From the NCBI RefSeq assembly GCF_018137965.1, contig NZ_CP073100.1, forward strand, positions 2,863,754 to 2,927,753: 64,000 bases of DNA. The letters are read 5' to 3'. Each line of letters opens with the position of its first letter. Positions within the stretch are counted from its first letter, which is position 1. The notes under the pieces were generated by a model, which was not told where the DNA came from, made no database searches, and was given only the letters and a program-made list of their open reading frames with translations. This document shows positions 1-64,000 of this stretch, piece after piece. The stretch comes from Luteolibacter ambystomatis (GTDB lineage Bacteria; Verrucomicrobiota; Verrucomicrobiia; Verrucomicrobiales; Akkermansiaceae). The translations under genes were made by a program, and so were the position numbers.

Positions 1-1093
1 CACGCATGTAGCCCTTGTTCCATGCCTTGCTGCCGATCATGAGGGATTGGAGAATCTCGCGGCTCGCTCTCGATAATCCGGAGAAATCCGGTTCCTCCAC
101 CAGCACGGGATTGGCGGCCCACTCCGTACAGGTCACGGTCTTCAAACTGGCGACCGCCTTGTCGAAACAAGAGGCGTAGGCCTGTGCCAGTTCCACCGCA
201 TCGGAAGGGCGTTCCGGTTTGCTTTCATCCAGAATCATCGGCAGCAGGATGCAGCGCAGCACCGTCTGGCTTTCTCCGCGCATCACATCCGCGAAATCTC
301 CGGGAGAGTAGCGGTAGCGCGCGAGCACCGCCTTCCAACGGGGCAGATCAGCATCCCGCCCCAAGGCTGGCAGGAGATGCTGGAAGGCATAGCGTTCGAT
401 CTCCAGATCCAGCAGGATGCGCACGGTCTCCCCCAGCAGGTTCGGAGTCTCCACGTCATGGAAATGGTTCGCCAGGTTTCCGGCGAGTTGCACGTAGCGG
501 AGGGTCGTTTCCTCATCTCCGTTCTCGGCAGCGAGGCGCGCTTTCATCAACAGGATCGTGGAGGAACATCTCGCGGCGCGTGCCGAGATGAAGCCGCTGA
601 AATCATGCGGCATGCCTGCGGACGAACGCTGCTTGAGGGCGGCGATCCGTTCCACGCGCTCCACCAGAGCAGCATTTGCAGAGAATTGGCGGTGTGCCTC
701 CACGGCATTCCATGGTCCGGGCTCCATCAGATACGCGCGGAACTCCGTGCTGCCCGGAAAACCGGGGCCGGGGCAGTCTCCTCCACCAAGGAAGTGCATC
801 TGGAGATAGCCGTTTTCCTCATCCGGCACGGGATGGAACTCCACGCTCAACGCCGGAAACTCCGTCTCCAGCCTCTGCATCGTCTGCTCCACCGGTTCCC
901 GCAGCCGCTTCCGGGCCTCCGCCGTAGGAAAGCCTTGGAGAAAATCCGCCTTCAGAGCGGCGAAAAACTGGCCTCGGGCCACCACGTGAACACCCGCGTT
1001 GTTCGCCTTGTTCCAACTCCATCCCATCGCGCCACCCGCCCCCAACAGGAGGATCATGCAGGCTGCAAATGATTTGGATGGCCGGTATTTCAC
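1..1093 (-). CDS. Exported protein of unknown function, 3' end outside window
   Basis: The reading frame is open for 364 codons from a GTG at 1093 down to the window edge, so the C-terminus is missing. The first residues (basic VKYRPSK, then a hydrophobic ACMILLLGAGGAMG stretch) look like a signal peptide. This supports the GTG start over the internal ATG at 1057. The remainder appears soluble and largely helical, with many Glu, Arg and Leu residues, for example QTMQRLETEF and ETVRILLDLEIERYAF. I recognise no catalytic motif or family. It is transcribed away from the neighbouring repeat-protein gene, with about 240 bp between them. The plus-strand frames over this region are antisense shadows. 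The coding call is firm; the function is unknown. Confidence 0.75.
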   Translation of the reverse strand, partial: MKYRPSKSFAACMILLLGAGGAMGWSWNKANNAGVHVVARGQFFAALKADFLQGFPTAEARKRLREPVEQTMQRLETEFPALSVEFHPVPDEENGYLQMHFLGGGDCPGPGFPGSTEFRAYLMEPGPWNAVEAHRQFSANAALVERVERIAALKQRSSAGMPHDFSGFISARAARCSSTILLMKARLAAENGDEETTLRYVQLAGNLANHFHDVETPNLLGETVRILLDLEIERYAFQHLLPALGRDADLPRWKAVLARYRYSPGDFADVMRGESQTVLRCILLPMILDESKPERPSDAVELAQAYASCFDKAVASLKTVTCTEWAANPVLVEEPDFSGLSRASREILQSLMIGSKAWNKGYMR

Positions 1094-1266
1094 GCGGACC
1101 GGACTATCAGAACAGCGGGAAAATACAAGCACCGAGGTGTTAGAGAGGGTACGTAATCCCGTTATATACAGCAGCTTGAAAATCCCGGCACGCTCCAACA
1201 AGCGGCTGCGGATCAGAGCGAATCTTCCCCGCCCGAAACCCCACGACTCCGGCTGCAAGACGCAAG

Positions 1267-1302
1267 CCGCCCCGTTCCATCCGGGCAGACGAAACGGGGC
1301 GG
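1267..1302 (-). terminator. Stem-loop downstream of the giant repeat protein
   Basis: Perfect 10-bp arms CCGCCCCGTT (1267-1276) and AACGGGGCGG (1293-1302) enclose a 16-nt loop, about 30 bp past the stop of the gene ending at 1331. No clear U-tract follows on the minus strand, so this may be a weak terminator or an mRNA 3'-end stabiliser. Confidence 0.5.
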
Positions 1303-1330
1303 TGGAGATTGCAGCTCGGTCAACCAGACA

Positions 1331-4300
1331 TTATGGCACCGTGACGCGGAGGCGGGCGAAGCGCTTCCCGCTGCCGGTGGGCACCACGTATTCGATCGAG
1401 GTGCCCAGATCCGTCACGCCGGTGCTGGTCGTGGTCCAGATCGAGAGGTCGGTGGAGGTTTCCACCACCCAGGTCGCGTTCGCGGAGGGATCCTTCGGCC
1501 AGGTGACCTTGCCGCTGACAATCTGCGGATTGGCGGTGAAAGAGGAACCGGTCTGGCCCATCAGATATTCCACGCCGTTGCGCACGCCATCACCATCAAA
1601 GTCGAGGTTCGCCGCCTGTCCGCCGGCATTGACAGCAGCCCAGCCGGTGTAGCCGCCCTGGGAGGTGACATTGAGGATGCCATTGCCGGTGATCGAAGCG
1701 ATCTTGAAGGTGGCGCTGGAGGTCAGGGAACCATAGGTACCCACCGGCTGCGCGACGCCATTGATGTAAAGCGAGCGCACGCTATCAGTCAGCGCGTGGT
1801 TCAGGTTCAGCACCGCACCGGTGGCGAGGCGGACATCCGCACCATCCGCCAGGGTGGCGGTGCTGATGGAGAGCGTGCCGGTGGTGACGGAGGTGTCCCC
1901 GGTGTAGCTCAGCGCGCCGCTGAGGGTGGTGGTGCCGGTGCCGGACTGGGTCACTCCGCCGCTGCCGCTGATGGCATTCGGGAAGGTGAAGGTGGCGGTG
2001 CGGGCGAGGGTGAGGTTGGCATTGTTCACCACCGCACCCGCGCCGAGCGCGCCCGCAGAGCCACCGACCTGGAGGATGCCACCGCTGATGGTGGTGCCGC
2101 CGGAGTAGGTATTGGCCGCGGTGACGGTGAAGGTGCCCGCGCCGGACTTCACCAGCGAGATGGCGCTGGTGCCGTTGACCACGGTGCCGTCATAGGTGTT
2201 GGAACCGGTGTTGCTCACCGTGAGGACGGACGCGGAAGCTCCGTTGTTGGTCACGGTGGCGGCATTGGCGCTCTTCTGCAGACCTGCGAGCGTCTGATTG
2301 AAGCCGTTCAGGTCGAGCGTGCCCGCGGCGGAAATCCCGATGCTGGGCGTGGCGTTGGTGGCCATGCCATTGGTCGCGCCGATCTTGGTGAGGCCGGTGA
2401 TCTGGTAGCTGGTGTAGCTGCCGCCGCCGGAGAGGACAACATTGCCCACACGCTGCACGATCGCAGCGGAGGCCGAGGTGATCGATCCGGTGATGGTCAG
2501 CGTGGAAGTGGCGTCCGTGAACAGGTGGCCGCCGCCGCTCACGCCGGAGGTCACCGTGATGGGACCACTGAGGGTGGCGGTGGCGCTGGTGGCGGCGAGC
2601 TCGATGACGCCGCGACCAGTGGCACCGACGTTCGTGCCGAGCGTGATGGCGTTCGCCAGGTTCAGTCCGTTCGCCACCACGAGGCGGCCGGTGGTGGCCG
2701 CACCGGTCACGGTGACCGGGCCGGTGCCAAGGGCCGAACCGTTGTTGACGTTGATGATCGAGTTCGTGACCGTGGTGCCGCCGGTATAGGTGTTCGCGGC
2801 GGAGACGGTGAAGGTGCCGCCGGTGGTGGCGGAGGAGAAGGTGCCGCCGTATTCCAACACGCGCGCGCCGCCGGTCTCACCGATCACCCCGCTGAGGGTG
2901 CCACTGGAGCCATACGCGGTAAGTCGGGCGTCCGCGGTAAGCGTGAGCGCGCCGGAGAGCGTGTTGCCGTTGAAGCGGATCGCACCGAGATTGCCGGTGG
3001 GTTCCACGTAGCCGGTGCCCGCGATGCTGATGGGATAGGTGTAGGTGCCGCCCGCGACCAGGTAGGCCTGGCCGGTGGCGGCGATGGTCACGGATCCGGT
3101 ACCGAAGGCGGTGACGTTGTTCGCGCTGAGACGGCCGGCATTGATGAAGGTGCCGCCGTCATAGGTGTTCGCCGTATTGAACTGCAGGGCCCCCGCCGCA
3201 CCGGTCTTGGTCACCGAGTAGGAGTTCGCCCCGTCCGTGATCACCCCGCTGATGACCTGGGTGCTGGTGGTGGTGCTGAGCACATTGAACGTGGCATTTC
3301 CGGTCAGCGTGCCCGCGCCGGAGAGCGTGAGGGCACCGGTGTCCGTGGCATCGCCCAGGTTCACCGTGGCGGTGTGGGTCCAGGGATTCGCGATGGTGCG
3401 GGCGGTGGCGCTGTCGCTGGACAGCGTGCCGCCATTGAAGCTGATGGAGCCGGTGCCGAGGGCGGCATTCGCGCCCGCCTTGATGCGGCCGGCATTGAGC
3501 TGAGTGCCACCGGTGAAGGTGTTCGCGGTGGAGATGGTGGCCGCGCCGGTGCCATTCTTCACCAGCGAGGTGCCGCCACCGATCGCGCCCGCACCGGTGA
3601 GGGTGTAGGCGTTGGTGCTGTTGTTGAAGGTCAGCGTGCCTGGATTCGCGGCGACCGCGAGGGTCGGGTTGAAGTTGGTGGCCGTGTCATCGAAGGTCAC
3701 GCTGTCCAGCCAGTAGAAGCTGTCCACCACCGGTCCGGGGCTGGTGAAGTTCGCCGTGGTGCCCACGTCCCATACCGCGGAGCTCGCGCCGGTCCATGTG
3801 AGGGTGCGGGAAGGCACTTGGAGGGTGACGGTGGTGGGGTCCGTGGTGGTATCGAAGACCGCGGAACGGTAGTTGGTGGCATTGGCGAGCGCGAAGTTCG
3901 CGGGCAGCGCGGTGGTGCCGCCGTGCTTGATGACGGCGAAGGTGCCTCCGGCGGCCGGCACCGTGCTGAAGGACACCGTGGCGGTGTTGTTCACCGTCAG
4001 CAGGCCGGTGGCGGTGAGCGCCTGGGTGGTATTCGGATTGAACACGAGGTTCGAACCGGTGGAGCCCGCTCCGAGCGTGACATTGCCCGCCAGCGTGCCC
4101 TCGCCGCCGAGCGTGCCGGTGGTGGTGGTCGTGGAGACATTGACGTCACCGCCGAGGGAGCCGGAGAGATTGAACGTGCCCTGGCTGACCGTGACCGGCC
4201 CGTTGAACGCGGAACCGTTTCCGGAATAGTTGACGGTGCCGTTGAAGTTCGCGCTGGAGCTGGCGTTGATCTCCAAGGCGGAGCTGCCGAACAACGCGCC

Positions 4301-7300
4301 GGTCATCGTGCCGGTGTTGGACGTGTAGGCGACGATCCGCGAGGCGGAGTTCACCGCCACGGAACCGCTGATGACGGAGTTCGCATCAAAGCGGATGGCG
4401 CCGAGGTTGCCCGCGCTTTCCAGCCAGCCGTTGCCGTTGATCGTGAAGTTGTTCGCGAAGGTGCCGCCCGTGAGGTAGGTTTGGCCGCCGGACTGGATCT
4501 CCACCGCAGCGGTGCCGAAGCGGGTGCCCGCGGCATTGGTCGCCTGAACGCGGGCACCGTTCTCGGCAACGACCGTGCCGCTGACGGTGTTCGCGCCGCT
4601 GAGGGTGTAGCTGGACTGGCCGGAGGTGCCGGTGCCCTTGAAGGCGAGCGTGCCCGCGCCGGAGAAGACGTTGGAGACGGTCGACGAGTCATTGCGGAAA
4701 TGGCGCAGGGTCGCACCGGTATTGATCGTGGCCGTGCCGGGCAGTACCCCCGCCGCCGCACCCGTGCCGACCTGGAGCGTGCCGGTATCCACGACGGTGG
4801 CACCGTGCGCCGGGCTGCCGGAGAACGTCAGCGTGTCCGTGCCGCTCTTGGTGAGCTGGAAGGCTCCGGAAACCGCACCGCTGATGATGACCGGGGCGTT
4901 CACGTTGAACTGGGTGGCCGCGGTGAGGGTCTGGGCACCGGACAGTGTGAGCGGGCCGGGGGCGCTGATGTCACCGAAGGTGGGCGAGGTGGTGGTGTAG
5001 GTCACCGCATTCCCCACCGTGACCGCCGGGGTGCTGGCGGCGGTGAGGGTGCCGGAGGTGTAGGTGAGCGTGCCCGTGCCGAGCGCACCGGCCGCGCCGA
5101 CGCGCAGGACGCCGCCATTCAGCAGGGTGCCGCCGGTGTAGGCATTCGCCGTGGACAGGGTGATGGAGCCGGAGCCGTTCTTCGTCACCGCGGCGGTGCC
5201 GCTGATCGCAGCACCGGTGAAGCCGTAGTCGATCGCGTTGTTCGAGAAGGCGACGGAACCGGGGAACACCGGCGCGCTGATCGTGACGACCTGGCTGCTG
5301 ACGCCGTTGTCATCGAAGATGGCCTGGTCCCCGGTGTAGAACGCGCTGATGTTCGCGCCGTCATACCAGTTTCCGGAGGCGGCGGTATTCCAGAGGCCGT
5401 CCGCGGAGGTATTGGTCCAGATCACGGAAACCGGCGAGGAGACGTCCAGGGTGATGGCGTCATTGGTGCCGCTGCCCATGTGGATGACACTGCCGCGGTA
5501 GTTGGAGTGCAGGTTCGTCGCGGACCCGGAGAGGGTGCCGGTGTATTTGAGGATGGTGTAGGTGCCTGTGGCCGGCGGCGTGGCGAAGGCGATTTCGCTG
5601 GTGCCGTTGAGCGTGAGGTTCGTCGCGGTGTAGGCGGTGGTCGGAGAGGCGTTGTTGCCGTAGAGCGTGGCTCCGGTGGTGGCCCCCACGGTCAGCGGAC
5701 CGGCGGTGGTGGCATCGCCCGCGAACTTCGCGCCATCCGCCACGGTGACGGTACCGGTGTAGGTCGGGGAGTTTCCATTCAGCGTGACCAGGCCGGTGCC
5801 CGCCACCTTCACAGCGCCGGAGCCCGCGAGACCGCCCGCGATGCCGCTGGCCGCTCCGGCGGTGCTGAACAACACATCACCGGCGCTGACGGTGAGCAGA
5901 CCGGTGAACGTATTGGCACCGCTGAGTTGAAGGGTACCGACGCCGGTCTTGGTGAAGCCATTGGCACCGGAGATGACGCCACTGACATTCGTGTCCACTC
6001 CGGTGCCCGCCACGGCGTCCGCCACATCGAAGGTGACGCCCGTGTTGGAAAGCTGGACGCGGGCGGAGACGGTGGAAAGCGCGGTGCCGCCGAAGGTCCA
6101 GGTGGTGGAAGTGTAAGGCACGAAGGCGGAGGTGCCGCCGGTGCTGTTCAAGGAAAGCGTGCCGCCATTGACGGTGAGCCCCGCGCGCGGCTCGAAGAGC
6201 ACGGCATTGCCGGAGCGGTTGTTCAGCATCAGGTTTGCACCGCCGCCGACCGTGACAGCCGCGGTGGTGGAGAGCGTGCCGCTGGTGAAGCCCAGTGCGG
6301 AACCACCGGTCCATGCACCTTGGATCACCGTTGCAGCCTCGTCACCGATGACCGCATTCGAACCCGCGCCGGTGAGGGTCAGCGTGCCGGTGCCCCAACC
6401 CGTCGCATGGCCGAAAACGACATAGCCGCTGGCAGTGGAGGTGCCGATGGTGACATTGCCGGAGTAGCCGGAGGCGCTGCCTTTCAACACCAGGTAGCGG
6501 TCGTTGGAATTCGCGCGGGCGAGGGTGACAGAACCCGCGCCGGTGATCGCACCATCCAGCGTGAAGTTCTGGCTGAAACCGCCGGAGCCCTGGGAAATCG
6601 TATTCGTCGTCGCACCGGCATCCAGTTGGATCGCGGTGCCGCTGGGGATGCGCTGGAACTGGCCGCCGTTGGTCGAGCCGCCGGTCAGGGTGCCGCCCAC
6701 CAAGTTGATCTTCGTCCCGAGCGTCCAGTCTCTGACCGAAGTATAGGCGGCCGACTGGTTCTGCTGGAGACTCAGGGTGGCGGTGGTGTCCACCTTCACG
6801 ATGCCGCCCGCACCGGTGAACAGGCTGGCCGTGGCAGCCGCCGTATCGTAGCGCAGGGTGCCTGCGACCACTTCCAGCGTGGTATTGGCGGAGGTGATCT
6901 GGCCGCCCGTATTGCTGAAGGTCCAACTGCCCGTGCCGGTCTTGAGGACCGTGGTGGACGCGGCGGAAAGGTCCATGTTCCAGGTGAGCGTCTTGCCCGA
7001 GGCGACATCCACGGTGGGGGTCGTACCGACGAAGGAGCCGACGGCGTCCACGGTGGCCAGCGTGTAGCTGTTGGACGCGGTGATCTTGTTCAGCGCGTAG
7101 GATGTCGCCGCGGTGGCGGTCATCGTCGCCCCGTCCGCACCGGCGAGTACCAGATTGGCCGTAGCATCGGCCTGCGGGCCGGCGGTGTAGGTGGAAAGGG
7201 CTCCGGCTGCGGAACCATTGCGCCACTGGTTGCCAGCGGGGGTCCAGGTACCGGTGCCACCGGTGGTGGCGGAGCCATCGCCATCAGCATCCCAATACCA

Positions 7301-7387
7301 ACTGGTGGCGCTGGCAGTGTGGGAGGAAGCGAAAACGAGGGAGACAACGAACAGACCCGGCAGCAGCCGGGAGAAACGGGGTTTCAT
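1331..7387 (-). CDS. Giant secreted autotransporter-associated beta-strand repeat protein (P1)
   Basis: This 2018-residue protein has a signal peptide (MKPRFSRLLPGLFVVSLVFA, ending near TASA). The bulk is Gly/Thr/Ser/Asn-rich beta-helical sequence built from autotransporter-associated (PATR-type) repeats such as ANTFTGGTQLNAGRI or ANTYSGGTTISGGIL, each followed by an ALGTG motif. A larger unit occurs twice. It runs from a stretch like GTYTILKYTG, through a Tyr-Arg-Ser element and a Trp motif (near residues 655 and 1197), to a GDxxxFDD element and then PATR repeats. There is no C-terminal beta-barrel. The last ~110 residues form a separate module with DFDGDGVRNGVEYLMG, then STDLSIWTT, ending in KRFARLRVTVP. 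This is probably a cell-surface or extracellular structural or adhesive protein. The secretion route is unknown. The long plus-strand frame opposite it is a codon-bias shadow. Confidence 0.9.
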   Translation of the reverse strand: MKPRFSRLLPGLFVVSLVFASSHTASATSWYWDADGDGSATTGGTGTWTPAGNQWRNGSAAGALSTYTAGPQADATANLVLAGADGATMTATAATSYALNKITASNSYTLATVDAVGSFVGTTPTVDVASGKTLTWNMDLSAASTTVLKTGTGSWTFSNTGGQITSANTTLEVVAGTLRYDTAAATASLFTGAGGIVKVDTTATLSLQQNQSAAYTSVRDWTLGTKINLVGGTLTGGSTNGGQFQRIPSGTAIQLDAGATTNTISQGSGGFSQNFTLDGAITGAGSVTLARANSNDRYLVLKGSASGYSGNVTIGTSTASGYVVFGHATGWGTGTLTLTGAGSNAVIGDEAATVIQGAWTGGSALGFTSGTLSTTAAVTVGGGANLMLNNRSGNAVLFEPRAGLTVNGGTLSLNSTGGTSAFVPYTSTTWTFGGTALSTVSARVQLSNTGVTFDVADAVAGTGVDTNVSGVISGANGFTKTGVGTLQLSGANTFTGLLTVSAGDVLFSTAGAASGIAGGLAGSGAVKVAGTGLVTLNGNSPTYTGTVTVADGAKFAGDATTAGPLTVGATTGATLYGNNASPTTAYTATNLTLNGTSEIAFATPPATGTYTILKYTGTLSGSATNLHSNYRGSVIHMGSGTNDAITLDVSSPVSVIWTNTSADGLWNTAASGNWYDGANISAFYTGDQAIFDDNGVSSQVVTISAPVFPGSVAFSNNAIDYGFTGAAISGTAAVTKNGSGSITLSTANAYTGGTLLNGGVLRVGAAGALGTGTLTYTSGTLTAASTPAVTVGNAVTYTTTSPTFGDISAPGPLTLSGAQTLTAATQFNVNAPVIISGAVSGAFQLTKSGTDTLTFSGSPAHGATVVDTGTLQVGTGAAAGVLPGTATINTGATLRHFRNDSSTVSNVFSGAGTLAFKGTGTSGQSSYTLSGANTVSGTVVAENGARVQATNAAGTRFGTAAVEIQSGGQTYLTGGTFANNFTINGNGWLESAGNLGAIRFDANSVISGSVAVNSASRIVAYTSNTGTMTGALFGSSALEINASSSANFNGTVNYSGNGSAFNGPVTVSQGTFNLSGSLGGDVNVSTTTTTGTLGGEGTLAGNVTLGAGSTGSNLVFNPNTTQALTATGLLTVNNTATVSFSTVPAAGGTFAVIKHGGTTALPANFALANATNYRSAVFDTTTDPTTVTLQVPSRTLTWTGASSAVWDVGTTANFTSPGPVVDSFYWLDSVTFDDTATNFNPTLAVAANPGTLTFNNSTNAYTLTGAGAIGGGTSLVKNGTGAATISTANTFTGGTQLNAGRIKAGANAALGTGSISFNGGTLSSDSATARTIANPWTHTATVNLGDATDTGALTLSGAGTLTGNATFNVLSTTTSTQVISGVITDGANSYSVTKTGAAGALQFNTANTYDGGTFINAGRLSANNVTAFGTGSVTIAATGQAYLVAGGTYTYPISIAGTGYVEPTGNLGAIRFNGNTLSGALTLTADARLTAYGSSGTLSGVIGETGGARVLEYGGTFSSATTGGTFTVSAANTYTGGTTVTNSIINVNNGSALGTGPVTVTGAATTGRLVVANGLNLANAITLGTNVGATGRGVIELAATSATATLSGPITVTSGVSGGGHLFTDATSTLTITGSITSASAAIVQRVGNVVLSGGGSYTSYQITGLTKIGATNGMATNATPSIGISAAGTLDLNGFNQTLAGLQKSANAATVTNNGASASVLTVSNTGSNTYDGTVVNGTSAISLVKSGAGTFTVTAANTYSGGTTISGGILQVGGSAGALGAGAVVNNANLTLARTATFTFPNAISGSGGVTQSGTGTTTLSGALSYTGDTSVTTGTLSISTATLADGADVRLATGAVLNLNHALTDSVRSLYINGVAQPVGTYGSLTSSATFKIASITGNGILNVTSQGGYTGWAAVNAGGQAANLDFDGDGVRNGVEYLMGQTGSSFTANPQIVSGKVTWPKDPSANATWVVETSTDLSIWTTTSTGVTDLGTSIEYVVPTGSGKRFARLRVTVP

Positions 7388-7474
7388 GGGTTACAATACA
7401 GGTAAGTTGGATGCAAATGGATCGCCTAAGTCATTTGCATAGAACTTTAGTGCATGCAACGTGTAATTTACGTC

Positions 7475-7497
7475 GTGGATATTTATAGAATATCCAC
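7475..7497 (-). promoter_or_regulatory. Perfect dyad upstream of P1
   Basis: Arms GTGGATATT and AATATCCAC (9 bp, perfect) flank TATAG, 88 bp before the P1 start, in an AT-rich stretch between 7390 and 7560 that presumably holds the promoter. It could be an operator or a leader hairpin. The rest of the 321-bp gap (7388-7708) holds only the terminator of the next gene. Confidence 0.35.
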
Positions 7498-7645
7498 CAT
7501 AAATACATTGTGCATTCTCATGACGCGAACCAAGGGGTCATTTTCGGCCTGACACCAGAAAATCCCAACAGAAAACCGTTCATTATTCCTGACTAACAAT
7601 CAGGGGCAGATACCGGGAGCCGCCTTCCCTGGAGCGTGGGTGGGC

Positions 7646-7683
7646 CAAAAGAAACCGCCGCCCCGATGGCCGGGACGGCGGTT
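7646..7683 (-). terminator. Rho-independent terminator of the autotransporter gene
   Basis: The stem pairs 7653-7665 with 7671-7683 (13 bp, one mismatch; AACCGCCG core) around a 5-nt loop. On the minus strand it is followed by TTTCTTTT. It lies 26 bp past the stop at 7709 and so separates the autotransporter from P1. Confidence 0.8.
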
Positions 7684-7708
7684 CGAGTCATGATTCCGGG
7701 AAGGCGGA

Positions 7709-10651
7709 TCAGAAGTTGTAGTTCAGGCCGATGGAACCGCCATGGCTGTCGAGGCCCTCGCTTTCCGTGGAGATTTCCCCGCGATAGCCGACGTCCAGAA
7801 TCAGGTCGTCCGAGAGCCGGATGCCGGTGCCCGCGGTGAGCAGGACGGCGGAATTCAGGTCCGGCCCCACCACCGAGAACGGCGCGCCATTCGGCAGGAA
7901 GGCGGAGGCGCTGTTGCCACCGTCCTCGAACTCATGGGCATAGGCGATGGAGGCATAGGGGCGGAACGTTCCGCAATCGCCGCGGATGCGGTAGCCGATC
8001 AGACCGCGGAGCGAATCCACGCTGTAGTCTCCCACACCGACCGGGAACGGCCCGCCGACGGTGAAGCCGTCCACATCCACGTTCTGATACTCAAGTCCGA
8101 GGAACGGGCCGTGCCTGAAGGTGCCGGTGTCGAAGGTGTAGCCAACGGTCCAGAGGGCCTGGAAGCTGGTGGCATCCACGTCCGATCCGCCCGCGCCGAT
8201 GACAACGCCGCCGAGGGTGCGGGAGGCATCGATACTATGGCTGCCGTAGCCGATGAGGGCGTCCGAATACCAGCCGGTGGATCTGCCATAGGTGGCGTAG
8301 ATCGCGCCGCGCAGGCTGTCGATGTCGGTGCTGCCGCCCACGTAATCGAGATCGCTCTTCGATCCATTGACCAGCACGCCGATCACGAAGTCCGGCGAAA
8401 CGCGGTAGTCGATGCCCGCGGTGAAGGATGCCACCGTGCCATCGAAGTCCGAGAGGGCGGTGCGGCCGCTATAGTCCTGCCAGTCATACGACACCGCGCC
8501 CCAGACATTGAACGGACCGGAGGAGGAGACGGAGGGCGTGGGAGCCATGCCGCCCTTCGCGCTGACCTGGGTGCGGTAAACGCCACCGCCATCACCCGCG
8601 TCCCGCAGGTCGGAGAGGCGGTCACCGATCTGGCGGTGCAGCGCGTAGTCGCTGTTGATGATGGAGGACGTGAGCGCGAGATAAGTGGATGGATCTATGG
8701 CGGCCAGCGTGGCCTGCACGGCGGGCAGGTTCGAATAATCCAGCGCGGCGATGAAGTCCTGCATCAGCGGGTTCGGACTGTTGACGGAGGCATCGAGCGC
8801 GGCACCGAGCGAAGCCTGGTTTGCGGTGAGGCCGGGCAGGCCCGCGAAGTTGTGCTGCACGACGAGCTGCACATCCGTGCCGCCGCCCGCGAGCTGGGTG
8901 GTGGCGAAGAAGTTGCCCAGCACGGTGTTCGTGCTGGTGCCGCTCTCCGTGGCGGTGAAGGGCCCGGTTTCCGCCGCGGCGGGATTGGTGGTGTTCAACT
9001 CCAGGCTCAGCGTGGCGGCGGCGTTGAAGCCGCTGATCGCATTCGCGCTGTCCACCACCGTGTAGGTGCCATTGGTGATGGCGCGGTTGACGTTGGTCGG
9101 AGAGAGATGCAGGCCGTTGTTGCCCAGATTGTAGGTGTTCGCACCGGTCTGGACAACGAGGTCGCTGTTCACGCCATTGTTGATCGCCGTCTGCGGGATC
9201 ACATCGACGCGGAGGTAGGACCCGGCGGCGTGGGTGACGTTGCCATTGACGGTCAGCGCACCGACCGCGTTGTTCGGATTCGAGTTCAACGCGATGGTGG
9301 TGCCACCGGCGCTGAAAGCACCGGCATTGACGTTGATGTTCGCCACCCAGGTGCCTCGGCCTCCAAACTCGGAAGCGCTCGCGTTGACCGTGGCGGTGGG
9401 ACCGCTGTTCCCGGCAAGATCGCCGTTGATGATGAGGCCGCCATTGCCGACATTGATGGTGTCCACCGTGACCGAGCGGAACTCCGAATAGTCGCCGATG
9501 AAAGCCGTGCCCTCGGCGGCCTTGTTGATGATGGAGAATTCCTTCACGTCGCCATAGACGATGTTGTGGGTGGTGTCCTGGCTCCCATAGATACCGGTCA
9601 GCCCGGCGCCGAAATTCAGGATGTTGGCACCGGTGCCGCCGAGAATGGTGGCGCTGACGGTGGAACCGTCGGAGAGATTCACGATGTCGCTGCCGCCCTG
9701 CAGGTCCATGGCATTGCCACCCACTCCCCCGTAGATGGAACCGGAGTTGTTGATGACCTGCACGCCGTTGTCGCCAAGGATGCCGGTGGCTCCCGGCGCG
9801 CTGGCGATGATGTTGCCGCTGTTGTTGACCGAGGAATCCGCTCCGATCTGCACCACGGTGACTCCCCCGAAGATGGAGCCGGAGAGGTTGTTGGTGATGG
9901 TGGAATTCGCACCGGCTTTCACACCGCCCGCACCACCTTGGATGGTCCCGAGCCCGGAGAGGGAATTCACTCCGTTCGTGAGGGTCAGCGTACCATCCGT
10001 GGAGATGCCGATGGCGGCGGCGGCCGTCCCTTCGATGAGGCCGGTATTCCCCACCACCAAAGTACCGGATTCACCGCGGATGCCGTAGGCGAGGCCGGTG
10101 ATGGTGGCACCGGTGTTGTTGGTGATGTTACCGCCCTTCTTGGCGAAGACCGCGCCATCCGCGCCACCGAAGCCCTGAAGGGTGCCGCCGGTGTTGTTCG
10201 TCAGCACCAGCATGTTGTTCGCGCGAATCGCGCTGGCGCCGCTGATGAAGTTGTTGTTGATGACGGTGATGCTGGGCGTGGCGGTACCGCCGATGTCGAT
10301 GGTGTCGATGCCATGATTGGCCGCGCCATTGTCACTCTTCAGGATTCCGTTGTTGGTGATGGTGTAGGTGGCTCCAACGACATCGAAGACCTGGATCTCG
10401 ATGACATCGGTCCCGGTGGGATTGAGGGTGACACCGGGATTGATGAGGATGTTGTGGGCACCTGGGGGGATGGCCGGCACAAAGCCAAAACCGGTGGCGA
10501 TGTTGTTGGCTCCGCTGTCACCGGGATTGGCGGTGACATTTCCGAAGCCATCGGGGGCGATGGTCGCGCCAATCGCGGTGTGAACCACGGCGGGAACGAT
10601 GATGAGGACGGGCAACACCGCATGGTACAAACGGCGGAACTTTGGTTTCAT
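7709..10651 (-). CDS. Autotransporter with C-terminal beta-barrel (type Va secretion)
   Basis: 980 residues from the ATG at 10651. An upstream in-frame start at 10696 would only add 15 residues before the evident signal peptide (MKPKFRRLYHAVLPVLIIVP). That N-terminus resembles the start of P1. The passenger, to about residue 630, is Gly/Asn/Thr-rich with recurrent motifs of the type NNTGGTLQGFGG, NNTGATITG and NNSGSIYGG, consistent with a beta-helix. A helical linker (LHRQIGDRLSDLRDAG) precedes the C-terminal ~280 residues, which look like an autotransporter beta-barrel (PF03797 type). They show alternating amphipathic strands, GPFNVWGAVSYDWQD at the start and an aromatic C-terminal residue (GLNYNF), as required for outer-membrane insertion by the BAM complex. 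Substrate or adhesive function is unknown. Confidence 0.9.
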   Translation of the reverse strand: MKPKFRRLYHAVLPVLIIVPAVVHTAIGATIAPDGFGNVTANPGDSGANNIATGFGFVPAIPPGAHNILINPGVTLNPTGTDVIEIQVFDVVGATYTITNNGILKSDNGAANHGIDTIDIGGTATPSITVINNNFISGASAIRANNMLVLTNNTGGTLQGFGGADGAVFAKKGGNITNNTGATITGLAYGIRGESGTLVVGNTGLIEGTAAAAIGISTDGTLTLTNGVNSLSGLGTIQGGAGGVKAGANSTITNNLSGSIFGGVTVVQIGADSSVNNSGNIIASAPGATGILGDNGVQVINNSGSIYGGVGGNAMDLQGGSDIVNLSDGSTVSATILGGTGANILNFGAGLTGIYGSQDTTHNIVYGDVKEFSIINKAAEGTAFIGDYSEFRSVTVDTINVGNGGLIINGDLAGNSGPTATVNASASEFGGRGTWVANINVNAGAFSAGGTTIALNSNPNNAVGALTVNGNVTHAAGSYLRVDVIPQTAINNGVNSDLVVQTGANTYNLGNNGLHLSPTNVNRAITNGTYTVVDSANAISGFNAAATLSLELNTTNPAAAETGPFTATESGTSTNTVLGNFFATTQLAGGGTDVQLVVQHNFAGLPGLTANQASLGAALDASVNSPNPLMQDFIAALDYSNLPAVQATLAAIDPSTYLALTSSIINSDYALHRQIGDRLSDLRDAGDGGGVYRTQVSAKGGMAPTPSVSSSGPFNVWGAVSYDWQDYSGRTALSDFDGTVASFTAGIDYRVSPDFVIGVLVNGSKSDLDYVGGSTDIDSLRGAIYATYGRSTGWYSDALIGYGSHSIDASRTLGGVVIGAGGSDVDATSFQALWTVGYTFDTGTFRHGPFLGLEYQNVDVDGFTVGGPFPVGVGDYSVDSLRGLIGYRIRGDCGTFRPYASIAYAHEFEDGGNSASAFLPNGAPFSVVGPDLNSAVLLTAGTGIRLSDDLILDVGYRGEISTESEGLDSHGGSIGLNYNF

Positions 10652-10963
10652 GGTTTTCTTACAAGGGGTGGGAAAACATGGGGCACAAGGGTCCAACAGG
10701 TGAAAACCCTTTTCCCAGTCAACCCTGATGCTCAGCAGTTTCCGCCACTACAATCAAGTCCGTGATGGCGGGCATATCGCAACGCCCTGTTAGCATTATG
10801 CAATGTCCGGCGGATGATTTCACAACTCAACCGAACAGGCTTTCCCTCTACCAGCGGGCGGATTCCCTTGGGGGAGCGAAAACCTTTCAATCATCCCTCC
10901 GGGGAGGTCGCGGAGCAGAAAGAACTCGCGGCGGCCCGCCTTTCCCGCGCACGCTCCGGGGAG

Positions 10964-11524
10964 ATGAAGTTCCTTTTCCCGATCGTCCTCGGCTGCCTGG
11001 CCGTTTCCGTTTCCTGCAGCTCTCCCCCGCCCGATTTCGTTCCGCGCTTGTCCTCGCTGGACAAGGGAGAGTCCACCACCGCGGACTTCGCGGGATCGAA
11101 GGTGCCGGTACTACGCTCGGAGTACTTCGAGAAGGCCTGGGGCGCGCCGCAGATCCAGCGCCTGCCGGATGGCGGATGGCGGCTGCGCTACCGGAAGGGG
11201 GACACGCTCAATTTCGTCTCGGTGTGCAGCATGCCCCGGGGCGAACGCGCGCCGGTGGTGCCGCCGCGCTGGGAGGAACCGACCGGGGGGCCGCAGGAAT
11301 CCGCCGCTCCCACCCATACCCAGCCATGGCGTTCGTCGTTCATCCTGAACCAGCCGGTGAGGTGGTATCAGGCGGACGGCGGCAGCGGCGCGGATTTCCC
11401 GAAATACAGGACCGTTGATTTCCAAGCCACCGCTCCGGACGGCCGCACGGGTTGGTATCGCATCGAGGTGGAAGCCACCCGCGATGTGGAGGTCGCGGAC
11501 CAGATCAAGCGGGTGAACTGGTGA
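10964..11524 (+). CDS. Small lipoprotein of unknown function
   Basis: 186 residues from the ATG at 10964, which directly follows GGGGAG. The frame is open upstream to 10814, but only this start gives a lipoprotein signal (MKFLFPIVLGCLAVSVSC, lipobox ending in Cys18). The mature part is hydrophilic, begins with Pro/Ser residues and contains a Pro-rich middle (VVPPRWEEPTGGP). It ends with beta-rich sequence (RTGWYRIEVEATRDVEVADQ). I see no known domain. It is probably attached to the inner or outer membrane. The 312-bp gap before it (10652-10963) contains AT-rich DNA and no other recognisable element. Confidence 0.75.
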   Translation: MKFLFPIVLGCLAVSVSCSSPPPDFVPRLSSLDKGESTTADFAGSKVPVLRSEYFEKAWGAPQIQRLPDGGWRLRYRKGDTLNFVSVCSMPRGERAPVVPPRWEEPTGGPQESAAPTHTQPWRSSFILNQPVRWYQADGGSGADFPKYRTVDFQATAPDGRTGWYRIEVEATRDVEVADQIKRVNW

Positions 11525-11606
11525 ACCGTGGATGGACGCGGATAAGATGAAGAGGGATGGTTTCAGGGAAGAGCTTCCATTTGAATCCATTCCGGGTAGG
11601 TGCCCG

Positions 11607-12848
11607 TCATGAAGCCTCCACAACCGAACCTCGCCTTCTTCGCACCTGCTCCTTCCACCACGCTTTCATTGCCGCAAAGCCACGGGCGAGCGCGTGATCG
11701 CGAACTTCGCGGATCTTGAAGTGGGTGGAGATCTCCTCCTCACGTCCGCGGTAACGGGGTAGCAGGAGGAGGAACTTCGCGCCGTCCTGATTCTCCGAAG
11801 TGCGTACAAGGAGAGCCGGTGAAAGCAAGCCCTTGGCGAGGATGGCTTCACCATCCGGCAAAGGCACGGAACGCTCCGTCATCACGCCCCACGGACGATG
11901 ATGAAACGCCAGCGTGCCATCTTCACTTACTGCCAACCGCCCGGCGGTGCGCACCGGCAGCCCGCCGAAGCGGCCGAGAGTGAAGGCATGCGGACGATCG
12001 TGCGTGGCACGCCTGCGCCCGAACCACGGCAGCAGCACATCGGTGGCATAGCGGGTGCCGAATGAAGAAAGACGCAAGGTGGCGGGAGCGAGCCACAGCG
12101 CCAGCAGGATGATGGCCACGCACAGGCCCGCCGCCAACCATGGCGCGATGAAATAGCTGAGGACGATGAGGCTCATCACCGCGGTGCGGCACAGCTTGAG
12201 AAAAGCATCCACCAGCGAGAACGGCGAGAGGATGATGAGCACGTTGATGGCATGTCCGGTGAGCCAGACCGCGAGAAAGGACACCACGGAGGCGATGGTC
12301 ACCACCACCACGGTGGAGACGGCGACCACCGAGACGCCGGTGATGGAGGCGAGTGGCAGCAGCAAGGCCGTGGTCCCCTCCCCCGTGGCCTGGAAATGAT
12401 CCGCCATCTCGCGGGCGACGAAGGGCACGAAGGCGGTGCTGGCGACGAGGGCGCTGGCCTTGTTTTCAAACAGCTCCACCATATCGAGCGGCTTCTTCAG
12501 CACGCCCGGCACCGCCGTGCCAAAGGTGTCTTTCGCGAAGCACAGCAACAGCACCGCGAAGCCGCAGCCCCATGCCGCCGGATGGCAGAACCACGGCAGC
12601 TTGTCGCGCAGGGCCGCATCGGTATGGAAATATCGCCACGCACCGACTCCGGAAACGCCGAGCAGAGGCGAGATCGCCACACCGGTGACCTCCGTGATTC
12701 CCTGGCTGAGATCCACGCCGGGCAGGCGGTCCGTCTTTACGGGCAACGGCTTCTCCGCCGGTGGACTATCCGCCCTCGCGGAAGCACATGCGAAAATCCC
12801 GATGGCCACCACCAGCACAGCCCGGCTCAAACGACGGATGGAACTCAT
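11607..12848 (-). CDS. Integral membrane protein of unknown function
   Basis: 413 residues from the ATG at 12848 (MSSIRRLSRAVLVVAIGIFA), which gives a signal peptide ending near SARA. Extending to 12923 would overlap the neighbouring gene and bury this signal. After a short exported region there are several hydrophobic segments: WGCGFAVLLLCFA, a long stretch around ASITGVSVVAVSTVVVVTIA continuing into VVSFLAVWLTG, INVLIILSPF, and APWLAAGLCVAIILLALWLA. The C-terminal ~150 residues are soluble and basic (RHDALARGFAAMKAWWKEQ-like helices, RRRRG tail). I do not recognise the family. It lies 58 bp downstream of the 1221-residue exported protein on the same strand, so the two may be co-transcribed. 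Confidence 0.75.
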   Translation of the reverse strand: MSSIRRLSRAVLVVAIGIFACASARADSPPAEKPLPVKTDRLPGVDLSQGITEVTGVAISPLLGVSGVGAWRYFHTDAALRDKLPWFCHPAAWGCGFAVLLLCFAKDTFGTAVPGVLKKPLDMVELFENKASALVASTAFVPFVAREMADHFQATGEGTTALLLPLASITGVSVVAVSTVVVVTIASVVSFLAVWLTGHAINVLIILSPFSLVDAFLKLCRTAVMSLIVLSYFIAPWLAAGLCVAIILLALWLAPATLRLSSFGTRYATDVLLPWFGRRRATHDRPHAFTLGRFGGLPVRTAGRLAVSEDGTLAFHHRPWGVMTERSVPLPDGEAILAKGLLSPALLVRTSENQDGAKFLLLLPRYRGREEEISTHFKIREVRDHALARGFAAMKAWWKEQVRRRRGSVVEAS

Positions 12849-12906
12849 GCCGCCAAGCTGGCAGATCCGGAGTGGGGAGGCGATGGGGAAACGAGGGAAC
12901 CCGTGC

Positions 12907-15900
12907 CTATTGCTTGGCCGCATTCACCGTCAGAGGGCTCGCGGGCGTATAGATCTCATTATCCACCAGCACCATGACCTTCAGATTTCCGGTCGCTTTC
13001 AGCGCACTGAACCCCTTGACCACGATGGCTCCGCTGTCATCGAGCTTTTCCGACTGCAGGGTGACGCCCCCGATGTTCACATCCACCGGCTTCCCCTTCA
13101 AAGATGGATCCAGATCCGCCAGCAGCAGCTTCAGGGACATGTCGTTCGTGAGCGGCCCATCGAAGCTGGGCGGGAAAAAAGCCAGTTCCTTGAATTTCAG
13201 TTTGAGCTTTTTACCCACCTTGACGTTCACGGATTGGTCGCTGCCATTGGCGGTGCCCGGCTTCACGACCAACTTGACGGCCTCGTCCTCGACGGGATTC
13301 GGGATGGTGTACTCGAGCGACTTGTCCATCCGTTTGAACGACGAAACCTTTTCAAGCTCCTTGCCCTGCCTCTGGACATACAACTCGATGCCATCCGGAA
13401 AAACACCGGCCAACACCACCTTGGGTTCGTCGAAAGCCACCTGCACGGGTTGTGAGGTGGTCACCGAAAGCGCCGGCTTCGGCTCGGACTGGATCTTCAC
13501 GTATCCCACCACCTCCGGGTGGTTCTTGGCATTCGGATCCCAAACGCCGCCGGAGTCCGAGAGGAGGATGAATTTATCGTCCTTCGAGGGCGCGCTCCGG
13601 ATCAGCAACTGGAGCATGTCATCCGTGGCACTGGTGATGATGACATCCGCGAGGGAGGAATCGAGCATGGCCCGCTTGACCCGCCCGAATCCCTTTCCGG
13701 TGACGGACATTTTCTTGCCCCCTTCCGGGAATTTCGCCGGGATCACATTGTCGCCATAGGAATCGATGGCAACCGGGGCGGGGTCCTTGATTTCGATCTT
13801 CCCGAGATCGCGGCTGAGGATCTCATGGACCTTTTCTCCGTTCACCGTGGAGCAAGGCCCCTTGAAATTCCCGATCACCGAATAGGAGCCCGCGGGCAGA
13901 CTTCTCAGGCGATCCGGATCGAATCTCAAGGTGGCATTCTCGCCGGCCGAAATGAGCTTCCCGAAAAGCGCCAGTTCCTTCTGCTTGGCTTCCACATCGG
14001 CGTTTTTCCTTACGATCTCCGTTATGACCTGAGGTCCCGCGGCAATCACATTGGCCGTCTGATTTGCTTGAGATACCTCGACATATTGGGCGGCCAACCG
14101 CTGTACTTGGATCTCGGCATCTTTGTCGGCATTGACCGCATCCACTTGTTTCTGATCCCAGTTCTCCTTCGCTTCGTTGTAGCGTTTGACCTCGGGATTC
14201 CCGGCGTTCTGCTCCAAAATCCCGGCAGCGGGCTTCTTCAAGGACTTCAGGACGGCGTCCGCCTTATCCACTTCCTTCCTGACATCCTGCTTCACCCTCA
14301 AAGCCCTGTTCTTCGCTTCAAGCTGGAGGTTGTAGTTGGTCTGGGCAATGCGTTTGTCTTCGTCCGCCTTGTCCCTGGCGGCATCCATGTTCATCAAAAT
14401 GGTTTCACGCTCGGACGGAATCCGCCGCAAGGTTTCCATCTGCACGGTTCTCGAACCCGAATCCAGCCCGGCCACAAGGGGGGCACTCAAATATGGTCGC
14501 AATGACCGCCCCTTCAACAAAGCCGCGTCGGCCAATGTTTGCTCGTCGGCTTTGAGAGCAGCCAAAGCCGGTGCCTGGATCTTCTTCCCGAATTCGTACC
14601 CTCCGATCGAAATGCTTTCGAGATTGCCGAGCTTGTAGGCATCCTCGGTCACGCAGAACGAGTTGATGACAATGTTCTGTTCCTCGCCCCGGCTGTTCAC
14701 GAGGACGGAGGGAGTGATGTTGTACAGGGATGGGAAAGCCACGTAGCTGTTGGAGCTGCCGAGCTTCGGCTCCAATCCCGAAAGTCGCGAGCGGGCTTGG
14801 GAAAGGGCCAGCCCGAAATCCCCTCCCGGGGCGATCCGGTTCGGGTAACTCTTCAACCATGTATCCACCACGCCCAGATGAAAGCGCGCGACATCAAGCC
14901 CCTGCGCCGCCTCCACCACATCGGACGGAGCCATACCCCGGCGTGGATTGTAATTGCGGGTAATGCCATTCCATGTCGTGGACCAGATGTTCGCCTGCTT
15001 CTTGGGAATCCAGCGGGTGCCGAGTTCGAAGTGGAGATAGTTGCGGTCCTTCAGGCTCTTGCGGTCGGTCATGATGACCAGCAGCGCGGGCACGCTGGTG
15101 GCATTGAGCACGAGGCCCGAACCCTTCCTGGCATTCCCCGGTTCCACCAACCCTTGGAGGCCCGGATCGAAACGGTAGGTGACTTCGCGGCCGTTCGAAT
15201 TCGGAACCACCACCGGCAGCAGCGTCCGGGTCGCGATGTCCTGCTGGATCTTCGTCATCTTCTCGAGGAAGAACTTCGCCTGCGCCTGCTTGCCCTCCGC
15301 GATGAGCTTGGCGGCAAGGGCCAGTGAAAAACGCGTTTCGAAGCGGTCGCTGTTCCGCAAGTCCAGCGCCTGGGCCTCCACCAGCGGAAAGGCCGCCAGA
15401 ATGGTGGGGTGAGGACGGTTGGGATTCCAATCCGCGGCGACGCAACCGTTGGAATCCAGCTTCGCGTAATACGGATGCAGCGTGGTCTCCGCAATGTAGT
15501 CGCTGCCGGTGCGGCTGCCTGGCGAAACGCTGACCTGCGTGACCACGAACCACGGAATGCTGTTGGAGCCGCCATCGATGGGCGAAGTGATGTAGTTCAT
15601 CAGCTTCTGGGTGACGACCGTCGAAGCCGCCTGCTTGGCGATATCCCCTTCCGAGAGCTGGAGATGATCCGCGACCAAGGCGAGGGTGGCCAGATCCGGA
15701 GCACCAGGCTGCGGCGGGATACCGGACGGCAGGCCTTGCGCGGCAACGGTGGTCGCACCATTGATGGTCAGGTTCGTATTGTTGCTGACCGCGGTGGGGG
15801 TGGGAAGTTCCGGCAGCACCCCAGTGGTATCCGGCCGGGTCGGAACCGGCAGGGTATTTCCAGCCGGCACGTCTTCAGCCGCGGAATCGAGGGGCACCGT

Positions 15901-16572
15901 CCCGGCATCGGCATTGTCGAGCTTGTCGAGTTCGGTCTGCTTCTTCTTGAGCTGGAGCAGCGACTTCTTCAGTTCGAGTTTCTGTTGGAGCAGTTCGTTC
16001 TGCTTGCTGGTCTGATAGATCTCGTCCTCGGTCTTCTTGATGGCATCGACTCCGAACTCGCCTTCCAGCTTCACTCCCAAGCTCTTTTCCGCCAAGCGGC
16101 TCGCCGCCCCCTGCTGGCTGGTGCGGATACGCCCCTCCACCGTCGCATAGTTGACATCGGCCCCCACGCCAAAACGATTCATATCTCCTTTCACAAGCAC
16201 GGCGCTGGAGATGGAGGCATGCCCCCACTCGGCGGCGTGGCGCTCGGCCGTATCAAGCGCCCTGGAAACCTGGTCCAACTGCCATTTGATTTTTTCCGGC
16301 GATGGAACGTCATTGGCGCAGGTGGCTTCGATGGCCTGCCGGGAGAAGCGCTCCGCCGGAACCAGCACCTCGCAATCCTTGGCGTCCTTGGAACCACTTT
16401 CCCCCGGATCGGCACGCATGTAGTTGTTCCGCATGTCGCTATCGACCGGTTTGGGACGGCGGCTTACCGCTCGATTGGGGTCCACGGCGTCCATCCTGCC
16501 GGGCAGGAATAGAACGCATGTCATCGCAATCGCGGACAACGAAGCACGGGATCGATTGGCCTTGGAAAACAT
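12907..16572 (-). CDS. Large exported coiled-coil protein with IPT/TIG-like C-terminal domains, unknown function
   Basis: 1221 residues starting with a signal peptide (MFSKANRSRASLSAIAMTCV, cleavage near RMDA). A Lys/Gln/Leu-rich coiled coil near residues 180-215 (NELLQQKLELKKSLLQLKKK) precedes a Pro/Thr-rich linker. A central globular region contains FELGTRWIPKKQANIWSTTW and RGMAPSDVVEAAQGLDVARF. A second helical coiled coil (about residues 730-870, DKADEDKRIAQTNYNLQLEA) follows. The last ~300 residues look like tandem immunoglobulin-like folds. One resembles IPT/TIG domains (MSVTGKGFGRVKRAML, then a conserved-looking QLLIRSAPS). It is encoded divergently from the DUF1080 gene across a 153-bp regulatory gap. 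I recognise no family; an envelope or periplasmic scaffold is a guess. Confidence 0.75.
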   Translation of the reverse strand: MFSKANRSRASLSAIAMTCVLFLPGRMDAVDPNRAVSRRPKPVDSDMRNNYMRADPGESGSKDAKDCEVLVPAERFSRQAIEATCANDVPSPEKIKWQLDQVSRALDTAERHAAEWGHASISSAVLVKGDMNRFGVGADVNYATVEGRIRTSQQGAASRLAEKSLGVKLEGEFGVDAIKKTEDEIYQTSKQNELLQQKLELKKSLLQLKKKQTELDKLDNADAGTVPLDSAAEDVPAGNTLPVPTRPDTTGVLPELPTPTAVSNNTNLTINGATTVAAQGLPSGIPPQPGAPDLATLALVADHLQLSEGDIAKQAASTVVTQKLMNYITSPIDGGSNSIPWFVVTQVSVSPGSRTGSDYIAETTLHPYYAKLDSNGCVAADWNPNRPHPTILAAFPLVEAQALDLRNSDRFETRFSLALAAKLIAEGKQAQAKFFLEKMTKIQQDIATRTLLPVVVPNSNGREVTYRFDPGLQGLVEPGNARKGSGLVLNATSVPALLVIMTDRKSLKDRNYLHFELGTRWIPKKQANIWSTTWNGITRNYNPRRGMAPSDVVEAAQGLDVARFHLGVVDTWLKSYPNRIAPGGDFGLALSQARSRLSGLEPKLGSSNSYVAFPSLYNITPSVLVNSRGEEQNIVINSFCVTEDAYKLGNLESISIGGYEFGKKIQAPALAALKADEQTLADAALLKGRSLRPYLSAPLVAGLDSGSRTVQMETLRRIPSERETILMNMDAARDKADEDKRIAQTNYNLQLEAKNRALRVKQDVRKEVDKADAVLKSLKKPAAGILEQNAGNPEVKRYNEAKENWDQKQVDAVNADKDAEIQVQRLAAQYVEVSQANQTANVIAAGPQVITEIVRKNADVEAKQKELALFGKLISAGENATLRFDPDRLRSLPAGSYSVIGNFKGPCSTVNGEKVHEILSRDLGKIEIKDPAPVAIDSYGDNVIPAKFPEGGKKMSVTGKGFGRVKRAMLDSSLADVIITSATDDMLQLLIRSAPSKDDKFILLSDSGGVWDPNAKNHPEVVGYVKIQSEPKPALSVTTSQPVQVAFDEPKVVLAGVFPDGIELYVQRQGKELEKVSSFKRMDKSLEYTIPNPVEDEAVKLVVKPGTANGSDQSVNVKVGKKLKLKFKELAFFPPSFDGPLTNDMSLKLLLADLDPSLKGKPVDVNIGGVTLQSEKLDDSGAIVVKGFSALKATGNLKVMVLVDNEIYTPASPLTVNAAKQ

Positions 16573-16593
16573 GAGGGGAAGGAAGGGGGTAAA

Positions 16594-16643
16594 TATTAGA
16601 TCCTATTAGATCCACATCTGGATAGTTCACCTATTCCAATAGG
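16594..16643. promoter_or_regulatory. Tandem 10-bp repeat and dyad in a divergent intergenic region
   Basis: TATTAGATCC occurs twice head to tail (16594-16603 and 16604-16613). A dyad CCTATT-CC-AATAGG follows at 16630-16643. Both lie between the divergent genes starting at 16572 (minus) and about 16726 (plus). This arrangement suits a repressor or activator site, but no regulator is identified. Confidence 0.4.
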
Positions 16644-16725
16644 TCATGATCCATGAGTCAAACCGTTAGGATCAATCTTATTTTCAAACAAATACCCGAA
16701 AGATAATATCGACACGCCCTCATCC

Positions 16726-17631
16726 ATGATATTCCATCAGGCTGGGTCCTCGTGCATGGGAGAAAACCTTCCCGTTCTTGCATCCGGGTGCGCGATACAT
16801 TCTGATGAACCGGTGATCCACCGGAACCAAACCGTCGCCCGCCCCTTGATCGGAAAATCCGCCGGCCTGCTGGCCGTCTCGGTCCTGTTGTCCATCCTGC
16901 CCGCCGCGGCCGGGGATCACCCGTGGGTGAAGCTATTCAACGGCAAGGACCTGGAGGGATGGACGCCGAAGGTCTCCGGCCACAAGTGCGGCGAGAACCC
17001 CTTCAACACGTTCCGCGTGGAGGACGGCATTCTCAAGGTTTCCTACGATGACTATGGTAAATTCAACGAGCAGTACGGCCACCTCTTCACCAACATCGCC
17101 TACTCGCACTACATCCTGCGGATGGAGTACCGCTTCACCGGGAAGATGATGGCGGACGCGCCGGGCTACTGCAATCTGAACAGCGGCGTGATGATCCACT
17201 CGCAGTCACCGCAGAGCATGGGCCTGCGCCAGGGTTTCCCCGCCAGCCTGGAGGTCCAGTTCCTCGCGGACGAGGGCAAAGGCGCTCGCGCGACCGGCAA
17301 TGTCTGCACGCCGGGAACGAACCTGGAGATGGATGGAAAGCTCATCACCCAGCACATCGTGGAATCCAGCGCCCCCACCTTCCCCGCCGAGGAATGGGTG
17401 AAGGTGGAGGTCGAGGTTCACGGCAATGACGAGGTGATCCACCGCATCAACGGCAAGGAGGTGCTGCGCTACCAGCGCCCGCAGCTCGATCCGCAGAACC
17501 GCGTGATCCCCGCCACCCCGCTGCTGGAGGCAGGCGCGCCGTTGCAACTCGCCTACGGCTACATCGCCCTGCAGGCCGAGGCGCAGCCAGTGTGGTTCCG
17601 GAACATCGAGCTGAAGTCGCTGGAGCCGTAA
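16726..17631 (+). CDS. DUF1080 (3-keto-disaccharide hydrolase-like) secreted protein
   Basis: 301 residues from the first ATG. A GTG at 16813 would give a shorter product starting directly before the hydrophobic signal segment (SAGLLAVSVLLSILPAAAG) and may be the true start. The mature protein is a DUF1080/PF06439 jelly-roll domain: WVKLFNGKDLEGWTPK at its start, then FRVEDGILKVSYDDYGKF, NSGVMIHSQSP, LEVQFLADEGKGARATGNV, and WVKVEVEVHGNDEVIHRING. Members are LamG/concanavalin-like. Some hydrolyse 3-keto-glycosides, and the family is strongly expanded in Verrucomicrobiota and Planctomycetota. It is probably periplasmic or extracellular, with a role in glycan use. Confidence 0.85.
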   Translation: MIFHQAGSSCMGENLPVLASGCAIHSDEPVIHRNQTVARPLIGKSAGLLAVSVLLSILPAAAGDHPWVKLFNGKDLEGWTPKVSGHKCGENPFNTFRVEDGILKVSYDDYGKFNEQYGHLFTNIAYSHYILRMEYRFTGKMMADAPGYCNLNSGVMIHSQSPQSMGLRQGFPASLEVQFLADEGKGARATGNVCTPGTNLEMDGKLITQHIVESSAPTFPAEEWVKVEVEVHGNDEVIHRINGKEVLRYQRPQLDPQNRVIPATPLLEAGAPLQLAYGYIALQAEAQPVWFRNIELKSLEP

Positions 17632-17646
17632 CCGCAGCCAGCGATT

Positions 17647-18131
17647 TCAAACCGCATAGGCCCGTGCCATGTCCCGGAGTTCTTCCAGATCATCGTCGAA
17701 GCACTCATCCGGAAAAGCCCCGGGGATAGGTCCCGACAGGAACGCCAGCACCTTCCCAACGGCGAGCTCGCATACCGAATGCCTCCGGAACCACTCTCGG
17801 GCCGCAGGCAGCCCGAGGTGTCCCATCAGGGAGAAATAGGAAATGCCGGGCAGCCATGGAGCGACGAAACCATCCGCCGCGGACGAGCGTCTGGCGAAGT
17901 GCTCCCAACCCGCCAGGACATCCAACAAATGGGTCCCGGTATAGTAACGTAACAAGCGGCCTCCAGCGGTAGCAATGACAGCAGCGGAGTATCCGCCACC
18001 GGCGTCCGCCCCAATGGCATGATCTCCCGGAAATCCTTGCCCAGCAGAAATTCCAAAGCCTCGCCGTCCAGCCAGTCCGTCGGATCGAATGAGGGAGGTC
18101 CCTCGAACTCTTCCAGCCACACGCCTGTCAC
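17647..18131 (-). pseudogene. Frameshifted gene, possibly SMI1/KNR4 (SUKH)-like
   Basis: Two overlapping minus frames together make one coherent protein. The first (from GTG 18131) gives MTGVWLEEFEGPPSFDPTDW, continuing to FLLGKDFREIMPLG. The second continues with ADAGGGYSAAVIATAGGRLL, then YYTGTHLLDVLAGWEHFARR, to the stop at 17647. The join falls at the GGGG run near 18013-18016. Adding one G there would restore a single frame, so a one-base deletion or a sequencing error is likely. Coding-like sequence (DDLFPFFKALREEV) also continues upstream of 18131, in frame, to the TAA of the preceding gene, without any ATG, GTG or TTG, so the original start also seems lost. The REIMPLGADAGGGY pattern is reminiscent of SUKH proteins, but that assignment is weak. 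Confidence 0.6.
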
Positions 18132-18212
18132 CTCCTCACGGAGAGCCTTGAAGAAGGGAAACAGATCGTCCCGAGTCGTGGCCTCCGGGAAGCAGGTTCG
18201 CGCAAGAAGGAA

Positions 18213-18512
18213 TTATTTCTTCTCCAGCTTCTTCAGATACTTCGCCGGGTCCTTGTCGAAGTCCTCGCGGCAGTCGTTGCAGCAGAGTTTGATTTCCTGG
18301 CCCTTGTAAACGAAGGTCACCGGATCCTTGCCCTCCTCCTTCAGCTTCTCGCCGGAGACGATGCAGGTATCCAGCGGGTAGGGCTTCGCCGTTTCCTTGG
18401 AAGCGGGCTGCTCCTTGGTTTCCTTCTTGGGCTTGGCGGGCTCCTTCTCCGCGGCAAAGGCCGGAACGGCGGCCAAACCCAGAACGAATGCGAGGACGGC
18501 GGTTTTCATCAT
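18213..18512 (-). CDS. Small exported TRASH/YHS-like metal-binding protein
   Basis: 99 residues from the ATG at 18512 (adjacent ATG codons; 18509 is equally possible). A signal peptide (MMKTAVLAFVLGLAAVPAFA) is followed by a Lys/Glu/Pro-rich linker. The C-terminal domain has LDTCIVSGEKL and then KLCCNDCREDFDKDPAKYLK. This Cys pattern (C-x2-SG, then CCxxC, followed by F-x2-DP-x-KY) is typical of TRASH/YHS-type domains thought to bind copper or other soft metals. The upstream frame to 18578 adds no plausible sequence. A periplasmic metal-binding role is inferred from the motif. Confidence 0.75.
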   Translation of the reverse strand: MMKTAVLAFVLGLAAVPAFAAEKEPAKPKKETKEQPASKETAKPYPLDTCIVSGEKLKEEGKDPVTFVYKGQEIKLCCNDCREDFDKDPAKYLKKLEKK

Positions 18513-18626
18513 GTTCACACTGGGCCGCAAAAGCGGGTTCCCTGCAAGCACGGAGCGCACGCCATTCCTCCACGACATGCTCAGACATCGTTCCCGGCAT
18601 TATCCATGCCCGCCGGTCCGTGGTAG

Positions 18627-19496
18627 ATGGAGGGCATGAAAACGCTCAAGCACATCCGACGCAAAACCGAAACCCACTGGGTGGGTGACGGGTTCCCGGT
18701 CAGCTCCATCTTTTCCTATCATGACTCCGGCGCGGAGATCAGCCCGTTCCTGCTCATGGACTACGCGGCTCCCCATGAGTTCCAGCCCGGTCCGCGGAAG
18801 CGCGGCGTGGGCGCGCATCCCCACAAGGGATTCGAGACAGTGACGCTCGCCTACCAGGGCGAGGTTTCGCACCGGGACTCCAGCGGAGGCGGCGGCACCA
18901 TCGGCCCCGGTGACGTGCAGTGGATGACGGCGGGCAACGGCGTCCTTCACGATGAGTTCCACTCGGAGGAGTTCACCCGCACCGGCGGCACCTTCGAGAT
19001 GATCCAGCTCTGGGTGAACCTTCCCTCCAAGGACAAGAGCGCGCCCGCGGGCTACCAGACGCTGTTGCGCGACCAGATCCCGAACGTGGCACTGCCCGAT
19101 GACGCGGGCACCCTGCGCGTGATCGCCGGTTCTTTCGATGGCCATCAGGGTGCGGCGAGGACCTTCACGCCGATCGAGCTGTGGGATCTCCGTCTCGCCG
19201 CGGGCAAGAACATCGACCTGCCGCTGCCGGACGGATACACCAGCATGGTTCTGGTGCTGGAGGGCGAAGCCGCCATCATGGGACAGATGCTCGGCGGAGG
19301 CGATCTGGCCGTCCTGTCCCGCGAGGGTTCCGGCACGCGGATCGATACCCGTGAAGCTACGAGAGCTCTCGTACTTGCCGGGCAGCCGATCGACGAACCC
19401 ATCGCAGGCTACGGCCCCTTCGTCATGAACACCCGGGAGGAGATCCTCGCCGCGTTCGAACAGTTCAGCAACGGGGGCATGGGCACGCTCGATTGA
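18627..19496 (+). CDS. Pirin family protein
   Basis: 289 residues, a bicupin of the pirin family. The metal ligands of pirins are visible: HPHKGFET (His64, His66) and VLHDEFH (His108, Glu110), matching the His-x-His and His-x-Glu sets that bind iron in human pirin and give quercetinase activity in YhhW-type bacterial pirins. The motif GPGDVQWMTAGNGVLHDE is typical. The ATG at 18636 (MKTLKHIR), which lies 2 nt after GGAGGG, is an alternative start. There is no signal peptide, so it is cytosolic. The substrate is not predictable. Confidence 0.93.
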   Translation: MEGMKTLKHIRRKTETHWVGDGFPVSSIFSYHDSGAEISPFLLMDYAAPHEFQPGPRKRGVGAHPHKGFETVTLAYQGEVSHRDSSGGGGTIGPGDVQWMTAGNGVLHDEFHSEEFTRTGGTFEMIQLWVNLPSKDKSAPAGYQTLLRDQIPNVALPDDAGTLRVIAGSFDGHQGAARTFTPIELWDLRLAAGKNIDLPLPDGYTSMVLVLEGEAAIMGQMLGGGDLAVLSREGSGTRIDTREATRALVLAGQPIDEPIAGYGPFVMNTREEILAAFEQFSNGGMGTLD

Positions 19497-19512
19497 CCCA
19501 TCCTCTGAAAAA

Positions 19513-19546
19513 GCGCCGCTCCGGAAAGTGCGCTCCGGGGCGGCGC
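19513..19546. terminator. GC-rich hairpin after the pirin gene
   Basis: Arms at 19513-19525 and 19534-19546 (GCGCCGCTCCGGA against TCCGGGGCGGCGC, one mismatch) lie 17 bp after the pirin stop. A T-run follows only on the minus strand, so efficiency as a plus-strand terminator is uncertain. Confidence 0.4.
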
Positions 19547-19699
19547 AGCGGGAGGCGGTTTTCCCCACCGGGAGATGCGCCCGGCGCGATTTTATTTGAA
19601 AAATCCGGGCCCGGGCGACGTTCTCTGGCGATGTTTTTGTCCAGCCGCATGCCGGTGGAGACCGCCTATGGGTCGATCCGCCGAGTTTCCCGCCCTGTC

Positions 19700-21031
19700 A
19701 TGTCCAGCCGCCTCGGTCTGGCCGCCTCGTTGTTGCTCAGCGCCTTTTCCCTGGTGCCCGCACGGGCACAGGACGCGCCGAAAACCTGGGAAGTGCCAAT
19801 GGGGGGAAATTCCTACCTGACCCAGCAGCCGAAGGACGGGGATCGCCGCGGTGGCCGGAACGACTCGTGGTCGAGCCCGGACGCCGTGACCTCGGTTTAT
19901 TTCCGGGTGGATCGCGCCGCCGATCTGGACATCGTGCTGCGCGCGAAAGTGCCGCAGGGCGAATCCCGCATCCGCGCCACGCTGGCGGGCAAGGCGGTGG
20001 AAAAGGATCTCAAGGGCGCGGAGGCCAGCGATGTGCCCCTGGGCCGGGTGAGCATGAAACAAGCGGGCTACGTGAAAGTAGACCTGCAGGGGATCAAGAA
20101 GACCGGTGACACCTTCGCCGATGTCGAAGCGCTGGAAGTCACCCCGGTGGGCAAGGACGCCGCCGCCGTGGTGCTGAACTACGTGAAGGACAACAAGGGC
20201 AACAATTTCTACTGGGGCCGCCGCGGTCCCTCGATCCACCTCGGCTATGAGCTGCCGAAGGGCGAGCCAGTCGAGTGGTTCTACAATGAGATCACCGTGC
20301 CGGTGGGCAGCGATCCGATAGGTTCTTACTTCATGTCGAACGGCTTCGGCGAAGGCTACTTCGGCATGCAGGTGAACGGTCCGGAAGAGCGCCGCGTGCT
20401 GTTCTCCGTGTGGAGTCCGTTCAAAACCGACCACCCCGGTGAGATCCCGGAGGATCAGAAGATCACTCTGTTGAAAAAGGGCACCGACGTTCACGGCGGT
20501 GAATTCGGCGGCGAGGGCTCGGGTGGCCAGAGCTACTGGAAGTATGCGTGGAAGGCCGGAAACACCTACCGCTTCCTCAACCGGGTGCATCCGGATGGCA
20601 AGGGTTCCACGGTCTATACCGCGTGGTTCTTCGTGCCGGAAAAGAAGGACTGGCAGCTCATCGCCAGCTTCAAGCGCCCGCAGACGGACAAGCACTACAC
20701 CGGCGCGCATTCGTTCCTGGAAAACTTCTCGGACCGCCAGGGCTTCCTCAGCCGTGGCGCGCTCTATGGCAACCAGTGGTGCCGCGATGTGAAGGGCGAG
20801 TGGCACGAGGTGACCACCGCGCGCTTCACCACCGATCCGATCGGCCGCAGCCTGTTCCGCATGGACTATGCCGGTGGATCAAGGGGCAAGGAGTTCTTTA
20901 TGCGCAACGGCGGCTTCTTCGCCGAGAATGTGAAGCCGGACCAGAAGTTCACCCGCGAGCCCACTCCGGCGAAAAAGCCGGTGATCGATTTCTCCAAGCT
21001 GGAAGGCGCCGATCTCGTCGGCGGGGAATAA
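19700..21031 (+). CDS. DUF3472 domain secreted protein with DUF5077-like N-terminus
   Basis: 443 residues from the ATG at 19700, chosen because it opens a clean signal peptide (MSSRLGLAASLLLSAFSLVP, ending at ARAQ). The frame is open further upstream without coding character. Residues ~30-150 match the DUF5077-type beta-sandwich that precedes DUF3472 (GGNSYLTQQ, SPDAVTSVYFRV). Residues ~165-420 match DUF3472: GRRGPSIHLGYELP, WFYNEITVPVGSDPIGSYFM, GYFGMQVNGPEERRVLFSVW, TYRFLNRVHPDGKGST. It is probably an extracytoplasmic carbohydrate-active or binding protein. The enzymatic role is unproven. Confidence 0.85.
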   Translation: MSSRLGLAASLLLSAFSLVPARAQDAPKTWEVPMGGNSYLTQQPKDGDRRGGRNDSWSSPDAVTSVYFRVDRAADLDIVLRAKVPQGESRIRATLAGKAVEKDLKGAEASDVPLGRVSMKQAGYVKVDLQGIKKTGDTFADVEALEVTPVGKDAAAVVLNYVKDNKGNNFYWGRRGPSIHLGYELPKGEPVEWFYNEITVPVGSDPIGSYFMSNGFGEGYFGMQVNGPEERRVLFSVWSPFKTDHPGEIPEDQKITLLKKGTDVHGGEFGGEGSGGQSYWKYAWKAGNTYRFLNRVHPDGKGSTVYTAWFFVPEKKDWQLIASFKRPQTDKHYTGAHSFLENFSDRQGFLSRGALYGNQWCRDVKGEWHEVTTARFTTDPIGRSLFRMDYAGGSRGKEFFMRNGGFFAENVKPDQKFTREPTPAKKPVIDFSKLEGADLVGGE

Positions 21032-21597
21032 GGTCCCGGAACCAGCCTGAAAAGGGCCGGGTGACATAACCGGGGCAGCTCCCCGGGAATCCATGCAAAT
21101 CCACTACGAGCCCCGGAGGGCGGAATGAAGAAGGGAACAGTTGCTCCCTGAACATTCCGTCCCTTCGGGGCTCGATCTTTTTCTCCGATGTCGCATGGCG
21201 CTCGTTGCATGGTGCCATCTCCCAATCCCCCCTCCGGGCTTGGATCGCCAAGAGGACTAGTAGAGGCCCGATCCATACGTCCTTCCTCCCACGGACACCC
21301 TCTTCATGACTCAAATTCTCGCTATTGCATGTAATTCAATGAGTTGCATGCATCATCAAAATCCACATTCACCTATCGAAAATACCCTAATCCTAACAGC
21401 CTCACGATGGCTGAAAACATCCGGATCTTTTTGATTTTCAGAGATTTTCCCTCCAATCGCTGAGTCGCAAAAACGGCCTTAAAAATCGCAATCCGATGAT
21501 TTGTGCGCAATTTCCGCCTTTACGCCGTAGTCCTGTCCACGCCAACCCCTACGTGTCGTCTTTGTGTCGATATTGTATTCCAGATTGCATTACCCCC
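21032..21597. other. Long intergenic region upstream of P2
   Basis: 566 bp without a credible gene. The first part holds the hairpin at 21107-21174. From about 21300 the DNA becomes AT-rich, with two TTGCATG motifs (near 21336 and 21353), and probably contains the promoter and a long leader of P2. A frame open from 21496 into P2 is not coding-like before 21598. Confidence 0.5.
21107..21182 (+). terminator. Palindromic repeat acting as a possible terminator
   Basis: Arms at 21107-21127 and 21153-21174 (CGAGCCCC ... GGGGCTCG) pair over 21-22 bp with one mismatch and one bulge around a 25-nt loop. They are followed by CTTTTTC on the plus strand. It lies 76 bp after the DUF3472 stop. The CGAGCCCCGGAGGG type of sequence recalls interspersed palindromic repeats in related phyla, so it may be both repeat and terminator. 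Confidence 0.55.
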
Positions 21598-24500
21598 ATG
21601 AAATTGAATCGCCTGAATGGCTTCCTCCGTCGTTTCGTTTCCCTCCTGACCGTCCCCGCGGTCGTCATCACCTTCCTCGGCGGCGCCGCTCACGGCGCGA
21701 ACCGCTACTGGGACGGTGGCACCGTCAACATCGCCGCCAACGGTGATGGAGCCTCCGGCGGCACCGCCGGCAACTGGGATACCACCCTCACGAACTGGGA
21801 CCAGGGCAGCGGCCTGGCTCACGTGGCGTGGAACAATGCATCGCTCGACAGCGCCTTCTTCGCCGGAACCGCGGGCACGGTGACCCTCACGGCCCCGGTC
21901 ACTGCAGGCAGCCTCACCTTCACCACCAGCGGCTACACGCTGGCGGGCACGAACGCGCTCACGCTGGGCGGCACCACCGCCACCATCACCACCTCGACCC
22001 TCAACACCGCGGGCACCACCACGATCAGCGCGCCCATCGCAGGCGCTCTCACCGGCGGCCTCACGATCGCGTCGAACGGCGACATGAGCGCCACCGGCGC
22101 CGGTGCCAGCGGTCTCGGCGTGCGCCTCTCCGGCACGAACACCTTCACCGGTGACATCACCGTGACCTCCGGCCTGCTGAGTTACACGACGGATGCCGCG
22201 CTCGGCAATGCCGCGAACAACATCATCCTCAACGGCGGCGGCCTGCTCGACAGCTCCGTCAACCAGACGATCACCCGCAACATCACCGTGGGCGCGGCCG
22301 GCGGCATCTTCCGCACCTATGGAGCGGCCGTCGCCACCGTCAATGGCATCCTGAGCGGCTCCGGCGCCTTCGGCCGCACCGACGGCGGCACGGTGGTCTT
22401 CAACGGTAACAACACCTTCACCGGCGTCTTCACGAGCAACAGTTCCTGCGCGACCATCTTCGCCGGATCGAACCCCGCCACCACCTACAACGTCAACGGC
22501 GGCTCGATCGTCGTGGGCAACAACGGCACCAGCGGCTCGCTGGCGTCCGGCTCGGTGATGAACCTGGCCAACGGCACCTCGCTCTTCGTCCGCCGCATCG
22601 ACGCGGTGACGGCCACCGGCATCCTGCCCGCCACCATCAATATCGCGGGCGCGACCTCGAAGTTCGAGTACAACCCGAACAGCGCCACGGCGACGATGTC
22701 CTTCGACCAGGACTTCGGCACGGATGCGACGAAGGGCTACTTCCGCGTCAGCGGCGGCACGCTGAGCCTGGCCTCTGGTACGGACATCGTAGTAGATACC
22801 GTTTCCACCGGCCTCCAGACCGCCTCCAACGTGGGCCGGCTGGAACTGCTCTCCGGTTCCACGATCACGACGCGCGCCTTCAACCTCGGTGAAACCGGCA
22901 GCAACTCCGGCGTGGTCACCCAGTATGCGGGCTCCACGGCCACCATCCTCAGCGGCAATCTCGGCTTCCGCCTCGGCCACTGGACCAACGGCGTGAATCC
23001 GGGCAACGTTTACAACCTCCTCGGCGGCACCCTGGACGCCACCGCCCTGGCCGCGAACGCGGGCAACGAGCGCTTCGTGAACATCGGCTGGGACGGCCAG
23101 GCGGACATGACGGTGGGCGGCGGTGCTTCCGCCGCACTGCTGAAGGCCTCGGGCATCCAGATCGATGCGAACGGCGACACCGCCTTCAACGACACGCTGA
23201 CCCTCTCCACCAACGGCACGGCCGAGGTGGGCGCGCTGGGCATCAACAGCGGATCGGTGAACGACCGGCTGGTCCTCAATGGCGGCACCCTGCGCACCAC
23301 CGCGGACGCCACCTGGTCCCCCGCCATCACGGCGAACGCCTCGACCACCTCGGTGTTCGACACGAACAACTTCACCGTCACCGTTCCCTCCAACATCGGA
23401 GGCACCGGCACCATCAGCCTGCCGACCAACAGTGGCTCGCTGATCCTGACCACGACCGGCACGCAGACCGTGTCCGCGGGCTTCGCCGATACGCTGACCA
23501 TCCGGAAGCAAGGAGCAGGCACGACGGTCCTCTCCGGCACCTCCACCCACACCGGCGCGCTGACGGTGGAAGCCGGCCGCCTCGACAACACCGGCACGCT
23601 CGGCTCCACGGTGACCGTCAACTCCGGCACATCCATCGGTGGCGAGGGCGTCTTCAACGGGGATGTTTACTTCAACAGCGGCTCGAAATTCATGGTGGAT
23701 CCCGTCACCTCCGCCGCGCCGACGTTCCACTACGTGAGCCTTTCCGGGCAGCCGGTGGTGTCGTTCACCTCGGTGCCGGTGCAATCGCAGACACCGATCA
23801 CGCTCTTCAACTACACCGGTGGCGTCATCGGCTCGATCTTCACCGATCTGTTCCTCCCCACCCTGCGCAATCCGGTCCTCACTGACACGGGCACCTCGGT
23901 GACCCTGTCCTTCACCAACCAGAACCTGACGTGGAACGGCACCACGGACGGCCAATGGGACGTGGGCACCAGCCTGCGCTGGAATGCGGGTGAAACCGAC
24001 GCCTTCTACACCGGGGATGCGGTGACCTTCGACGACACCGGCTCGAATGCCGCCGTCACCCTGGCGGGTGAAATCCTGCCATCCTCCGTCACGGTCAATG
24101 CCAGCACCAAGGCCTATGCCTTCGGCGGCACGGGCTACATCGGCGGCACCGGCGGCATCACCAAGTCCGGCACCGCCTCGCTCACTCTTGGAACGCCAAA
24201 CACCTACACCGGCACGACCACGATCAATGCCGGCACGCTGGTCCTCGGCAATCCGGGTGCGCTCGGCAGCTCGGCAGGCGCCACCACCATCGCATCCGGA
24301 GCCACGCTGGACGCGGGCGGCCAGGATCTCACCTCTGCCTCGGAGTCGATCACGGTCGGAGGTTCCGGCGTGGGCGGCGCGGGAGCGTTGGTCAACACCG
24401 GTGCCACGCGCTGCTTTCTTCCGAAGGTCACGCTGAGCTCGGACACCACCGTGAACATCGCCAGCGGCAAGTCGCTCGCCATCGGCCAGAATGCCGGCAA

Positions 24501-27500
24501 CGCCGCCGCCCTGGGCACCCTTTCCCTGGGATCGAACACCCTCATCAAGAACGGTCCGGGCGATTTGATGCTCAACGGCGTGAACGTCACCAGCGGCAAC
24601 ATCACGGTGAATGCCGGTTCTCTCACCCTGATGCGCGGCTACACCACCGGTGCGGGAGAAGTGAACTTCGGCCAGCAGCCCACCACCTTGGCAGGCACCG
24701 GTACCCTCACGATCAACAGCGGCGCGACGGTCACCACCAACCGCTGGGGCGCCGCGCTGACGATCTCAATGCCGATCACCATGAACGGCGGCACCCTGGG
24801 CAGCACCTGGCCGGGACCGAATGGCGCCACCATTTCCAGCCCGATCAACCTGGCGGCCACCAGCTCCGTCAACTTCACCGGTGGCTATGGCGTCGGCACC
24901 CTGAGCGGTGTCATCTCCGGCCCCGGCACGCTCAATACAAACAGCGACACGGTCATCCTCACCGGTGCGAACACCTACACGGGTGGCACCACGATCAATG
25001 GCGGGGTGCTCGCCTTCAACAGCGGTTCGCTCGCCACCACCGGCGCGCTGACGATGAATGGCGGCACGCTGCGCTGGAACGGCACGCACGCCCAGGACAT
25101 CTCCAGCCGCGTGGTGATGGTGGCCGCCAAAGCCGCGGCCTTCGACACCAACGCCAACAACGTCACCTTCGCCTCTCCGCTGGGCACCGGCAATACCGCG
25201 GCCATCACCAAATACGGCGCGGGCACTCTAACCATCGCGCCGGTCAACAACTACACCGGCGGCACCAACGTTGAAGCGGGCGTGCTGAGTGTCTCCGCCA
25301 TCGCGGACGGTTCCGGCAGCAGCAGCATCGGCACCACCGGCGGCACCGCCAACTACGTGGGTGTCAACAACGGCTCGACGTTCCAATACACCGGCTCCAC
25401 CAACGCCACCACCACCCGCACCTTGTGGGTGGACCGCGGTGCGGGTGCCATCATCGACATCGCCCGCACCGGTGCGACGCTCACCTGGACTCCGGGTGGC
25501 GGCACCCGCAGCATGCCGCTGGTGAAGACCGGCACCGGCACCCTGCTGATGAACGGCGCCTTCACCGGCACCGCCACCGTGACGGTGAACGCCGGCACGC
25601 TGGGCTTGGGTGGAGCGAACACCTACACCGGTGCGACCACCGTGAACGCGGGCGGCACGCTGCTGCTGAATTCCACGCTCACCTCGGACATCAGCGTGGC
25701 CACCGGCGGCACGCTCGGCGGCGAAGGCACCTCCGCGAACGCGATCACGCTCAACGAAGGCTCCACGCTGCTGGCGAACTTTGCCACCCCCTCCGCCCAG
25801 CTCACCACCACCGGCGCGGTGACGGTGAACAAGACCACGGCGGGCGTCACCCTCCAGCTCCAGAACGCCCCGACCACCGCGGGCGTGCAGGCGGTGCCCT
25901 TCCTGAAGTACGGCACGCATAGTGGCGGCACGACGAACTTCAACACCGCCGCCTACCGCTCCGCCAGCATCACGGATGACACCACCAACAAGATCCTGAC
26001 GCTGAACTACACCTCCGATGCGAAGGTCTGGGCGGGCGTGGCCGGCAACACCACCTGGGACACCGGCACCTCCACCGACTGGACCGGCGCGGACACGAAG
26101 TTCTACAGCGGGGACAACGTCAGCTTCACCGAAACGGCCACCAGCAAGGCGGTGACCCTCACCGGCACGCTCAACCCGTCCCAGATGACGGTGAACAACA
26201 CCAGTGCCTACACCTTCAGCGGCTCCGGAACCATCACCGGCAACGGCTCGCTGACGAAGACGGGCACCGGCACGCTGAACCTGATCCAGACCAACGGCCA
26301 CGCCTACACCGGCGGCACCATCATCAGCGGCGGCATGATCGCCGTGGGCAACAATACGGTGAACAACCAGGCAGCCACCGCGCTGGGCACCGGCACCGTG
26401 ACCATCAACGCCGGTGGCAAGCTCGGCCTCTATCCGGGCAGCACCGGCAACGTCTACAACATCCCGAACAACCTCATCCTCAATGGTGGCACCATCCACC
26501 AGGAGGACGGCCACGAGCACTTCCTGGGCACCGTGTCCGTGACCGCGGACAGCATCGTGGAAGGCCGCTGGAATCCGAAGTCGGTCTGGTTCGATGGTGT
26601 GGTTTCCGGCACCAGCAAGATCACCGTGACCGATGGCGGCAACGGCGCCTGGGTTGCCTTCACCAATCCCTTCAACAGCTTCTCCGGAACGCTGGCGCTG
26701 GGCAGCAGCAACGTGAACGTGGTGGCGAAGGACAACACCACGCTCCAGTTCGCCACCGTGGACTCCGGTGCGACCACCGCGATCTTCCAGGTGGCGGCCA
26801 CCAATGCCGTGCCGAACGTGACCGTGGCCGGACTGAAGGGCACCGCGGCCGCCAAGGTGATCAACGCGGATGCCACCGCGCGCACGCTGACGGTGAACAA
26901 CACGGCGGACAACACCTTCGCCGGTTCCATCGGTGACGGTACCGCGAACGGCAACCTGCTCTCGCTGGTGAAATCCGGCAGCGCCTCCCTCACGCTGGGC
27001 GGTGCGAGCACCTACACCGGCGCCACCGCCGTCAATGCGGGCACGCTTATCGTGAATGCCGCGAATGCCTCCAGCGCCACCACCGTGGCCACGGGCGCCA
27101 CGCTCAAAGGCACCGGCACCCTTGCTGGCAGCCTGGCCGTGACAGGCACCGTGGCTCCGGGCAACAACGCCGTGGGCACACTCACCGCCGCCAGCGCCAC
27201 CATCTCCGGCACCTACGCCTGCGAGGTCAATGGCACGAATGCGGACAAGCTGGCCGTGACCGGCGCGCTGACGCTGAGCCCTGGTGCCACGCTCGCCATC
27301 ACCGCCACCAGCCCGACCGCGAACAGCTACGTGATCGCCACCTACACCGGCAGCGTTCCCGCCTTCACCACGACCACCGGCCTGCCGAGCGGCTTCTCCG
27401 TGGACTACAGCACCCCGGGCCAGATCCGTCTGGTGCAGTCCGGCTTCACCGGCTGGGTCAGTGGCTTCGGTCTCAGCGGCGGCGATGCCGCAGTGGGAGC

Positions 27501-27888
27501 GGACCCCGATCACGATGGCATCCCGAACGGCGTGGAATACGTGCTGGGTGGCAATCCCGCCACCGGCATGGATCAGGCCAAGATGCCGACGCTGGCTCTG
27601 GTCAACACCGATCCGGATGGCGCGGGTTCCGCTCCTGCGGGTGACTACGTCCTCTTCACCTTCCGCCGCACCTCGGCCTCCGCAGCCGCCGGAGTGGGCG
27701 CCGGGTGCGAGTTCGATGCCGACCTGACGGGCACCTGGACCACCGCCGTGGGAGCCTCCGGAGTGGTGCAGAACGTCACCCCGGACGGCTTCGGCACGGG
27801 CGTGGACAAGGTCGAGGTTTACGTCCCGAAAGCCACCTGGCAGGTCGCGGGCAAGCTCTTCGCCCGTCTGCGCGTGACGGTTCCCTGA
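21598..27888 (+). CDS. Giant secreted autotransporter-associated beta-strand repeat protein (P2)
   Basis: 2096 residues from the ATG at 21598, which begins a signal peptide (MKLNRLNGFLRRFVSLLTVP, to AAHGA). Most of the protein is PATR-type beta-strand repeat sequence (NTYTGTTTINAGTLVLGN, GANTYTGGTTINGGVLAF, GASTYTGATAVNAGTLIV). Two larger units repeat an ILFNYTG or FLKYGTH element, a YRSA-like element, a Trp motif (LTWNGTTDGQWDVG near residue 777; KVWAGVAGNTTWDTG near 1475) and a GDxVxFxD element before the next set of PATR repeats. There is no autotransporter barrel. The C-terminal module has GADPDHDGIPNGVEYVLGG, a beta-domain and the terminus KLFARLRVTVP, the same tail as P1. It is likely surface-exposed or released. 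Confidence 0.9.
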   Translation: MKLNRLNGFLRRFVSLLTVPAVVITFLGGAAHGANRYWDGGTVNIAANGDGASGGTAGNWDTTLTNWDQGSGLAHVAWNNASLDSAFFAGTAGTVTLTAPVTAGSLTFTTSGYTLAGTNALTLGGTTATITTSTLNTAGTTTISAPIAGALTGGLTIASNGDMSATGAGASGLGVRLSGTNTFTGDITVTSGLLSYTTDAALGNAANNIILNGGGLLDSSVNQTITRNITVGAAGGIFRTYGAAVATVNGILSGSGAFGRTDGGTVVFNGNNTFTGVFTSNSSCATIFAGSNPATTYNVNGGSIVVGNNGTSGSLASGSVMNLANGTSLFVRRIDAVTATGILPATINIAGATSKFEYNPNSATATMSFDQDFGTDATKGYFRVSGGTLSLASGTDIVVDTVSTGLQTASNVGRLELLSGSTITTRAFNLGETGSNSGVVTQYAGSTATILSGNLGFRLGHWTNGVNPGNVYNLLGGTLDATALAANAGNERFVNIGWDGQADMTVGGGASAALLKASGIQIDANGDTAFNDTLTLSTNGTAEVGALGINSGSVNDRLVLNGGTLRTTADATWSPAITANASTTSVFDTNNFTVTVPSNIGGTGTISLPTNSGSLILTTTGTQTVSAGFADTLTIRKQGAGTTVLSGTSTHTGALTVEAGRLDNTGTLGSTVTVNSGTSIGGEGVFNGDVYFNSGSKFMVDPVTSAAPTFHYVSLSGQPVVSFTSVPVQSQTPITLFNYTGGVIGSIFTDLFLPTLRNPVLTDTGTSVTLSFTNQNLTWNGTTDGQWDVGTSLRWNAGETDAFYTGDAVTFDDTGSNAAVTLAGEILPSSVTVNASTKAYAFGGTGYIGGTGGITKSGTASLTLGTPNTYTGTTTINAGTLVLGNPGALGSSAGATTIASGATLDAGGQDLTSASESITVGGSGVGGAGALVNTGATRCFLPKVTLSSDTTVNIASGKSLAIGQNAGNAAALGTLSLGSNTLIKNGPGDLMLNGVNVTSGNITVNAGSLTLMRGYTTGAGEVNFGQQPTTLAGTGTLTINSGATVTTNRWGAALTISMPITMNGGTLGSTWPGPNGATISSPINLAATSSVNFTGGYGVGTLSGVISGPGTLNTNSDTVILTGANTYTGGTTINGGVLAFNSGSLATTGALTMNGGTLRWNGTHAQDISSRVVMVAAKAAAFDTNANNVTFASPLGTGNTAAITKYGAGTLTIAPVNNYTGGTNVEAGVLSVSAIADGSGSSSIGTTGGTANYVGVNNGSTFQYTGSTNATTTRTLWVDRGAGAIIDIARTGATLTWTPGGGTRSMPLVKTGTGTLLMNGAFTGTATVTVNAGTLGLGGANTYTGATTVNAGGTLLLNSTLTSDISVATGGTLGGEGTSANAITLNEGSTLLANFATPSAQLTTTGAVTVNKTTAGVTLQLQNAPTTAGVQAVPFLKYGTHSGGTTNFNTAAYRSASITDDTTNKILTLNYTSDAKVWAGVAGNTTWDTGTSTDWTGADTKFYSGDNVSFTETATSKAVTLTGTLNPSQMTVNNTSAYTFSGSGTITGNGSLTKTGTGTLNLIQTNGHAYTGGTIISGGMIAVGNNTVNNQAATALGTGTVTINAGGKLGLYPGSTGNVYNIPNNLILNGGTIHQEDGHEHFLGTVSVTADSIVEGRWNPKSVWFDGVVSGTSKITVTDGGNGAWVAFTNPFNSFSGTLALGSSNVNVVAKDNTTLQFATVDSGATTAIFQVAATNAVPNVTVAGLKGTAAAKVINADATARTLTVNNTADNTFAGSIGDGTANGNLLSLVKSGSASLTLGGASTYTGATAVNAGTLIVNAANASSATTVATGATLKGTGTLAGSLAVTGTVAPGNNAVGTLTAASATISGTYACEVNGTNADKLAVTGALTLSPGATLAITATSPTANSYVIATYTGSVPAFTTTTGLPSGFSVDYSTPGQIRLVQSGFTGWVSGFGLSGGDAAVGADPDHDGIPNGVEYVLGGNPATGMDQAKMPTLALVNTDPDGAGSAPAGDYVLFTFRRTSASAAAGVGAGCEFDADLTGTWTTAVGASGVVQNVTPDGFGTGVDKVEVYVPKATWQVAGKLFARLRVTVP

Positions 27889-27912
27889 TTTGTTTTTTGT
27901 GGAAGATGCAGC

Positions 27913-27942
27913 AAAGCCGCGGAGGGAAACCTCCGCGGCTTT
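27913..27942 (+). terminator. Rho-independent terminator of P2
   Basis: A perfect 13-bp stem AAAGCCGCGGAGG / CCTCCGCGGCTTT closes on a GAAA tetraloop, 25 bp past the P2 stop. The descending arm ends in CTTTCTC. Confidence 0.85.
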
Positions 27943-27987
27943 CTCATGCCCGGATGCGACGACACGGCACCTTCGCAGATTCGCCGA

Positions 27988-28242
27988 TCACCTGATCCGT
28001 GTCCACACGCGATGACTTCCAGTGGCATCCGTCATCACTTGAGGCTCGAAGACCCAGTCTTCCGGCACCTCCATCTTGTAGGCCGCATCGTCGAAGGGAT
28101 TCGCGGCACCGGGTTCGTGTCCGGGTTGAAAGGTCACCGCCTCCACTCCGCCGCGCCATTCCGGACAGTCTTCCTCCCGCAGGTAATCCCCCGGCGAGCA
28201 ATCGTCGGGACTGGTACGGCGGTGCTGCAGAGGAAAAGACAT
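27988..28242 (-). CDS. Small acidic hypothetical protein
   Basis: 84 residues from the ATG at 28242 (MSFPLQHRRTSPDDCSPGDY). The frame extends to 28308 but the added sequence is not coding-like. The protein is rich in Asp, Glu and Pro, with WRGGVEAVTFQPGHEPGAAN and KMEVPEDWVFEPQVM. It has no signal peptide or membrane segment. I recognise no family. It is convergent with P2, close to the P2 terminator. Moderate confidence rests on amino-acid composition and the absence of any better frame. Confidence 0.5.
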   Translation of the reverse strand: MSFPLQHRRTSPDDCSPGDYLREEDCPEWRGGVEAVTFQPGHEPGAANPFDDAAYKMEVPEDWVFEPQVMTDATGSHRVWTRIR

Positions 28243-28750
28243 CCGTAAAGATAGTACGACTTTTCCGCTCCAGCAACACGCCCGCCCGGAGCCGTTAAAT
28301 GCATGCATATCTCATTCATTTTAAAGCCTTTCTTCTTGCAGCCACGGGCTTTTCCCGCGATAGGAAGGCTCGCTGGCGAATAAGTCGCGTCCGGCTGCCT
28401 CGATCCTTTCGAGATGGCAGTGTCTGGATGGGATGGAAGTGCCGCGATCGTTGCAAATCGCAGTCAATTTTAGCCATTTACTCCTCCACACGACCGCCCT
28501 GCCGCTGAGGTGAGCTAAATCTCCATAGCCCGGAGAGACGAATCCTTTGATTCTGCGTGATCTTGCGTGAGCCGTGCCCATCGGCATGGATATTCGTCTC
28601 AATTCGAGTCGCCCAAATGGCTTTCATAGGGGCGAGTAGGGCAAGTGACGATTTTTCATACCTACAACGTAAATACTCATCGAGTTGACAGGCGGCCTGC
28701 TGGAAGGGTCCTGTACCGTTGTTCTTTGTTTGTCCTCGTTCTCTTGCACC
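28243..28750. other. Intergenic region upstream of the A1-E1 pair
   Basis: About 510 bp. Short frames here have no coding character. A palindromic GCATGC occurs at about 28300, and the AT-rich stretch around 28640-28690 is the likely promoter zone for A1. No RNA gene was recognised. Confidence 0.4.
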
Positions 28751-31700
28751 ATGAAATCCGTCCAAAAATGCGCAGCCGTGCCGCTGGCTCACGCCATGTC
28801 GGCTTCTAAAATCGATAGGATGAGATCCGGCTTCTCGCTGGTAATCACCCTGATGATGATGGTCCTGCTGGCGACCCTTGCCCTCGGCCTGTTGTCCCTG
28901 AGTTCCGTGACCCTGCGGAGCACCCAGGCCGGAACCAACATGGCCATCGCCCGCTCGAATGCCCGGCTGGCCCTCGCCATCGCCCTCGGGCAGCTCCAGC
29001 GAACCACCGGCCCCGACCAGCGGGTGACGGCACGGGCGGAGATTCTGGAAAAGACCGCCAAGCTCAACCCGGAGCGCCGCTTCATGACCGGCGTGTGGGG
29101 CAGCTCGAAGTGGGATCCCACCCGCCCGGATGACAAGACTTTCGTGGAGTGGCTGGTGTCCACCATCCCCGGCACCGAAGACCCGGCCGTCACCAGCTTC
29201 GCCGCCACGGCGCTGGGCGATGACAAGACCGTCGCAACAATCGTCGGCACCGGCTCGGTGGCGTCACCGGACGAACAGGTGAAGGCGCGCCTGGTGGACA
29301 TTCATGCGAACGGCAAGGTTTCCGGTCGCTACGCCTACGTCACCTTCGACAACAACGTGAAAGCGGATTTCGCGACCGGCGGCACGATCCCGGACGACAC
29401 GCTCGCCAAACTGAGCCGGCTGTCCGCCGCACCGCGCGCCGCTATCGACCTTTACGGGCTGGCCGAACTGAAGGACGCCGCCTCGAAATCCACCAAGACC
29501 CTCGTGACCTGGAACACCAGCGCGGCGGCCTTTCCCGGCAACAACGGCATCGTGCCACGCAGTACCTTCCATGATGGAACGGCGAACACACTCTCGCTCT
29601 TCACGGATGTGCGCAACGGCGGCATGCGCGCCGACCTGTCCTCCGCCTTCGAGCAGGAGATCGGCGATTTCAACGCCATCAATGAATTCCACAATTCCGG
29701 GGAAACCAACGACACGTCGTTCTACAGCACGGTGGGCACGGCCTACAACGCGCCGGAATTCTACAAGGGAGCGAAGCTGGGCTACCTCTACGAGATCCCG
29801 GTGGGTGGCAGCAACCGCCTGCGCGGCCCGACGTGGGACCTGCTGCGCAATCACTACCGCCTCTACAAGCGCGACCATGAGGCGCTCTCCTGGCCGCGCG
29901 CCATCACCGTGGGGACCGACACCTTCGCGGCACGCGGCGAGATGCCGATGAGCTACTCGTCCGGCCTCAACCAGACAAATGGCAACTACTCGTGGCGGGC
30001 CAGTCCCGGCGTCCTCTACTCGAAAGCCAGCAAGGGAACCTATCAGAGCATGAACCTGCTCGAGCAGCCCTACAACGCGGCCGCCTCGCTGACCGGCCCG
30101 ATCAACCGGCCGACGGCGGAACGCATCGCCCCCGTGGTGACACGCTTCACCCTCGCGCTGGGACTTGTGAAGCGCTACAACAGCGGCGTGGAGGAACTGG
30201 GGGTTTCGTTCGATCCCTACGTCACCGTTCTCAATCCCTACAACGTGCCGATCGCGTTCGACTCCTTCGGCATGTTCATCAGCAAGATGAATCCGGTGCG
30301 CCTGACGGTGAACTACACCGACGCGGACACCGGCACGCAGAAGGTGGCCAACGTGGTCCTTTCCGCCAACTACTACACCCAGGGATCGCTCTCGATGCGG
30401 ATGCCGGTGAAAAGCTCCCCCTATGTGCTCCAGGCCGGAGAGGTGAAGACCATCAGCCCCGAGCGCGTGGACAAGAGCGTGGTGGACCAGGTGATCAAGT
30501 ATTCCGGCATCACGCCGATCCACGGCACCTTCGACTACAACGAAGGCTCCGGCATCGTCGCCACCGGACAGACCCCGATCAAGGTGAAGACCGGAACCCA
30601 GGTCACGCTCGAGATCCGCGGCCGCACGTCCGGCGATACCGAGTTGGACCACATGATCTTCTCGCTCTACTACGGGAAGAACCACAGCGGCACCACCCGC
30701 AACCTGGATACCGATGTTCCGCCGACCAACAACATGTTCGCGGACACGGATATCTTCGACGATCCCTTCGTGACGAAGGTGAGCTTCGCCACCCATGACA
30801 ACAGCAGCATGGGCAGCCTCTTCGTCAGCCGCACCGTGAACTACTCGCAGGTGCCGAACGCGGGCCAGGTGGGCCTCTCCGTGGGCGCGCTGGACATCCG
30901 CATGAAGAACACCTCGGACGACGTGCCGGTGTTCACCGCCTTCAACCCGCGCTCCGCGGCGGTCGATCCCCGCGACTACAGCGGCGGCGACCGTGTCGGC
31001 CCGGGCTGGGATCTGAAACTCTCCCCGATCACGGACATCTCCCAGCTCCAGCTCGCCACCGATCCGGCGGGCCACGGGATGTGGGGTGGCGGTGTCGTCG
31101 CTCCGAACGGCGAGAGCAAGGTGGTGCTCTATGAAGTGCCGCGCGTGCCGATGACCTCGCCCGCGCAGTTCCAGCATGCGGATACCTCGGTCACTTCGTC
31201 CGGAGGTTCCCGCCACATCGGCAACTCTTTCCCGAACGCGGGCATTGCCTCCTCCACCGACATCCAGGGCCGCCGGGCGCTGGTGAACAACTTCGCCAAT
31301 GTGGGGCCGCAGAGTCTTGCGGACGCAAGCTGGGCGGGCAACGAGGCGATCTGGGACCGCTACTTCTTCAGCAGCCTGAACTACGGCACCGCTCCGCTCG
31401 CGGGCGGCATAGGCCCGCGCTACCGCTCGCTGGACGAGGCTGCGGAGGCGGTGGTGGATGCGAAGGACGGCAGGGACAGTCCGTTCTTCAATCCCGCGAT
31501 GAGGTATCTCGATTGGGACCACAGCTCGCGTGCCACCCGCATCGCCGAGGTCAAGGACTACTCGACCATCGCCATGCACCTGGCGATCCAAGGCGGATTC
31601 AACATCAACTCCACCTCGGTGCGCGCGTGGAAGGCGATGCTCGGTTCCCTGCGCAACCAGGACGTGCCAAGCGTCAGCGGCGGCGGCGTGTCCTATTCGA

Positions 31701-32407
31701 AGACCAGCCAACCGAGCGGTACCGGACGCTATGCGATGCCGGAAAGCCCGGACTCCGGTATCTGGAGCGGCTATCGTTCCCTGTCCGATGACGAGATCGA
31801 CAAGCTGGCCACGGCGATGGTCGCGCAGGTGAAAGCCCGCGGTCCCTTCATGGGTCTCGCCGACTTCGTGAACCGCCGCCTCACCAGCGGCTCGAAGAAC
31901 GGCTATGAAACCGGAGCCCTCGGCGCGATGCAGATGGCGATCGAGGAAGCCGGACTCAACGGCAGCGTGAAGGGCGGCAAGGACTCCACCTTCGGCAGCA
32001 TGGAGCACCGCACGATCAACGTGGGTTCCCGCTCGATGACGGTCTCCACCGCGACCGGCGCGCCGCAGTATCTGATGCAGGCGGACATCCTCAGCCAGAT
32101 CGGCGCGAAGATTACCGCACGCTCGGATACCTTCACCATCCGCACCCAAGGGCAGGCCGTGGACACGGAGGGTAATGTGGCGGCTTCCGCCTGGTGCGAG
32201 GCGATCGTCCAACGCACACCGGAGTGGACTGTGCCGACGACCGAGAAGCCCTACAAGCCGGCCACCAGCTATCCCTCGGCCTCGAACAACGGCAATCCCC
32301 TGCTCACCCGCTGGCAGCCGAATACCAACCTCCCCGCTGCCGACCAGAAATTCGGCCGCGTCTTCCAGATCGTTTCCTTCCGCTGGCTGAAGCAAAGCGA
32401 AGTCTGA
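28751..32407 (+). CDS. Verru_Chthon cassette protein A paralogue (A1), GspK-like pseudopilin candidate
   Basis: 1218 residues from the ATG at 28751. A TTG at 28685 and ATGs at 28796 and 28820 are in frame. The N-terminus carries a type IV prepilin signal, RSG (Gly27) then FSLVITLMMMVLLATLALGL. Position 5 of the mature helix is Ile, not the usual Glu. The long middle is a beta-rich extracytoplasmic region (FDPYVTVLNPYNVPIAFDSF). The C-terminal ~270 residues resemble GspK: FNINSTSVRAWKAMLGSLRN (near residue 950), ARGPFMGLADFVNRRL (near 1027), TARSDTFTIRTQGQ (near 1122), then AWCEAIVQRTPEW. Known family: Verru_Chthon cassette protein A. The pseudopilus role is inferred. It is followed after 44 bp by its partner gene E1. 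No B, C or D genes are adjacent. Confidence 0.88.
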   Translation: MKSVQKCAAVPLAHAMSASKIDRMRSGFSLVITLMMMVLLATLALGLLSLSSVTLRSTQAGTNMAIARSNARLALAIALGQLQRTTGPDQRVTARAEILEKTAKLNPERRFMTGVWGSSKWDPTRPDDKTFVEWLVSTIPGTEDPAVTSFAATALGDDKTVATIVGTGSVASPDEQVKARLVDIHANGKVSGRYAYVTFDNNVKADFATGGTIPDDTLAKLSRLSAAPRAAIDLYGLAELKDAASKSTKTLVTWNTSAAAFPGNNGIVPRSTFHDGTANTLSLFTDVRNGGMRADLSSAFEQEIGDFNAINEFHNSGETNDTSFYSTVGTAYNAPEFYKGAKLGYLYEIPVGGSNRLRGPTWDLLRNHYRLYKRDHEALSWPRAITVGTDTFAARGEMPMSYSSGLNQTNGNYSWRASPGVLYSKASKGTYQSMNLLEQPYNAAASLTGPINRPTAERIAPVVTRFTLALGLVKRYNSGVEELGVSFDPYVTVLNPYNVPIAFDSFGMFISKMNPVRLTVNYTDADTGTQKVANVVLSANYYTQGSLSMRMPVKSSPYVLQAGEVKTISPERVDKSVVDQVIKYSGITPIHGTFDYNEGSGIVATGQTPIKVKTGTQVTLEIRGRTSGDTELDHMIFSLYYGKNHSGTTRNLDTDVPPTNNMFADTDIFDDPFVTKVSFATHDNSSMGSLFVSRTVNYSQVPNAGQVGLSVGALDIRMKNTSDDVPVFTAFNPRSAAVDPRDYSGGDRVGPGWDLKLSPITDISQLQLATDPAGHGMWGGGVVAPNGESKVVLYEVPRVPMTSPAQFQHADTSVTSSGGSRHIGNSFPNAGIASSTDIQGRRALVNNFANVGPQSLADASWAGNEAIWDRYFFSSLNYGTAPLAGGIGPRYRSLDEAAEAVVDAKDGRDSPFFNPAMRYLDWDHSSRATRIAEVKDYSTIAMHLAIQGGFNINSTSVRAWKAMLGSLRNQDVPSVSGGGVSYSKTSQPSGTGRYAMPESPDSGIWSGYRSLSDDEIDKLATAMVAQVKARGPFMGLADFVNRRLTSGSKNGYETGALGAMQMAIEEAGLNGSVKGGKDSTFGSMEHRTINVGSRSMTVSTATGAPQYLMQADILSQIGAKITARSDTFTIRTQGQAVDTEGNVAASAWCEAIVQRTPEWTVPTTEKPYKPATSYPSASNNGNPLLTRWQPNTNLPAADQKFGRVFQIVSFRWLKQSEV

Positions 32408-32451
32408 TCGATCCGGATCTTCCCGAAACCAACCTTTTCCATTTCATTCCC

Positions 32452-33183
32452 ATGTTCCGTCCTCTCATCCCCGGCCTCATCGCCGCGCTCTGCCCTCTCC
32501 TTCTCCACGCCCAGGACGCGCCCGCCGCAGGCTCGCCTGCGACCGAGGAAGCGAAAACCAAGGGCCTGAAGTTCCAGGTCTCCGCGTGGGGCGACTGGAG
32601 CGGCGCACCGTTGTTCGCGCAGGTCGAAGCGAAAAAATACACCCAGCTCAAGATCGCAGACATGGCCTTGACCGAGGCCATGCCCTTCAAGCGCGAAGAA
32701 GGCATCACGCTGTATGAAAAGGTGGAGGCGAAGGACGGGAAGGAAGAGGGCTACAAGCCGAAGTTCCACGTCACGGTACCTGCTGACATCAAGACACCGC
32801 TGGTGTTGCTGCTACCGGGCAAGGACAAGCAGATGATCCCGCGGGTCTATGAGCTCGATCCTTCGGGATATCCGGCCGGTGCGTATCGCTTCGTCAACCT
32901 CAGCCCGATCCCGGTGCTGGCCACGGTGAACGAAACCCGCACCACCGTGCCGCCGAACGGCGACAAGATCGTGAACCGCTCGCCAAAGGCGGATGAACGC
33001 GTGCAGATCACCGGCACGGTGATGGGCCAGGACGGAGTGCCGCAGAAACTGTTCTCGACCATGGCCATCAACCGCACGACCAAGCGCATGATGATGTTCT
33101 TCTATCCCGCCACCACCACAGCGGACAGCGCCACGCTGATGTGCCGCAGTCTGGTGGACTTCGTGGAACCGGCGAAGCCCTGA
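32452..33183 (+). CDS. Small exported partner of protein A (E1)
   Basis: 243 residues from the ATG at 32452, which starts a signal peptide (MFRPLIPGLIAALCPLLLHA). The frame is open upstream inside A1, but only this start is plausible. The mature protein is beta-rich: FHVTVPADIKTPLVLLLPGK, GAYRFVNLSPIPVLATVNET, and TMAINRTTKRMMMFFYPATT. It resembles the gene after A2 (51371-52030) in the same order: a pressure-like LLLP/LVLAP strand, a FVNLS/FINRS element with VLA, and then W/I-x-N-x3-R before an aromatic strand. It follows A1 by 44 bp and is almost certainly co-transcribed. The function is unknown; it is periplasmic by signal peptide. Confidence 0.8.
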   Translation: MFRPLIPGLIAALCPLLLHAQDAPAAGSPATEEAKTKGLKFQVSAWGDWSGAPLFAQVEAKKYTQLKIADMALTEAMPFKREEGITLYEKVEAKDGKEEGYKPKFHVTVPADIKTPLVLLLPGKDKQMIPRVYELDPSGYPAGAYRFVNLSPIPVLATVNETRTTVPPNGDKIVNRSPKADERVQITGTVMGQDGVPQKLFSTMAINRTTKRMMMFFYPATTTADSATLMCRSLVDFVEPAKP

Positions 33184-33207
33184 GCCGGGCAAGGCATCAT
33201 CCGGCGC

Positions 33208-33795
33208 CTACTCCTTTTCCCGCCTCTCAAGGAACCGCTCGATACGCTTGTCCGGCACCAGCCAGATCAGCGCCACGGCGACGTAACAGGCGATGGAAAG
33301 CCACGGCACATGAAATGCCAGCGCCATGCCTGCGATGTAGAACGCCGGTGAGACCTTGCCCTTCCAATCACCACCCACCGCGGCTGCGAGCGGCGAATCC
33401 TTGCCCTGCTGGCGGATGATCGCATTCTGGAGGATGACGTAGGCAATGGCGGCCATGAGCAGCACGAACCCGTAAAGAGCCAGCGGAGCCTCGCCCATAT
33501 GACTCTCCCCCACCCAGCCGGTGGTGAACGGGAACAGGGACAGCCAGAACAGCAGGTGCAGATTCGCCCACAGGATGCCGCCGCTCACACGCCGCGTGAG
33601 GTGCAGCATGTGGTGATGGTTGTTCCAGTAGATGCCCACGTAGATGAAGCTGAGAACATAGCTCAGAAAGACGGGCAGCAGCGGTTTCAACTCCGGAAGC
33701 GTCTCAACATGTGGCACCTTCATCTCCAGCACCATGATGGTGATGATGATCGCAAGGACGCCGTCGCTGAAGGCTTCGAGCCGGTTCTTTTCCAT
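33208..33795 (-). CDS. TMEM175/DUF1211-family potassium channel-like protein
   Basis: 195 residues. The N-terminal motif NRLEAFSDGVLAIIITIMVL contains the RxxxFSD signature (Arg5, Phe9-Ser10-Asp11) of the TMEM175 family, whose members are leak K+ channels in bacteria and lysosomes. About six hydrophobic segments follow, including LLPVFLSYVLSFIYVGIYW, ILWANLHLLFWLSLFPFTTG and a C-terminal pair. His-rich NNHHHMLH in the second or third segment is typical. Length fits single-repeat bacterial members, which assemble as tetramers in the inner membrane. It is convergent with E1, 24 bp apart. Confidence 0.9.
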   Translation of the reverse strand: MEKNRLEAFSDGVLAIIITIMVLEMKVPHVETLPELKPLLPVFLSYVLSFIYVGIYWNNHHHMLHLTRRVSGGILWANLHLLFWLSLFPFTTGWVGESHMGEAPLALYGFVLLMAAIAYVILQNAIIRQQGKDSPLAAAVGGDWKGKVSPAFYIAGMALAFHVPWLSIACYVAVALIWLVPDKRIERFLERREKE

Positions 33796-33953
33796 GCACC
33801 GAGTCTAACGGGAGGCTGCGAGGAGGGCAAATCCCAAGGCCTCCGGGATGAACGAAGGTTTTGGGGAATTGGCGGAGCTATGGAAGCGCGCAGGCAAGGA
33901 GCAGTGGCATCAAATCCTCTGTTGCGGGGGACGTTTCGGGAGTATCGTCACGG

Positions 33954-34532
33954 GTGAAACAGTTTCCCGCATTCTCCGCAGCACTGGCCGCTCTGGCACT
34001 CGCCTCCTGCACCATGCCTGCCGATCCGCCGCCGAAGAGCATGCATGCGCAGCTCAAGACGGCCACGCAGGTGGATGTGAAGCGCTACTCGGGCCGGTGG
34101 TATGAGGTGGCGAGACTCCCGCAGTGGTTCCAGAAGGACTGCGCCTCGGCGACGGCGGATTACTCGCTGAACAAGGACGGCTCGATCAAGGTGGTGAACA
34201 CCTGCATCCAGGCGGATGGCTCGCGCCGCTCGGTGGAAGGACGGGCCGAACCGGCGGATGGCACGAACAGCCGGTTGAAAGTGAGATTCCCCGGAAAGTG
34301 GTATGCGGCGGCCATCCCGGTGCCGAAAGAAGGCAATTACTGGATCATCGATCTGACACCGGACTACCGGCATGCGATCGTGGGCACGCCGGACCGCTGG
34401 ACGCTGTGGTTCCTCTCCCGCTCACCACGGATCTCGAAGCAGGACTTCGCGCGGATGAAGAAGGTGGCGCATGAGCAGGGGTTCGATACAAGCCGGTTGG
34501 TGGTGGATGCCCACACGCGCATCGGCGGATAA
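33954..34532 (+). CDS. blc: Outer-membrane lipoprotein, lipocalin Blc-like
   Basis: 192 residues from the GTG at 33954. This start gives a lipoprotein signal, KQFPAFSAALAALALASC, with the lipobox Cys in LASC. The frame is open further upstream but not coding-like. The mature part is a bacterial lipocalin: the GxW signature lies in YSGRWYEVARLPQWFQ, followed by DYSLNKDGSIKVVNTC, WYAAAIPVP and YWIIDLTPDYRHAIVGTP. Family members bind fatty acids or lysophospholipids at the outer membrane. The gene ends just before a REPIN-like element (34541). Confidence 0.9.
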   Translation: MKQFPAFSAALAALALASCTMPADPPPKSMHAQLKTATQVDVKRYSGRWYEVARLPQWFQKDCASATADYSLNKDGSIKVVNTCIQADGSRRSVEGRAEPADGTNSRLKVRFPGKWYAAAIPVPKEGNYWIIDLTPDYRHAIVGTPDRWTLWFLSRSPRISKQDFARMKKVAHEQGFDTSRLVVDAHTRIGG

Positions 34533-34540
34533 GTTGTGAA

Positions 34541-34734
34541 TTTGGAGTGCGGTGAGCCATCACCGCTTTTGGTACCGGAGAGTCATCGACGGGAGCCCAC
34601 GCAGATGACGGCTGAAAGCTTGCACCACTATGGAGTCAGCCTTGGAACATTGGAGGCGGGCATGGCGAAGGCCGCATATTTCCCGGCGATGACTCGCCTG
34701 CCCTCAAAGCGGTGATGGCTCACCGCACTCCAAA
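34541..34734. repeat. REPIN-like element with perfect 29-bp inverted ends
   Basis: The first and last 29 bases (34541-34569 and 34706-34734) are exact reverse complements. Each end is itself a small hairpin, GCGGTGA-GCCA-TCACCGC, with a GGAGT side. Two inverted REP-type hairpins around a 136-bp core is the layout of REPINs mobilised by RAYT (IS200-like) transposases. The core has no gene. It begins 8 bp after the lipocalin stop. No transposase and no second copy lie in this window. Confidence 0.8.
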
Positions 34735-35060
34735 GAAAGAAGCGGCGGGTTCGACGGACTCATCCATAAAGCAATCGGCGGATGCGGAACCGGGGAATTC
34801 CGTCATCCGCCGATCAAAGCTGGTCGGGGGGAGTTGTGTTGTCTTCCGGGGGGAGAAGGTCTGCGTCCGGCCGGGGGGAACCTCGCGCTGACAGGAAGAG
34901 AGTGCCACAATTTCGGCCACAGGAATATTACGTGATCGTGGTGACGCGATCACAGCAGAAGTGGAATGTCGGAATCCTACCTGCAGCGGGAGATTCGATA
35001 CAAGCGATGTATCCCGGCGGGAGCTAGCATGAGCGGACCGGTTTTTCCTCCCTGCCACCG
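34735..35060. other. Gene-free region with a strong hairpin
   Basis: A hairpin spans 34774-34814: ATCGGCGGATG plus CGGAA pair with TTCCG plus CATCCGCCGAT (16 bp, one bulged T, 8-nt loop). Three CGGGGGG runs follow (34826-34890), and there is a small dyad GTGATCG/CGATCAC near 34933-34954. The minus-strand frame across this region is not coding-like. The downstream part is the likely promoter zone of the protease gene at 35061. Confidence 0.5.
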
Positions 35061-35804
35061 ATGAAAGCTCGCGCCCTCCTTGCCCTGTGTCTTTGTTCCA
35101 CCGCGCTCCAGGCGGCAACCGAATCGCGGTTGTGGACATCCACGGACGGCAGGACATTGGAGGGCGTCTTTCTCCGTTCCGACCGGAAGACGGTAACCGT
35201 CAGGAAGCCGGAGGGCCGCACCACCGAGATCCCCTTGGATCGCCTCAGCGCCGAAGACCGCAGCTATGTGGAAAAGCAGGTTGCGGAACAGGCGGACTCC
35301 TTCGCGAGCGGCGGCAAAACCGCGAAAAAGCCTCAGGGCCGCATCACCTACAAGCTCTCCGGGGGCTCCGAAAAATGGGAACCGGAGCGAAAGAAGCGGA
35401 TCGTGGAGGCGATGGACAAGGCGGTGGCGTTCTACAACGAGCACTCGGATTTCAAGAAAGCCCTGACGGCAAACAACAGCCCGGGCACACCGACGGCGGA
35501 TGGCAACATCAGCGGCTGGATCAATTTCGGCGGGCAGATCGGCTTCCGTGTGACCCTCCATGAAATGGGCCACACGCTGGGCATCGGCACGCACGGCAAC
35601 TGGCAGAAGAACATCAAGGACGGATTGTGGACCGGGAAGCACGCGCTGGCGCAGTTGAAGGAATTCGACGGCCCGGACGCGGTGCTGCACGCGGACCGCA
35701 TGCACTTCTGGCCCTACGGCATGAACTACGACAACGAGGCCAGCGACGTGAACTACCTGCGCCACGTGAAAATGGTGGTCGCGATGTGCAAGGACATGGA
35801 GTGA
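35061..35804 (+). CDS. Secreted SHD1-like plus zinc metalloprotease-like protein
   Basis: 247 residues with a signal peptide (MKARALLALCLCSTALQA). Residues ~23-72 resemble an SLA1 homology 1 (SHD1) domain (LWTSTDGRTLEGVFL, then IPLDRLSAEDRSYV), which is common in Planctomycetota and Verrucomicrobiota exported proteins. After a Lys-rich linker, residues ~95-240 contain an extended zinc site, HEMGHTLGIGTH (His167, Glu168, His171, Gly174, His178), the HExxHxxGxxH-type arrangement of metzincin-like peptidases. Further His/Asp residues follow (HADRMHFWPYGMNYDNE), including a possible Met-turn around MNYDN. The substrate is unknown; it is probably periplasmic or secreted. Confidence 0.8.
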   Translation: MKARALLALCLCSTALQAATESRLWTSTDGRTLEGVFLRSDRKTVTVRKPEGRTTEIPLDRLSAEDRSYVEKQVAEQADSFASGGKTAKKPQGRITYKLSGGSEKWEPERKKRIVEAMDKAVAFYNEHSDFKKALTANNSPGTPTADGNISGWINFGGQIGFRVTLHEMGHTLGIGTHGNWQKNIKDGLWTGKHALAQLKEFDGPDAVLHADRMHFWPYGMNYDNEASDVNYLRHVKMVVAMCKDME

Positions 35805-35853
35805 CCCACGTTCGGGCTTTCGCGGGAAGCTCGGGCAGTGTTAGGGTCGCGGC

Positions 35854-37368
35854 GTGTCGAATGCACGACGATCGAAAACGACCTTGGTGATCCTGCTGGC
35901 GGCCGGTTGGGCGGCTGCCGGAACGTTTGCGATCTTCTGGTGGCGGGACTCCGGCGTGGTGTGGAAGCAGCAGGCCGAACCCGCGGTGAAGAAGGTCCGG
36001 GTGGAGAAGAGGATCGAGACGGCGCCGAAAGCAACACCGGAGCCCAGACTTGAACCGTCGAAGGTGGAGGAACCACCGCGGGAAGGTGGCTTGTCGAAGG
36101 CGTTCCGCGAATGGTCGGCCCGCACCGAATTGAAGGGCGCGCTGGTCGCCTTGTGCGTGCTGGATGAGGAGGGACGGACGCTGTTCGCCTCACCGCTGGC
36201 GGAGACGGCGCTGTGCCCGGCATCCTCGATGAAAACACTGACCACCGGTGCGGCATTCGGATTGCTGGGACCGGACCATCGTTTTGAAACCACGCTGACG
36301 GCGAACGCGAAGATCGACGCGGCTGGTGTCCTGGATGGAGATCTGGAGCTGACCGGATCGGGCGATCCCACGCTGGCCCGCGAGGATCTGGAAGCCATGG
36401 CGGATGCCGTGGTGGCCAAGGGCCTGAAAAAGATCAGCGGTGGCATCGTGGTGAACACGAAAGTCTTCGCCGCGGAGCCGGTGAGCGAGCATTGGAACTG
36501 GGGAGACATCGGCAATGCCTACGGTGCCGGCACCTATGGCGTGAACGTGGATCACAACCGGATGACACTCACCTTCGATCCGGCGGACAAGGAAGGCGGT
36601 CCGGCGAAGCTGGCGGGCAGCGATCCCGTCCTGCCGGGCATCAAGTGGGATTGCGTGGTCGCAACCGGTGCCGCTGGAAGCGGTGATCAGGTGACGGTGT
36701 TTTCCGAGCCCTATGGGAAGGAGATCTCCATACGCGGCAGCGTGCCTCTCGGAGAACGCGGCTTTACGGTGAATGCCGCGATTCCCGATCCTCCCGCGTA
36801 TGCGGCGGATGTCCTGCGGGCACGGCTGGTGAAAGCCGGAGTGAAGATCGCGGGTGGCGCGTCACGGCGTACGGACACGCGGGTGGCGCTGGCCGGCCAT
36901 CGCTCGGAAGCCCTGCCGGAGATCATCGACCACTTGCACCGGGTGAGCGACAATCTGGAGTCGCAGGCGCTGTATCTGACGATGGGAAATCTCAAGCATG
37001 ACGATCCGGCAAAGGTGGTGTGGAAATTCTGGGAGGATGCCGGAGTGTCCTTCGAGGGATTGCGGATGATCGACGGCAACGGCCTCGCCCGGGCGACGAT
37101 GATCCGTCCGCTGGATCTGGCACGGGTGAACCTCGCGGCCTCACGCGCGGCGACGGGTGAACGCTATGTGCGCAGTCTGAGCGGCAGCGGCCCCATGCGT
37201 TCCAAGCGCGGCGCGATGTCCGGTGTGAGGACCGAAGTGGGATTCATCCAAACACCGGATGGACACCGGCGCGTGTTCGCGCTGATGGGGAACGGGCTGG
37301 ATACGAACCTGGATTTTTGGACGCTGCGCACGCCGTTGCTGGAAGCGGTGCGAACGGCGGCGGATTGA
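35854..37368 (+). CDS. dacB: D-alanyl-D-alanine carboxypeptidase/endopeptidase, PBP4 (DacB) family
   Basis: 504 residues from a GTG. A membrane anchor or uncleaved signal (LVILLAAGWAAAGTFAIFWW) is followed by a charged linker and a peptidase S13 domain. The SxxK motif is Ser124-Ser-Met-Lys127 and the SxN motif is Ser365-Asp-Asn367 (HRVSDNLESQ). The third motif, normally KTG, reads Lys451-Arg-Gly453 (RSKRGAMSGV). Other landmarks include DLELTGSGDPTL and YGVNVDHNRMTL. The family trims or cleaves cross-links in peptidoglycan in the periplasm. The KRG variant is odd and might alter activity. It ends 9 bp from the convergent gene at 37378. Confidence 0.9.
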   Translation: MSNARRSKTTLVILLAAGWAAAGTFAIFWWRDSGVVWKQQAEPAVKKVRVEKRIETAPKATPEPRLEPSKVEEPPREGGLSKAFREWSARTELKGALVALCVLDEEGRTLFASPLAETALCPASSMKTLTTGAAFGLLGPDHRFETTLTANAKIDAAGVLDGDLELTGSGDPTLAREDLEAMADAVVAKGLKKISGGIVVNTKVFAAEPVSEHWNWGDIGNAYGAGTYGVNVDHNRMTLTFDPADKEGGPAKLAGSDPVLPGIKWDCVVATGAAGSGDQVTVFSEPYGKEISIRGSVPLGERGFTVNAAIPDPPAYAADVLRARLVKAGVKIAGGASRRTDTRVALAGHRSEALPEIIDHLHRVSDNLESQALYLTMGNLKHDDPAKVVWKFWEDAGVSFEGLRMIDGNGLARATMIRPLDLARVNLAASRAATGERYVRSLSGSGPMRSKRGAMSGVRTEVGFIQTPDGHRRVFALMGNGLDTNLDFWTLRTPLLEAVRTAAD

Positions 37369-37377
37369 ATCGAGCCG

Positions 37378-38370
37378 TCACTTGATCACGCGCCAGGCGG
37401 CGAGATTGGCGAAGTCACGGCCGGTAATAGGTGTGAAGTTCCAGACACCCGCATCCATCTCCGCTTTGACCTCGTTCGCGGGCGCGTCTCCCGTCGCATC
37501 ACCGATCCCCAGGGAGACCGTTCCGGCTTCATCCGGTTTGCCATCGGGCTTCTCGAATGACACCCGGAGCTGGCTGCCGGCCTGCGGACCGGGATTCCTA
37601 CGATCCTCGTAGTGCTTCTCGATGATCGTGCAACTGGTGGCGGGAGTGACGAGTCCTGAGTAGCGCAGCTCGCGCCATGGCTTCGCACGATTGGCGAGCC
37701 ACGTCATGGCGTTCTCCCTTGAGGCGGGTGTGGCTTTCGCGAGCTGGGCGACATCGGCGGCGCTTGCCGGGAACAGCTTCATTTCCACCACGCGGTTCCC
37801 GGCAGGTGCTGCTGAAGAAATGCCATCCGCCATGCCGAACTGCCACACGGCCACTTCCGTCCTGGCATTGCTGACACGGCAAAGTTCCTGCCAACGACCC
37901 GGCTGCAACCACAACGAGCCGATCTTCACTTCCAGCGTTTCAATGGCACGCTCCTTGGCATCGAGCAGCGAATGCTCGACGGCTACCAGCTCACGCACAC
38001 CCTCGGCGGTCTTCTCCGCGACGATCTTGACCTTGCTTTCGTGCGGGCGGCGCGAACCGAAGGTCGTTTGCGCAAGGTCCTCTTCGTAGGATTGGGGAGC
38101 CAGCAGAATTTTTCCATCGACCTGCTCGCCGGTCGTGCTGTTCCAGCAACCGCCCCCCTTGCTCTTGTCCACGATGGCCTTGAGGCCGCGTTTTTTCAGC
38201 AGCGCGTCCATGACGGAAGCATCGCCAGATTTGCCGGCTCCAAGCTCGGAAGCCACCGCCGCCGCCTGCCCCTTCGGAATCTCCAGCAGAACGATGCGGC
38301 AGGAGTCGGCCGCAGCCGCAGGGATGACAACGGCTGACAAAAGCGAAGCGAGGACAGGCAGGCGGAGCAT
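37378..38370 (-). CDS. Exported protein of unknown function
   Basis: 330 residues from the ATG at 38370, which opens a signal peptide (MLRLPVLASLLSAVVIPAAA). A longer frame to 38433 would overlap the upstream gene. The mature protein has an N-terminal part with IVLLEIPKGQAAAVASELGA, a Gly/Cys-containing segment (SKGGGCWNSTTGEQ), a central GSLWLQPGRWQELCRVSNAR, and a C-terminal beta-rich region ending in TPITGRDFANLAAWRVIK. I recognise no family. It lies 59 bp downstream of the GH13 gene on the same strand, so co-transcription is possible. Confidence 0.75.
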   Translation of the reverse strand: MLRLPVLASLLSAVVIPAAAADSCRIVLLEIPKGQAAAVASELGAGKSGDASVMDALLKKRGLKAIVDKSKGGGCWNSTTGEQVDGKILLAPQSYEEDLAQTTFGSRRPHESKVKIVAEKTAEGVRELVAVEHSLLDAKERAIETLEVKIGSLWLQPGRWQELCRVSNARTEVAVWQFGMADGISSAAPAGNRVVEMKLFPASAADVAQLAKATPASRENAMTWLANRAKPWRELRYSGLVTPATSCTIIEKHYEDRRNPGPQAGSQLRVSFEKPDGKPDEAGTVSLGIGDATGDAPANEVKAEMDAGVWNFTPITGRDFANLAAWRVIK

Positions 38371-38429
38371 GATGCCACAAGCATTTCCCACCGGATGTGA
38401 AAACGGCAAGCGGTGTTTTCCCACCACTC

Positions 38430-40289
38430 TCAATCCTGGCTGAGAATGATGAATCCATACGGCGGCAGCGCAAGCCCGCCGAGCGGCGCGGGATGCCCCA
38501 CCACACCCGTGCGGCCCTCCACGGTGATCACTTCGGTGTCATCGAAATCATCGCTGTAGCCGCTCCAGTCCGCATTGAAGCGCACCTTCCACTCGCCCGC
38601 CGCGGGCAGGGTGATCTCGTAGAACTCGTGGGCGTTGGCGGTGAGATTCATCACGATGACCGTGCTGTCGCGCGGGCCGCCCTCATACCAGCGATTCCAG
38701 GCGATCACCTTGGCATGGTGGTTCTGGTGGAAGACATCCACATGCGCTCCGGTCAAGCCGCGGGTCACTCCACCGAGATTGCGCCGCAGCCGGATCAGGT
38801 CATGGAACGCGAGCCGGATGCCACGAAAACGCCGCGCCTTTTCCCAATCGAGCGGATCTCGGTCATCGAACCAGCCGTCCTCGAGAAACTCCTGCCCTTG
38901 GAAAAGCATCGGCACGCCGGGCGCGGTCAACATCACGCCCGCTCCCTGCAGGGCACGGCGGCGCGCCCACAGGCTGTCGGGATTCTTCGGGTCGATCTCG
39001 GACACCATCCGGCGGCGGCCATTCGCCACCTCGTCATGCGATTCGGTGTAGATCACGCGGCGGAAGGGATCACTGGCATCGCCGGGCAACACGGCGGCCA
39101 CCATCGCGCCGACATCGCGCGCGTCATCCACCGGATTTTCCAGCACCGCACGCACCGGATGCACGAAGCCGGCATCCCATTGCGTATCGAAGCCCGCGCC
39201 GCCCTCCTCCACCCATGTGGTGAGCGCGGCGTTGTTGCCGAGATCCTCGGCCACGGAAATGACACGCGGCGAATGCAGCTTCAGATCCTTGTTGATCCAT
39301 TGGAGCACCTGCCAACCCTCCGCGATGTCCGCGGACTCCGGGTTGTCCGCGCCCTTCGAGCGGCGGATATAACTGACCGCATCAAGACGCAGGCCATCGG
39401 CGCGGAATTCCTCGATCCACATCAGCGCGTTGTCACGCAGATACTGGCGCACCTCCTCGCGGCCGTAATCTGGGCGGGTGTCGCCCCACGGAGTTTCGGA
39501 ACGCCAATCGTTATAGAAGTAGATGCCGCCCTTGCCGTTTTCCGACCAGCCATCGAACTGCCACAGGTCGAGCGAATCCGGGCCGAAGTGGTTGTACACC
39601 ACATCGAGGATCACGGCGATGCCGTGGCGGTGGGCCTCGCGGATGAGTTCCTTCAAGCCATCCGGGCCACCATAGCCGGCCTCGATGGCGAAGGGATTGC
39701 AGGGATTGTAACCCCATGAGGTTTCACCGGGGAATTCGGTGGGAGGCATCAGCTCGATGGCATTCACGCCGAGATCCTTCAGATACGACAGGCGCTCGAT
39801 GACTTTCTTGAACGTGCCACACGGCGTCTTCTCGCCACGCCGCACGCCGAAGGTGCCGACGTGCAATTCATAGAGCACGACTTCATTGAGAAGCGGCGTC
39901 TCGAATTCGACGCCCTGCCAATCGAACGAATCGCGGTAGATCACCCCATTGCCGGTTTCCGGATCGGTGAGGCGCACGCGCGGATCGATCTTCAGCATCG
40001 TGTTTCCCCCATGGGCGATGCGGAACTTGTACTGGTCCCCTGCTTTCGCCTTCGCACAAACGATGCTCCACATGCCGCCCTCCTCGCGGCCCATCGGCAT
40101 ACCGGGATCCGCCCAATCGTTGAAACCGCCGGTGACATGCACCTGCGCGGCGTTTGGCGCCCACACGCGGAAGAGCACGCCATCGCCAGTGAGAACGGCA
40201 CCCATGCCCGGCTGGGTGGCAGGCTCCACAACGGCTGGCGACACAAGCTTTGCCTCGGATTTCACCGGATCGATCACGGGAGGTTTCAT
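38430..40289 (-). CDS. GH13 alpha-glucan branching enzyme-like protein with CBM48
   Basis: 619 residues, no signal peptide, so cytosolic. Residues ~30-110 are a CBM48-type beta-sandwich (FRVWAPNAAQVHVTGGFNDW). The catalytic barrel carries the four GH13 regions: LDVVYNHFGP (Asp229-His234), DGLRLDAV (nucleophile Asp303), ISVAEDLG (acid/base Glu348), and YTESHDE (His418-Asp419). A C-terminal beta-domain (TVIVMNLTANAHEFYEITLP) ends the protein. The domain order fits glycogen branching enzymes (GlgB-like) and some related glucan hydrolases. I did not name it glgB because the subfamily cannot be settled by eye. It acts on glycogen or alpha-glucan. Confidence 0.85.
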   Translation of the reverse strand: MKPPVIDPVKSEAKLVSPAVVEPATQPGMGAVLTGDGVLFRVWAPNAAQVHVTGGFNDWADPGMPMGREEGGMWSIVCAKAKAGDQYKFRIAHGGNTMLKIDPRVRLTDPETGNGVIYRDSFDWQGVEFETPLLNEVVLYELHVGTFGVRRGEKTPCGTFKKVIERLSYLKDLGVNAIELMPPTEFPGETSWGYNPCNPFAIEAGYGGPDGLKELIREAHRHGIAVILDVVYNHFGPDSLDLWQFDGWSENGKGGIYFYNDWRSETPWGDTRPDYGREEVRQYLRDNALMWIEEFRADGLRLDAVSYIRRSKGADNPESADIAEGWQVLQWINKDLKLHSPRVISVAEDLGNNAALTTWVEEGGAGFDTQWDAGFVHPVRAVLENPVDDARDVGAMVAAVLPGDASDPFRRVIYTESHDEVANGRRRMVSEIDPKNPDSLWARRRALQGAGVMLTAPGVPMLFQGQEFLEDGWFDDRDPLDWEKARRFRGIRLAFHDLIRLRRNLGGVTRGLTGAHVDVFHQNHHAKVIAWNRWYEGGPRDSTVIVMNLTANAHEFYEITLPAAGEWKVRFNADWSGYSDDFDDTEVITVEGRTGVVGHPAPLGGLALPPYGFIILSQD

Positions 40290-40509
40290 GCGGAGATCCT
40301 TCCAGCGGAAACCGTGCCCGCTGCATCACCGCGTGAATCCCACGCAATCAACGGGACTCTGCCCACGACGCCGGGAAGCACGGATTGCAAATGCGCATCC
40401 GTCGTGCGTTCTGCTCCGCGCCCTGTTTCCGATTTCCCGTGGAGATTCGCGAAAACGACCACGACGGCTTGCGCATCCGCGGAGTCGGAGCGAGACTGGC
40501 GGGTTGGCC

Positions 40510-40701
40510 ATGAAATCGAAAAGCATCCCTTCAGTCGAGAACCTCACGGCTCACGAACAAGCCGCGAAGAAGATCACCTCCTTGCGACGGAAAGGCATTC
40601 CCTGCCATCTGGAGGATCACCCCGACCGCCACGGACATCACCTGGAAATCGTGCGGGACGAGAAGACCGATCCCGATCTGCCACCCATGACGGGAGGCTG
40701 A
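40510..40701 (+). CDS. Small charged hypothetical protein
   Basis: 63 residues (MKSKSIPSVENLTAHEQAAK at the start), highly charged with several His residues (HLEDHPDRHGHHLEIVRD). There is no signal peptide or membrane segment. The frame extends upstream through the antisense of the GH13 gene, but only this last part is plausible, and it occupies an otherwise empty 470-bp gap. Its stop lies 61 bp before the metallophosphatase. No known family. Confidence 0.5.
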   Translation: MKSKSIPSVENLTAHEQAAKKITSLRRKGIPCHLEDHPDRHGHHLEIVRDEKTDPDLPPMTGG

Positions 40702-40762
40702 TGAAACTTTGTGACGATCCGGAGTTGAAGGTTCGCTCAAGCGGGCTTCATGTTGGTCACGC

Positions 40763-41731
40763 ATGAGCGGCCCGGTAGCGACTTCACACGACATCATCGG
40801 CGACATCCACGGCCGCTACGATCGTCTGGAGTCCCTGATGCGGTTGCTGGGATACGAACATGACGGCGTGTCGTTCGTCCCACCTACCGGTCACCGGGCT
40901 TTGTTCCTGGGAGACCTGATCGATCCCAAGCCGGGTCATCACCAGCCCGGCGGCGTGAAGTCCACCCTGCATGCGGTGAAAATGATGGTGGATCGCGGCC
41001 ATGCCGATGTGATCCTGGGCAATCACGAACTCAATGCGATCTGCTTCCACACCCTCGGGCCGGATGGCAGACCTCTGCGCCACCACGGTCACCGCAATGT
41101 CCGCACCCATCAGGGAACGCTGGACGATTTCCCGGATCATGAAGATCCACAGGGAGAGTGGCGCTCACTGTGGATGCCATGGCTGAAGCGCGTTCCGCTG
41201 TCACTCGATCTCGGCTATCTGCGCGCGGTCCACGCGTGCTGGCATCCGGAGCATCTCGCCTACCTCGCGGACAAGTCACTGGAGGACGACGGCTTCCTGC
41301 TGGCTGCATCCAGCAAGGCCAATCCGGAAGGCGAAGCGATCGAAGCGGTGCTGAAGGGCATCGATATTCCCCTGCCTCCCGGCTACAGCTATTCCGACAA
41401 CAGCGGCATCTCACGCAGGCACTTCCGCGCGCGCTGGTGGGAGCATCCACAACCGGGCGTCACCTGCGCGGCACTGGTCTTCCCTGCGGACGGGCGGATG
41501 CCGGAGCTGCCGGTGGATCCCGCGGCGCTGCATGTGATCCCGGGTTACCCGGACGATGCGCCGCCGGTATTCTTCGGCCATTACTTCAAGCCGGTGGGGC
41601 AAAAACCGGCTCCGGAGCAGGACAACATCGTGTGCTTGGATCACGGCGCGTCCGTGGGTGGTCCGCTCGCCGCGTATCAATGGCAGGGCGAGCGGAAGCT
41701 GAAGATGGAGCACTTCGTGGAGGCGGTGTGA
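40763..41731 (+). CDS. Calcineurin-like metallophosphatase (PPP-type)
   Basis: 322 residues with the metallophosphatase signature set: GDIHG (residues 13-17), LGDLIDP (Asp51), GNHEL (residues 86-90), and later C-terminal histidines in FFGHYFKP and LDHGAS. These residues bind the dinuclear metal centre. There is no signal peptide, so it is cytosolic. Related bacterial proteins act on phosphoproteins or dinucleotides; the substrate cannot be assigned. The frame starts at an ATG preceded by no Shine-Dalgarno. Confidence 0.9.
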   Translation: MSGPVATSHDIIGDIHGRYDRLESLMRLLGYEHDGVSFVPPTGHRALFLGDLIDPKPGHHQPGGVKSTLHAVKMMVDRGHADVILGNHELNAICFHTLGPDGRPLRHHGHRNVRTHQGTLDDFPDHEDPQGEWRSLWMPWLKRVPLSLDLGYLRAVHACWHPEHLAYLADKSLEDDGFLLAASSKANPEGEAIEAVLKGIDIPLPPGYSYSDNSGISRRHFRARWWEHPQPGVTCAALVFPADGRMPELPVDPAALHVIPGYPDDAPPVFFGHYFKPVGQKPAPEQDNIVCLDHGASVGGPLAAYQWQGERKLKMEHFVEAV

Positions 41732-41951
41732 AGCCGCCAACTGTGGCTGTCGCGTCTCGCGGCAGGCCGTGGCATTGGCGTCCCGCCGATGCTCTGAAAA
41801 TGTCGCGGCGGGAACGTTGGAAACTTGCGCCACTACTGGATCTCCTTCATCTCGCCGGGCTTCCACGAATTCCCGCACGATTTGGAAAGAACCGGGGCAA
41901 CAAAATGAGCGCGTGTCTTCGCTACCCGAAGTCTCACAGCATCTGCTACAA

Positions 41952-41986
41952 GAGAAAGCCCCACACCGGCGGACCGGAGCGGGGCT
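41952..41986 (-). terminator. Stem-loop terminator of the sialate O-acetylesterase gene
   Basis: AGCCCC (41957-41962) pairs with GGGGCT (41981-41986) over an inner CCGG-CGGA-CCGG hairpin. On the minus strand it is followed by TTTCTCTT. It lies 22 bp past the stop at 42008. The rest of the 276-bp gap (41732-42007) shows nothing recognisable. Confidence 0.7.
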
Positions 41987-42007
41987 GGAGGAGGAAGCGG
42001 GGATGGC

Positions 42008-44038
42008 TCAGGGCTCCACGTCCGTGCGGAAGGGAGACGCGGGCAGGCCGTCCTTGTTGAAGAGATTCACGTCCGGGACATTCGCCCAGCCGTAGCGGAC
42101 GGCGGCAGGTGCCTCCACGCCATCGGCATGCACCACCACCTTGTCGCCTTTGATCTCCGCGATGGCGGGGACGAAGTTCTTGTCCGCTCCGGCGATGGTG
42201 AAGCCCTTGAGCGCGCCATCCTTCGCTTCAAGGCCCTTGCCCACGTGATCGAAGGCAAGCCAGGCCTCCTTGCCCTGCACCTTCATCTCACGATAGGCGG
42301 GACCGGAGTAGGCCACCTTCTGTCCATAGGCGAGGGCCTTCGCTGCCAGCGCAAGACGGGTGCCGACGGGCCCCTTGTTCTGCGGATGGATGTCCCCGGC
42401 ATCGCCCACATCCGTGGTCACGACCATCGCGGTGTCCGGGACGGACTTCCAGGAAAGAAACTGCGCTTCCCGTAGTTCCGGCGTCATATCCTTGTAAGGG
42501 GCGATCTGGACGAAAAGAAACGGGAGCTTGGGATTGTTCCAGCGCGCGCGCCAGTCCTCGATCAAGGCCGGGAAGATCGTGCGGTATTGCTTCGCGCGGC
42601 CGTTGTTGGCTTCACCCTGGTACCAGATCACGCCCTTGATCGGCACCTGGAGCAACGGCGAGATCATCGCGTTGTAGAGCGCGGTCGGGGTGTTCTGGTT
42701 GTATTTGAATCCGGGCTGCGCGATCTGCTTCAGCGGCTCCTGGAAGTCAGGAAGCGTCTGGAGCTTCTCCGGACTGGTCCAGGCCTCCGCGACGGTGCCG
42801 CCCCAGGCGGAGAAAATCAGCCCCACCGGCACCTGGATGGCGGGCTGGAGGTCACGGGCGAAGAAGTAGCCGACAGCCGAGAAATCCGGTGCCGTCTCCG
42901 GCGAGCACACGGTCCAGCGACCACGTGGCTCCTCCACCGGCTTCAGCGAGTTCGCGAGCGGCACGTAATACTGGCGGATCAACGGATACTTCGCACCGGC
43001 GGCTTCCTGCTGCCAGTTGAGGATCTCCTTCTGGCCGCCGCGTGGTCCGAGCTGGCGCTCCATGTTCGATTGGCCGCTGGCCACCCACACATCGCCGATG
43101 AGGATGTTCTCCGCCTCGATCTTGTTGTCCGGGCCGGTAATGGTCATCGTGCGCGGCTGGGTGCTGGCGTCCATCGGCTTCAGTGTGACCTTCCAATGGC
43201 CGTCCTTGGTGGTGGTGGTCGCCTTCTGTCCTGCGAATTCCACGGTGATGGCCTTGCCTTCCGGAGCGGTGCCCCACACCGGGATCGCCGCGCCGCGCTG
43301 GAGCACGGCTCCGGAGCGGAAGTAGCTGTTCGGCTTCATCAGCAACGCCGGATCGTGGGCCTTGCTGCCGGTGAGGGAGGTATAGACGGTGGCCGCCATC
43401 ACGCCCGCGCCCTTGGTATTCGGATGCACGCGGTCCGGCAGTAGCTCCGGGTTTTTCTCAAGCGCGGCATGGATGTCGATGACGCCGAGATCCATCTCCT
43501 TCGCGAGGCTGTCGAGGATGACGATCTCTTCTTTCACCCCGGCCTCGTTGATGCCGTAGTTGCCGGGTTCCGGCACCGGGCACGGGCGGCAGATGAAGAT
43601 GCGTGGCTTCGAGGGCAAGTCGCGGAAGGTCTTCACCATCTCCGTGTAGTCGGTCTTGTACTCGTCCTTGTGCGACCAATTCTGCGGCTTGGTGTCATTG
43701 GTGCCGAGCATGATGACGACCACGTCCGGATTGTACGTCTGGGCGTTCTTGAAGGCTCCTTCCTTCCAATACGGGTGATCGCCCTTCTTGAGCAGCGTGC
43801 GGCCGCTGACACCGAAGTTCTTCACCGCCCAGCGGTCGCCGAGCAATTCCTGGAGCTGGTCCGGATAGGACATGCCGCGGTCCGCGCCAGAGCCCTGGGT
43901 GATGCTGTCCCCCACGCAGGCGACACGCACGGGGGCCTTGTAGTCCTTGGGGTTGAGAGGGCCGGTGACCGCGAACGCGGCGAACGTGGACGCGGACCAC
44001 ATGAGGCCCGCGAGGATGGGTTTGCAATAGGGAGCCAT
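42008..44038 (-). CDS. Sialate O-acetylesterase with an additional SGNH domain
   Basis: 676 residues from the ATG at 44038, which gives a signal peptide (MAPYCKPILAGLMWSASTFA). The N-terminal ~225 residues are an SGNH/GDSL hydrolase: CVGDSITQGSG (Ser45), SGR, MLGTNDTK (Asn114), and DRVHP (Asp202, His205). The remainder is a SASA-type sialate 9-O-acetylesterase: a beta-domain (SYFRSGAVLQRGAAIPVWG), GDVWVASGQSNME (Ser324), WGGTVAEAW, and VIWYQGEANNG. Two esterase modules in one chain suggest deacetylation of heavily acetylated glycans, such as sialylated or acetylated polysaccharides, in the periplasm or outside. Confidence 0.92.
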   Translation of the reverse strand: MAPYCKPILAGLMWSASTFAAFAVTGPLNPKDYKAPVRVACVGDSITQGSGADRGMSYPDQLQELLGDRWAVKNFGVSGRTLLKKGDHPYWKEGAFKNAQTYNPDVVVIMLGTNDTKPQNWSHKDEYKTDYTEMVKTFRDLPSKPRIFICRPCPVPEPGNYGINEAGVKEEIVILDSLAKEMDLGVIDIHAALEKNPELLPDRVHPNTKGAGVMAATVYTSLTGSKAHDPALLMKPNSYFRSGAVLQRGAAIPVWGTAPEGKAITVEFAGQKATTTTKDGHWKVTLKPMDASTQPRTMTITGPDNKIEAENILIGDVWVASGQSNMERQLGPRGGQKEILNWQQEAAGAKYPLIRQYYVPLANSLKPVEEPRGRWTVCSPETAPDFSAVGYFFARDLQPAIQVPVGLIFSAWGGTVAEAWTSPEKLQTLPDFQEPLKQIAQPGFKYNQNTPTALYNAMISPLLQVPIKGVIWYQGEANNGRAKQYRTIFPALIEDWRARWNNPKLPFLFVQIAPYKDMTPELREAQFLSWKSVPDTAMVVTTDVGDAGDIHPQNKGPVGTRLALAAKALAYGQKVAYSGPAYREMKVQGKEAWLAFDHVGKGLEAKDGALKGFTIAGADKNFVPAIAEIKGDKVVVHADGVEAPAAVRYGWANVPDVNLFNKDGLPASPFRTDVEP

Positions 44039-44294
44039 GGTGATGATGAGAGGAACGGATTCCAATGCCCCAGAACGGAGTTTGCACGGAATTCTTTCGT
44101 GGGATGATAGGGATGGGGCCGGAGAGATGATCCCCCTTTTTTGCAGCCTCCTGTTTGAAAATAGCCGCCAGAAGCACGCAAAGCAGGAGCTTTACGCTAC
44201 TACGCCTGCGGCGCTCGGGGTTTCCTGCGCCCACTTGCTCTTGCAGCAGCGGGGTTTCCTCCTTACCCAATCCCTGTTCCCAGAACCAAATCCC

Positions 44295-44822
44295 GTGACC
44301 AACTCCATCGACTTCCCCTCTCTATGGCGAGTTGTCTCCGTCACCTCGGGTCGACCGATGTGGGAGCACACCGTTCATGGGCCGGACCACTGGCGGCGGG
44401 TCGAAAGAAATGGGATCCTTCTTGCCTCAAGAACCGGAGCGGATGTCGAGATCGTGCGGTTGTTCGCACTCTTCCACGACAGCCAACGGGAGAACGATGG
44501 CCACGATCCGGATCATGGTTGGCGCGGCGCGGAGTATGCGGCGGAACTGCGCGGCAGTGCCTACGCTCTCGACGATGCCCGTTTCGAACTACTCCGGCTC
44601 GCCTGCATCGGCCACACGGACGAGCTTCATCATTCCGATCCAACGATCGGCACCTGCTGGGATGCAGACCGCCTGGACCTCGGTCGCGTCGGCATGATCC
44701 CGGACCCGTATTACATGAGCACGGCGTTTGGAAAGGAGATCGCCGCCCGAGGATCGATCTTCGAGTTCCTGCCGGAAGGGTGGCAAAGCGATCCGTTTTG
44801 GACCGGACAGCACGAAGTTTAA
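44295..44822 (+). CDS. HD-domain protein
   Basis: 175 residues from a GTG at 44295. The frame is open to 44037 but the upstream part is not coding-like and covers the promoter side of the divergent esterase. Motifs of an HD phosphohydrolase are seen: HTVHGPDHWRRVERNG (His28, His32), ALFHDSQREN (His61-Asp62), and GHDPDHG (His70, His74), followed by CWDADRLDLGRVG with a late Asp. The protein is soluble and cytosolic. The substrate (nucleotide or other phosphoester) is unknown. The exact start is uncertain. Confidence 0.8.
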   Translation: MTNSIDFPSLWRVVSVTSGRPMWEHTVHGPDHWRRVERNGILLASRTGADVEIVRLFALFHDSQRENDGHDPDHGWRGAEYAAELRGSAYALDDARFELLRLACIGHTDELHHSDPTIGTCWDADRLDLGRVGMIPDPYYMSTAFGKEIAARGSIFEFLPEGWQSDPFWTGQHEV

Positions 44823-44830
44823 AAACCGCC

Positions 44831-44950
44831 GGCGCGACCCTCTTCGGGGTCGAAAGGAATATTCAAAATCCGCCCTGCCCGGAGGTCGCTTCGCGACTCT
44901 CCGGCTATGATCCGTGACCTCTCCGAGGTCAAAGATCACGGCGGATCAGC
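44831..44950. repeat. Structured intergenic element with three hairpins
   Basis: Between two convergent genes lie three consecutive hairpins. They are CGACCC-TCTTCG-GGGTCG (44835-44852), CCGGAGGTCGC-TTC-GCGAC(T)CTCCGG (44879-44904), and TGACCTC-TCC-GAGGTCA (44915-44931), the last enclosed by an outer pair TGATCCG/CGGATCA (44908-44914 and 44942-44948). The regular architecture suggests an interspersed palindromic repeat that may also terminate both genes. No second copy lies in the window. Confidence 0.55.
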
Positions 44951-44959
44951 ACCCAAAGT

Positions 44960-45892
44960 TTACTTCAGCAGCGCCTCGATCTGCTTGCCGATTTCCTTCG
45001 CCTTGGTTTCGGCTTGATCGAGCGGCAGACCGGTGGCCATGCCGGGACGCTTGTGACCAGTGGCGGTGAGCCAAGCATCCTTTAGCAGGTTCTCACGCTG
45101 GGTGACGAGCTTGAGGATTTCCAGACCATGAGTCGGAGCGGCGGCCATTTCTTCCGCGCTCTTCGCTTTCGCCACATCGCTGGCACCGAGGAACTTCAAG
45201 ATCTCACGGGCCATCACCCAATGGCCTTCCGGGCCGGGATGAACTCCATCGCTGGCGAGAGCGAAGTTCGGATCCGCCTTCCGATGCTCGTCAAGATACG
45301 CGGTCATCGGACCGTGGAGGTCGGCCACGACCCAGCCGGATTTTTTCATCGAGAGCAGCCAGTCGCCATAGCGGCCGAGCACGTCATTGTAGCCGGGCTT
45401 TCCGCCCTTCAGGGAATCGAACACCGGCGGCGTGATGAAGGCGATCTTCGCGCCGGTCTTGGTGACCTCGTCGCGAAGCCAGGTGCAGCCGTCCTGATAG
45501 GCCTTGAAGCGTGTTTCATCGAACGGCAGATAGATGCCATCGTTCATGCCGTAGCAGGCGAAGACGAGGTCGGGCTTGGTTTTCTCCAGCACCCGGGCCA
45601 GCCGCTCGTGCAGATCGGGACGTGGAAACTTGCCACCCGCATGGCCTGCCTCCGACAAGCCCGAGACGGTTTCGCTGGGAAGCCCGACATTGATGAACTC
45701 GTAGTTCGCCGCCTTGTCGCGGGTGATGAAGTAGGCCTCGATGTCCGCGGTATATTGTCCGGCGTAGGTGATGCTATCACCGAGAAACACCACGCGCTTC
45801 ACGCCCTGCGGCAGTTTCGCGGTCTGGGCGGAAACGATGGGGGGAGCCAGCAGCAAGGAGGCGGCGGCAACAAGGCGGAGCAGGGTTTTCAT
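44960..45892 (-). CDS. Secreted SGNH/GDSL hydrolase
   Basis: 310 residues from the ATG at 45892, chosen because it opens a signal peptide (MKTLLRLVAAASLLLAPPIV, ending SAQ). SGNH blocks are clear: VVFLGDSITYAG (Ser40), a Gly in NVGLPSETV, CYGMNDGIYLPF (Asn), and LASDGVHPGPEGH (Asp and His of the catalytic triad). It is typical of Verrucomicrobiota/Planctomycetota secreted esterases that remove acetyl groups from polysaccharides. The next gene upstream, glmM, is 40 bp away on the same strand, but their functions differ. The substrate is unproven. Confidence 0.9.
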   Translation of the reverse strand: MKTLLRLVAAASLLLAPPIVSAQTAKLPQGVKRVVFLGDSITYAGQYTADIEAYFITRDKAANYEFINVGLPSETVSGLSEAGHAGGKFPRPDLHERLARVLEKTKPDLVFACYGMNDGIYLPFDETRFKAYQDGCTWLRDEVTKTGAKIAFITPPVFDSLKGGKPGYNDVLGRYGDWLLSMKKSGWVVADLHGPMTAYLDEHRKADPNFALASDGVHPGPEGHWVMAREILKFLGASDVAKAKSAEEMAAAPTHGLEILKLVTQRENLLKDAWLTATGHKRPGMATGLPLDQAETKAKEIGKQIEALLK

Positions 45893-45932
45893 GAGCGCGG
45901 AAGTGGAAGGATGAGGCGCAACCACCTACCTG

Positions 45933-47312
45933 TCACTCACCGTTGATCTTTCGCGTGCCGGTACCGATTTCATCCCGGATGGCGGCGGCGAATTTGCTCA
46001 CCCACAAGCGGGCGGTTTCGATCTCGCGGTGCTCCACCAGCACGCGGAGTTTCTTCTCGGTGCCGGAGTACCGGATGAGATGGCGGCCCTCGGTGCCGAA
46101 CTCCTTGGTCGCCTGCTTCATCAGCTTCTTGAGTTTCGGCAGGCTCTCGAGATCCGGCTTGTCCGGCACGGGAATGTTCGCGAGCTGGTTCGGATACTCC
46201 TGCATGATCGAGGCGAGAGTCGCCAGCGTGGCGTTCTTGTCACGCATCATGCGCAGCACCTGGAGGGCGCTGAGGATACCATCCCCGGTGGTCGCATGCT
46301 CGGAGAAAATGAGATGTCCGGAGTTTTCACCGCCGAAGGTATAGCCGCCCTTGCGCATCGCCTCGATGACATTGCGATCGCCCACGGGGGAGGTTTCGAC
46401 CTTGATGCCATTGCGGCGCATGGCCTCGTACAGCCCGAGGTTGCTCATGGTGGTGCAGACCAGCGTGTCATGCTTGAGGCGGCCCTGTTCCTTCATGGCA
46501 AGCGCACAGAGGGCGAGGATACGGTCGCCGCTGACGACCTGGCCGTTCGAGTCGCTGAAGATCACGCGGTCCGCATCGCCATCGAAGGAGATGCCGAGGT
46601 CGGCATTGTGGCGGCGGACCAATTCGCCGGCGTTCTCCGGATGCAGCGCGCCGCAGCCGTCATTGATATTGGTGCCATCCGGGCCGATGCCCGCGGTGAC
46701 GACTTCCGCACCGAGTTCCTTGAAGATGAGCGGCGCGATGAAATAGGCGGCACCATGGCCGCAGTCGACCACCACCTTCAACCCGTGCAGCGAGATATTG
46801 TCCGCGGTGTGCTTGGCGAACTCGATGTAGCGGCCGCGGGCATCATCGATACGGTGCGCCTTGCCGATCTGGCGGGGTGGGACGGGAGCCGCCTCGGGCT
46901 CGTCCCCGAGGATGTGGCGCTCGATCACGTTCTCGATCTCATCGGAAATTTTGTAGCCATCCGGTCCGAAGATCTTGATCCCGTTGTCCTCATACGGATT
47001 GTGTGAAGCGGTAAGCATGATGCCGGCGGCGGCCCCCATGGACTTGGTGAGGTGGGCCACGCCGGGAGTCGGCATCGGGCCGACCATGAAGACGTCCATG
47101 CCCATCGAGACCAGACCGCTGGTCATGGCGGTCTCCAGCATGTAGCCGGAAATGCGGGTGTCCTTTCCGATCAGCACGCGGTTCCGGTTCGGACCGGAGG
47201 ACCGCAGCACGCGGGCAATCGCCTTGCCGAGACGCAGAGCCACCTCGGCGGTGATGGGGAATTCATTGACGCGGCCACGGATGCCGTCGGTGCCAAACAG
47301 TCGGTTGCTCAT
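45933..47312 (-). CDS. glmM: Phosphoglucosamine mutase
   Basis: 459 residues from the ATG at 47312 (MSNRLFGTDGIRG), near the usual ~445-450. A longer frame to 47489 adds sequence without family similarity. It interconverts glucosamine-6-phosphate and glucosamine-1-phosphate for UDP-GlcNAc and peptidoglycan synthesis. Visible motifs are the phosphoserine loop MLTASHNP (Ser103), the metal loop DGDADR (Asp244, Asp246, Asp248), the sugar loop GGENSGH (Glu329-Asn330-Ser331), and the phosphate-binding RYSGTE (Arg414, Ser416, Thr418). It is cytosolic, essential in most bacteria, and normally activated by autophosphorylation of the active-site serine. Confidence 0.97.
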   Translation of the reverse strand: MSNRLFGTDGIRGRVNEFPITAEVALRLGKAIARVLRSSGPNRNRVLIGKDTRISGYMLETAMTSGLVSMGMDVFMVGPMPTPGVAHLTKSMGAAAGIMLTASHNPYEDNGIKIFGPDGYKISDEIENVIERHILGDEPEAAPVPPRQIGKAHRIDDARGRYIEFAKHTADNISLHGLKVVVDCGHGAAYFIAPLIFKELGAEVVTAGIGPDGTNINDGCGALHPENAGELVRRHNADLGISFDGDADRVIFSDSNGQVVSGDRILALCALAMKEQGRLKHDTLVCTTMSNLGLYEAMRRNGIKVETSPVGDRNVIEAMRKGGYTFGGENSGHLIFSEHATTGDGILSALQVLRMMRDKNATLATLASIMQEYPNQLANIPVPDKPDLESLPKLKKLMKQATKEFGTEGRHLIRYSGTEKKLRVLVEHREIETARLWVSKFAAAIRDEIGTGTRKINGE

Positions 47313-47827
47313 CGGAAAAACAGTGCAAGAGGAGGAAGCAGGGCCTTCCGCGCGGAGCGCTCCGCGGAAAGAAGACTCCGGGAAGAGGAAGGCTATGATG
47401 TCGCGAATGTGACAACAAAGCCATAGACGTAGAACAAATGTTCTAGCCGCCGGGGATTTGGCAAACCTTCCCGGCAAAAAAATCCCCACCCAAATGTGGT
47501 ATTGGCGGCTTTTTCATTTCTCTGGCATATTTGCATTCAATTTTTTCGCAAAAATGTCCATTCTCACGCTTATCCCTATAGAGGCAGGTACCACTCTCCA
47601 CTTTCGCCTCTCCCTATGACCCCCAACGGGTCATAACAACCGATCCATGATTTGAATTTATTTCATCCAATTTACTGAAAGATTTATGCCATTTCTGGAA
47701 AAGTCATCAACAGGCTCAGGTGGCATTTCAGCACATGGACTCCTAGAAAATTGAATGAAATAAATTCGATTCCTCAATGAGACGGAAAAGCCCGTTCGCC
47801 GCATCACATTTTTAAAACCCAAACCCG
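47313..47827. other. AT-rich intergenic region upstream of the full cassette
   Basis: 515 bp. It contains the long inverted repeat at 47654-47767, several AT-rich stretches suitable for promoters of both glmM (minus) and A2 (plus), and no credible gene. AT content is clearly above that of the flanking genes. Confidence 0.5.
47654..47767 (+). promoter_or_regulatory. Long inverted repeat in the A2 leader
   Basis: 20-base arms at 47654-47673 (GAATTTATTTCAT ...) and 47748-47767 (... ATGAAATAAATTC) match at 19 of 20 positions across a 74-bp spacer. The right arm ends 60 bp before the A2 start. It may be a paired operator, a DNA loop site or a 5'-UTR structure. Confidence 0.5.
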
Positions 47828-50800
47828 ATGAAAACCCACAATCTGAAACCCCTGTCCATGGGGCTGGCAGTTCCGTATCCACGCGGCTTCTCACTCATCA
47901 TCACGTTGATGATGATGGTGCTGCTGGCCACGCTCGCGTTGGGCCTGCTGGGGCTTTCGACCATCAGCCTGCGCTCGTCCACCCAGGGCCAGGCCCAGCA
48001 GATGGCGAGGGCCAATGCGCGGCTGGCGCTGATGCTGGCTCTCAACGATCTCCAGAAGCAACTCGGCCCGGACACCCGCATCAGTGCTCCCGCCGATCAG
48101 ATTTCCGCGAGCTCGCCGGATCAATCGACAGTGCCGGTGTCACAGCGGAACTGGGTGCGCGTTTTCAAGGCATGGCCCGCCGGGAAGCCCGGCGACCCGA
48201 GGCCTGCGCCGGAATTCCAGCAATGGCTCGTATCCGGCGCGCCGGAACAGATTGTGAATCCCAAGCTGGTCGACGCGCCCCTCGGCGGGGGCTCGCTGGA
48301 GATCGTCACCACCAACAGCGTGGGTGCCACCGGCCAACCGGTGAGGGTTCCGGTCATCGCCCGCAAGGACGATGGCTCCGCGCTCGCCGGAGACCGCTTC
48401 GCGTGGTGGGTCAGTGATCTCGGCACCAAGGCCCAGATCGCGCCGACGGCAAAGACCCCCACGGCCATCGCCGAAGTGCGTGCCGACCAACAAGCCGCTC
48501 CCGGATACGCACTGAAGCCGGTGGGCACGAATACCAAGCCCTTCGCCGCCGTCGATCCCCAGGCTCCGACACTCGGCCGTCTGCCCACATGGCAAAGCTG
48601 TGCGCTGCTGGCGGACAAGCCGGAGAACGTCCGCGGGTTCTTCCATGACTTCACCACCTGCAACCGCGGGCTGCTCACGAACGTGCGCGCCGGTGGATTC
48701 CGCAAGGACCTCTCGATGGAACTCGAGCGTCCCGCCGGTAGCGGCCCCGATCCCGCAGCCACGGCGCTCTATCAGGTGGGCGGCGAGACCGGCATCAACC
48801 TGCAGGAGCTCTGGACCTACTACAACCTCTACAAGAACCTGAAGCGCGGCGGATCGTTCACCTACACCACCGGCGGCACGATGCCCTCCGGGTCCCCCTA
48901 TCTCCAGATCGGAGCCACACCGACGGAGTGCGCCAATGACGAAACCTTCTACCTGAAGCAGCCGGTCATCACCAGCTACCAGATGGCGCTGTCGTTCCGC
49001 ACGATGCCGGTGACTTCCGGCGGCGCAACGGTGAACCGGCTCCATCTCTACGCCGATCCCATCATCACGATCTGGAATCCACTGGACGTGCCGGTGGTGC
49101 TGCCTTCCGGGAATTACCTGACGGTGAAGTACTGGCAGATCCCCTACGACATGGTGATCCGGAAAGCCGGCGGCGCCACCCTCACCTGCCCGCTGGCCGC
49201 CTGTCTCTCCGGTGCCACCAGCACCTCGGACGGCGATTCGAATTTCCTGAGCATGCGCATGGGCAAGCTCCAGCAGATCGTCCTCAAACCCGGCGAGGTG
49301 ATCAAGATGTCCCAGGTCGGCCCGGCCATTTCCAAAGCCTCCGTCGGCGGCAGCGGCCACCAGCTCGATGCGAACAAGGGCTTCAACTACGGCGGTGGTG
49401 TCTACATGCCGGTGCGCGACCGTGCCGGCCAAACCATCGACCTGGCGGTCAACGACACCATCTCCTACGAACTGAAATCGAACGAATTTACGGCCGGTGC
49501 CACCAAGTCGAGCGGCCACACCATCAGTTCGACCGGCGTCTCCCACACCCGCCATTTCTCGCTGACGCATCACGAGGTCTATGTCGGCGAGGACCGCGGC
49601 CCCTCCAGCGAGAGCCTCGGCTATGGCAACATGAGCGTGGATTGGGACTTCGGCGACAAGCGCGTGAAGCCCGCCGAAAACCGCGGCACCTCCGAACCCG
49701 GAGTGCCCGGCACCAAGAAGCCCGCCGACCGGCTCTACGCGAACGATTCCAAGCTCAAGGATGTCTTCCGTTCCATCAATGGCTCCGACACGCGCGACCT
49801 GCCCGCCTCCGCGCTCGCCGCCTCGAAACAGCCGTTCGCGCTCTTCTCCTTCAGCGCCAAAACCGAGAAAAGCGGCGCGCGTGGCACCCGCAGCCTCGCC
49901 CGCTTCAACCCGAAGGCGCTGCACGTGGACTTCTACGACCTCACTGCCCAGGAGCGGGACCTGCTGCCCTATGAATACAGCGTGGAACCGCTGCTAAGCT
50001 GGAAGAACAACAAACTGGAGGTCAGCCCCAGCGGCAACGCCTACTTCGGCGGTGGTGAGGATGCGACCAACGGTTGCAGCACCGTCATCACCCACTCGAT
50101 CCCACGCGAATCGGTCATTTCACTGGCGGCCTTCCAGCACTCGTTCGCCAACGGCTTCGACACCCAGAAGGCGAAGCATGGCTATGCCACCCTCAACGCC
50201 CGGGAGCCGATGCTGCCCCAGATCGCACACGCGATCGGCAACTCGACGGCCTGCCCGGTGCTGCCCGCCGCCAAGGCCGAGGGTACCCTCTCCGGCAACC
50301 GCCCGCTGGCGGACCACTCCTACCTGGCCAACCAGGCGCTATGGGACGAGTGGTTCTGCTCCGGCATCACCCCGCAGACCTCCGACACCTACGGCAGACC
50401 TCGTAGCCAGCTCACGGTCGCGCAGGAATTCTTCACCAATACCACGAAGCTGCCGGTGGCCGCCTACAAGGCCGAGCTGCGCGGCAAGGAAGCCTCCAAG
50501 CTTGCCGGTACCTACATCCCGGGCGCCACCCCCTCCCCGAACGCGACCAAGGAAATCGCCAGCCTGATCCGGGTGGACGGAATGTTCAATGTGAACTCCA
50601 CTTCCGTGGAAGCATGGAAGAGCCTGCTCGGAGCGCTGCGCGGACGTCCGGTGCTGGTCGCGGACATCCATGGCAAGGAAACGGTGAAGTCCGAGAACGA
50701 CACCACGCCCGTGGCCGGCCTGCGCTCGCCACAGGACCTGCTCGCAAAGAACCTCGGGGATGCCTCCTCGCCGGAGCAATGGTCCGGCCGCCGCACGCTC

Positions 50801-51346
50801 ACGGATGACGAGATTTCCGCGCTCGCGCGGGACATCGTGATCGAAGTCCGTAAGCGCGGGCCGTTCCTGTCGCTCGCCGATTTCGTGAACCGGCGCGTGG
50901 GCAATGATGACAATCTCGCCCGCTGCGGAGCGATCCAGGCAGCGCTGGAATCCGAAGGAAACCCGGTGAACGCCGAATTCCGAAAGAGCCGCTCGGTGAA
51001 TGGCGATGTCAGCGGCCGCTTCGTCTTCCCGAAGGCGGAGGACGGGCCGATCTCCACCGGTTGCCCGGGTGTGGTGAGCCAGGCGGACATTCTCACACCG
51101 ATCGCGCCGGTGCTTTCCGCCCGCTCGGATTCGTTCGTGGTCCGCGCCTACGGCGACCGCACCGATGCCGACGGCAAGGTGATCGCCCGCGCATGGTGCG
51201 AAGCGGTCGTCCAGCGCTCGCCGGAATTCATCGATCCCACTGACACGGTGGAAAAGGACTACGCTGCCATCACCCCGCTCAACCGCAAGTTCGGCCGCCG
51301 CTTTGAAGTGGTGTCCTTCCGCTGGATCGATCCCCGCGAGGCCTGA
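47828..51346 (+). CDS. Verru_Chthon cassette protein A (A2), GspK-like pseudopilin candidate
   Basis: 1172 residues. The prepilin signal is PYPRG (Gly20), then FSLIITLMMMVLLATLALGL. Mature position 5 is Ile instead of Glu, as in A1 and as in GspK minor pseudopilins. A large middle region (LYADPIITIWNPLDVPVVLP; MPVRDRAGQTIDLAV) is predicted to be extracytoplasmic. The C-terminus has the GspK-like order: FNVNSTSVEAWKSLLGALRG (near 920), RKRGPFLSLADFVNRR (1008 onward), SARSDSFVVRAYGDRT (near 1098), then ARAWCEAVVQRSPEF and the terminal FGRRFEVVSFRWIDP. These blocks are shared with A1. It is followed after 24 bp by E2 and is convergent with D-B-C. Family membership is firm; the pseudopilus-tip role is inferred. 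Confidence 0.9.
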   Translation: MKTHNLKPLSMGLAVPYPRGFSLIITLMMMVLLATLALGLLGLSTISLRSSTQGQAQQMARANARLALMLALNDLQKQLGPDTRISAPADQISASSPDQSTVPVSQRNWVRVFKAWPAGKPGDPRPAPEFQQWLVSGAPEQIVNPKLVDAPLGGGSLEIVTTNSVGATGQPVRVPVIARKDDGSALAGDRFAWWVSDLGTKAQIAPTAKTPTAIAEVRADQQAAPGYALKPVGTNTKPFAAVDPQAPTLGRLPTWQSCALLADKPENVRGFFHDFTTCNRGLLTNVRAGGFRKDLSMELERPAGSGPDPAATALYQVGGETGINLQELWTYYNLYKNLKRGGSFTYTTGGTMPSGSPYLQIGATPTECANDETFYLKQPVITSYQMALSFRTMPVTSGGATVNRLHLYADPIITIWNPLDVPVVLPSGNYLTVKYWQIPYDMVIRKAGGATLTCPLAACLSGATSTSDGDSNFLSMRMGKLQQIVLKPGEVIKMSQVGPAISKASVGGSGHQLDANKGFNYGGGVYMPVRDRAGQTIDLAVNDTISYELKSNEFTAGATKSSGHTISSTGVSHTRHFSLTHHEVYVGEDRGPSSESLGYGNMSVDWDFGDKRVKPAENRGTSEPGVPGTKKPADRLYANDSKLKDVFRSINGSDTRDLPASALAASKQPFALFSFSAKTEKSGARGTRSLARFNPKALHVDFYDLTAQERDLLPYEYSVEPLLSWKNNKLEVSPSGNAYFGGGEDATNGCSTVITHSIPRESVISLAAFQHSFANGFDTQKAKHGYATLNAREPMLPQIAHAIGNSTACPVLPAAKAEGTLSGNRPLADHSYLANQALWDEWFCSGITPQTSDTYGRPRSQLTVAQEFFTNTTKLPVAAYKAELRGKEASKLAGTYIPGATPSPNATKEIASLIRVDGMFNVNSTSVEAWKSLLGALRGRPVLVADIHGKETVKSENDTTPVAGLRSPQDLLAKNLGDASSPEQWSGRRTLTDDEISALARDIVIEVRKRGPFLSLADFVNRRVGNDDNLARCGAIQAALESEGNPVNAEFRKSRSVNGDVSGRFVFPKAEDGPISTGCPGVVSQADILTPIAPVLSARSDSFVVRAYGDRTDADGKVIARAWCEAVVQRSPEFIDPTDTVEKDYAAITPLNRKFGRRFEVVSFRWIDPREA

Positions 51347-51370
51347 ACCACCACCGCCTTTCCACCCGAC

Positions 51371-52030
51371 ATGACCAGACGACTTTTCGGATTCGGCTTC
51401 CTGCTGCTTCTCCAACCGCTCACCGCCCAAACCAAGCCGGAGGAGGGGCCGCAGGTTCGGTTCCTCGCGGAACGCGTGCCGGACAACCTCGGCGAAGTGG
51501 TGATCCAGAACGGGGACAACAAATCCGCCCCCTTCAAACTGCCCGTCAACCAGCTCTCGCCGCCCATCGCCGCCGCGGCACGCACCTTCGTATTGAAGTC
51601 GGGAGACAAGGGCCAACCCCTCTGCCCGGTGACCCTGCCGGAAACGGGCAAGTCCTTCGCGGTGATCCTGGTACTCGCTCCGCCTGCCGCGTATGCGCCG
51701 ATCGTGGTCCGCACCGATGATCCGGAGTTCAAGGCGGGCGACGTGTTCTTCATCAACCGCTCCACGCAAACGGTGCTGGCGAAGCTGGGTGACACCAAGC
51801 TGGCGCTGAAAGCGGGCGAATCGAAAAAGAGCCACCCGACCAACCCGGTGAACAACACCTACTACGACATCGCCTTCGCCACACAGGAGGGCGAGAAAAC
51901 CAAGATGATCAGCACCACCCGCTGGCCGATCGACAATCTGCTCCGCAGCTACGTGTTCTTCTTCACCACGGCGGAAGGCGCCACCAGTTTCCGTGCGGTG
52001 GACGAATACATGACGCCACCACCGCAGTAG
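51371..52030 (+). CDS. Small exported partner of protein A (E2)
   Basis: 219 residues with a signal peptide (MTRRLFGFGFLLLLQPLTAQ). It is mostly beta-strand: FAVILVLAPPAAYAPIVVRT, AGDVFFINRSTQTVLAKLGD, STTRWPIDNLLRSYVFFFTT. The order and character of these blocks match E1 after A1, although identity is low. It lies 24 bp after A2 and ends 25 bp before the shared bidirectional terminator. It may be a periplasmic subunit or chaperone of the pilin-like complex. No known family is recognised. Confidence 0.8.
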   Translation: MTRRLFGFGFLLLLQPLTAQTKPEEGPQVRFLAERVPDNLGEVVIQNGDNKSAPFKLPVNQLSPPIAAAARTFVLKSGDKGQPLCPVTLPETGKSFAVILVLAPPAAYAPIVVRTDDPEFKAGDVFFINRSTQTVLAKLGDTKLALKAGESKKSHPTNPVNNTYYDIAFATQEGEKTKMISTTRWPIDNLLRSYVFFFTTAEGATSFRAVDEYMTPPPQ

Positions 52031-52054
52031 CCTCTTCTTTTATCACGGCAAAGG

Positions 52055-52085
52055 AAAAGCCCGGCACATGGCGTGCCGGGCTTTT
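52055..52085. terminator. Perfect bidirectional terminator between A2-E2 and D-B-C
   Basis: AAAAGCCCGGCAC (52055-52067) pairs perfectly with GTGCCGGGCTTTT (52073-52085) around a 5-nt loop. T-runs lie on both sides (TTTTCTT on plus; TTTTCCTTT on minus). It serves the convergent operons ending at 52030 and 52114. Confidence 0.92.
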
Positions 52086-52113
52086 CTTGTGGGAGCTTTC
52101 CGGAAGGAATGGC

Positions 52114-53097
52114 TTACATCGAGGTCACTTCCACCAGCTTGGAGAACTGGTAGGAGTTCTTCGCGATGAACTGGGCCTTTTCCTTGTCATCCTTGAAGGT
52201 ACGCACGCGCAGCTGGTTCGTGCCGACGTCGGTCAGGACGGTGAGCGAAATATCCACCGAGACGATGCGACCAGCTTTCATTTCATCGACAGTGACCAGG
52301 CTGGTCTTGAAATCGGTGTTGTTCGAATCCAGAACCTTCAGGGTATTGCCGAAGATCTGCACCGATTGGGCGGTGGTAACCGTGGTGCCGCTGGCACCAC
52401 CTCCGCCGCCGGAACTGGACGGGCCGCGGGTCAGGGTGACGGGCACGATCTGCTTGGTGGGCGGAGTGTTCGGCGAGGTCGAGGCCTTCTGGACCTCCAC
52501 GTTGAACTTGAGCGTGAACTGGTAAACGTTCTCGCAGACGAAGTTCTTCACATCGGACACCGTGCGGGTGCCAAAAGCGGTCTGCAGGTCGGTCTGGCCG
52601 AGGAGCGAGTTGAAGGTTTCGTTCGGTTCCACCAGCAGGCGGTACATCGCGAAGGTGTCGTAGCTGGTGGAGGCCTGGCCGGAGACCGGATCCTTGTAGT
52701 CCAGCTTGTACGAGATGCAGGAGACGTCGCCACCCTGGTCGGTGACGTTCGAATAGCGGTCGGTGGGGGCGGAGAAGAAGATCAAGCTGGCGGCATTGTT
52801 GCTCTTCACCTTGGCATTGCCCGGCAGGTCGCTGTCCTTGCTAAGATCGGCGTAGAGCCACTCGAAGCTGTTGCCCTTGCGGGTCACCATCGCCTGGAAG
52901 TCGGCGGCCATCGAGTCGGTCATCGCCTTGCCCTGGCGGCTGGCGCGGATCTCGGAGCGGGACTTCTGCCAAGCCTCGATGGACACGGAGGTGATGCTCA
53001 CCAGAACGGTGACGATGATCGTGGTGATGGCCATGGCCACCATCAGCTCCATGAGGGTGAAGCCCCGGCGGATGGAATCGCGGAAATGGGTTTTCAT
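52114..53097 (-). CDS. Verru_Chthon cassette protein C, GspJ-like
   Basis: 327 residues. The prepilin peptidase motif is RRG (Gly12), then FTLMELMVAMAITTIIVTVL, with Glu at mature position 5. The following helix (WQKSRSEIRASRQGKAMTDS, then MAADFQAMVTRKGNSFEWLY) resembles GspJ-type pseudopilins and matches Verru_Chthon protein C. A Gly/Ser-rich loop (SSGGGGGASG) lies near residue 225. Last gene of the D-B-C operon, 22 bp after B. It is predicted to be an inner-membrane pilin processed by prepilin peptidase. Confidence 0.88.
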   Translation of the reverse strand: MKTHFRDSIRRGFTLMELMVAMAITTIIVTVLVSITSVSIEAWQKSRSEIRASRQGKAMTDSMAADFQAMVTRKGNSFEWLYADLSKDSDLPGNAKVKSNNAASLIFFSAPTDRYSNVTDQGGDVSCISYKLDYKDPVSGQASTSYDTFAMYRLLVEPNETFNSLLGQTDLQTAFGTRTVSDVKNFVCENVYQFTLKFNVEVQKASTSPNTPPTKQIVPVTLTRGPSSSGGGGGASGTTVTTAQSVQIFGNTLKVLDSNNTDFKTSLVTVDEMKAGRIVSVDISLTVLTDVGTNQLRVRTFKDDKEKAQFIAKNSYQFSKLVEVTSM

Positions 53098-53119
53098 GAT
53101 CGGAAGCGATTGCGCCGTC

Positions 53120-53881
53120 TCAGCGGCGGGCAGCCAGGTTGCGGGTGAAGATCGGGGTTTGCAGGGCGGAGTTGGTGAATCCGGCGCCTGTGATGTACTG
53201 GTAGGCAGTACTAGGCACGCCGTAGAAATCGGCGGAGAAGGCGATCACGGCCTCGGTGTACTGCGTGGCGTCGGTGGCCGGATTGTTGGGCGGCTTGGGA
53301 TCCTTGATCTGGCCGGATTCACCGAGCTCGAGGCCGTTGGTCTTGAAAACGAGCTGGGTGGCGCAGACCGCGAAGACGCGGCCTTCGAGTGACTTCAGGT
53401 CTTCCTTGAGGTATTCGTCGTTCTTCGGATTGTTCGAATCCTTGCGGCGACGCACGGCGGACTGGATGACGTAGTCGGAACCGGCGATGCCCGAACCGGC
53501 GTTGGTGTAGGCGGCGAGGGAGCCGTCATCCCGCATCTTGGTCGGATCGGCGCGGTACTGGTAGATCAGGATTGTGCCATCGGAGGGCTTGTTGCCGTCC
53601 TTCTTGGCGTTCTTGATCCAATCGAAAGCCTTGTCGAAGGCCGTGCCGACGGTCTGGCCGCCACCGCCGGTGAACTTCTCGTTCGGGCGCAGCGTGCCGA
53701 GTTCCTTTTCCAGCGTGGAGGCCAGACGGTCCGCTTCCTGGGCGCTGAGCGCGCGGCGGATGCCGGAAGTGGCAGGCCCGAAGACGGTGAGGAAGGCGGA
53801 GAGAAGCACGGCAAGGACGCCGATGGCGATCACGGTCTCCATCAGGGTGAAACCGCGCCGTTGGGATGTGGTGGTCGTCAT
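53120..53881 (-). CDS. Verru_Chthon cassette protein B, GspI-like
   Basis: 253 residues. The motif is RRG (Gly10), then FTLMETVIAIGVLAVLLSAF, with Glu at mature position 5. It is followed by a helix with ALSAQEADRLASTLEKELGT. The remainder is a globular domain with ILIYQYRADPTKMRDDGSLA and QYTEAVIAFSADFYGVPSTA. It matches Verru_Chthon protein B and is GspI-like in position and N-terminal character. Middle gene of the operon, 4 bp after D. Confidence 0.87.
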   Translation of the reverse strand: MTTTTSQRRGFTLMETVIAIGVLAVLLSAFLTVFGPATSGIRRALSAQEADRLASTLEKELGTLRPNEKFTGGGGQTVGTAFDKAFDWIKNAKKDGNKPSDGTILIYQYRADPTKMRDDGSLAAYTNAGSGIAGSDYVIQSAVRRRKDSNNPKNDEYLKEDLKSLEGRVFAVCATQLVFKTNGLELGESGQIKDPKPPNNPATDATQYTEAVIAFSADFYGVPSTAYQYITGAGFTNSALQTPIFTRNLAARR

Positions 53882-53885
53882 GGGC

Positions 53886-54587
53886 TTAGAAGGTGGTCAC
53901 GGTGGCAGGAATGCCGGCCTGATCCGGGGAGCGGAAGAGCGAGGTATTGCCATTCCGCCACACGATGAAGCCGCCGAACTCGCGCTTCGCGCTGCCGACG
54001 GTGCGGGGTTCGCCGGCGCTGCCGGTGCGGACACCGGAACCGACCACGAAGGTCGCGCCGGGAGTGGTGCAGATGCCTTCCGAATTGAAGATATAGGCGT
54101 AATATTTGCCTTCGTACTGCTTCTTCACGTTGTCCCCGCTGAGGGAGATTTCCGTGAGGGTCTGGCCGTCGCTGCCTCCCTTGCTATAGGTCTTGCTGAA
54201 AAAGACACCGTCCGGAAGGGTCGCCCCGCGGCTGGTGAGCACCCACTTGTCCTTCACCGGCTGGTTGGTGGCGGGATCGAGGTCCTCATAGGCGATGAGC
54301 ACGCGCTTCAGATAGTTCGTGGCGTCCTTGGGATCATTGATGTCCACCAGCACGCAGGCGCGGGTGGCCTTGCCGGTGGCGGTGGACCGGGCTTCCGCAA
54401 ACAGGGCCTCCGCGGTCGTAACCCCGCTGTTGAGGTTCTTGCCCTTGGTGATGCCACCCATGCCAACGGCACCCACCGTGAGCAGAATGGCGATGATCCC
54501 GATGACCACCAGCAATTCAATCAGTGAGAAACCCGCAGGGGGACGATGTGGAGGATGTCCTCCGGTGGATCTAAAACGGCTGTTCAT
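53886..54587 (-). CDS. Verru_Chthon cassette protein D, GspH-like
   Basis: 233 residues. The motif is PAG (Gly19), then FSLIELLVVIGIIAILLTVG, with Glu at mature position 5. The next segment, TAEALFAEARSTATGKATRA, resembles the GspH/FimT helix. The C-terminal domain is beta-rich with YAYIFNSEGICTTPGATFVV. It matches Verru_Chthon protein D. First gene of the minus-strand operon. The 91-bp gap upstream should hold its promoter and the end of galE transcription. Confidence 0.88.
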   Translation of the reverse strand: MNSRFRSTGGHPPHRPPAGFSLIELLVVIGIIAILLTVGAVGMGGITKGKNLNSGVTTAEALFAEARSTATGKATRACVLVDINDPKDATNYLKRVLIAYEDLDPATNQPVKDKWVLTSRGATLPDGVFFSKTYSKGGSDGQTLTEISLSGDNVKKQYEGKYYAYIFNSEGICTTPGATFVVGSGVRTGSAGEPRTVGSAKREFGGFIVWRNGNTSLFRSPDQAGIPATVTTF

Positions 54588-54678
54588 GTAAGATTGGGTT
54601 TAACGAGAACTTGCGCAATTCGCGGGCGCTTGCAAGCCCGAATGTGATTACATCGCAATTACGCGCAGAAATTGTTTT

Positions 54679-55680
54679 TCAGTGGTCATAGCGCCCTTTT
54701 CGGGGTCCGTTGGCCCAAGCCCAAGCGGGCCGGACCATGTCACGGACATCCTTCCGGCGGGCTTCCCAGCCCAGAAGCGACTTGGCCTGAGAGGGATCCG
54801 CAATCAGCTTGTCCGGATCTCCGGCACGGCGTGGACCATACTTCACCGGCACCTTGTTGCCTGTAATTTCTTCCACTGCCTCGATGATCTCCTTCACGGA
54901 AACGCCGACGCCGGTACCGAGGTTGACCTTCAGGGACTCTCCGCCCGCAGCGAGGTGGTCGAGCGCGAGCGCGTGGGCCTCGGCCAGATCCTCGACGTGG
55001 ATGTAATCGCGGACGCCAGTGCCATCGGGCGTGTCATAATCGGTGCCGAAGACCTCCACATACTCGATTTCCCCGGTCACGGCCATCAGGACGCGCGGGA
55101 TCAGGTGGGTTTCCGGATCGTGATCTTCGCCGATCAGGCCATCGGCGGAACTGCCGCTGGCATTGAAATAGCGGAGGCAGGCGCTGCGGAGCCCCCAGGC
55201 GTGGCCGCAATCGGCGAGCACCCATTCCAGCATCAGCTTGCTGCGGCCGTAGGGATTGATCGGGCGCTGCGGGTTGGTTTCGACGATCGGAATGCTGTCC
55301 GGGACGCCGTAGGTGGCGCAGGTGGAGGAGAAGACGAAGACCTTGCAGCCGTGTTTCTGCATGGTTTCCAGCAGCACCAGCGGCTCGGCGGTATTGTTGC
55401 GATAGTACTTGAGCGGATCGGTCACCGACTCGCCGACATAGGCATAGGCGGCAAAGTGGACCACGGCAGTGAACCGGTACTCTTCAAAGAGGCGCTCGAC
55501 CAAAGCCCGGTCACCCACGTCTCCTTTCATCAAGGTCACGGATTCATCCACGATGGCCTGTTCGTGGCCGTAAACGAGGTTGTCCAGAACGACGATCTTG
55601 CGGCCTTGGGAGGCCAGCAGGCGGACGGTATGAGAGCCGATGTATCCGGCACCGCCGGTCACGAGGATGGATTCGGGCAT
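54679..55680 (-). CDS. galE: UDP-glucose 4-epimerase
   Basis: 333 residues from the ATG at 55680. The frame extends to 55794 but only this start matches the family. It is an extended short-chain dehydrogenase: NAD-binding GGAGYIGS (residues 9-16), HFAAYAYVGESV, FSSTCATYG (Ser/Thr119-120), and the catalytic Tyr144-x3-Lys148 in NPYGRSKLMLEW. It interconverts UDP-glucose and UDP-galactose for galactose use and polysaccharide synthesis. Cytosolic. Upstream of the D-B-C operon on the same strand but probably independent. Confidence 0.96.
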   Translation of the reverse strand: MPESILVTGGAGYIGSHTVRLLASQGRKIVVLDNLVYGHEQAIVDESVTLMKGDVGDRALVERLFEEYRFTAVVHFAAYAYVGESVTDPLKYYRNNTAEPLVLLETMQKHGCKVFVFSSTCATYGVPDSIPIVETNPQRPINPYGRSKLMLEWVLADCGHAWGLRSACLRYFNASGSSADGLIGEDHDPETHLIPRVLMAVTGEIEYVEVFGTDYDTPDGTGVRDYIHVEDLAEAHALALDHLAAGGESLKVNLGTGVGVSVKEIIEAVEEITGNKVPVKYGPRRAGDPDKLIADPSQAKSLLGWEARRKDVRDMVRPAWAWANGPRKGRYDH

Positions 55681-55845
55681 TGCAATGATCGGGAGGCTAG
55701 CTGACCCGGAGGGAACGAAACCGGTGGCGGGGCTGTCAATGCGGGAAGGCGGAGAGAATCCGGAAGTCTCCCCCCCTGCTCCGGATTCCCGCATCGTGTC
55801 CGCCGGCTCTTGAATAAACCGCGGGGTGAACGAGTCTCACTCCAC

Positions 55846-56715
55846 ATGAAGACCCCACTCTTCCGCCTCGGGCTCGGTCTTGCCGCGGCCGTCTCCTCCC
55901 TTTCCCTGGTGTCGTGCTACTACGATCCCTACGGCCCCGGTCCGGGCTACGCCTCCGGCTATGGGGATGGTTACTACGGCGGGGGGATTTCCACCTCGAT
56001 TTTCGTCAGCACCGGCGATCCCGGGTGGGGATACGATCCCTACCGCTACTGCTACTACGACTACAGGCGCCGCTGCTACTACGACCCCTACCTCCACGGC
56101 TACTACCCTGTGGGTTACCGCCCGCCGATCTGCCACGGCGTGCCGCACCCGTATGGCTGGCGTCCCGGCGGCGGCATCTGCCCGCCCCCGCGCAACATCC
56201 ACTACGGCCAGATCCCGAACTACCAGAACCGCTTCGAACAACTGCGCCAGCGCAACTACGCGTGGGTGCGTGACTTCCGCGAAAACCGCGAGGCGAATGC
56301 GGCCCAGTTCCGGAACAACCTCGCCGCCAACCAGCAGGCCTACCGCGACCGCTTGCAGCAGAACCAGTTGAATCTCCGCAACCAGCAGGAGATCAACCGT
56401 CAGAACTTCCAGAACCGGTTCCAGGACAACCGCCAGGATTTCCGCCAGCGCTTCCAGGACAACCGCTTCGAGAACCAGCAGCGGCTGCAATACAACCAGC
56501 AGCAGTTCCGTGAACGCCTGCAGGACAACCAGCAGCATCGCCAGCAATCGCTCGACAACTGGCGTTCCGCCGCCACGGAACGGCAGCAGAATTTCGCGGA
56601 AGCCCGCGCGCAGAACCAAGCGAACTTCGCCGCCAAGGTGGAGGCGAACCGTGAAGCCGCCGCCGACCGCCAGGCAGCTTTCCGCGAGAAGATGGACAAC
56701 GCCCGCGGCCGCTGA
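55846..56715 (+). CDS. Lipoprotein with Tyr/Gly-rich head and 11-residue coiled-coil repeats
   Basis: 289 residues from the ATG at 55846; lipobox LVSC (Cys24). Residues 25-90 are extremely Tyr/Gly/Pro-rich (YYDPYGPGPGYASGYGDGYY). From about residue 130 the protein is a continuous Asn/Gln/Arg-rich helix. Six consecutive 11-residue units run from 162 to 227, each starting with Asn: NQQAYRDRLQQ, NQLNLRNQQEI, NRQNFQNRFQD, NRQDFRQRFQD, NRFENQQRLQY, NQQQFRERLQD. An 11-residue period fits a hendecad coiled coil. It is likely a membrane-anchored fibre or spacer in the periplasm or on the surface. No family is recognised. Confidence 0.85.
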   Translation: MKTPLFRLGLGLAAAVSSLSLVSCYYDPYGPGPGYASGYGDGYYGGGISTSIFVSTGDPGWGYDPYRYCYYDYRRRCYYDPYLHGYYPVGYRPPICHGVPHPYGWRPGGGICPPPRNIHYGQIPNYQNRFEQLRQRNYAWVRDFRENREANAAQFRNNLAANQQAYRDRLQQNQLNLRNQQEINRQNFQNRFQDNRQDFRQRFQDNRFENQQRLQYNQQQFRERLQDNQQHRQQSLDNWRSAATERQQNFAEARAQNQANFAAKVEANREAAADRQAAFREKMDNARGR

Positions 56716-56750
56716 GGCCACCGATCCCCATTTCCCGGGTCCTCGAAAGG

Positions 56751-56782
56751 AGCCCGCGCCCTCACCGGCGCGGGCTTTTTTC
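56751..56782 (+). terminator. Rho-independent terminator of the repeat lipoprotein
   Basis: AGCCCGCGCC pairs perfectly with GGCGCGGGCT around CTCACC, followed by TTTTTC. It lies 35 bp after the stop. Confidence 0.93.
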
Positions 56783-56793
56783 ATGTGAACCCG

Positions 56794-59700
56794 TTAGTTC
56801 CGGGCGGGCATGGACGGAACCCGGCACCGCACGAAGAATCTCGGATTCAATTCGGTATTGGCCCTCACCTGCTGCCATCCCCACACCGGCCCGGAGTTTT
56901 CAACAAAGACCCCCTCCGGTTTCGTGGTGCTCCAATGAACCATGTCCGGGCTGAACTCCAAGGGAGCCATGGGAGTCAGATCGTTGTTCAAATTCGCCGG
57001 AATGGTGTAAACCATCATCTTCCCCAACTTATAGGGCTGCAGGGAGAACTGGTACCCCCGCAGGAGACTCTGGCTGGAGTTGGTAAGGACCTCCATCCAA
57101 TCGGATCGACCGTCGTCATCGAAGTCGGAAGACGGTCCGTAGGTGCCCATCCTGCTTCCAACGCGCCCAGAGAGATTCTGGGTGTAGAACAGCGTGAGCG
57201 GGTCCAAGGCCGCTACCGTGGTGGACCCGGACTCCGGCACCACCTGGAGCTTCGCGGTGGAAGGAAGCGGATGTGCGATCTGCTGGACGGCACCGGAAAC
57301 CAGATCCACCACCACGATGCCGCCGGTTTGCTGCGCATTGGTCAGTACCGCCGCCTTCGTCGGCGAGAGCAGCCGCGTGCGGCCTACCACGTAAACGGGC
57401 AGTGGGATGTTCGTCAGCGTGCCCGCAACGAGGTCATACTTCATCATTTTGGTGCCCGTTGTATCGACCTGATATCCGGCCGGGTCACAAGCAACGGTCT
57501 GGACGGACGGGAATGAGAACCATGCCCCCTTCGCTTTCCCGTCCGCATCCTGAATCTGATAGGAATTGGCCACGCCGATGTCGCTGTTGCTGACCAGCAC
57601 GTGCCGCGGACCGGCGGGAGCAACCACATAGCCGCGGGTCCACACCGGCAAACCGGTGCGGAGATCGAGTGTGGCGTCATGAAGGCGCGCACGATGGCCC
57701 ATGACCGCCAGACCGCGCGCCGCATACTCCCCATAAACCTCCGGCACCGGAGTGGAGGTCCACTCGTCCGTACGGGGATGATACGTTTGGATATGATAGG
57801 CGCCACGGGCGAAGACCTCCTGATTCAACGAATAAGTGCCTCCCACCAGCGCGTGCAGGTTCCCCACTTCATCGACCACCACTTCATCGAGCGTCCAGTA
57901 GTTCGGCTTCGGCGGCGCGGGAACGGTGAGTTCTCCCACCACGGTGCCATCCGGGGCCAGTTCACGGATCTTGGTCCCATGAATGAGAAGGAAGCTGCCC
58001 GGCAGAAAGCGCGTGCGTGGAGCGGCGATGGAAATGGTCGCGGAGGCGGTAGCCTGACCCTCTCCATTCGTTACGGTGACCTCGTAGGTGCCTGCCACGC
58101 TCGGAGCACCGGAGGCCACATCCAGCACCGGTTCATGAGCGTCCGGCAGCGGCGTGCCATTCCGGCGCCACTGATAGGACAGCGGCCCGGTGCCCTGAGC
58201 TGAGACCACCAGTGAAGCCCCCTCACCTGCCAGCACCTCATGGGAACGGGTGAAACGGGTCACCACCGGCGCGCCCAGCGAACTGGCGGGCAGCGGTTGG
58301 AGCGACTTGTCCCGCACATCGAACCGGAGCTGCCCATCAATGACGACGGATACCAGGAACTTCGAGCCATCGATCGCCTTCAAGCGATCCACCACCCCGG
58401 CGATTTCCGTGCGACCGAGCAACTGGCCGTCAATTCCCCAGCGGGTGATCTGGCTGCGGTCCGAATCCGAGGGCTCGAGCACGACCAGCGAATCATCCAG
58501 CCAATCCGCATCGCGCGGACGGTTCAGTTGCAGCTTCGCCACCTTGCCCAAGGTCGGATAGGTGCCCAGGGTGCCGCTGCCGGTGAACAAACGTCCGAGC
58601 GTACCCGAGGGACGCACGAACGGCGTCTGACGGAGATCCACCGACAAACCATAGGTGCTGAAGCTGCCGGGCCGGTAAGTGGGGCCAAACCACGAAGGCC
58701 CCTGCGGACTGGAGCCGATGTCGAACTTGAAGAAAATCTGGTTCACCGGATCCCAGTTCGCGCCCTTGATCGAGGACTTGTCCATCCCGCCCACCGTGAT
58801 TCCGCGAACGCCGTTCTCATCCACCATGAAGGTATCGCTGCCTGCCGACACCACGAAACGGTCCCCCACCAGCGCGCGCAGATTGTAAACCCGCGGCGGC
58901 GTGGTCGTGCGGGTGCGCTGGGGCGAGGCCAGGTCGATCTTCGTCACCACCGCCCCGTTGTAGCCACCACCGTAGAACGCGTTCTTGTCCTTCGAGAAGC
59001 TCCACAGCGCGTTGGTGCCTTTGATATTCGTCACGATGCGCTCGACAAAGCGCCTTTCGGTGAACGACCAGCGGAGCAGATAGCCCGCGACATTGTCATA
59101 ACCCCAGAGCGTGCCGTCGCTGGTCACGAACAAATCATCCAGTGCGGTCGTGCGGCGGATCACCGTCGGATCAGTGGGCAGGTCGAACCACGACAACGGA
59201 CGGAGGTCGAAACCGAACGGCACCGCCACATCCTCGTTGTACTGGATCACCCGTAGATTTCCGCCCTGCACGTCCAGGGCCATCGCCCGGGGTGGCGCGT
59301 ATCCCTCCGCCACCGGCTGCAGGCTGGGATCGTAGGCCCGGATCAAACCATCGGAAAGCACCACGAAGTCTCCCTCCGGCGTAACCACGCAGTCGTCCAC
59401 CCGCGTGAGGTTCAGCCGTCCGGCCGGCGAGCCATCGCGGCCATAGTAGAACCCCAGGTTGTCCAGGAAGTAGAGGCCTCCGGGCAGCGCCCACAGGCGC
59501 TTGATCGATTGCGGGGAACCACTGGCATTGTAGTAGCCGAGCGTGCCCACCGCCCCCACCAGATCCATCTGCAGCCCTGTGACCAGATGGCTGACGCCAG
59601 TGGTGGCGCCCACCATCGTGCCTTCCGGCGAAACCGCCGTGAGATCCGGGGCCACGATCACAGTCGAGTACGTGCGCGGCGTGATCGAAAGCCCCGCTCC

Positions 59701-62700
59701 CAATTGGAAGGACCACACCGTCCCGGTGGGGAAGGTCTTCCGCGAGATGCAGAGATTGTCCTTCACCACCCATATATCCGATACCGGCTGCGCGCCCGCC
59801 TGGACCTGCCTCCAACCACTGCCATCCAGATTCATGGCGAAGACTGAATAGGCCGTGGCGACGAAAATCCCTTGGCTGGAGAACACCCAATGCTGCGCCT
59901 GCTCGGGCAGCAGCAGTTCCAACGGCGTGAGCCAGCCGCCGGCGGAGCGATCGTAACGCAGGACCTGGTCTCCCGCGGGATCGAGGAAATACAAGATGCC
60001 ATTCACCACGGCGGGAGCGTCGTTCCCCGCGCTCCCGATTTCGGGAACCGAGAAGCCGCCAGTGGTTCCCGAACTACCCTCATCGATCATGCCGTTGTTG
60101 TTGTAGCCACGGACACGGTAGGAATACGCGATGCCCGGACGGATCGTGGCATCGTCATAGTAGGTCGTAGCCGGGCCGACCCGCGCGAGCTCCCGCCAAT
60201 CCAGGTTCGGCACCGGCGAGCGTTCGATCACGAAGCCGTCCAGCTCCAGCGGCGCCGGATTAACCCAGGTGATCCGGTTGCAGAGGATGGCGGAGCGCTC
60301 CACGGTCACGGACACCGCATATGGCGGGATCGCGCCCGTCACCGGAGTGGTGATGGTGCAGGCCGGAGAGGCCACACCCACTCCCTTCGAGTCCACCGCC
60401 TTGATGACGTAGTAGTACGTCGTGCCACCGGCCACCGTGGTGTCCTCCCACGTGGTGGCGTTCGCCGGAAGGGGGATGGTTGTCGCGCCGGGGCCGCTGG
60501 CATTGGTGCTGCGGGACAACACGAAACCCGCCTCAGTGGACAATCGGTCCGTCCACTTCAGCGCCACCCGGTTGTCACGGAGTGCCGTCGGTTGCAGATC
60601 ATACGGCGTGCCATCCAGAGTGGTGGCGGATTTCAGCGTCGCCATCGTCAGCGCGGTGGAAGCCGCCTCCGAACTCCGGCGCAAGGCGACCACGCGGATC
60701 TGATAGGAGGTGTTTGCCGTCAACCCGCCCACCGTCGCCCCGGTGGCCGAGGGCGGGAACACTCCGGAGGAGGTCCATGCCCCGGTGCTCGTCGCCTTCC
60801 GGTACTCCAAGCGCACGGCATCGCCCGCCCCTTGTGGCAGGGACCACGACACCACCAAAGAAGTCGCCCCGCGAGTGACGATCGCCGGAGCAGCCGCCGG
60901 AAACGCCGGCATCGAGGGCGCGTGGAGCAAACGTCCATCGGCATCAAAGTGGAACATCACCGGCAACCCGGACACGAGGGTCACGGCCACCGCTCCCGAA
61001 TCCAATGCGAAAAGCCGCACCGGAGTTCCCGGCAGGACGGTCTCGGAAAATGCGGCGAGCTTCCGCCCCCGGCGGAACTCCACCCTCGTGCTGCCATCCG
61101 GGGCGGGCCGGATGGTCGCGAGCTTCGCGGCATCCAGCCACGCCGCGTCCGTCACCGTCACTCCAAGGTCGGCGGTCTGCCGCCATGGCTGGCTGGCAAA
61201 GACGAAGCCGCTTCCGGTTGCCGCCCGGCTGCCGTCCGGCGTCACGCAGACCAATGGCGTGCCGGGACGGCCGCTACCAGGAGGCACCACCTGGCTGAAG
61301 AGATTCGACCACGGCCGGCGATAGATCTCCAGAGCAGAGGAATCGGATGAGAGGATCTCATCGGTGGCGGCATTCCACACCGCATCACGGTCGAAGGATG
61401 CGGTATTGGTCGTCCAGGTGTTGGTGGCGGTGTTCAGCTCGGCATAGCCGCCGGGATACTTCACCAGCGCCGAGCGGTCGGCGGAGGCCGTCACGTTTCC
61501 GTCATAACTGGATGCCGGAAATGCCGGTGCCGCCAGCCACGAGCCGCCGGAGAAGTCCCCCGTGCGAACCGCCGTGCCATTGCTCGGGAAATAGACCACC
61601 CGATCCTCCTTCGGCACATACTCCACCGTCCCGGCTGCGGGCAAGGCGATGGAAGCCCGGTAATCCATTTCCTCCGGAGACCAACGGGCAAGCTGCGAGG
61701 CTGAAGACGAGAGAATGGTCATGCCCACTTCCTTCCCCTGCCGTACGAACCGGGGCTGGCTGGAGTAGGCTATCGGCACCGGCGGCGGTGCTGGCACCGC
61801 TCCGGAGCCGAAGCCGAGGTTCTGCCACAGGACCTTCGTCAAAGTCGGGCGGGTTCCGGCATCCTTGATCTCGCACAAGGTCGAGCCACTGGTGAAAAGG
61901 TCGGTCGGCACGCTCGTCGGCGAGGTCTGCCCGAGCACCGCCCCCGCCGCATCCAGCACCTTCACCGTGGTTCCGGTCACCACCGCATATTGATCCAGCG
62001 TGAAGAACGCCGCCGCGGACACCGGCGTGCCCAGGTCAACCTGCTTCACCGGCGAAGCGCCCAACTGCCACAGCGATCCATTCGCGAACCACACCCGCGT
62101 GCCATTCCGGCTGGGCCAGAAATTCGCCGCGGACGCCAGCGGCAGGGTGGACTTTTCCACCACCGCGGGCTGCACGCCCACGTCCAACCGCAGCACGGTG
62201 ACCGCGCCATTCTCCACCTTCACGCCCACCGCCACGCTGCCACCCTCCGTGGACTTCCACCTCGCGCCGCCGAGATCGGTGGCGAAGGCAACCTCGGAAA
62301 GCAGTGTGCCGGTGAAGCGATCGTAGGCGGAAACCTTGCTGCCGGAGATCACATGCAGCGCGTTCCCGGAAAGAACCAACCCACCCGTGTTCACGCCGGG
62401 CAGAAACAACGCCTCGCCGCTGCCATCCGCATTCGCCCGGTAGATGCCTCCGGGAGCTATCGCGAACTCGTGGATGCGGTCCCACACGAACGCCGTCGGC
62501 GAGGCCGCCTTCGTCATCCGGATCGCCGTGCCCCAGGTACCGGCCTGGAGGTCCAACCGCGAAACCTGGCTGCCGGAAAGGAACCGGACTTCGTTGCCAA
62601 GCGACTCGATGTCCGTCGAAACGGCGGAAGCCCCTCCGAGGGAAAAACCCATCCATCCGACACATGTCAAAAACCGAGCCCGAGAGATAAAACGAGGGGA

Positions 62701-62706
62701 GCGCAT
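56794..62706 (-). CDS. Giant exported FN3/Ig-like protein (P3)
   Basis: 1970 residues from the ATG at 62706, which opens a signal peptide (MRSPRFISRARFLTCVGWMG, to GGASA). The N-terminal ~600 residues have repeated Trp/Gly beta-strand motifs like a propeller. Residues ~602-889 hold about three fibronectin type III domains (SLVVSWSLP, VALKWTDRLSTEAGFVLSRS, NRITWVNPAPLELDGFVIER). Another propeller-like region follows. Residues ~1479-1563 are an Ig-like domain (LSYQWRRNGTPLPDAHEPVL, then GTYEVTVTNGEGQA). The C-terminal ~110 residues match the module of P1 and P2 (DFDDDGRSDWMEVL, FSPDMVHWST, PRFFVRCRVP). It is probably a surface or secreted adhesive or binding protein. Its ligand is unknown. Confidence 0.88.
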   Translation of the reverse strand: MRSPRFISRARFLTCVGWMGFSLGGASAVSTDIESLGNEVRFLSGSQVSRLDLQAGTWGTAIRMTKAASPTAFVWDRIHEFAIAPGGIYRANADGSGEALFLPGVNTGGLVLSGNALHVISGSKVSAYDRFTGTLLSEVAFATDLGGARWKSTEGGSVAVGVKVENGAVTVLRLDVGVQPAVVEKSTLPLASAANFWPSRNGTRVWFANGSLWQLGASPVKQVDLGTPVSAAAFFTLDQYAVVTGTTVKVLDAAGAVLGQTSPTSVPTDLFTSGSTLCEIKDAGTRPTLTKVLWQNLGFGSGAVPAPPPVPIAYSSQPRFVRQGKEVGMTILSSSASQLARWSPEEMDYRASIALPAAGTVEYVPKEDRVVYFPSNGTAVRTGDFSGGSWLAAPAFPASSYDGNVTASADRSALVKYPGGYAELNTATNTWTTNTASFDRDAVWNAATDEILSSDSSALEIYRRPWSNLFSQVVPPGSGRPGTPLVCVTPDGSRAATGSGFVFASQPWRQTADLGVTVTDAAWLDAAKLATIRPAPDGSTRVEFRRGRKLAAFSETVLPGTPVRLFALDSGAVAVTLVSGLPVMFHFDADGRLLHAPSMPAFPAAAPAIVTRGATSLVVSWSLPQGAGDAVRLEYRKATSTGAWTSSGVFPPSATGATVGGLTANTSYQIRVVALRRSSEAASTALTMATLKSATTLDGTPYDLQPTALRDNRVALKWTDRLSTEAGFVLSRSTNASGPGATTIPLPANATTWEDTTVAGGTTYYYVIKAVDSKGVGVASPACTITTPVTGAIPPYAVSVTVERSAILCNRITWVNPAPLELDGFVIERSPVPNLDWRELARVGPATTYYDDATIRPGIAYSYRVRGYNNNGMIDEGSSGTTGGFSVPEIGSAGNDAPAVVNGILYFLDPAGDQVLRYDRSAGGWLTPLELLLPEQAQHWVFSSQGIFVATAYSVFAMNLDGSGWRQVQAGAQPVSDIWVVKDNLCISRKTFPTGTVWSFQLGAGLSITPRTYSTVIVAPDLTAVSPEGTMVGATTGVSHLVTGLQMDLVGAVGTLGYYNASGSPQSIKRLWALPGGLYFLDNLGFYYGRDGSPAGRLNLTRVDDCVVTPEGDFVVLSDGLIRAYDPSLQPVAEGYAPPRAMALDVQGGNLRVIQYNEDVAVPFGFDLRPLSWFDLPTDPTVIRRTTALDDLFVTSDGTLWGYDNVAGYLLRWSFTERRFVERIVTNIKGTNALWSFSKDKNAFYGGGYNGAVVTKIDLASPQRTRTTTPPRVYNLRALVGDRFVVSAGSDTFMVDENGVRGITVGGMDKSSIKGANWDPVNQIFFKFDIGSSPQGPSWFGPTYRPGSFSTYGLSVDLRQTPFVRPSGTLGRLFTGSGTLGTYPTLGKVAKLQLNRPRDADWLDDSLVVLEPSDSDRSQITRWGIDGQLLGRTEIAGVVDRLKAIDGSKFLVSVVIDGQLRFDVRDKSLQPLPASSLGAPVVTRFTRSHEVLAGEGASLVVSAQGTGPLSYQWRRNGTPLPDAHEPVLDVASGAPSVAGTYEVTVTNGEGQATASATISIAAPRTRFLPGSFLLIHGTKIRELAPDGTVVGELTVPAPPKPNYWTLDEVVVDEVGNLHALVGGTYSLNQEVFARGAYHIQTYHPRTDEWTSTPVPEVYGEYAARGLAVMGHRARLHDATLDLRTGLPVWTRGYVVAPAGPRHVLVSNSDIGVANSYQIQDADGKAKGAWFSFPSVQTVACDPAGYQVDTTGTKMMKYDLVAGTLTNIPLPVYVVGRTRLLSPTKAAVLTNAQQTGGIVVVDLVSGAVQQIAHPLPSTAKLQVVPESGSTTVAALDPLTLFYTQNLSGRVGSRMGTYGPSSDFDDDGRSDWMEVLTNSSQSLLRGYQFSLQPYKLGKMMVYTIPANLNNDLTPMAPLEFSPDMVHWSTTKPEGVFVENSGPVWGWQQVRANTELNPRFFVRCRVPSMPARN

Positions 62707-62864
62707 ACCAGAAAGAAAACGCCCGCTGCTAGCCCTGATTCCCTTGATTGACAAGCGATTTACAACAACACATCCACCGTGCGGAATGCATGACTCCTTC
62801 AAAAGAAAACGTCCGCCATGCAGGCTTCATTTCATCCATTCTTCATGCGGAGTCCGCTATGAAT

Positions 62865-63620
62865 TCAAGATTCGGTGCTTCGCCGCCCGAGGCCTTCGCG
62901 GCGCTCACGTTCCCGCCGGAGCTTTTCCAAGGTCACGCGCGGCCGCAGCAGCCAGCGCCCGTAGAGCCACCCGGCCAAGCCGCCGCCGAAGTGGCAGCCG
63001 TGGCTCAGCGCCCACCAGGATTCCAATCCATGTTCCGCCAAATAGCGGCCGCCATTTGAAAACAGGGGCAATCCCAACGCCGGGTCCATCAACGCGAGCA
63101 GCGCCGAAGCCGCCAACAGCCCGATACCGACCCAGCGGCCGGATACCATCAACGGCCACATGGTTGATTCCGGGGAAAGCGTGGTGACCAACAGCAGCAG
63201 TCCATAGGCCGCGCCGGAAATCCCCACCAACGTCACATCATATCGCGAGGCGAAAAGAAGATGCCCGGCAGCCCCGCCCAGAATCGCGAGGAACACCGCG
63301 CGCAACAAAATCCGCCGTCCCAATACATGCTCCACGCGCGTTCCCAACAAAAGCAGGCAGAATGCGTTCAATCCAGCATGCAGCCAGTTGCCATGGAGCA
63401 GGGCATAGGTCCCGATCTGCCACAGCCACCCCATGCCGATGGTCTCCTGGCTCAGACCCAACAGGCGGAAAAGCGGACCAAGCCGCGCGTGACCGCCGTA
63501 GGATTCAACGGCGGCCTGGATGCCAAGAATGACCAGCACGATCAGCCACGGCAGGCGCGCCCGCCCGAGCTGGCCGAAGCCCCGCCCCACCCCATGCGCA
63601 CGAGCCACCAGACGATTCAT
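62865..63620 (-). CDS. Rhomboid family intramembrane serine protease
   Basis: 251 residues with about six transmembrane segments. The rhomboid signatures are present: HGNWLHAGLNAFCLL (His76, His81, Asn85), the serine loop VGISGAAYG (GxSG, Ser135), and the histidine helix CHFGGGLAGWLYG (His210). These form the Ser-His dyad that cleaves substrates in the inner membrane. A basic C-terminal tail (LEKLRRERERREG) follows. It lies 59 bp downstream of nuoC on the same strand. The substrate is unknown. Confidence 0.92.
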   Translation of the reverse strand: MNRLVARAHGVGRGFGQLGRARLPWLIVLVILGIQAAVESYGGHARLGPLFRLLGLSQETIGMGWLWQIGTYALLHGNWLHAGLNAFCLLLLGTRVEHVLGRRILLRAVFLAILGGAAGHLLFASRYDVTLVGISGAAYGLLLLVTTLSPESTMWPLMVSGRWVGIGLLAASALLALMDPALGLPLFSNGGRYLAEHGLESWWALSHGCHFGGGLAGWLYGRWLLRPRVTLEKLRRERERREGLGRRSTES

Positions 63621-63679
63621 CGTGCAGGAGGGGTGCGGGTTCGAGGAGCGGAGAAAGGCGCGATCGTCCGGAAGAAAAA

Positions 63680-64000
63680 TCAGTCGATCACACGGGCCCG
63701 CGGTTCACGACCGATGGTGTCATCACCGCCCGCGCACGTCACGAACGGACCGCCTTCCAATGGCGCGATGCCCGTGAAAGCGACGTCCGGCATGTCCGAA
63801 GGACGTCCCTGAAGCGGGAAATCCTTCCGCAGCGGGAAGAACGGATAACCTTCCCACATCAGGATGCGGCGCAGGTCCGGATGATTGGTGAACCGGATGC
63901 CCATCATGTCATAAACCTCACGCTCATGCCAATCGGCACCGGCCCACAGGTCCGTCACGCTCGGCACGGACTCATCCTCACCCACCGGGGATTTCACCCG
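63680..64000 (-). CDS. nuoC: NADH-quinone oxidoreductase subunit C, 5' end outside window
   Basis: The last 106 codons are visible. The frame continues off the right edge; the GTG at 63997 is internal, not the start. The family signature is evident: [20 protein letters not shown], then [20 protein letters not shown]. NuoC belongs to the peripheral arm of respiratory complex I, on the cytoplasmic side, and contacts NuoB and NuoD near the quinone site. A nuo operon should lie beyond the window to the right. The final residues ([15 protein letters not shown]) are an ordinary tail. Confidence 0.93.

Follow-up and report, generated by a model that had tools for sequence, protein, structure and literature searches.

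Giant Proteins Resembling the Minor Pseudopilin GspK Form a Multicopy Unit with a Small Partner Protein in Luteolibacter ambystomatis

The window analyzed here, a 64,000-nucleotide stretch of Luteolibacter ambystomatis DNA, carries a gene pair, A and S, that is present in 10 intact copies in the genome and in which A travels with S as a multicopy unit, as well as a trio of minor pseudopilin genes, D-B-C, that is separate from this pair and usually located away from A (Table 1). Protein A looks like a K-type minor pseudopilin (i.e., one in the GspK/PilX position) with about 880 extra residues and a fast-changing center, as judged from its predicted structure. We consider it fairly probable that a single H-I-J base is shared by many alternative giant K caps, the machine probably being a pilus of the Akkermansia type. 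The textbook type II secretion system has one K cap, the size and role of which are debated, and ten giant caps alongside a single base set would allow the cap's job to be tested by swapping caps. This reading also points to candidate components for the tip of the Akkermansia pilus, a pilus for which our search of the openly licensed literature found no described minor-pilin set.

Table 1. Features of the A-S Pair, the D-B-C Trio, and the Second A-S Pair in the Window
Feature	Description	Position	Strand	Remarks
A	giant K-type minor pseudopilin (predicted), 1172 aa	47828..51346	+	ORF, AlphaFold2 model, GspK fold matches, no Glu5
A residues 21-79	pilin N-terminal helix (22-79 in model), portion matched by NCBIfam GspK	47888..48064	+	
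A residues 111-904	insert separating the two K-like ends; residues 376-730 most variable	48158..50539	+	
A residues 905-1172	conserved C-terminal portion containing the FNVNSTS, RGPF-ADFVNRR, RSDxF, and AWCEAVVQR blocks	50540..51343	+	
S	small A partner, 219 aa, hydrophobic signal-like N-terminus, all-beta	51371..52030	+	directly 3′ of A
C	Glu5-bearing minor pseudopilin in J position of trio	52114..53097	-	
B	Glu5-bearing minor pseudopilin in I position of trio	53120..53881	-	
D	Glu5-bearing minor pseudopilin in H position of trio	53886..54587	-	
A2	second giant K-type protein (predicted) in window, 29% identical to A	28796..32407	+	
S2	partner gene directly 3′ of A2	32452..33183	+	

Predicted Fold and Sequence of Protein A

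An earlier note on this DNA gave the coordinates and reading frames of A, C, B, and D correctly, and proposed that A is a greatly enlarged GspK-like protein. A looks like an enlarged K-type pseudopilin because its AlphaFold2 model, obtained with no templates (pLDDT 87.7, pTM 0.89), has two GspK structures as its best matches by a wide margin. Specifically, when the full-length model was compared using VIA-align, which here re-aligned Foldseek's own list only (996 chains), 222 of the 259 residues of XcpX (5vtm_X) were aligned with a Z of 12.0 and an rmsd of 3.1, and 239 of the 280 residues of ETEC GspK (3ci0_K) with a Z of 11.4 and an rmsd of 3.0, while the third-ranked structure reached a Z of 4.5, some 7 Z units behind both. 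Foldseek by itself ranked GspK ninth (E 0.22, probability 0.13), which is not significant. We consider the GspK cap fold of A, as modeled, to be well supported, and the model suggests that this fold is interrupted by a large insert, in line with the proposed enlargement.

The likeness to GspK that had also been read from the C-terminal sequence is, in contrast to the structural one, not borne out by profile comparisons: HMM-HMM alignment of the A C-terminus with GspK gave 4% (A3), or 8% with deeper slices, neither of which is significant, and a PDB profile search with the same region returned chance matches only. PF03934 and PF21687 gave no match to A up to E 10, and the GspK equivalog NF037980 scored 24.2 bits against a cutoff of 130. 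The individual C-terminal motif blocks that had been pointed out were nevertheless all located (FNVNSTS-AW-LL, RGPFLSLADFVNRR, ARSDSFVVR, and ARAWCEAVVQR), and their key positions vary little or not at all both among the genome's 10 A proteins and in a set of 67 A proteins, and thus the blocks are not due to chance. The N-terminus likewise reads as had been described, with a class III prepilin leader spanning residues 1–20, cleavage at RG/F, a mature start at Phe21, and Ile at +5 where D, B, and C have Glu. This Glu5 is present in 0/67 A proteins, and likewise in 0/25 canonical GspK proteins, and is found in all relatives of D (19/19), B (20/20), and C (21/21).

The A-S Pair and the D-B-C Trio

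S, an exported protein encoded directly 3′ of A, was overlooked in the earlier note. It lies directly downstream of A in 10/10 cases in this genome, and in 28/46 and 76/83 cases among other A genes, all of them genes for which 1 kb of sequence was available. The sequence identities of A and S are correlated (r 0.94 over 60 pairs, the largest value among 500 permutations being 0.17), and the divergence of S tracks that of the A insert (partial r 0.67) more than that of the A C-terminal core (0.33). Behind 16 A genes of an inferred Akkermansia group (g2), no S was detected at the threshold used, and a wider search in this group gave weak results, with two matches in one locus (L125; E 5e-5 and 0.0014) and all others at 0.3 or worse. 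The model of S (pLDDT 92.3) is that of a small two-domain beta-sandwich protein, whose nearest structural matches are the extracellular domain of PepT1/PepT2 and single domains of the Ig/TTR-like type, with residues 117–217 best matched by HGSNAT, domain 4 of cholesterol-dependent cytolysins, AlgF, and others. As this fold is a common beta-sandwich, we read no function from these matches, and we also rejected membership of S in a known family, since none of 78 S members matched a Pfam family above the cutoff.

Beyond this genome, A was found in 61 of 240 genomes sampled across the phylum. In g2, the A C-terminus is present in 19/20 genomes, the cap locus holds an inverted pair of near-identical A copies, only one GspE pair was found (6 genomes tested), and canonical GspK was matched in none of the 20 listed genomes. 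Among the listed members of the family outside g2, most also carry a canonical H-I-J-K set (at least 9 genomes with GspK).

The earlier note had further taken A and D-B-C together as a complete H-I-J-K cassette, which the gene arrangement does not support. In the window, A-S lies on the plus strand and D-B-C on the minus strand in a convergent arrangement, and therefore the two do not form one operon; across 20 neighborhoods, D-B-C adjoins A in 2, and the order D-B-C itself is kept in 19. In addition, C has one match in this genome and is present in 137/145 genomes of the family, those of g2 among them. The real pair is A-S, with D-B-C standing apart as an H-I-J-like trio. The more specific equation of D-B-C with GspH-GspI-GspJ fares best for D, which we favor as H-type on sequence grounds because a GspH model matches 18/19 of its relatives. 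It is weaker for C and B, for which the HMM-HMM alignments are confined to the N-terminal helix (70 N-terminal columns for C against GspJ and 63 for B against GspI), with B matching GspJ as well as GspI. PDB profile searches with C and B returned pilin N-termini only, plus one chance match of B to VP4.

Filament Machinery and Competing Readings of A

A canonical H-I-J-K set is encoded away from the window locus in this same genome, and thus the trio and A in the window constitute a second set. The canonical locus (L065) reads G-H-I-J-K-L-M-D, and includes a T2SSK_1st domain over the cutoff, a T2SSM_b domain just below it, and a secretin. The genome also has a GspE-E-F-G operon (T2SSE, T2SSF, T2SSG), four secretins, and proteins scoring over the family cutoffs for Amuc_1098 (1199 bits), Amuc_1101 (907), and Amuc_1100 (355). 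One frame matches Peptidase_A24 over the Pfam cutoff (49.4 bits), although NCBIfam assigned no family to the predicted gene at this frame. The assembly ATPases and peptidase frame for which the earlier note suggested looking are thus present alongside the fold match of A; the system itself, which it had thought unrecognized, is probably not so, given the Amuc_1098/1100/1101-type pilus locus and the GspE-E-F-G operon. We note that a PF03934 match at 3150863-3151009 was rejected as GspK, being a helix-hairpin-helix stretch within a 797-aa frame, which presumably encodes a Tex-type RNA-binding protein.

Taking these components together, D, B, and C would make up the ring at the top of a pseudopilus or pilus, which one of several A proteins would cap at a time, with the variable A insert extending past the filament tip and S folding, escorting, or riding on this insert. 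The machine would be of the Akkermansia type, comprising the Amuc_1098 secretin, Amuc_1100, the PilM-like Amuc_1101, and GspE-E-F-G, and exchange of A would alter what the tip binds or lets through, leaving the rest of the machine unchanged. H-I-J-K sets of different filaments are described as interchangeable, with K capping the tip (PMC9934059, PMC7248040). We counted in favor of this reading the GspK-like fold and missing Glu5 of A, its conserved K-like ends and variable center, the coupling of S to A, the presence of ten intact A genes against one C match in the genome, the Amuc-family matches and the E-E-F-G operon, the fact that g2 keeps A and has C and one GspE pair while canonical GspK is unmatched in its 20 listed genomes, and an A-S pair located ~0.9 kb downstream of E-E-F-G both in this genome and in a close relative (G489). 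Against it we counted the 2/20 neighborhoods in which the trio adjoins A, together with the 1/20 in which A adjoins E-E-F-G, as well as the Foldseek rank of GspK, the low sequence scores of A against GspK, and the sparse S matches in g2; a tie between A and the GspE-E-F-G operon as a rule was rejected, being seen in this genome and, among 20 other stretches, in G489 only. In genomes of the family that hold a canonical H-I-J-K set, A might act on that set instead.

The variable center of A could also be read differently, namely as part of a type IV pilus tip adhesin, in which A is a modular minor pilin that attaches to a surface or glycan through its insert and S, with capping being secondary. 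The pattern of conservation would fit this, as the majority fraction is 0.59 and 0.54 in the K-like ends and 0.28 in the center (residues 376–730), as would weak Ig/FN3-like matches in the insert at about residues 386–665 (Z 4.5 or less, VIA-align) and the precedent of minor pilins onto which lectin or vWA modules have been grafted (PMC9934059). However, the insert sits inside the GspK fold rather than at the C-terminal end, and Pfam gives no lectin or enzyme family in A, making this reading unlikely in our view.

The canonical locus raises a further alternative, in which the A proteins are alternative K subunits capping the canonical type II pseudopilus and tuning the secretion of different cargo, with D-B-C belonging elsewhere. 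The H-I-J-K set, domains, and secretin at that locus speak for this, and 9/20 true Verru_Chthon stretches have a giant PATR (autotransporter-repeat) gene close to A, which fits a link between cap and cargo. Outside true cassettes, however, PATR genes near A are uncommon: 2/8 sources in this genome, 0/6 elsewhere in the family, 0/10 in the inferred Akkermansia group, 2/23 in other classes, and 3/37 at named loci (those longer than 18 kb, 37 of 79), and we rejected pairing of caps with PATR giants as a general rule. The genome is itself full of PATR proteins (150 PATR stretches scored of 460 candidates). As the listed g2 genomes keep A in 19/20 cases with no match to canonical GspK, we regard this alternative as quite improbable. 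Finally, that A is a pilin-like membrane anchor only, its remaining GspK likeness being an accident of modeling or alignment, would agree with the Foldseek E-value and the lack of a significant C-terminal sequence match, but it is very hard to reconcile with GspK structures from two species ranking first and second by a clear margin, and being covered over most of their length, in a template-free model, and with the missing Glu5 in all 67 A proteins.

Returning to the reading of one base with alternative caps, an extension that we put forward tentatively, as possible rather than probable, is that the Akkermansiaceae combine one H-I-J base with a swappable library of giant K caps, each with a dedicated Ig-like partner, as a tool-head for a pilus or secretion filament, and that the inverted pair in g2 might be switched through inversion of the DNA or by gene conversion.

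Comparison with Known Filament Tips and Verru_Chthon Cassettes

Like GspK/XcpX, A has a prepilin leader, no Glu5, a long N-terminal helix, and, by VIA-align, a fold common to both; unlike them, it is about four times longer, with roughly 880 residues unmatched, occurs in ten copies per genome, and has its own partner, S. PilB and PilC of Streptococcus sanguinis are modular minor pilins, PilA being a small companion that stabilizes PilC (PMC9934059). Like A, which would also sit at the filament tip, these minor pilins carry a sizeable additional module, and there is a small companion; their module is C-terminal, however, whereas the extra sequence of A lies within the K-type fold, and S does not belong to the pilins. 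In Myxococcus xanthus, three PilY1/minor-pilin clusters serve one machine, and the authors speculate that the resulting tips differ in their properties (PMC7541494). The similarity lies in one machine with several alternative tip sets; however, each M. xanthus cluster is a full set (FimU, PilV, PilW, PilX, PilY1), whereas here only cap and partner are multiplied. The proteins of the Akkermansia muciniphila Amuc_1098-1102 pilus locus have been studied for host effects (PMC5332112), and the genome analyzed here has members of the Amuc_1098, Amuc_1100, and Amuc_1101 families over the cutoff. A, S, and D-B-C lie outside its own Amuc-type locus (L066), and it is their link to the Amuc-type pilus that we infer.

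The label "Verru_Chthon" given to the four proteins in the earlier note is weak, as all score below the NCBIfam cutoffs (7.7 bits against 332.3 for A with TIGR02600, 29.9 against 256.5 for C with TIGR02599, 27.3 against 70 for D with TIGR02596, and 12.1 against 51.4 for B with TIGR02598), with every match confined to an N-terminal stretch. Our literature search found no paper containing "Verru_Chthon", and the finding on A may explain what at least part of this uncharacterized cassette is. TIGR02599 matches 21/21 relatives of C, and TIGR02596 matches 19/19 relatives of D. By HMM-HMM alignment, C and D are homologous to their counterparts in true cassettes well past the N-terminus (98.3% over 202 columns and 99.0% over 157 columns, respectively), B matches over the N-terminus only, and A shares its N-terminal 73 columns with cassette A (95.9%), the two C-termini giving 2%. 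In several true cassettes (for example, L158, L159, L161, L163, L168, and L170), A-B-C-D stand in a row on one strand, whereas at the locus studied here A forms a pair with S, and the D-B-C trio is separate and convergent.

Fold and leader of the giant A protein

An AlphaFold2 model of A, the 1172-residue candidate K-type minor pseudopilin, was obtained with a 67-sequence alignment and reached a pLDDT of 87.7 and a pTM of 0.89. When this model was compared by VIA-align, which re-examines Foldseek's list only, the top match was XcpX of Pseudomonas, at Z 12.0 and rmsd 3.1 over 222 of 259 residues (model residues 57-1169). The runner-up was GspK of enterotoxigenic E. coli, at Z 11.4 and rmsd 3.0 over 239 of 280 residues (model residues 49-1172), and the third row had Z 4.5 (996 chains aligned). 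The GspK fold that the earlier note had proposed for A, and that was sought here by structure prediction, is thus found in the predicted model, far above the other rows. Foldseek by itself ranked GspK ninth (E 0.22), a low position that may be expected because of the large insert in A. Considering the spans aligned, each end of A thus contributes part of the GspK fold in the predicted model, and the roughly 880 residues between them have no counterpart.

HMM-HMM comparison supports homology of the A N-terminus to GspK (45% over 102 columns) and to the A proteins of true Verru_Chthon cassettes (95.9% over 73 columns), whose proteins A-D have the family models TIGR02600, TIGR02598, TIGR02599 and TIGR02596; for the C-terminus, homology to either is not supported (2-8%). 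The K-like ends are conserved among relatives (majority fractions of 0.59 and 0.54), the centre is variable (0.28 at residues 376-730), and the length between residues 205 and 905 ranges from 611 to 818 residues.

The earlier note had located A and the trio D, B and C correctly, and its reading of mature position 5 (Ile in A, behind the leader RG|FSLIITL, and Glu in the trio) holds, as does its choice of C-terminal motifs in A, which are invariant or nearly so among relatives. Glu5 occurs in 19/19 D, 20/20 B and 21/21 C relatives, and in none of 67 A relatives, 25 canonical GspK or 19 true Verru_Chthon A proteins. None of the four proteins scores above an NCBIfam cut-off. The best model for A is GspK NF037980, at 24.2 bits against a cut-off of 130 and over residues 19-84 only; at E 0.01 or better it matches 9/10 A proteins of the own genome, and TIGR02600 matches 8/10. 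TIGR02599 matches all 21 C relatives, TIGR02596 all 19 D relatives (18 of which match the GspH model), and TIGR02598 six of 20 B relatives.

Many A genes and one D-B-C trio

The own genome, a single contig of 5.32 Mb that holds the window, carries ten intact A genes and one truncated, and a single match to C. The A C-terminus was found in 61/240 genomes and 28/129 genera of the phylum, many genomes having at least 10 matches each; the named relatives of A belong to records of Luteolibacter, Haloferula, Roseibacillus, Rubritalea and further Akkermansiaceae or Verrucomicrobiaceae. C was found in 137/145 genomes of the family; between 1 and 4 stretches per genome matched, and some of these are pieces of a single gene. 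The order D-B-C is kept in 19/20 fetched neighbourhoods, and in at least six of these, as in the window, the gene that follows has a VTGGAGYIGSHTVR-type start like that of UDP-glucose epimerase and is presumably galE. A adjoins trio genes in two of the 20: in genome G489 the two are convergent as in the window, and in G405 A, its small exported partner S and C form one run on the same strand without D and B, the C of this run being a second C homolog. The G405 run may be a remnant of the Verru_Chthon cassette or a re-formed version of it.

In true cassettes, A, B, C and D are consecutive on one strand in several fetched stretches (L177 left out), often with a giant gene upstream. TIGR02600 is above cut-off in 60/94 genomes of the order, none of these in Akkermansiaceae. 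Window D and C are homologous to their cassette namesakes (99.0% over 157 columns and 98.3% over 202 columns, respectively), and B at its N-terminus only (96.3% over 61 columns). From this distribution, the family appears to have split the cassette into one D-B-C trio and many A genes.

We note that A is present as a head-to-head pair of copies in stretches of the inferred Akkermansia group (L119, L120, L122, L124, L126). Inverted repeats that are 1.8 to 3.1 kb long and 95.7-100% identical cover the 3' parts of the two copies. A scan found no prepilin leader on the second copy in L120, L122, L124 and L126. Such an arrangement might act as a switch, by DNA inversion or gene conversion.

Coordinates of features in the window and in fetched stretches (L numbers)
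Feature	Stretch	Positions
Giant autotransporter-repeat (PATR) proteins	window	1331-7387 and 21496-27888
Inverted A repeat pair	L124	6697-8485 and 14203-12415
Inverted A repeat pair	L126	6377-9468 and 13771-10680
Inverted A repeat pair	L122	6587-9551 and 13731-10767
A-S-C run of G405	L324	9193-14282
A-S pair behind GspE-E-F-G	L046	4635-15578
Further filament-type cluster	L056	3453-15660
Cas9-, Cas1- and Cas2-like frames next to a PilT-like gene pair	L058	9333-13874
Frame with A-like start and S-like end	L053	7888-8664

Filament machinery

A search of the own genome for an assembly ATPase and a prepilin peptidase, which the earlier note had called for, found a GspE pair, within a GspE-E-F-G operon, and a Peptidase_A24 frame, for which the gene as called has no NCBIfam family. 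A canonical H-I-J-K-L-M-secretin locus and an Amuc_1098/1100/1101-type pilus locus, the latter over cut-off, are also present. E was found in 26/26 genomes queried, and the E-E-F-G operon in 20/20 stretches around E from other genomes. In L046 an A-S pair lies behind GspE-E-F-G with a basic 235-aa frame between, a layout repeated in the close relative G489 (L332).

Six genomes of the inferred Akkermansia group carry only the E pair of E-E-F-G at E 1e-60, and in this group canonical GspK had no match in 20/20 listed genomes (46 further genomes without a match lie beyond those listed) in a single-protein search that a divergent GspK could escape. A is present in 19/20 genomes, and C is present in the group too. 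These results make A the leading candidate for the K subunit in this group.

The A-S pair and a possible tip complex

The unit at the locus is A-S. S lies behind every intact A of the own genome (10/10), behind 76/83 A genes of the named set and behind 28/46 of the phylum set, where only A genes followed by 1 kb or more of sequence were counted (9/148 matches were left out for lack of room). The 18 exceptions in the phylum set comprise 16 in the inferred Akkermansia group, where a weak S-like gene follows some copies (E 5e-5 at best and 0.3 or worse in most cases), plus L109 and L133; 5/136 S frames are not behind an A. Divergence of A and S is correlated (r 0.94, 60 pairs; maximum 0.17 among 500 permutations), and S keeps pace with the A insert (partial 0.67) to a greater degree than with the C-terminal core (0.33). 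Linked genes have a common history, and the correlation therefore reflects co-inheritance, not contact. The S model (pLDDT 92.3) consists of beta-sandwich domains; in structure comparison it comes closest to the extracellular domain of PepT2, at Z 13.0, and its second half resembles many Ig/transthyretin-like domains.

According to PMC9934059 and PMC7248040, filament assembly is initiated by a quasi-helical tip complex of H, I, J and K, which K caps, and HIJK sets can be swapped between filaments. By analogy, D, B and C would form the base of such a complex, any A protein could occupy the K place on it, and the A insert would then protrude from the filament tip, with S perhaps made for the insert as a chaperone or tip passenger. 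M. xanthus sets a precedent, with several tip sets serving one machine (PMC7541494), although whole tip sets are multiplied there.

Among the neighbouring genes, one giant PATR gene lies directly upstream of A2, the second giant of the window, on the same strand; the own genome has at least 150 PATR repeat stretches among 460 candidates. The L056 cluster encodes three small prepilins, of the GMTLLE or GFTLLE type, along with an ATPase, a secretin and a GspF-like protein. The PilT-like genes of L058 are adjoined by Cas9-, Cas1- and Cas2-like frames, names that we presume from their N-termini. The 258-aa frame of L053 looks like what a deletion has left of an A-S pair.
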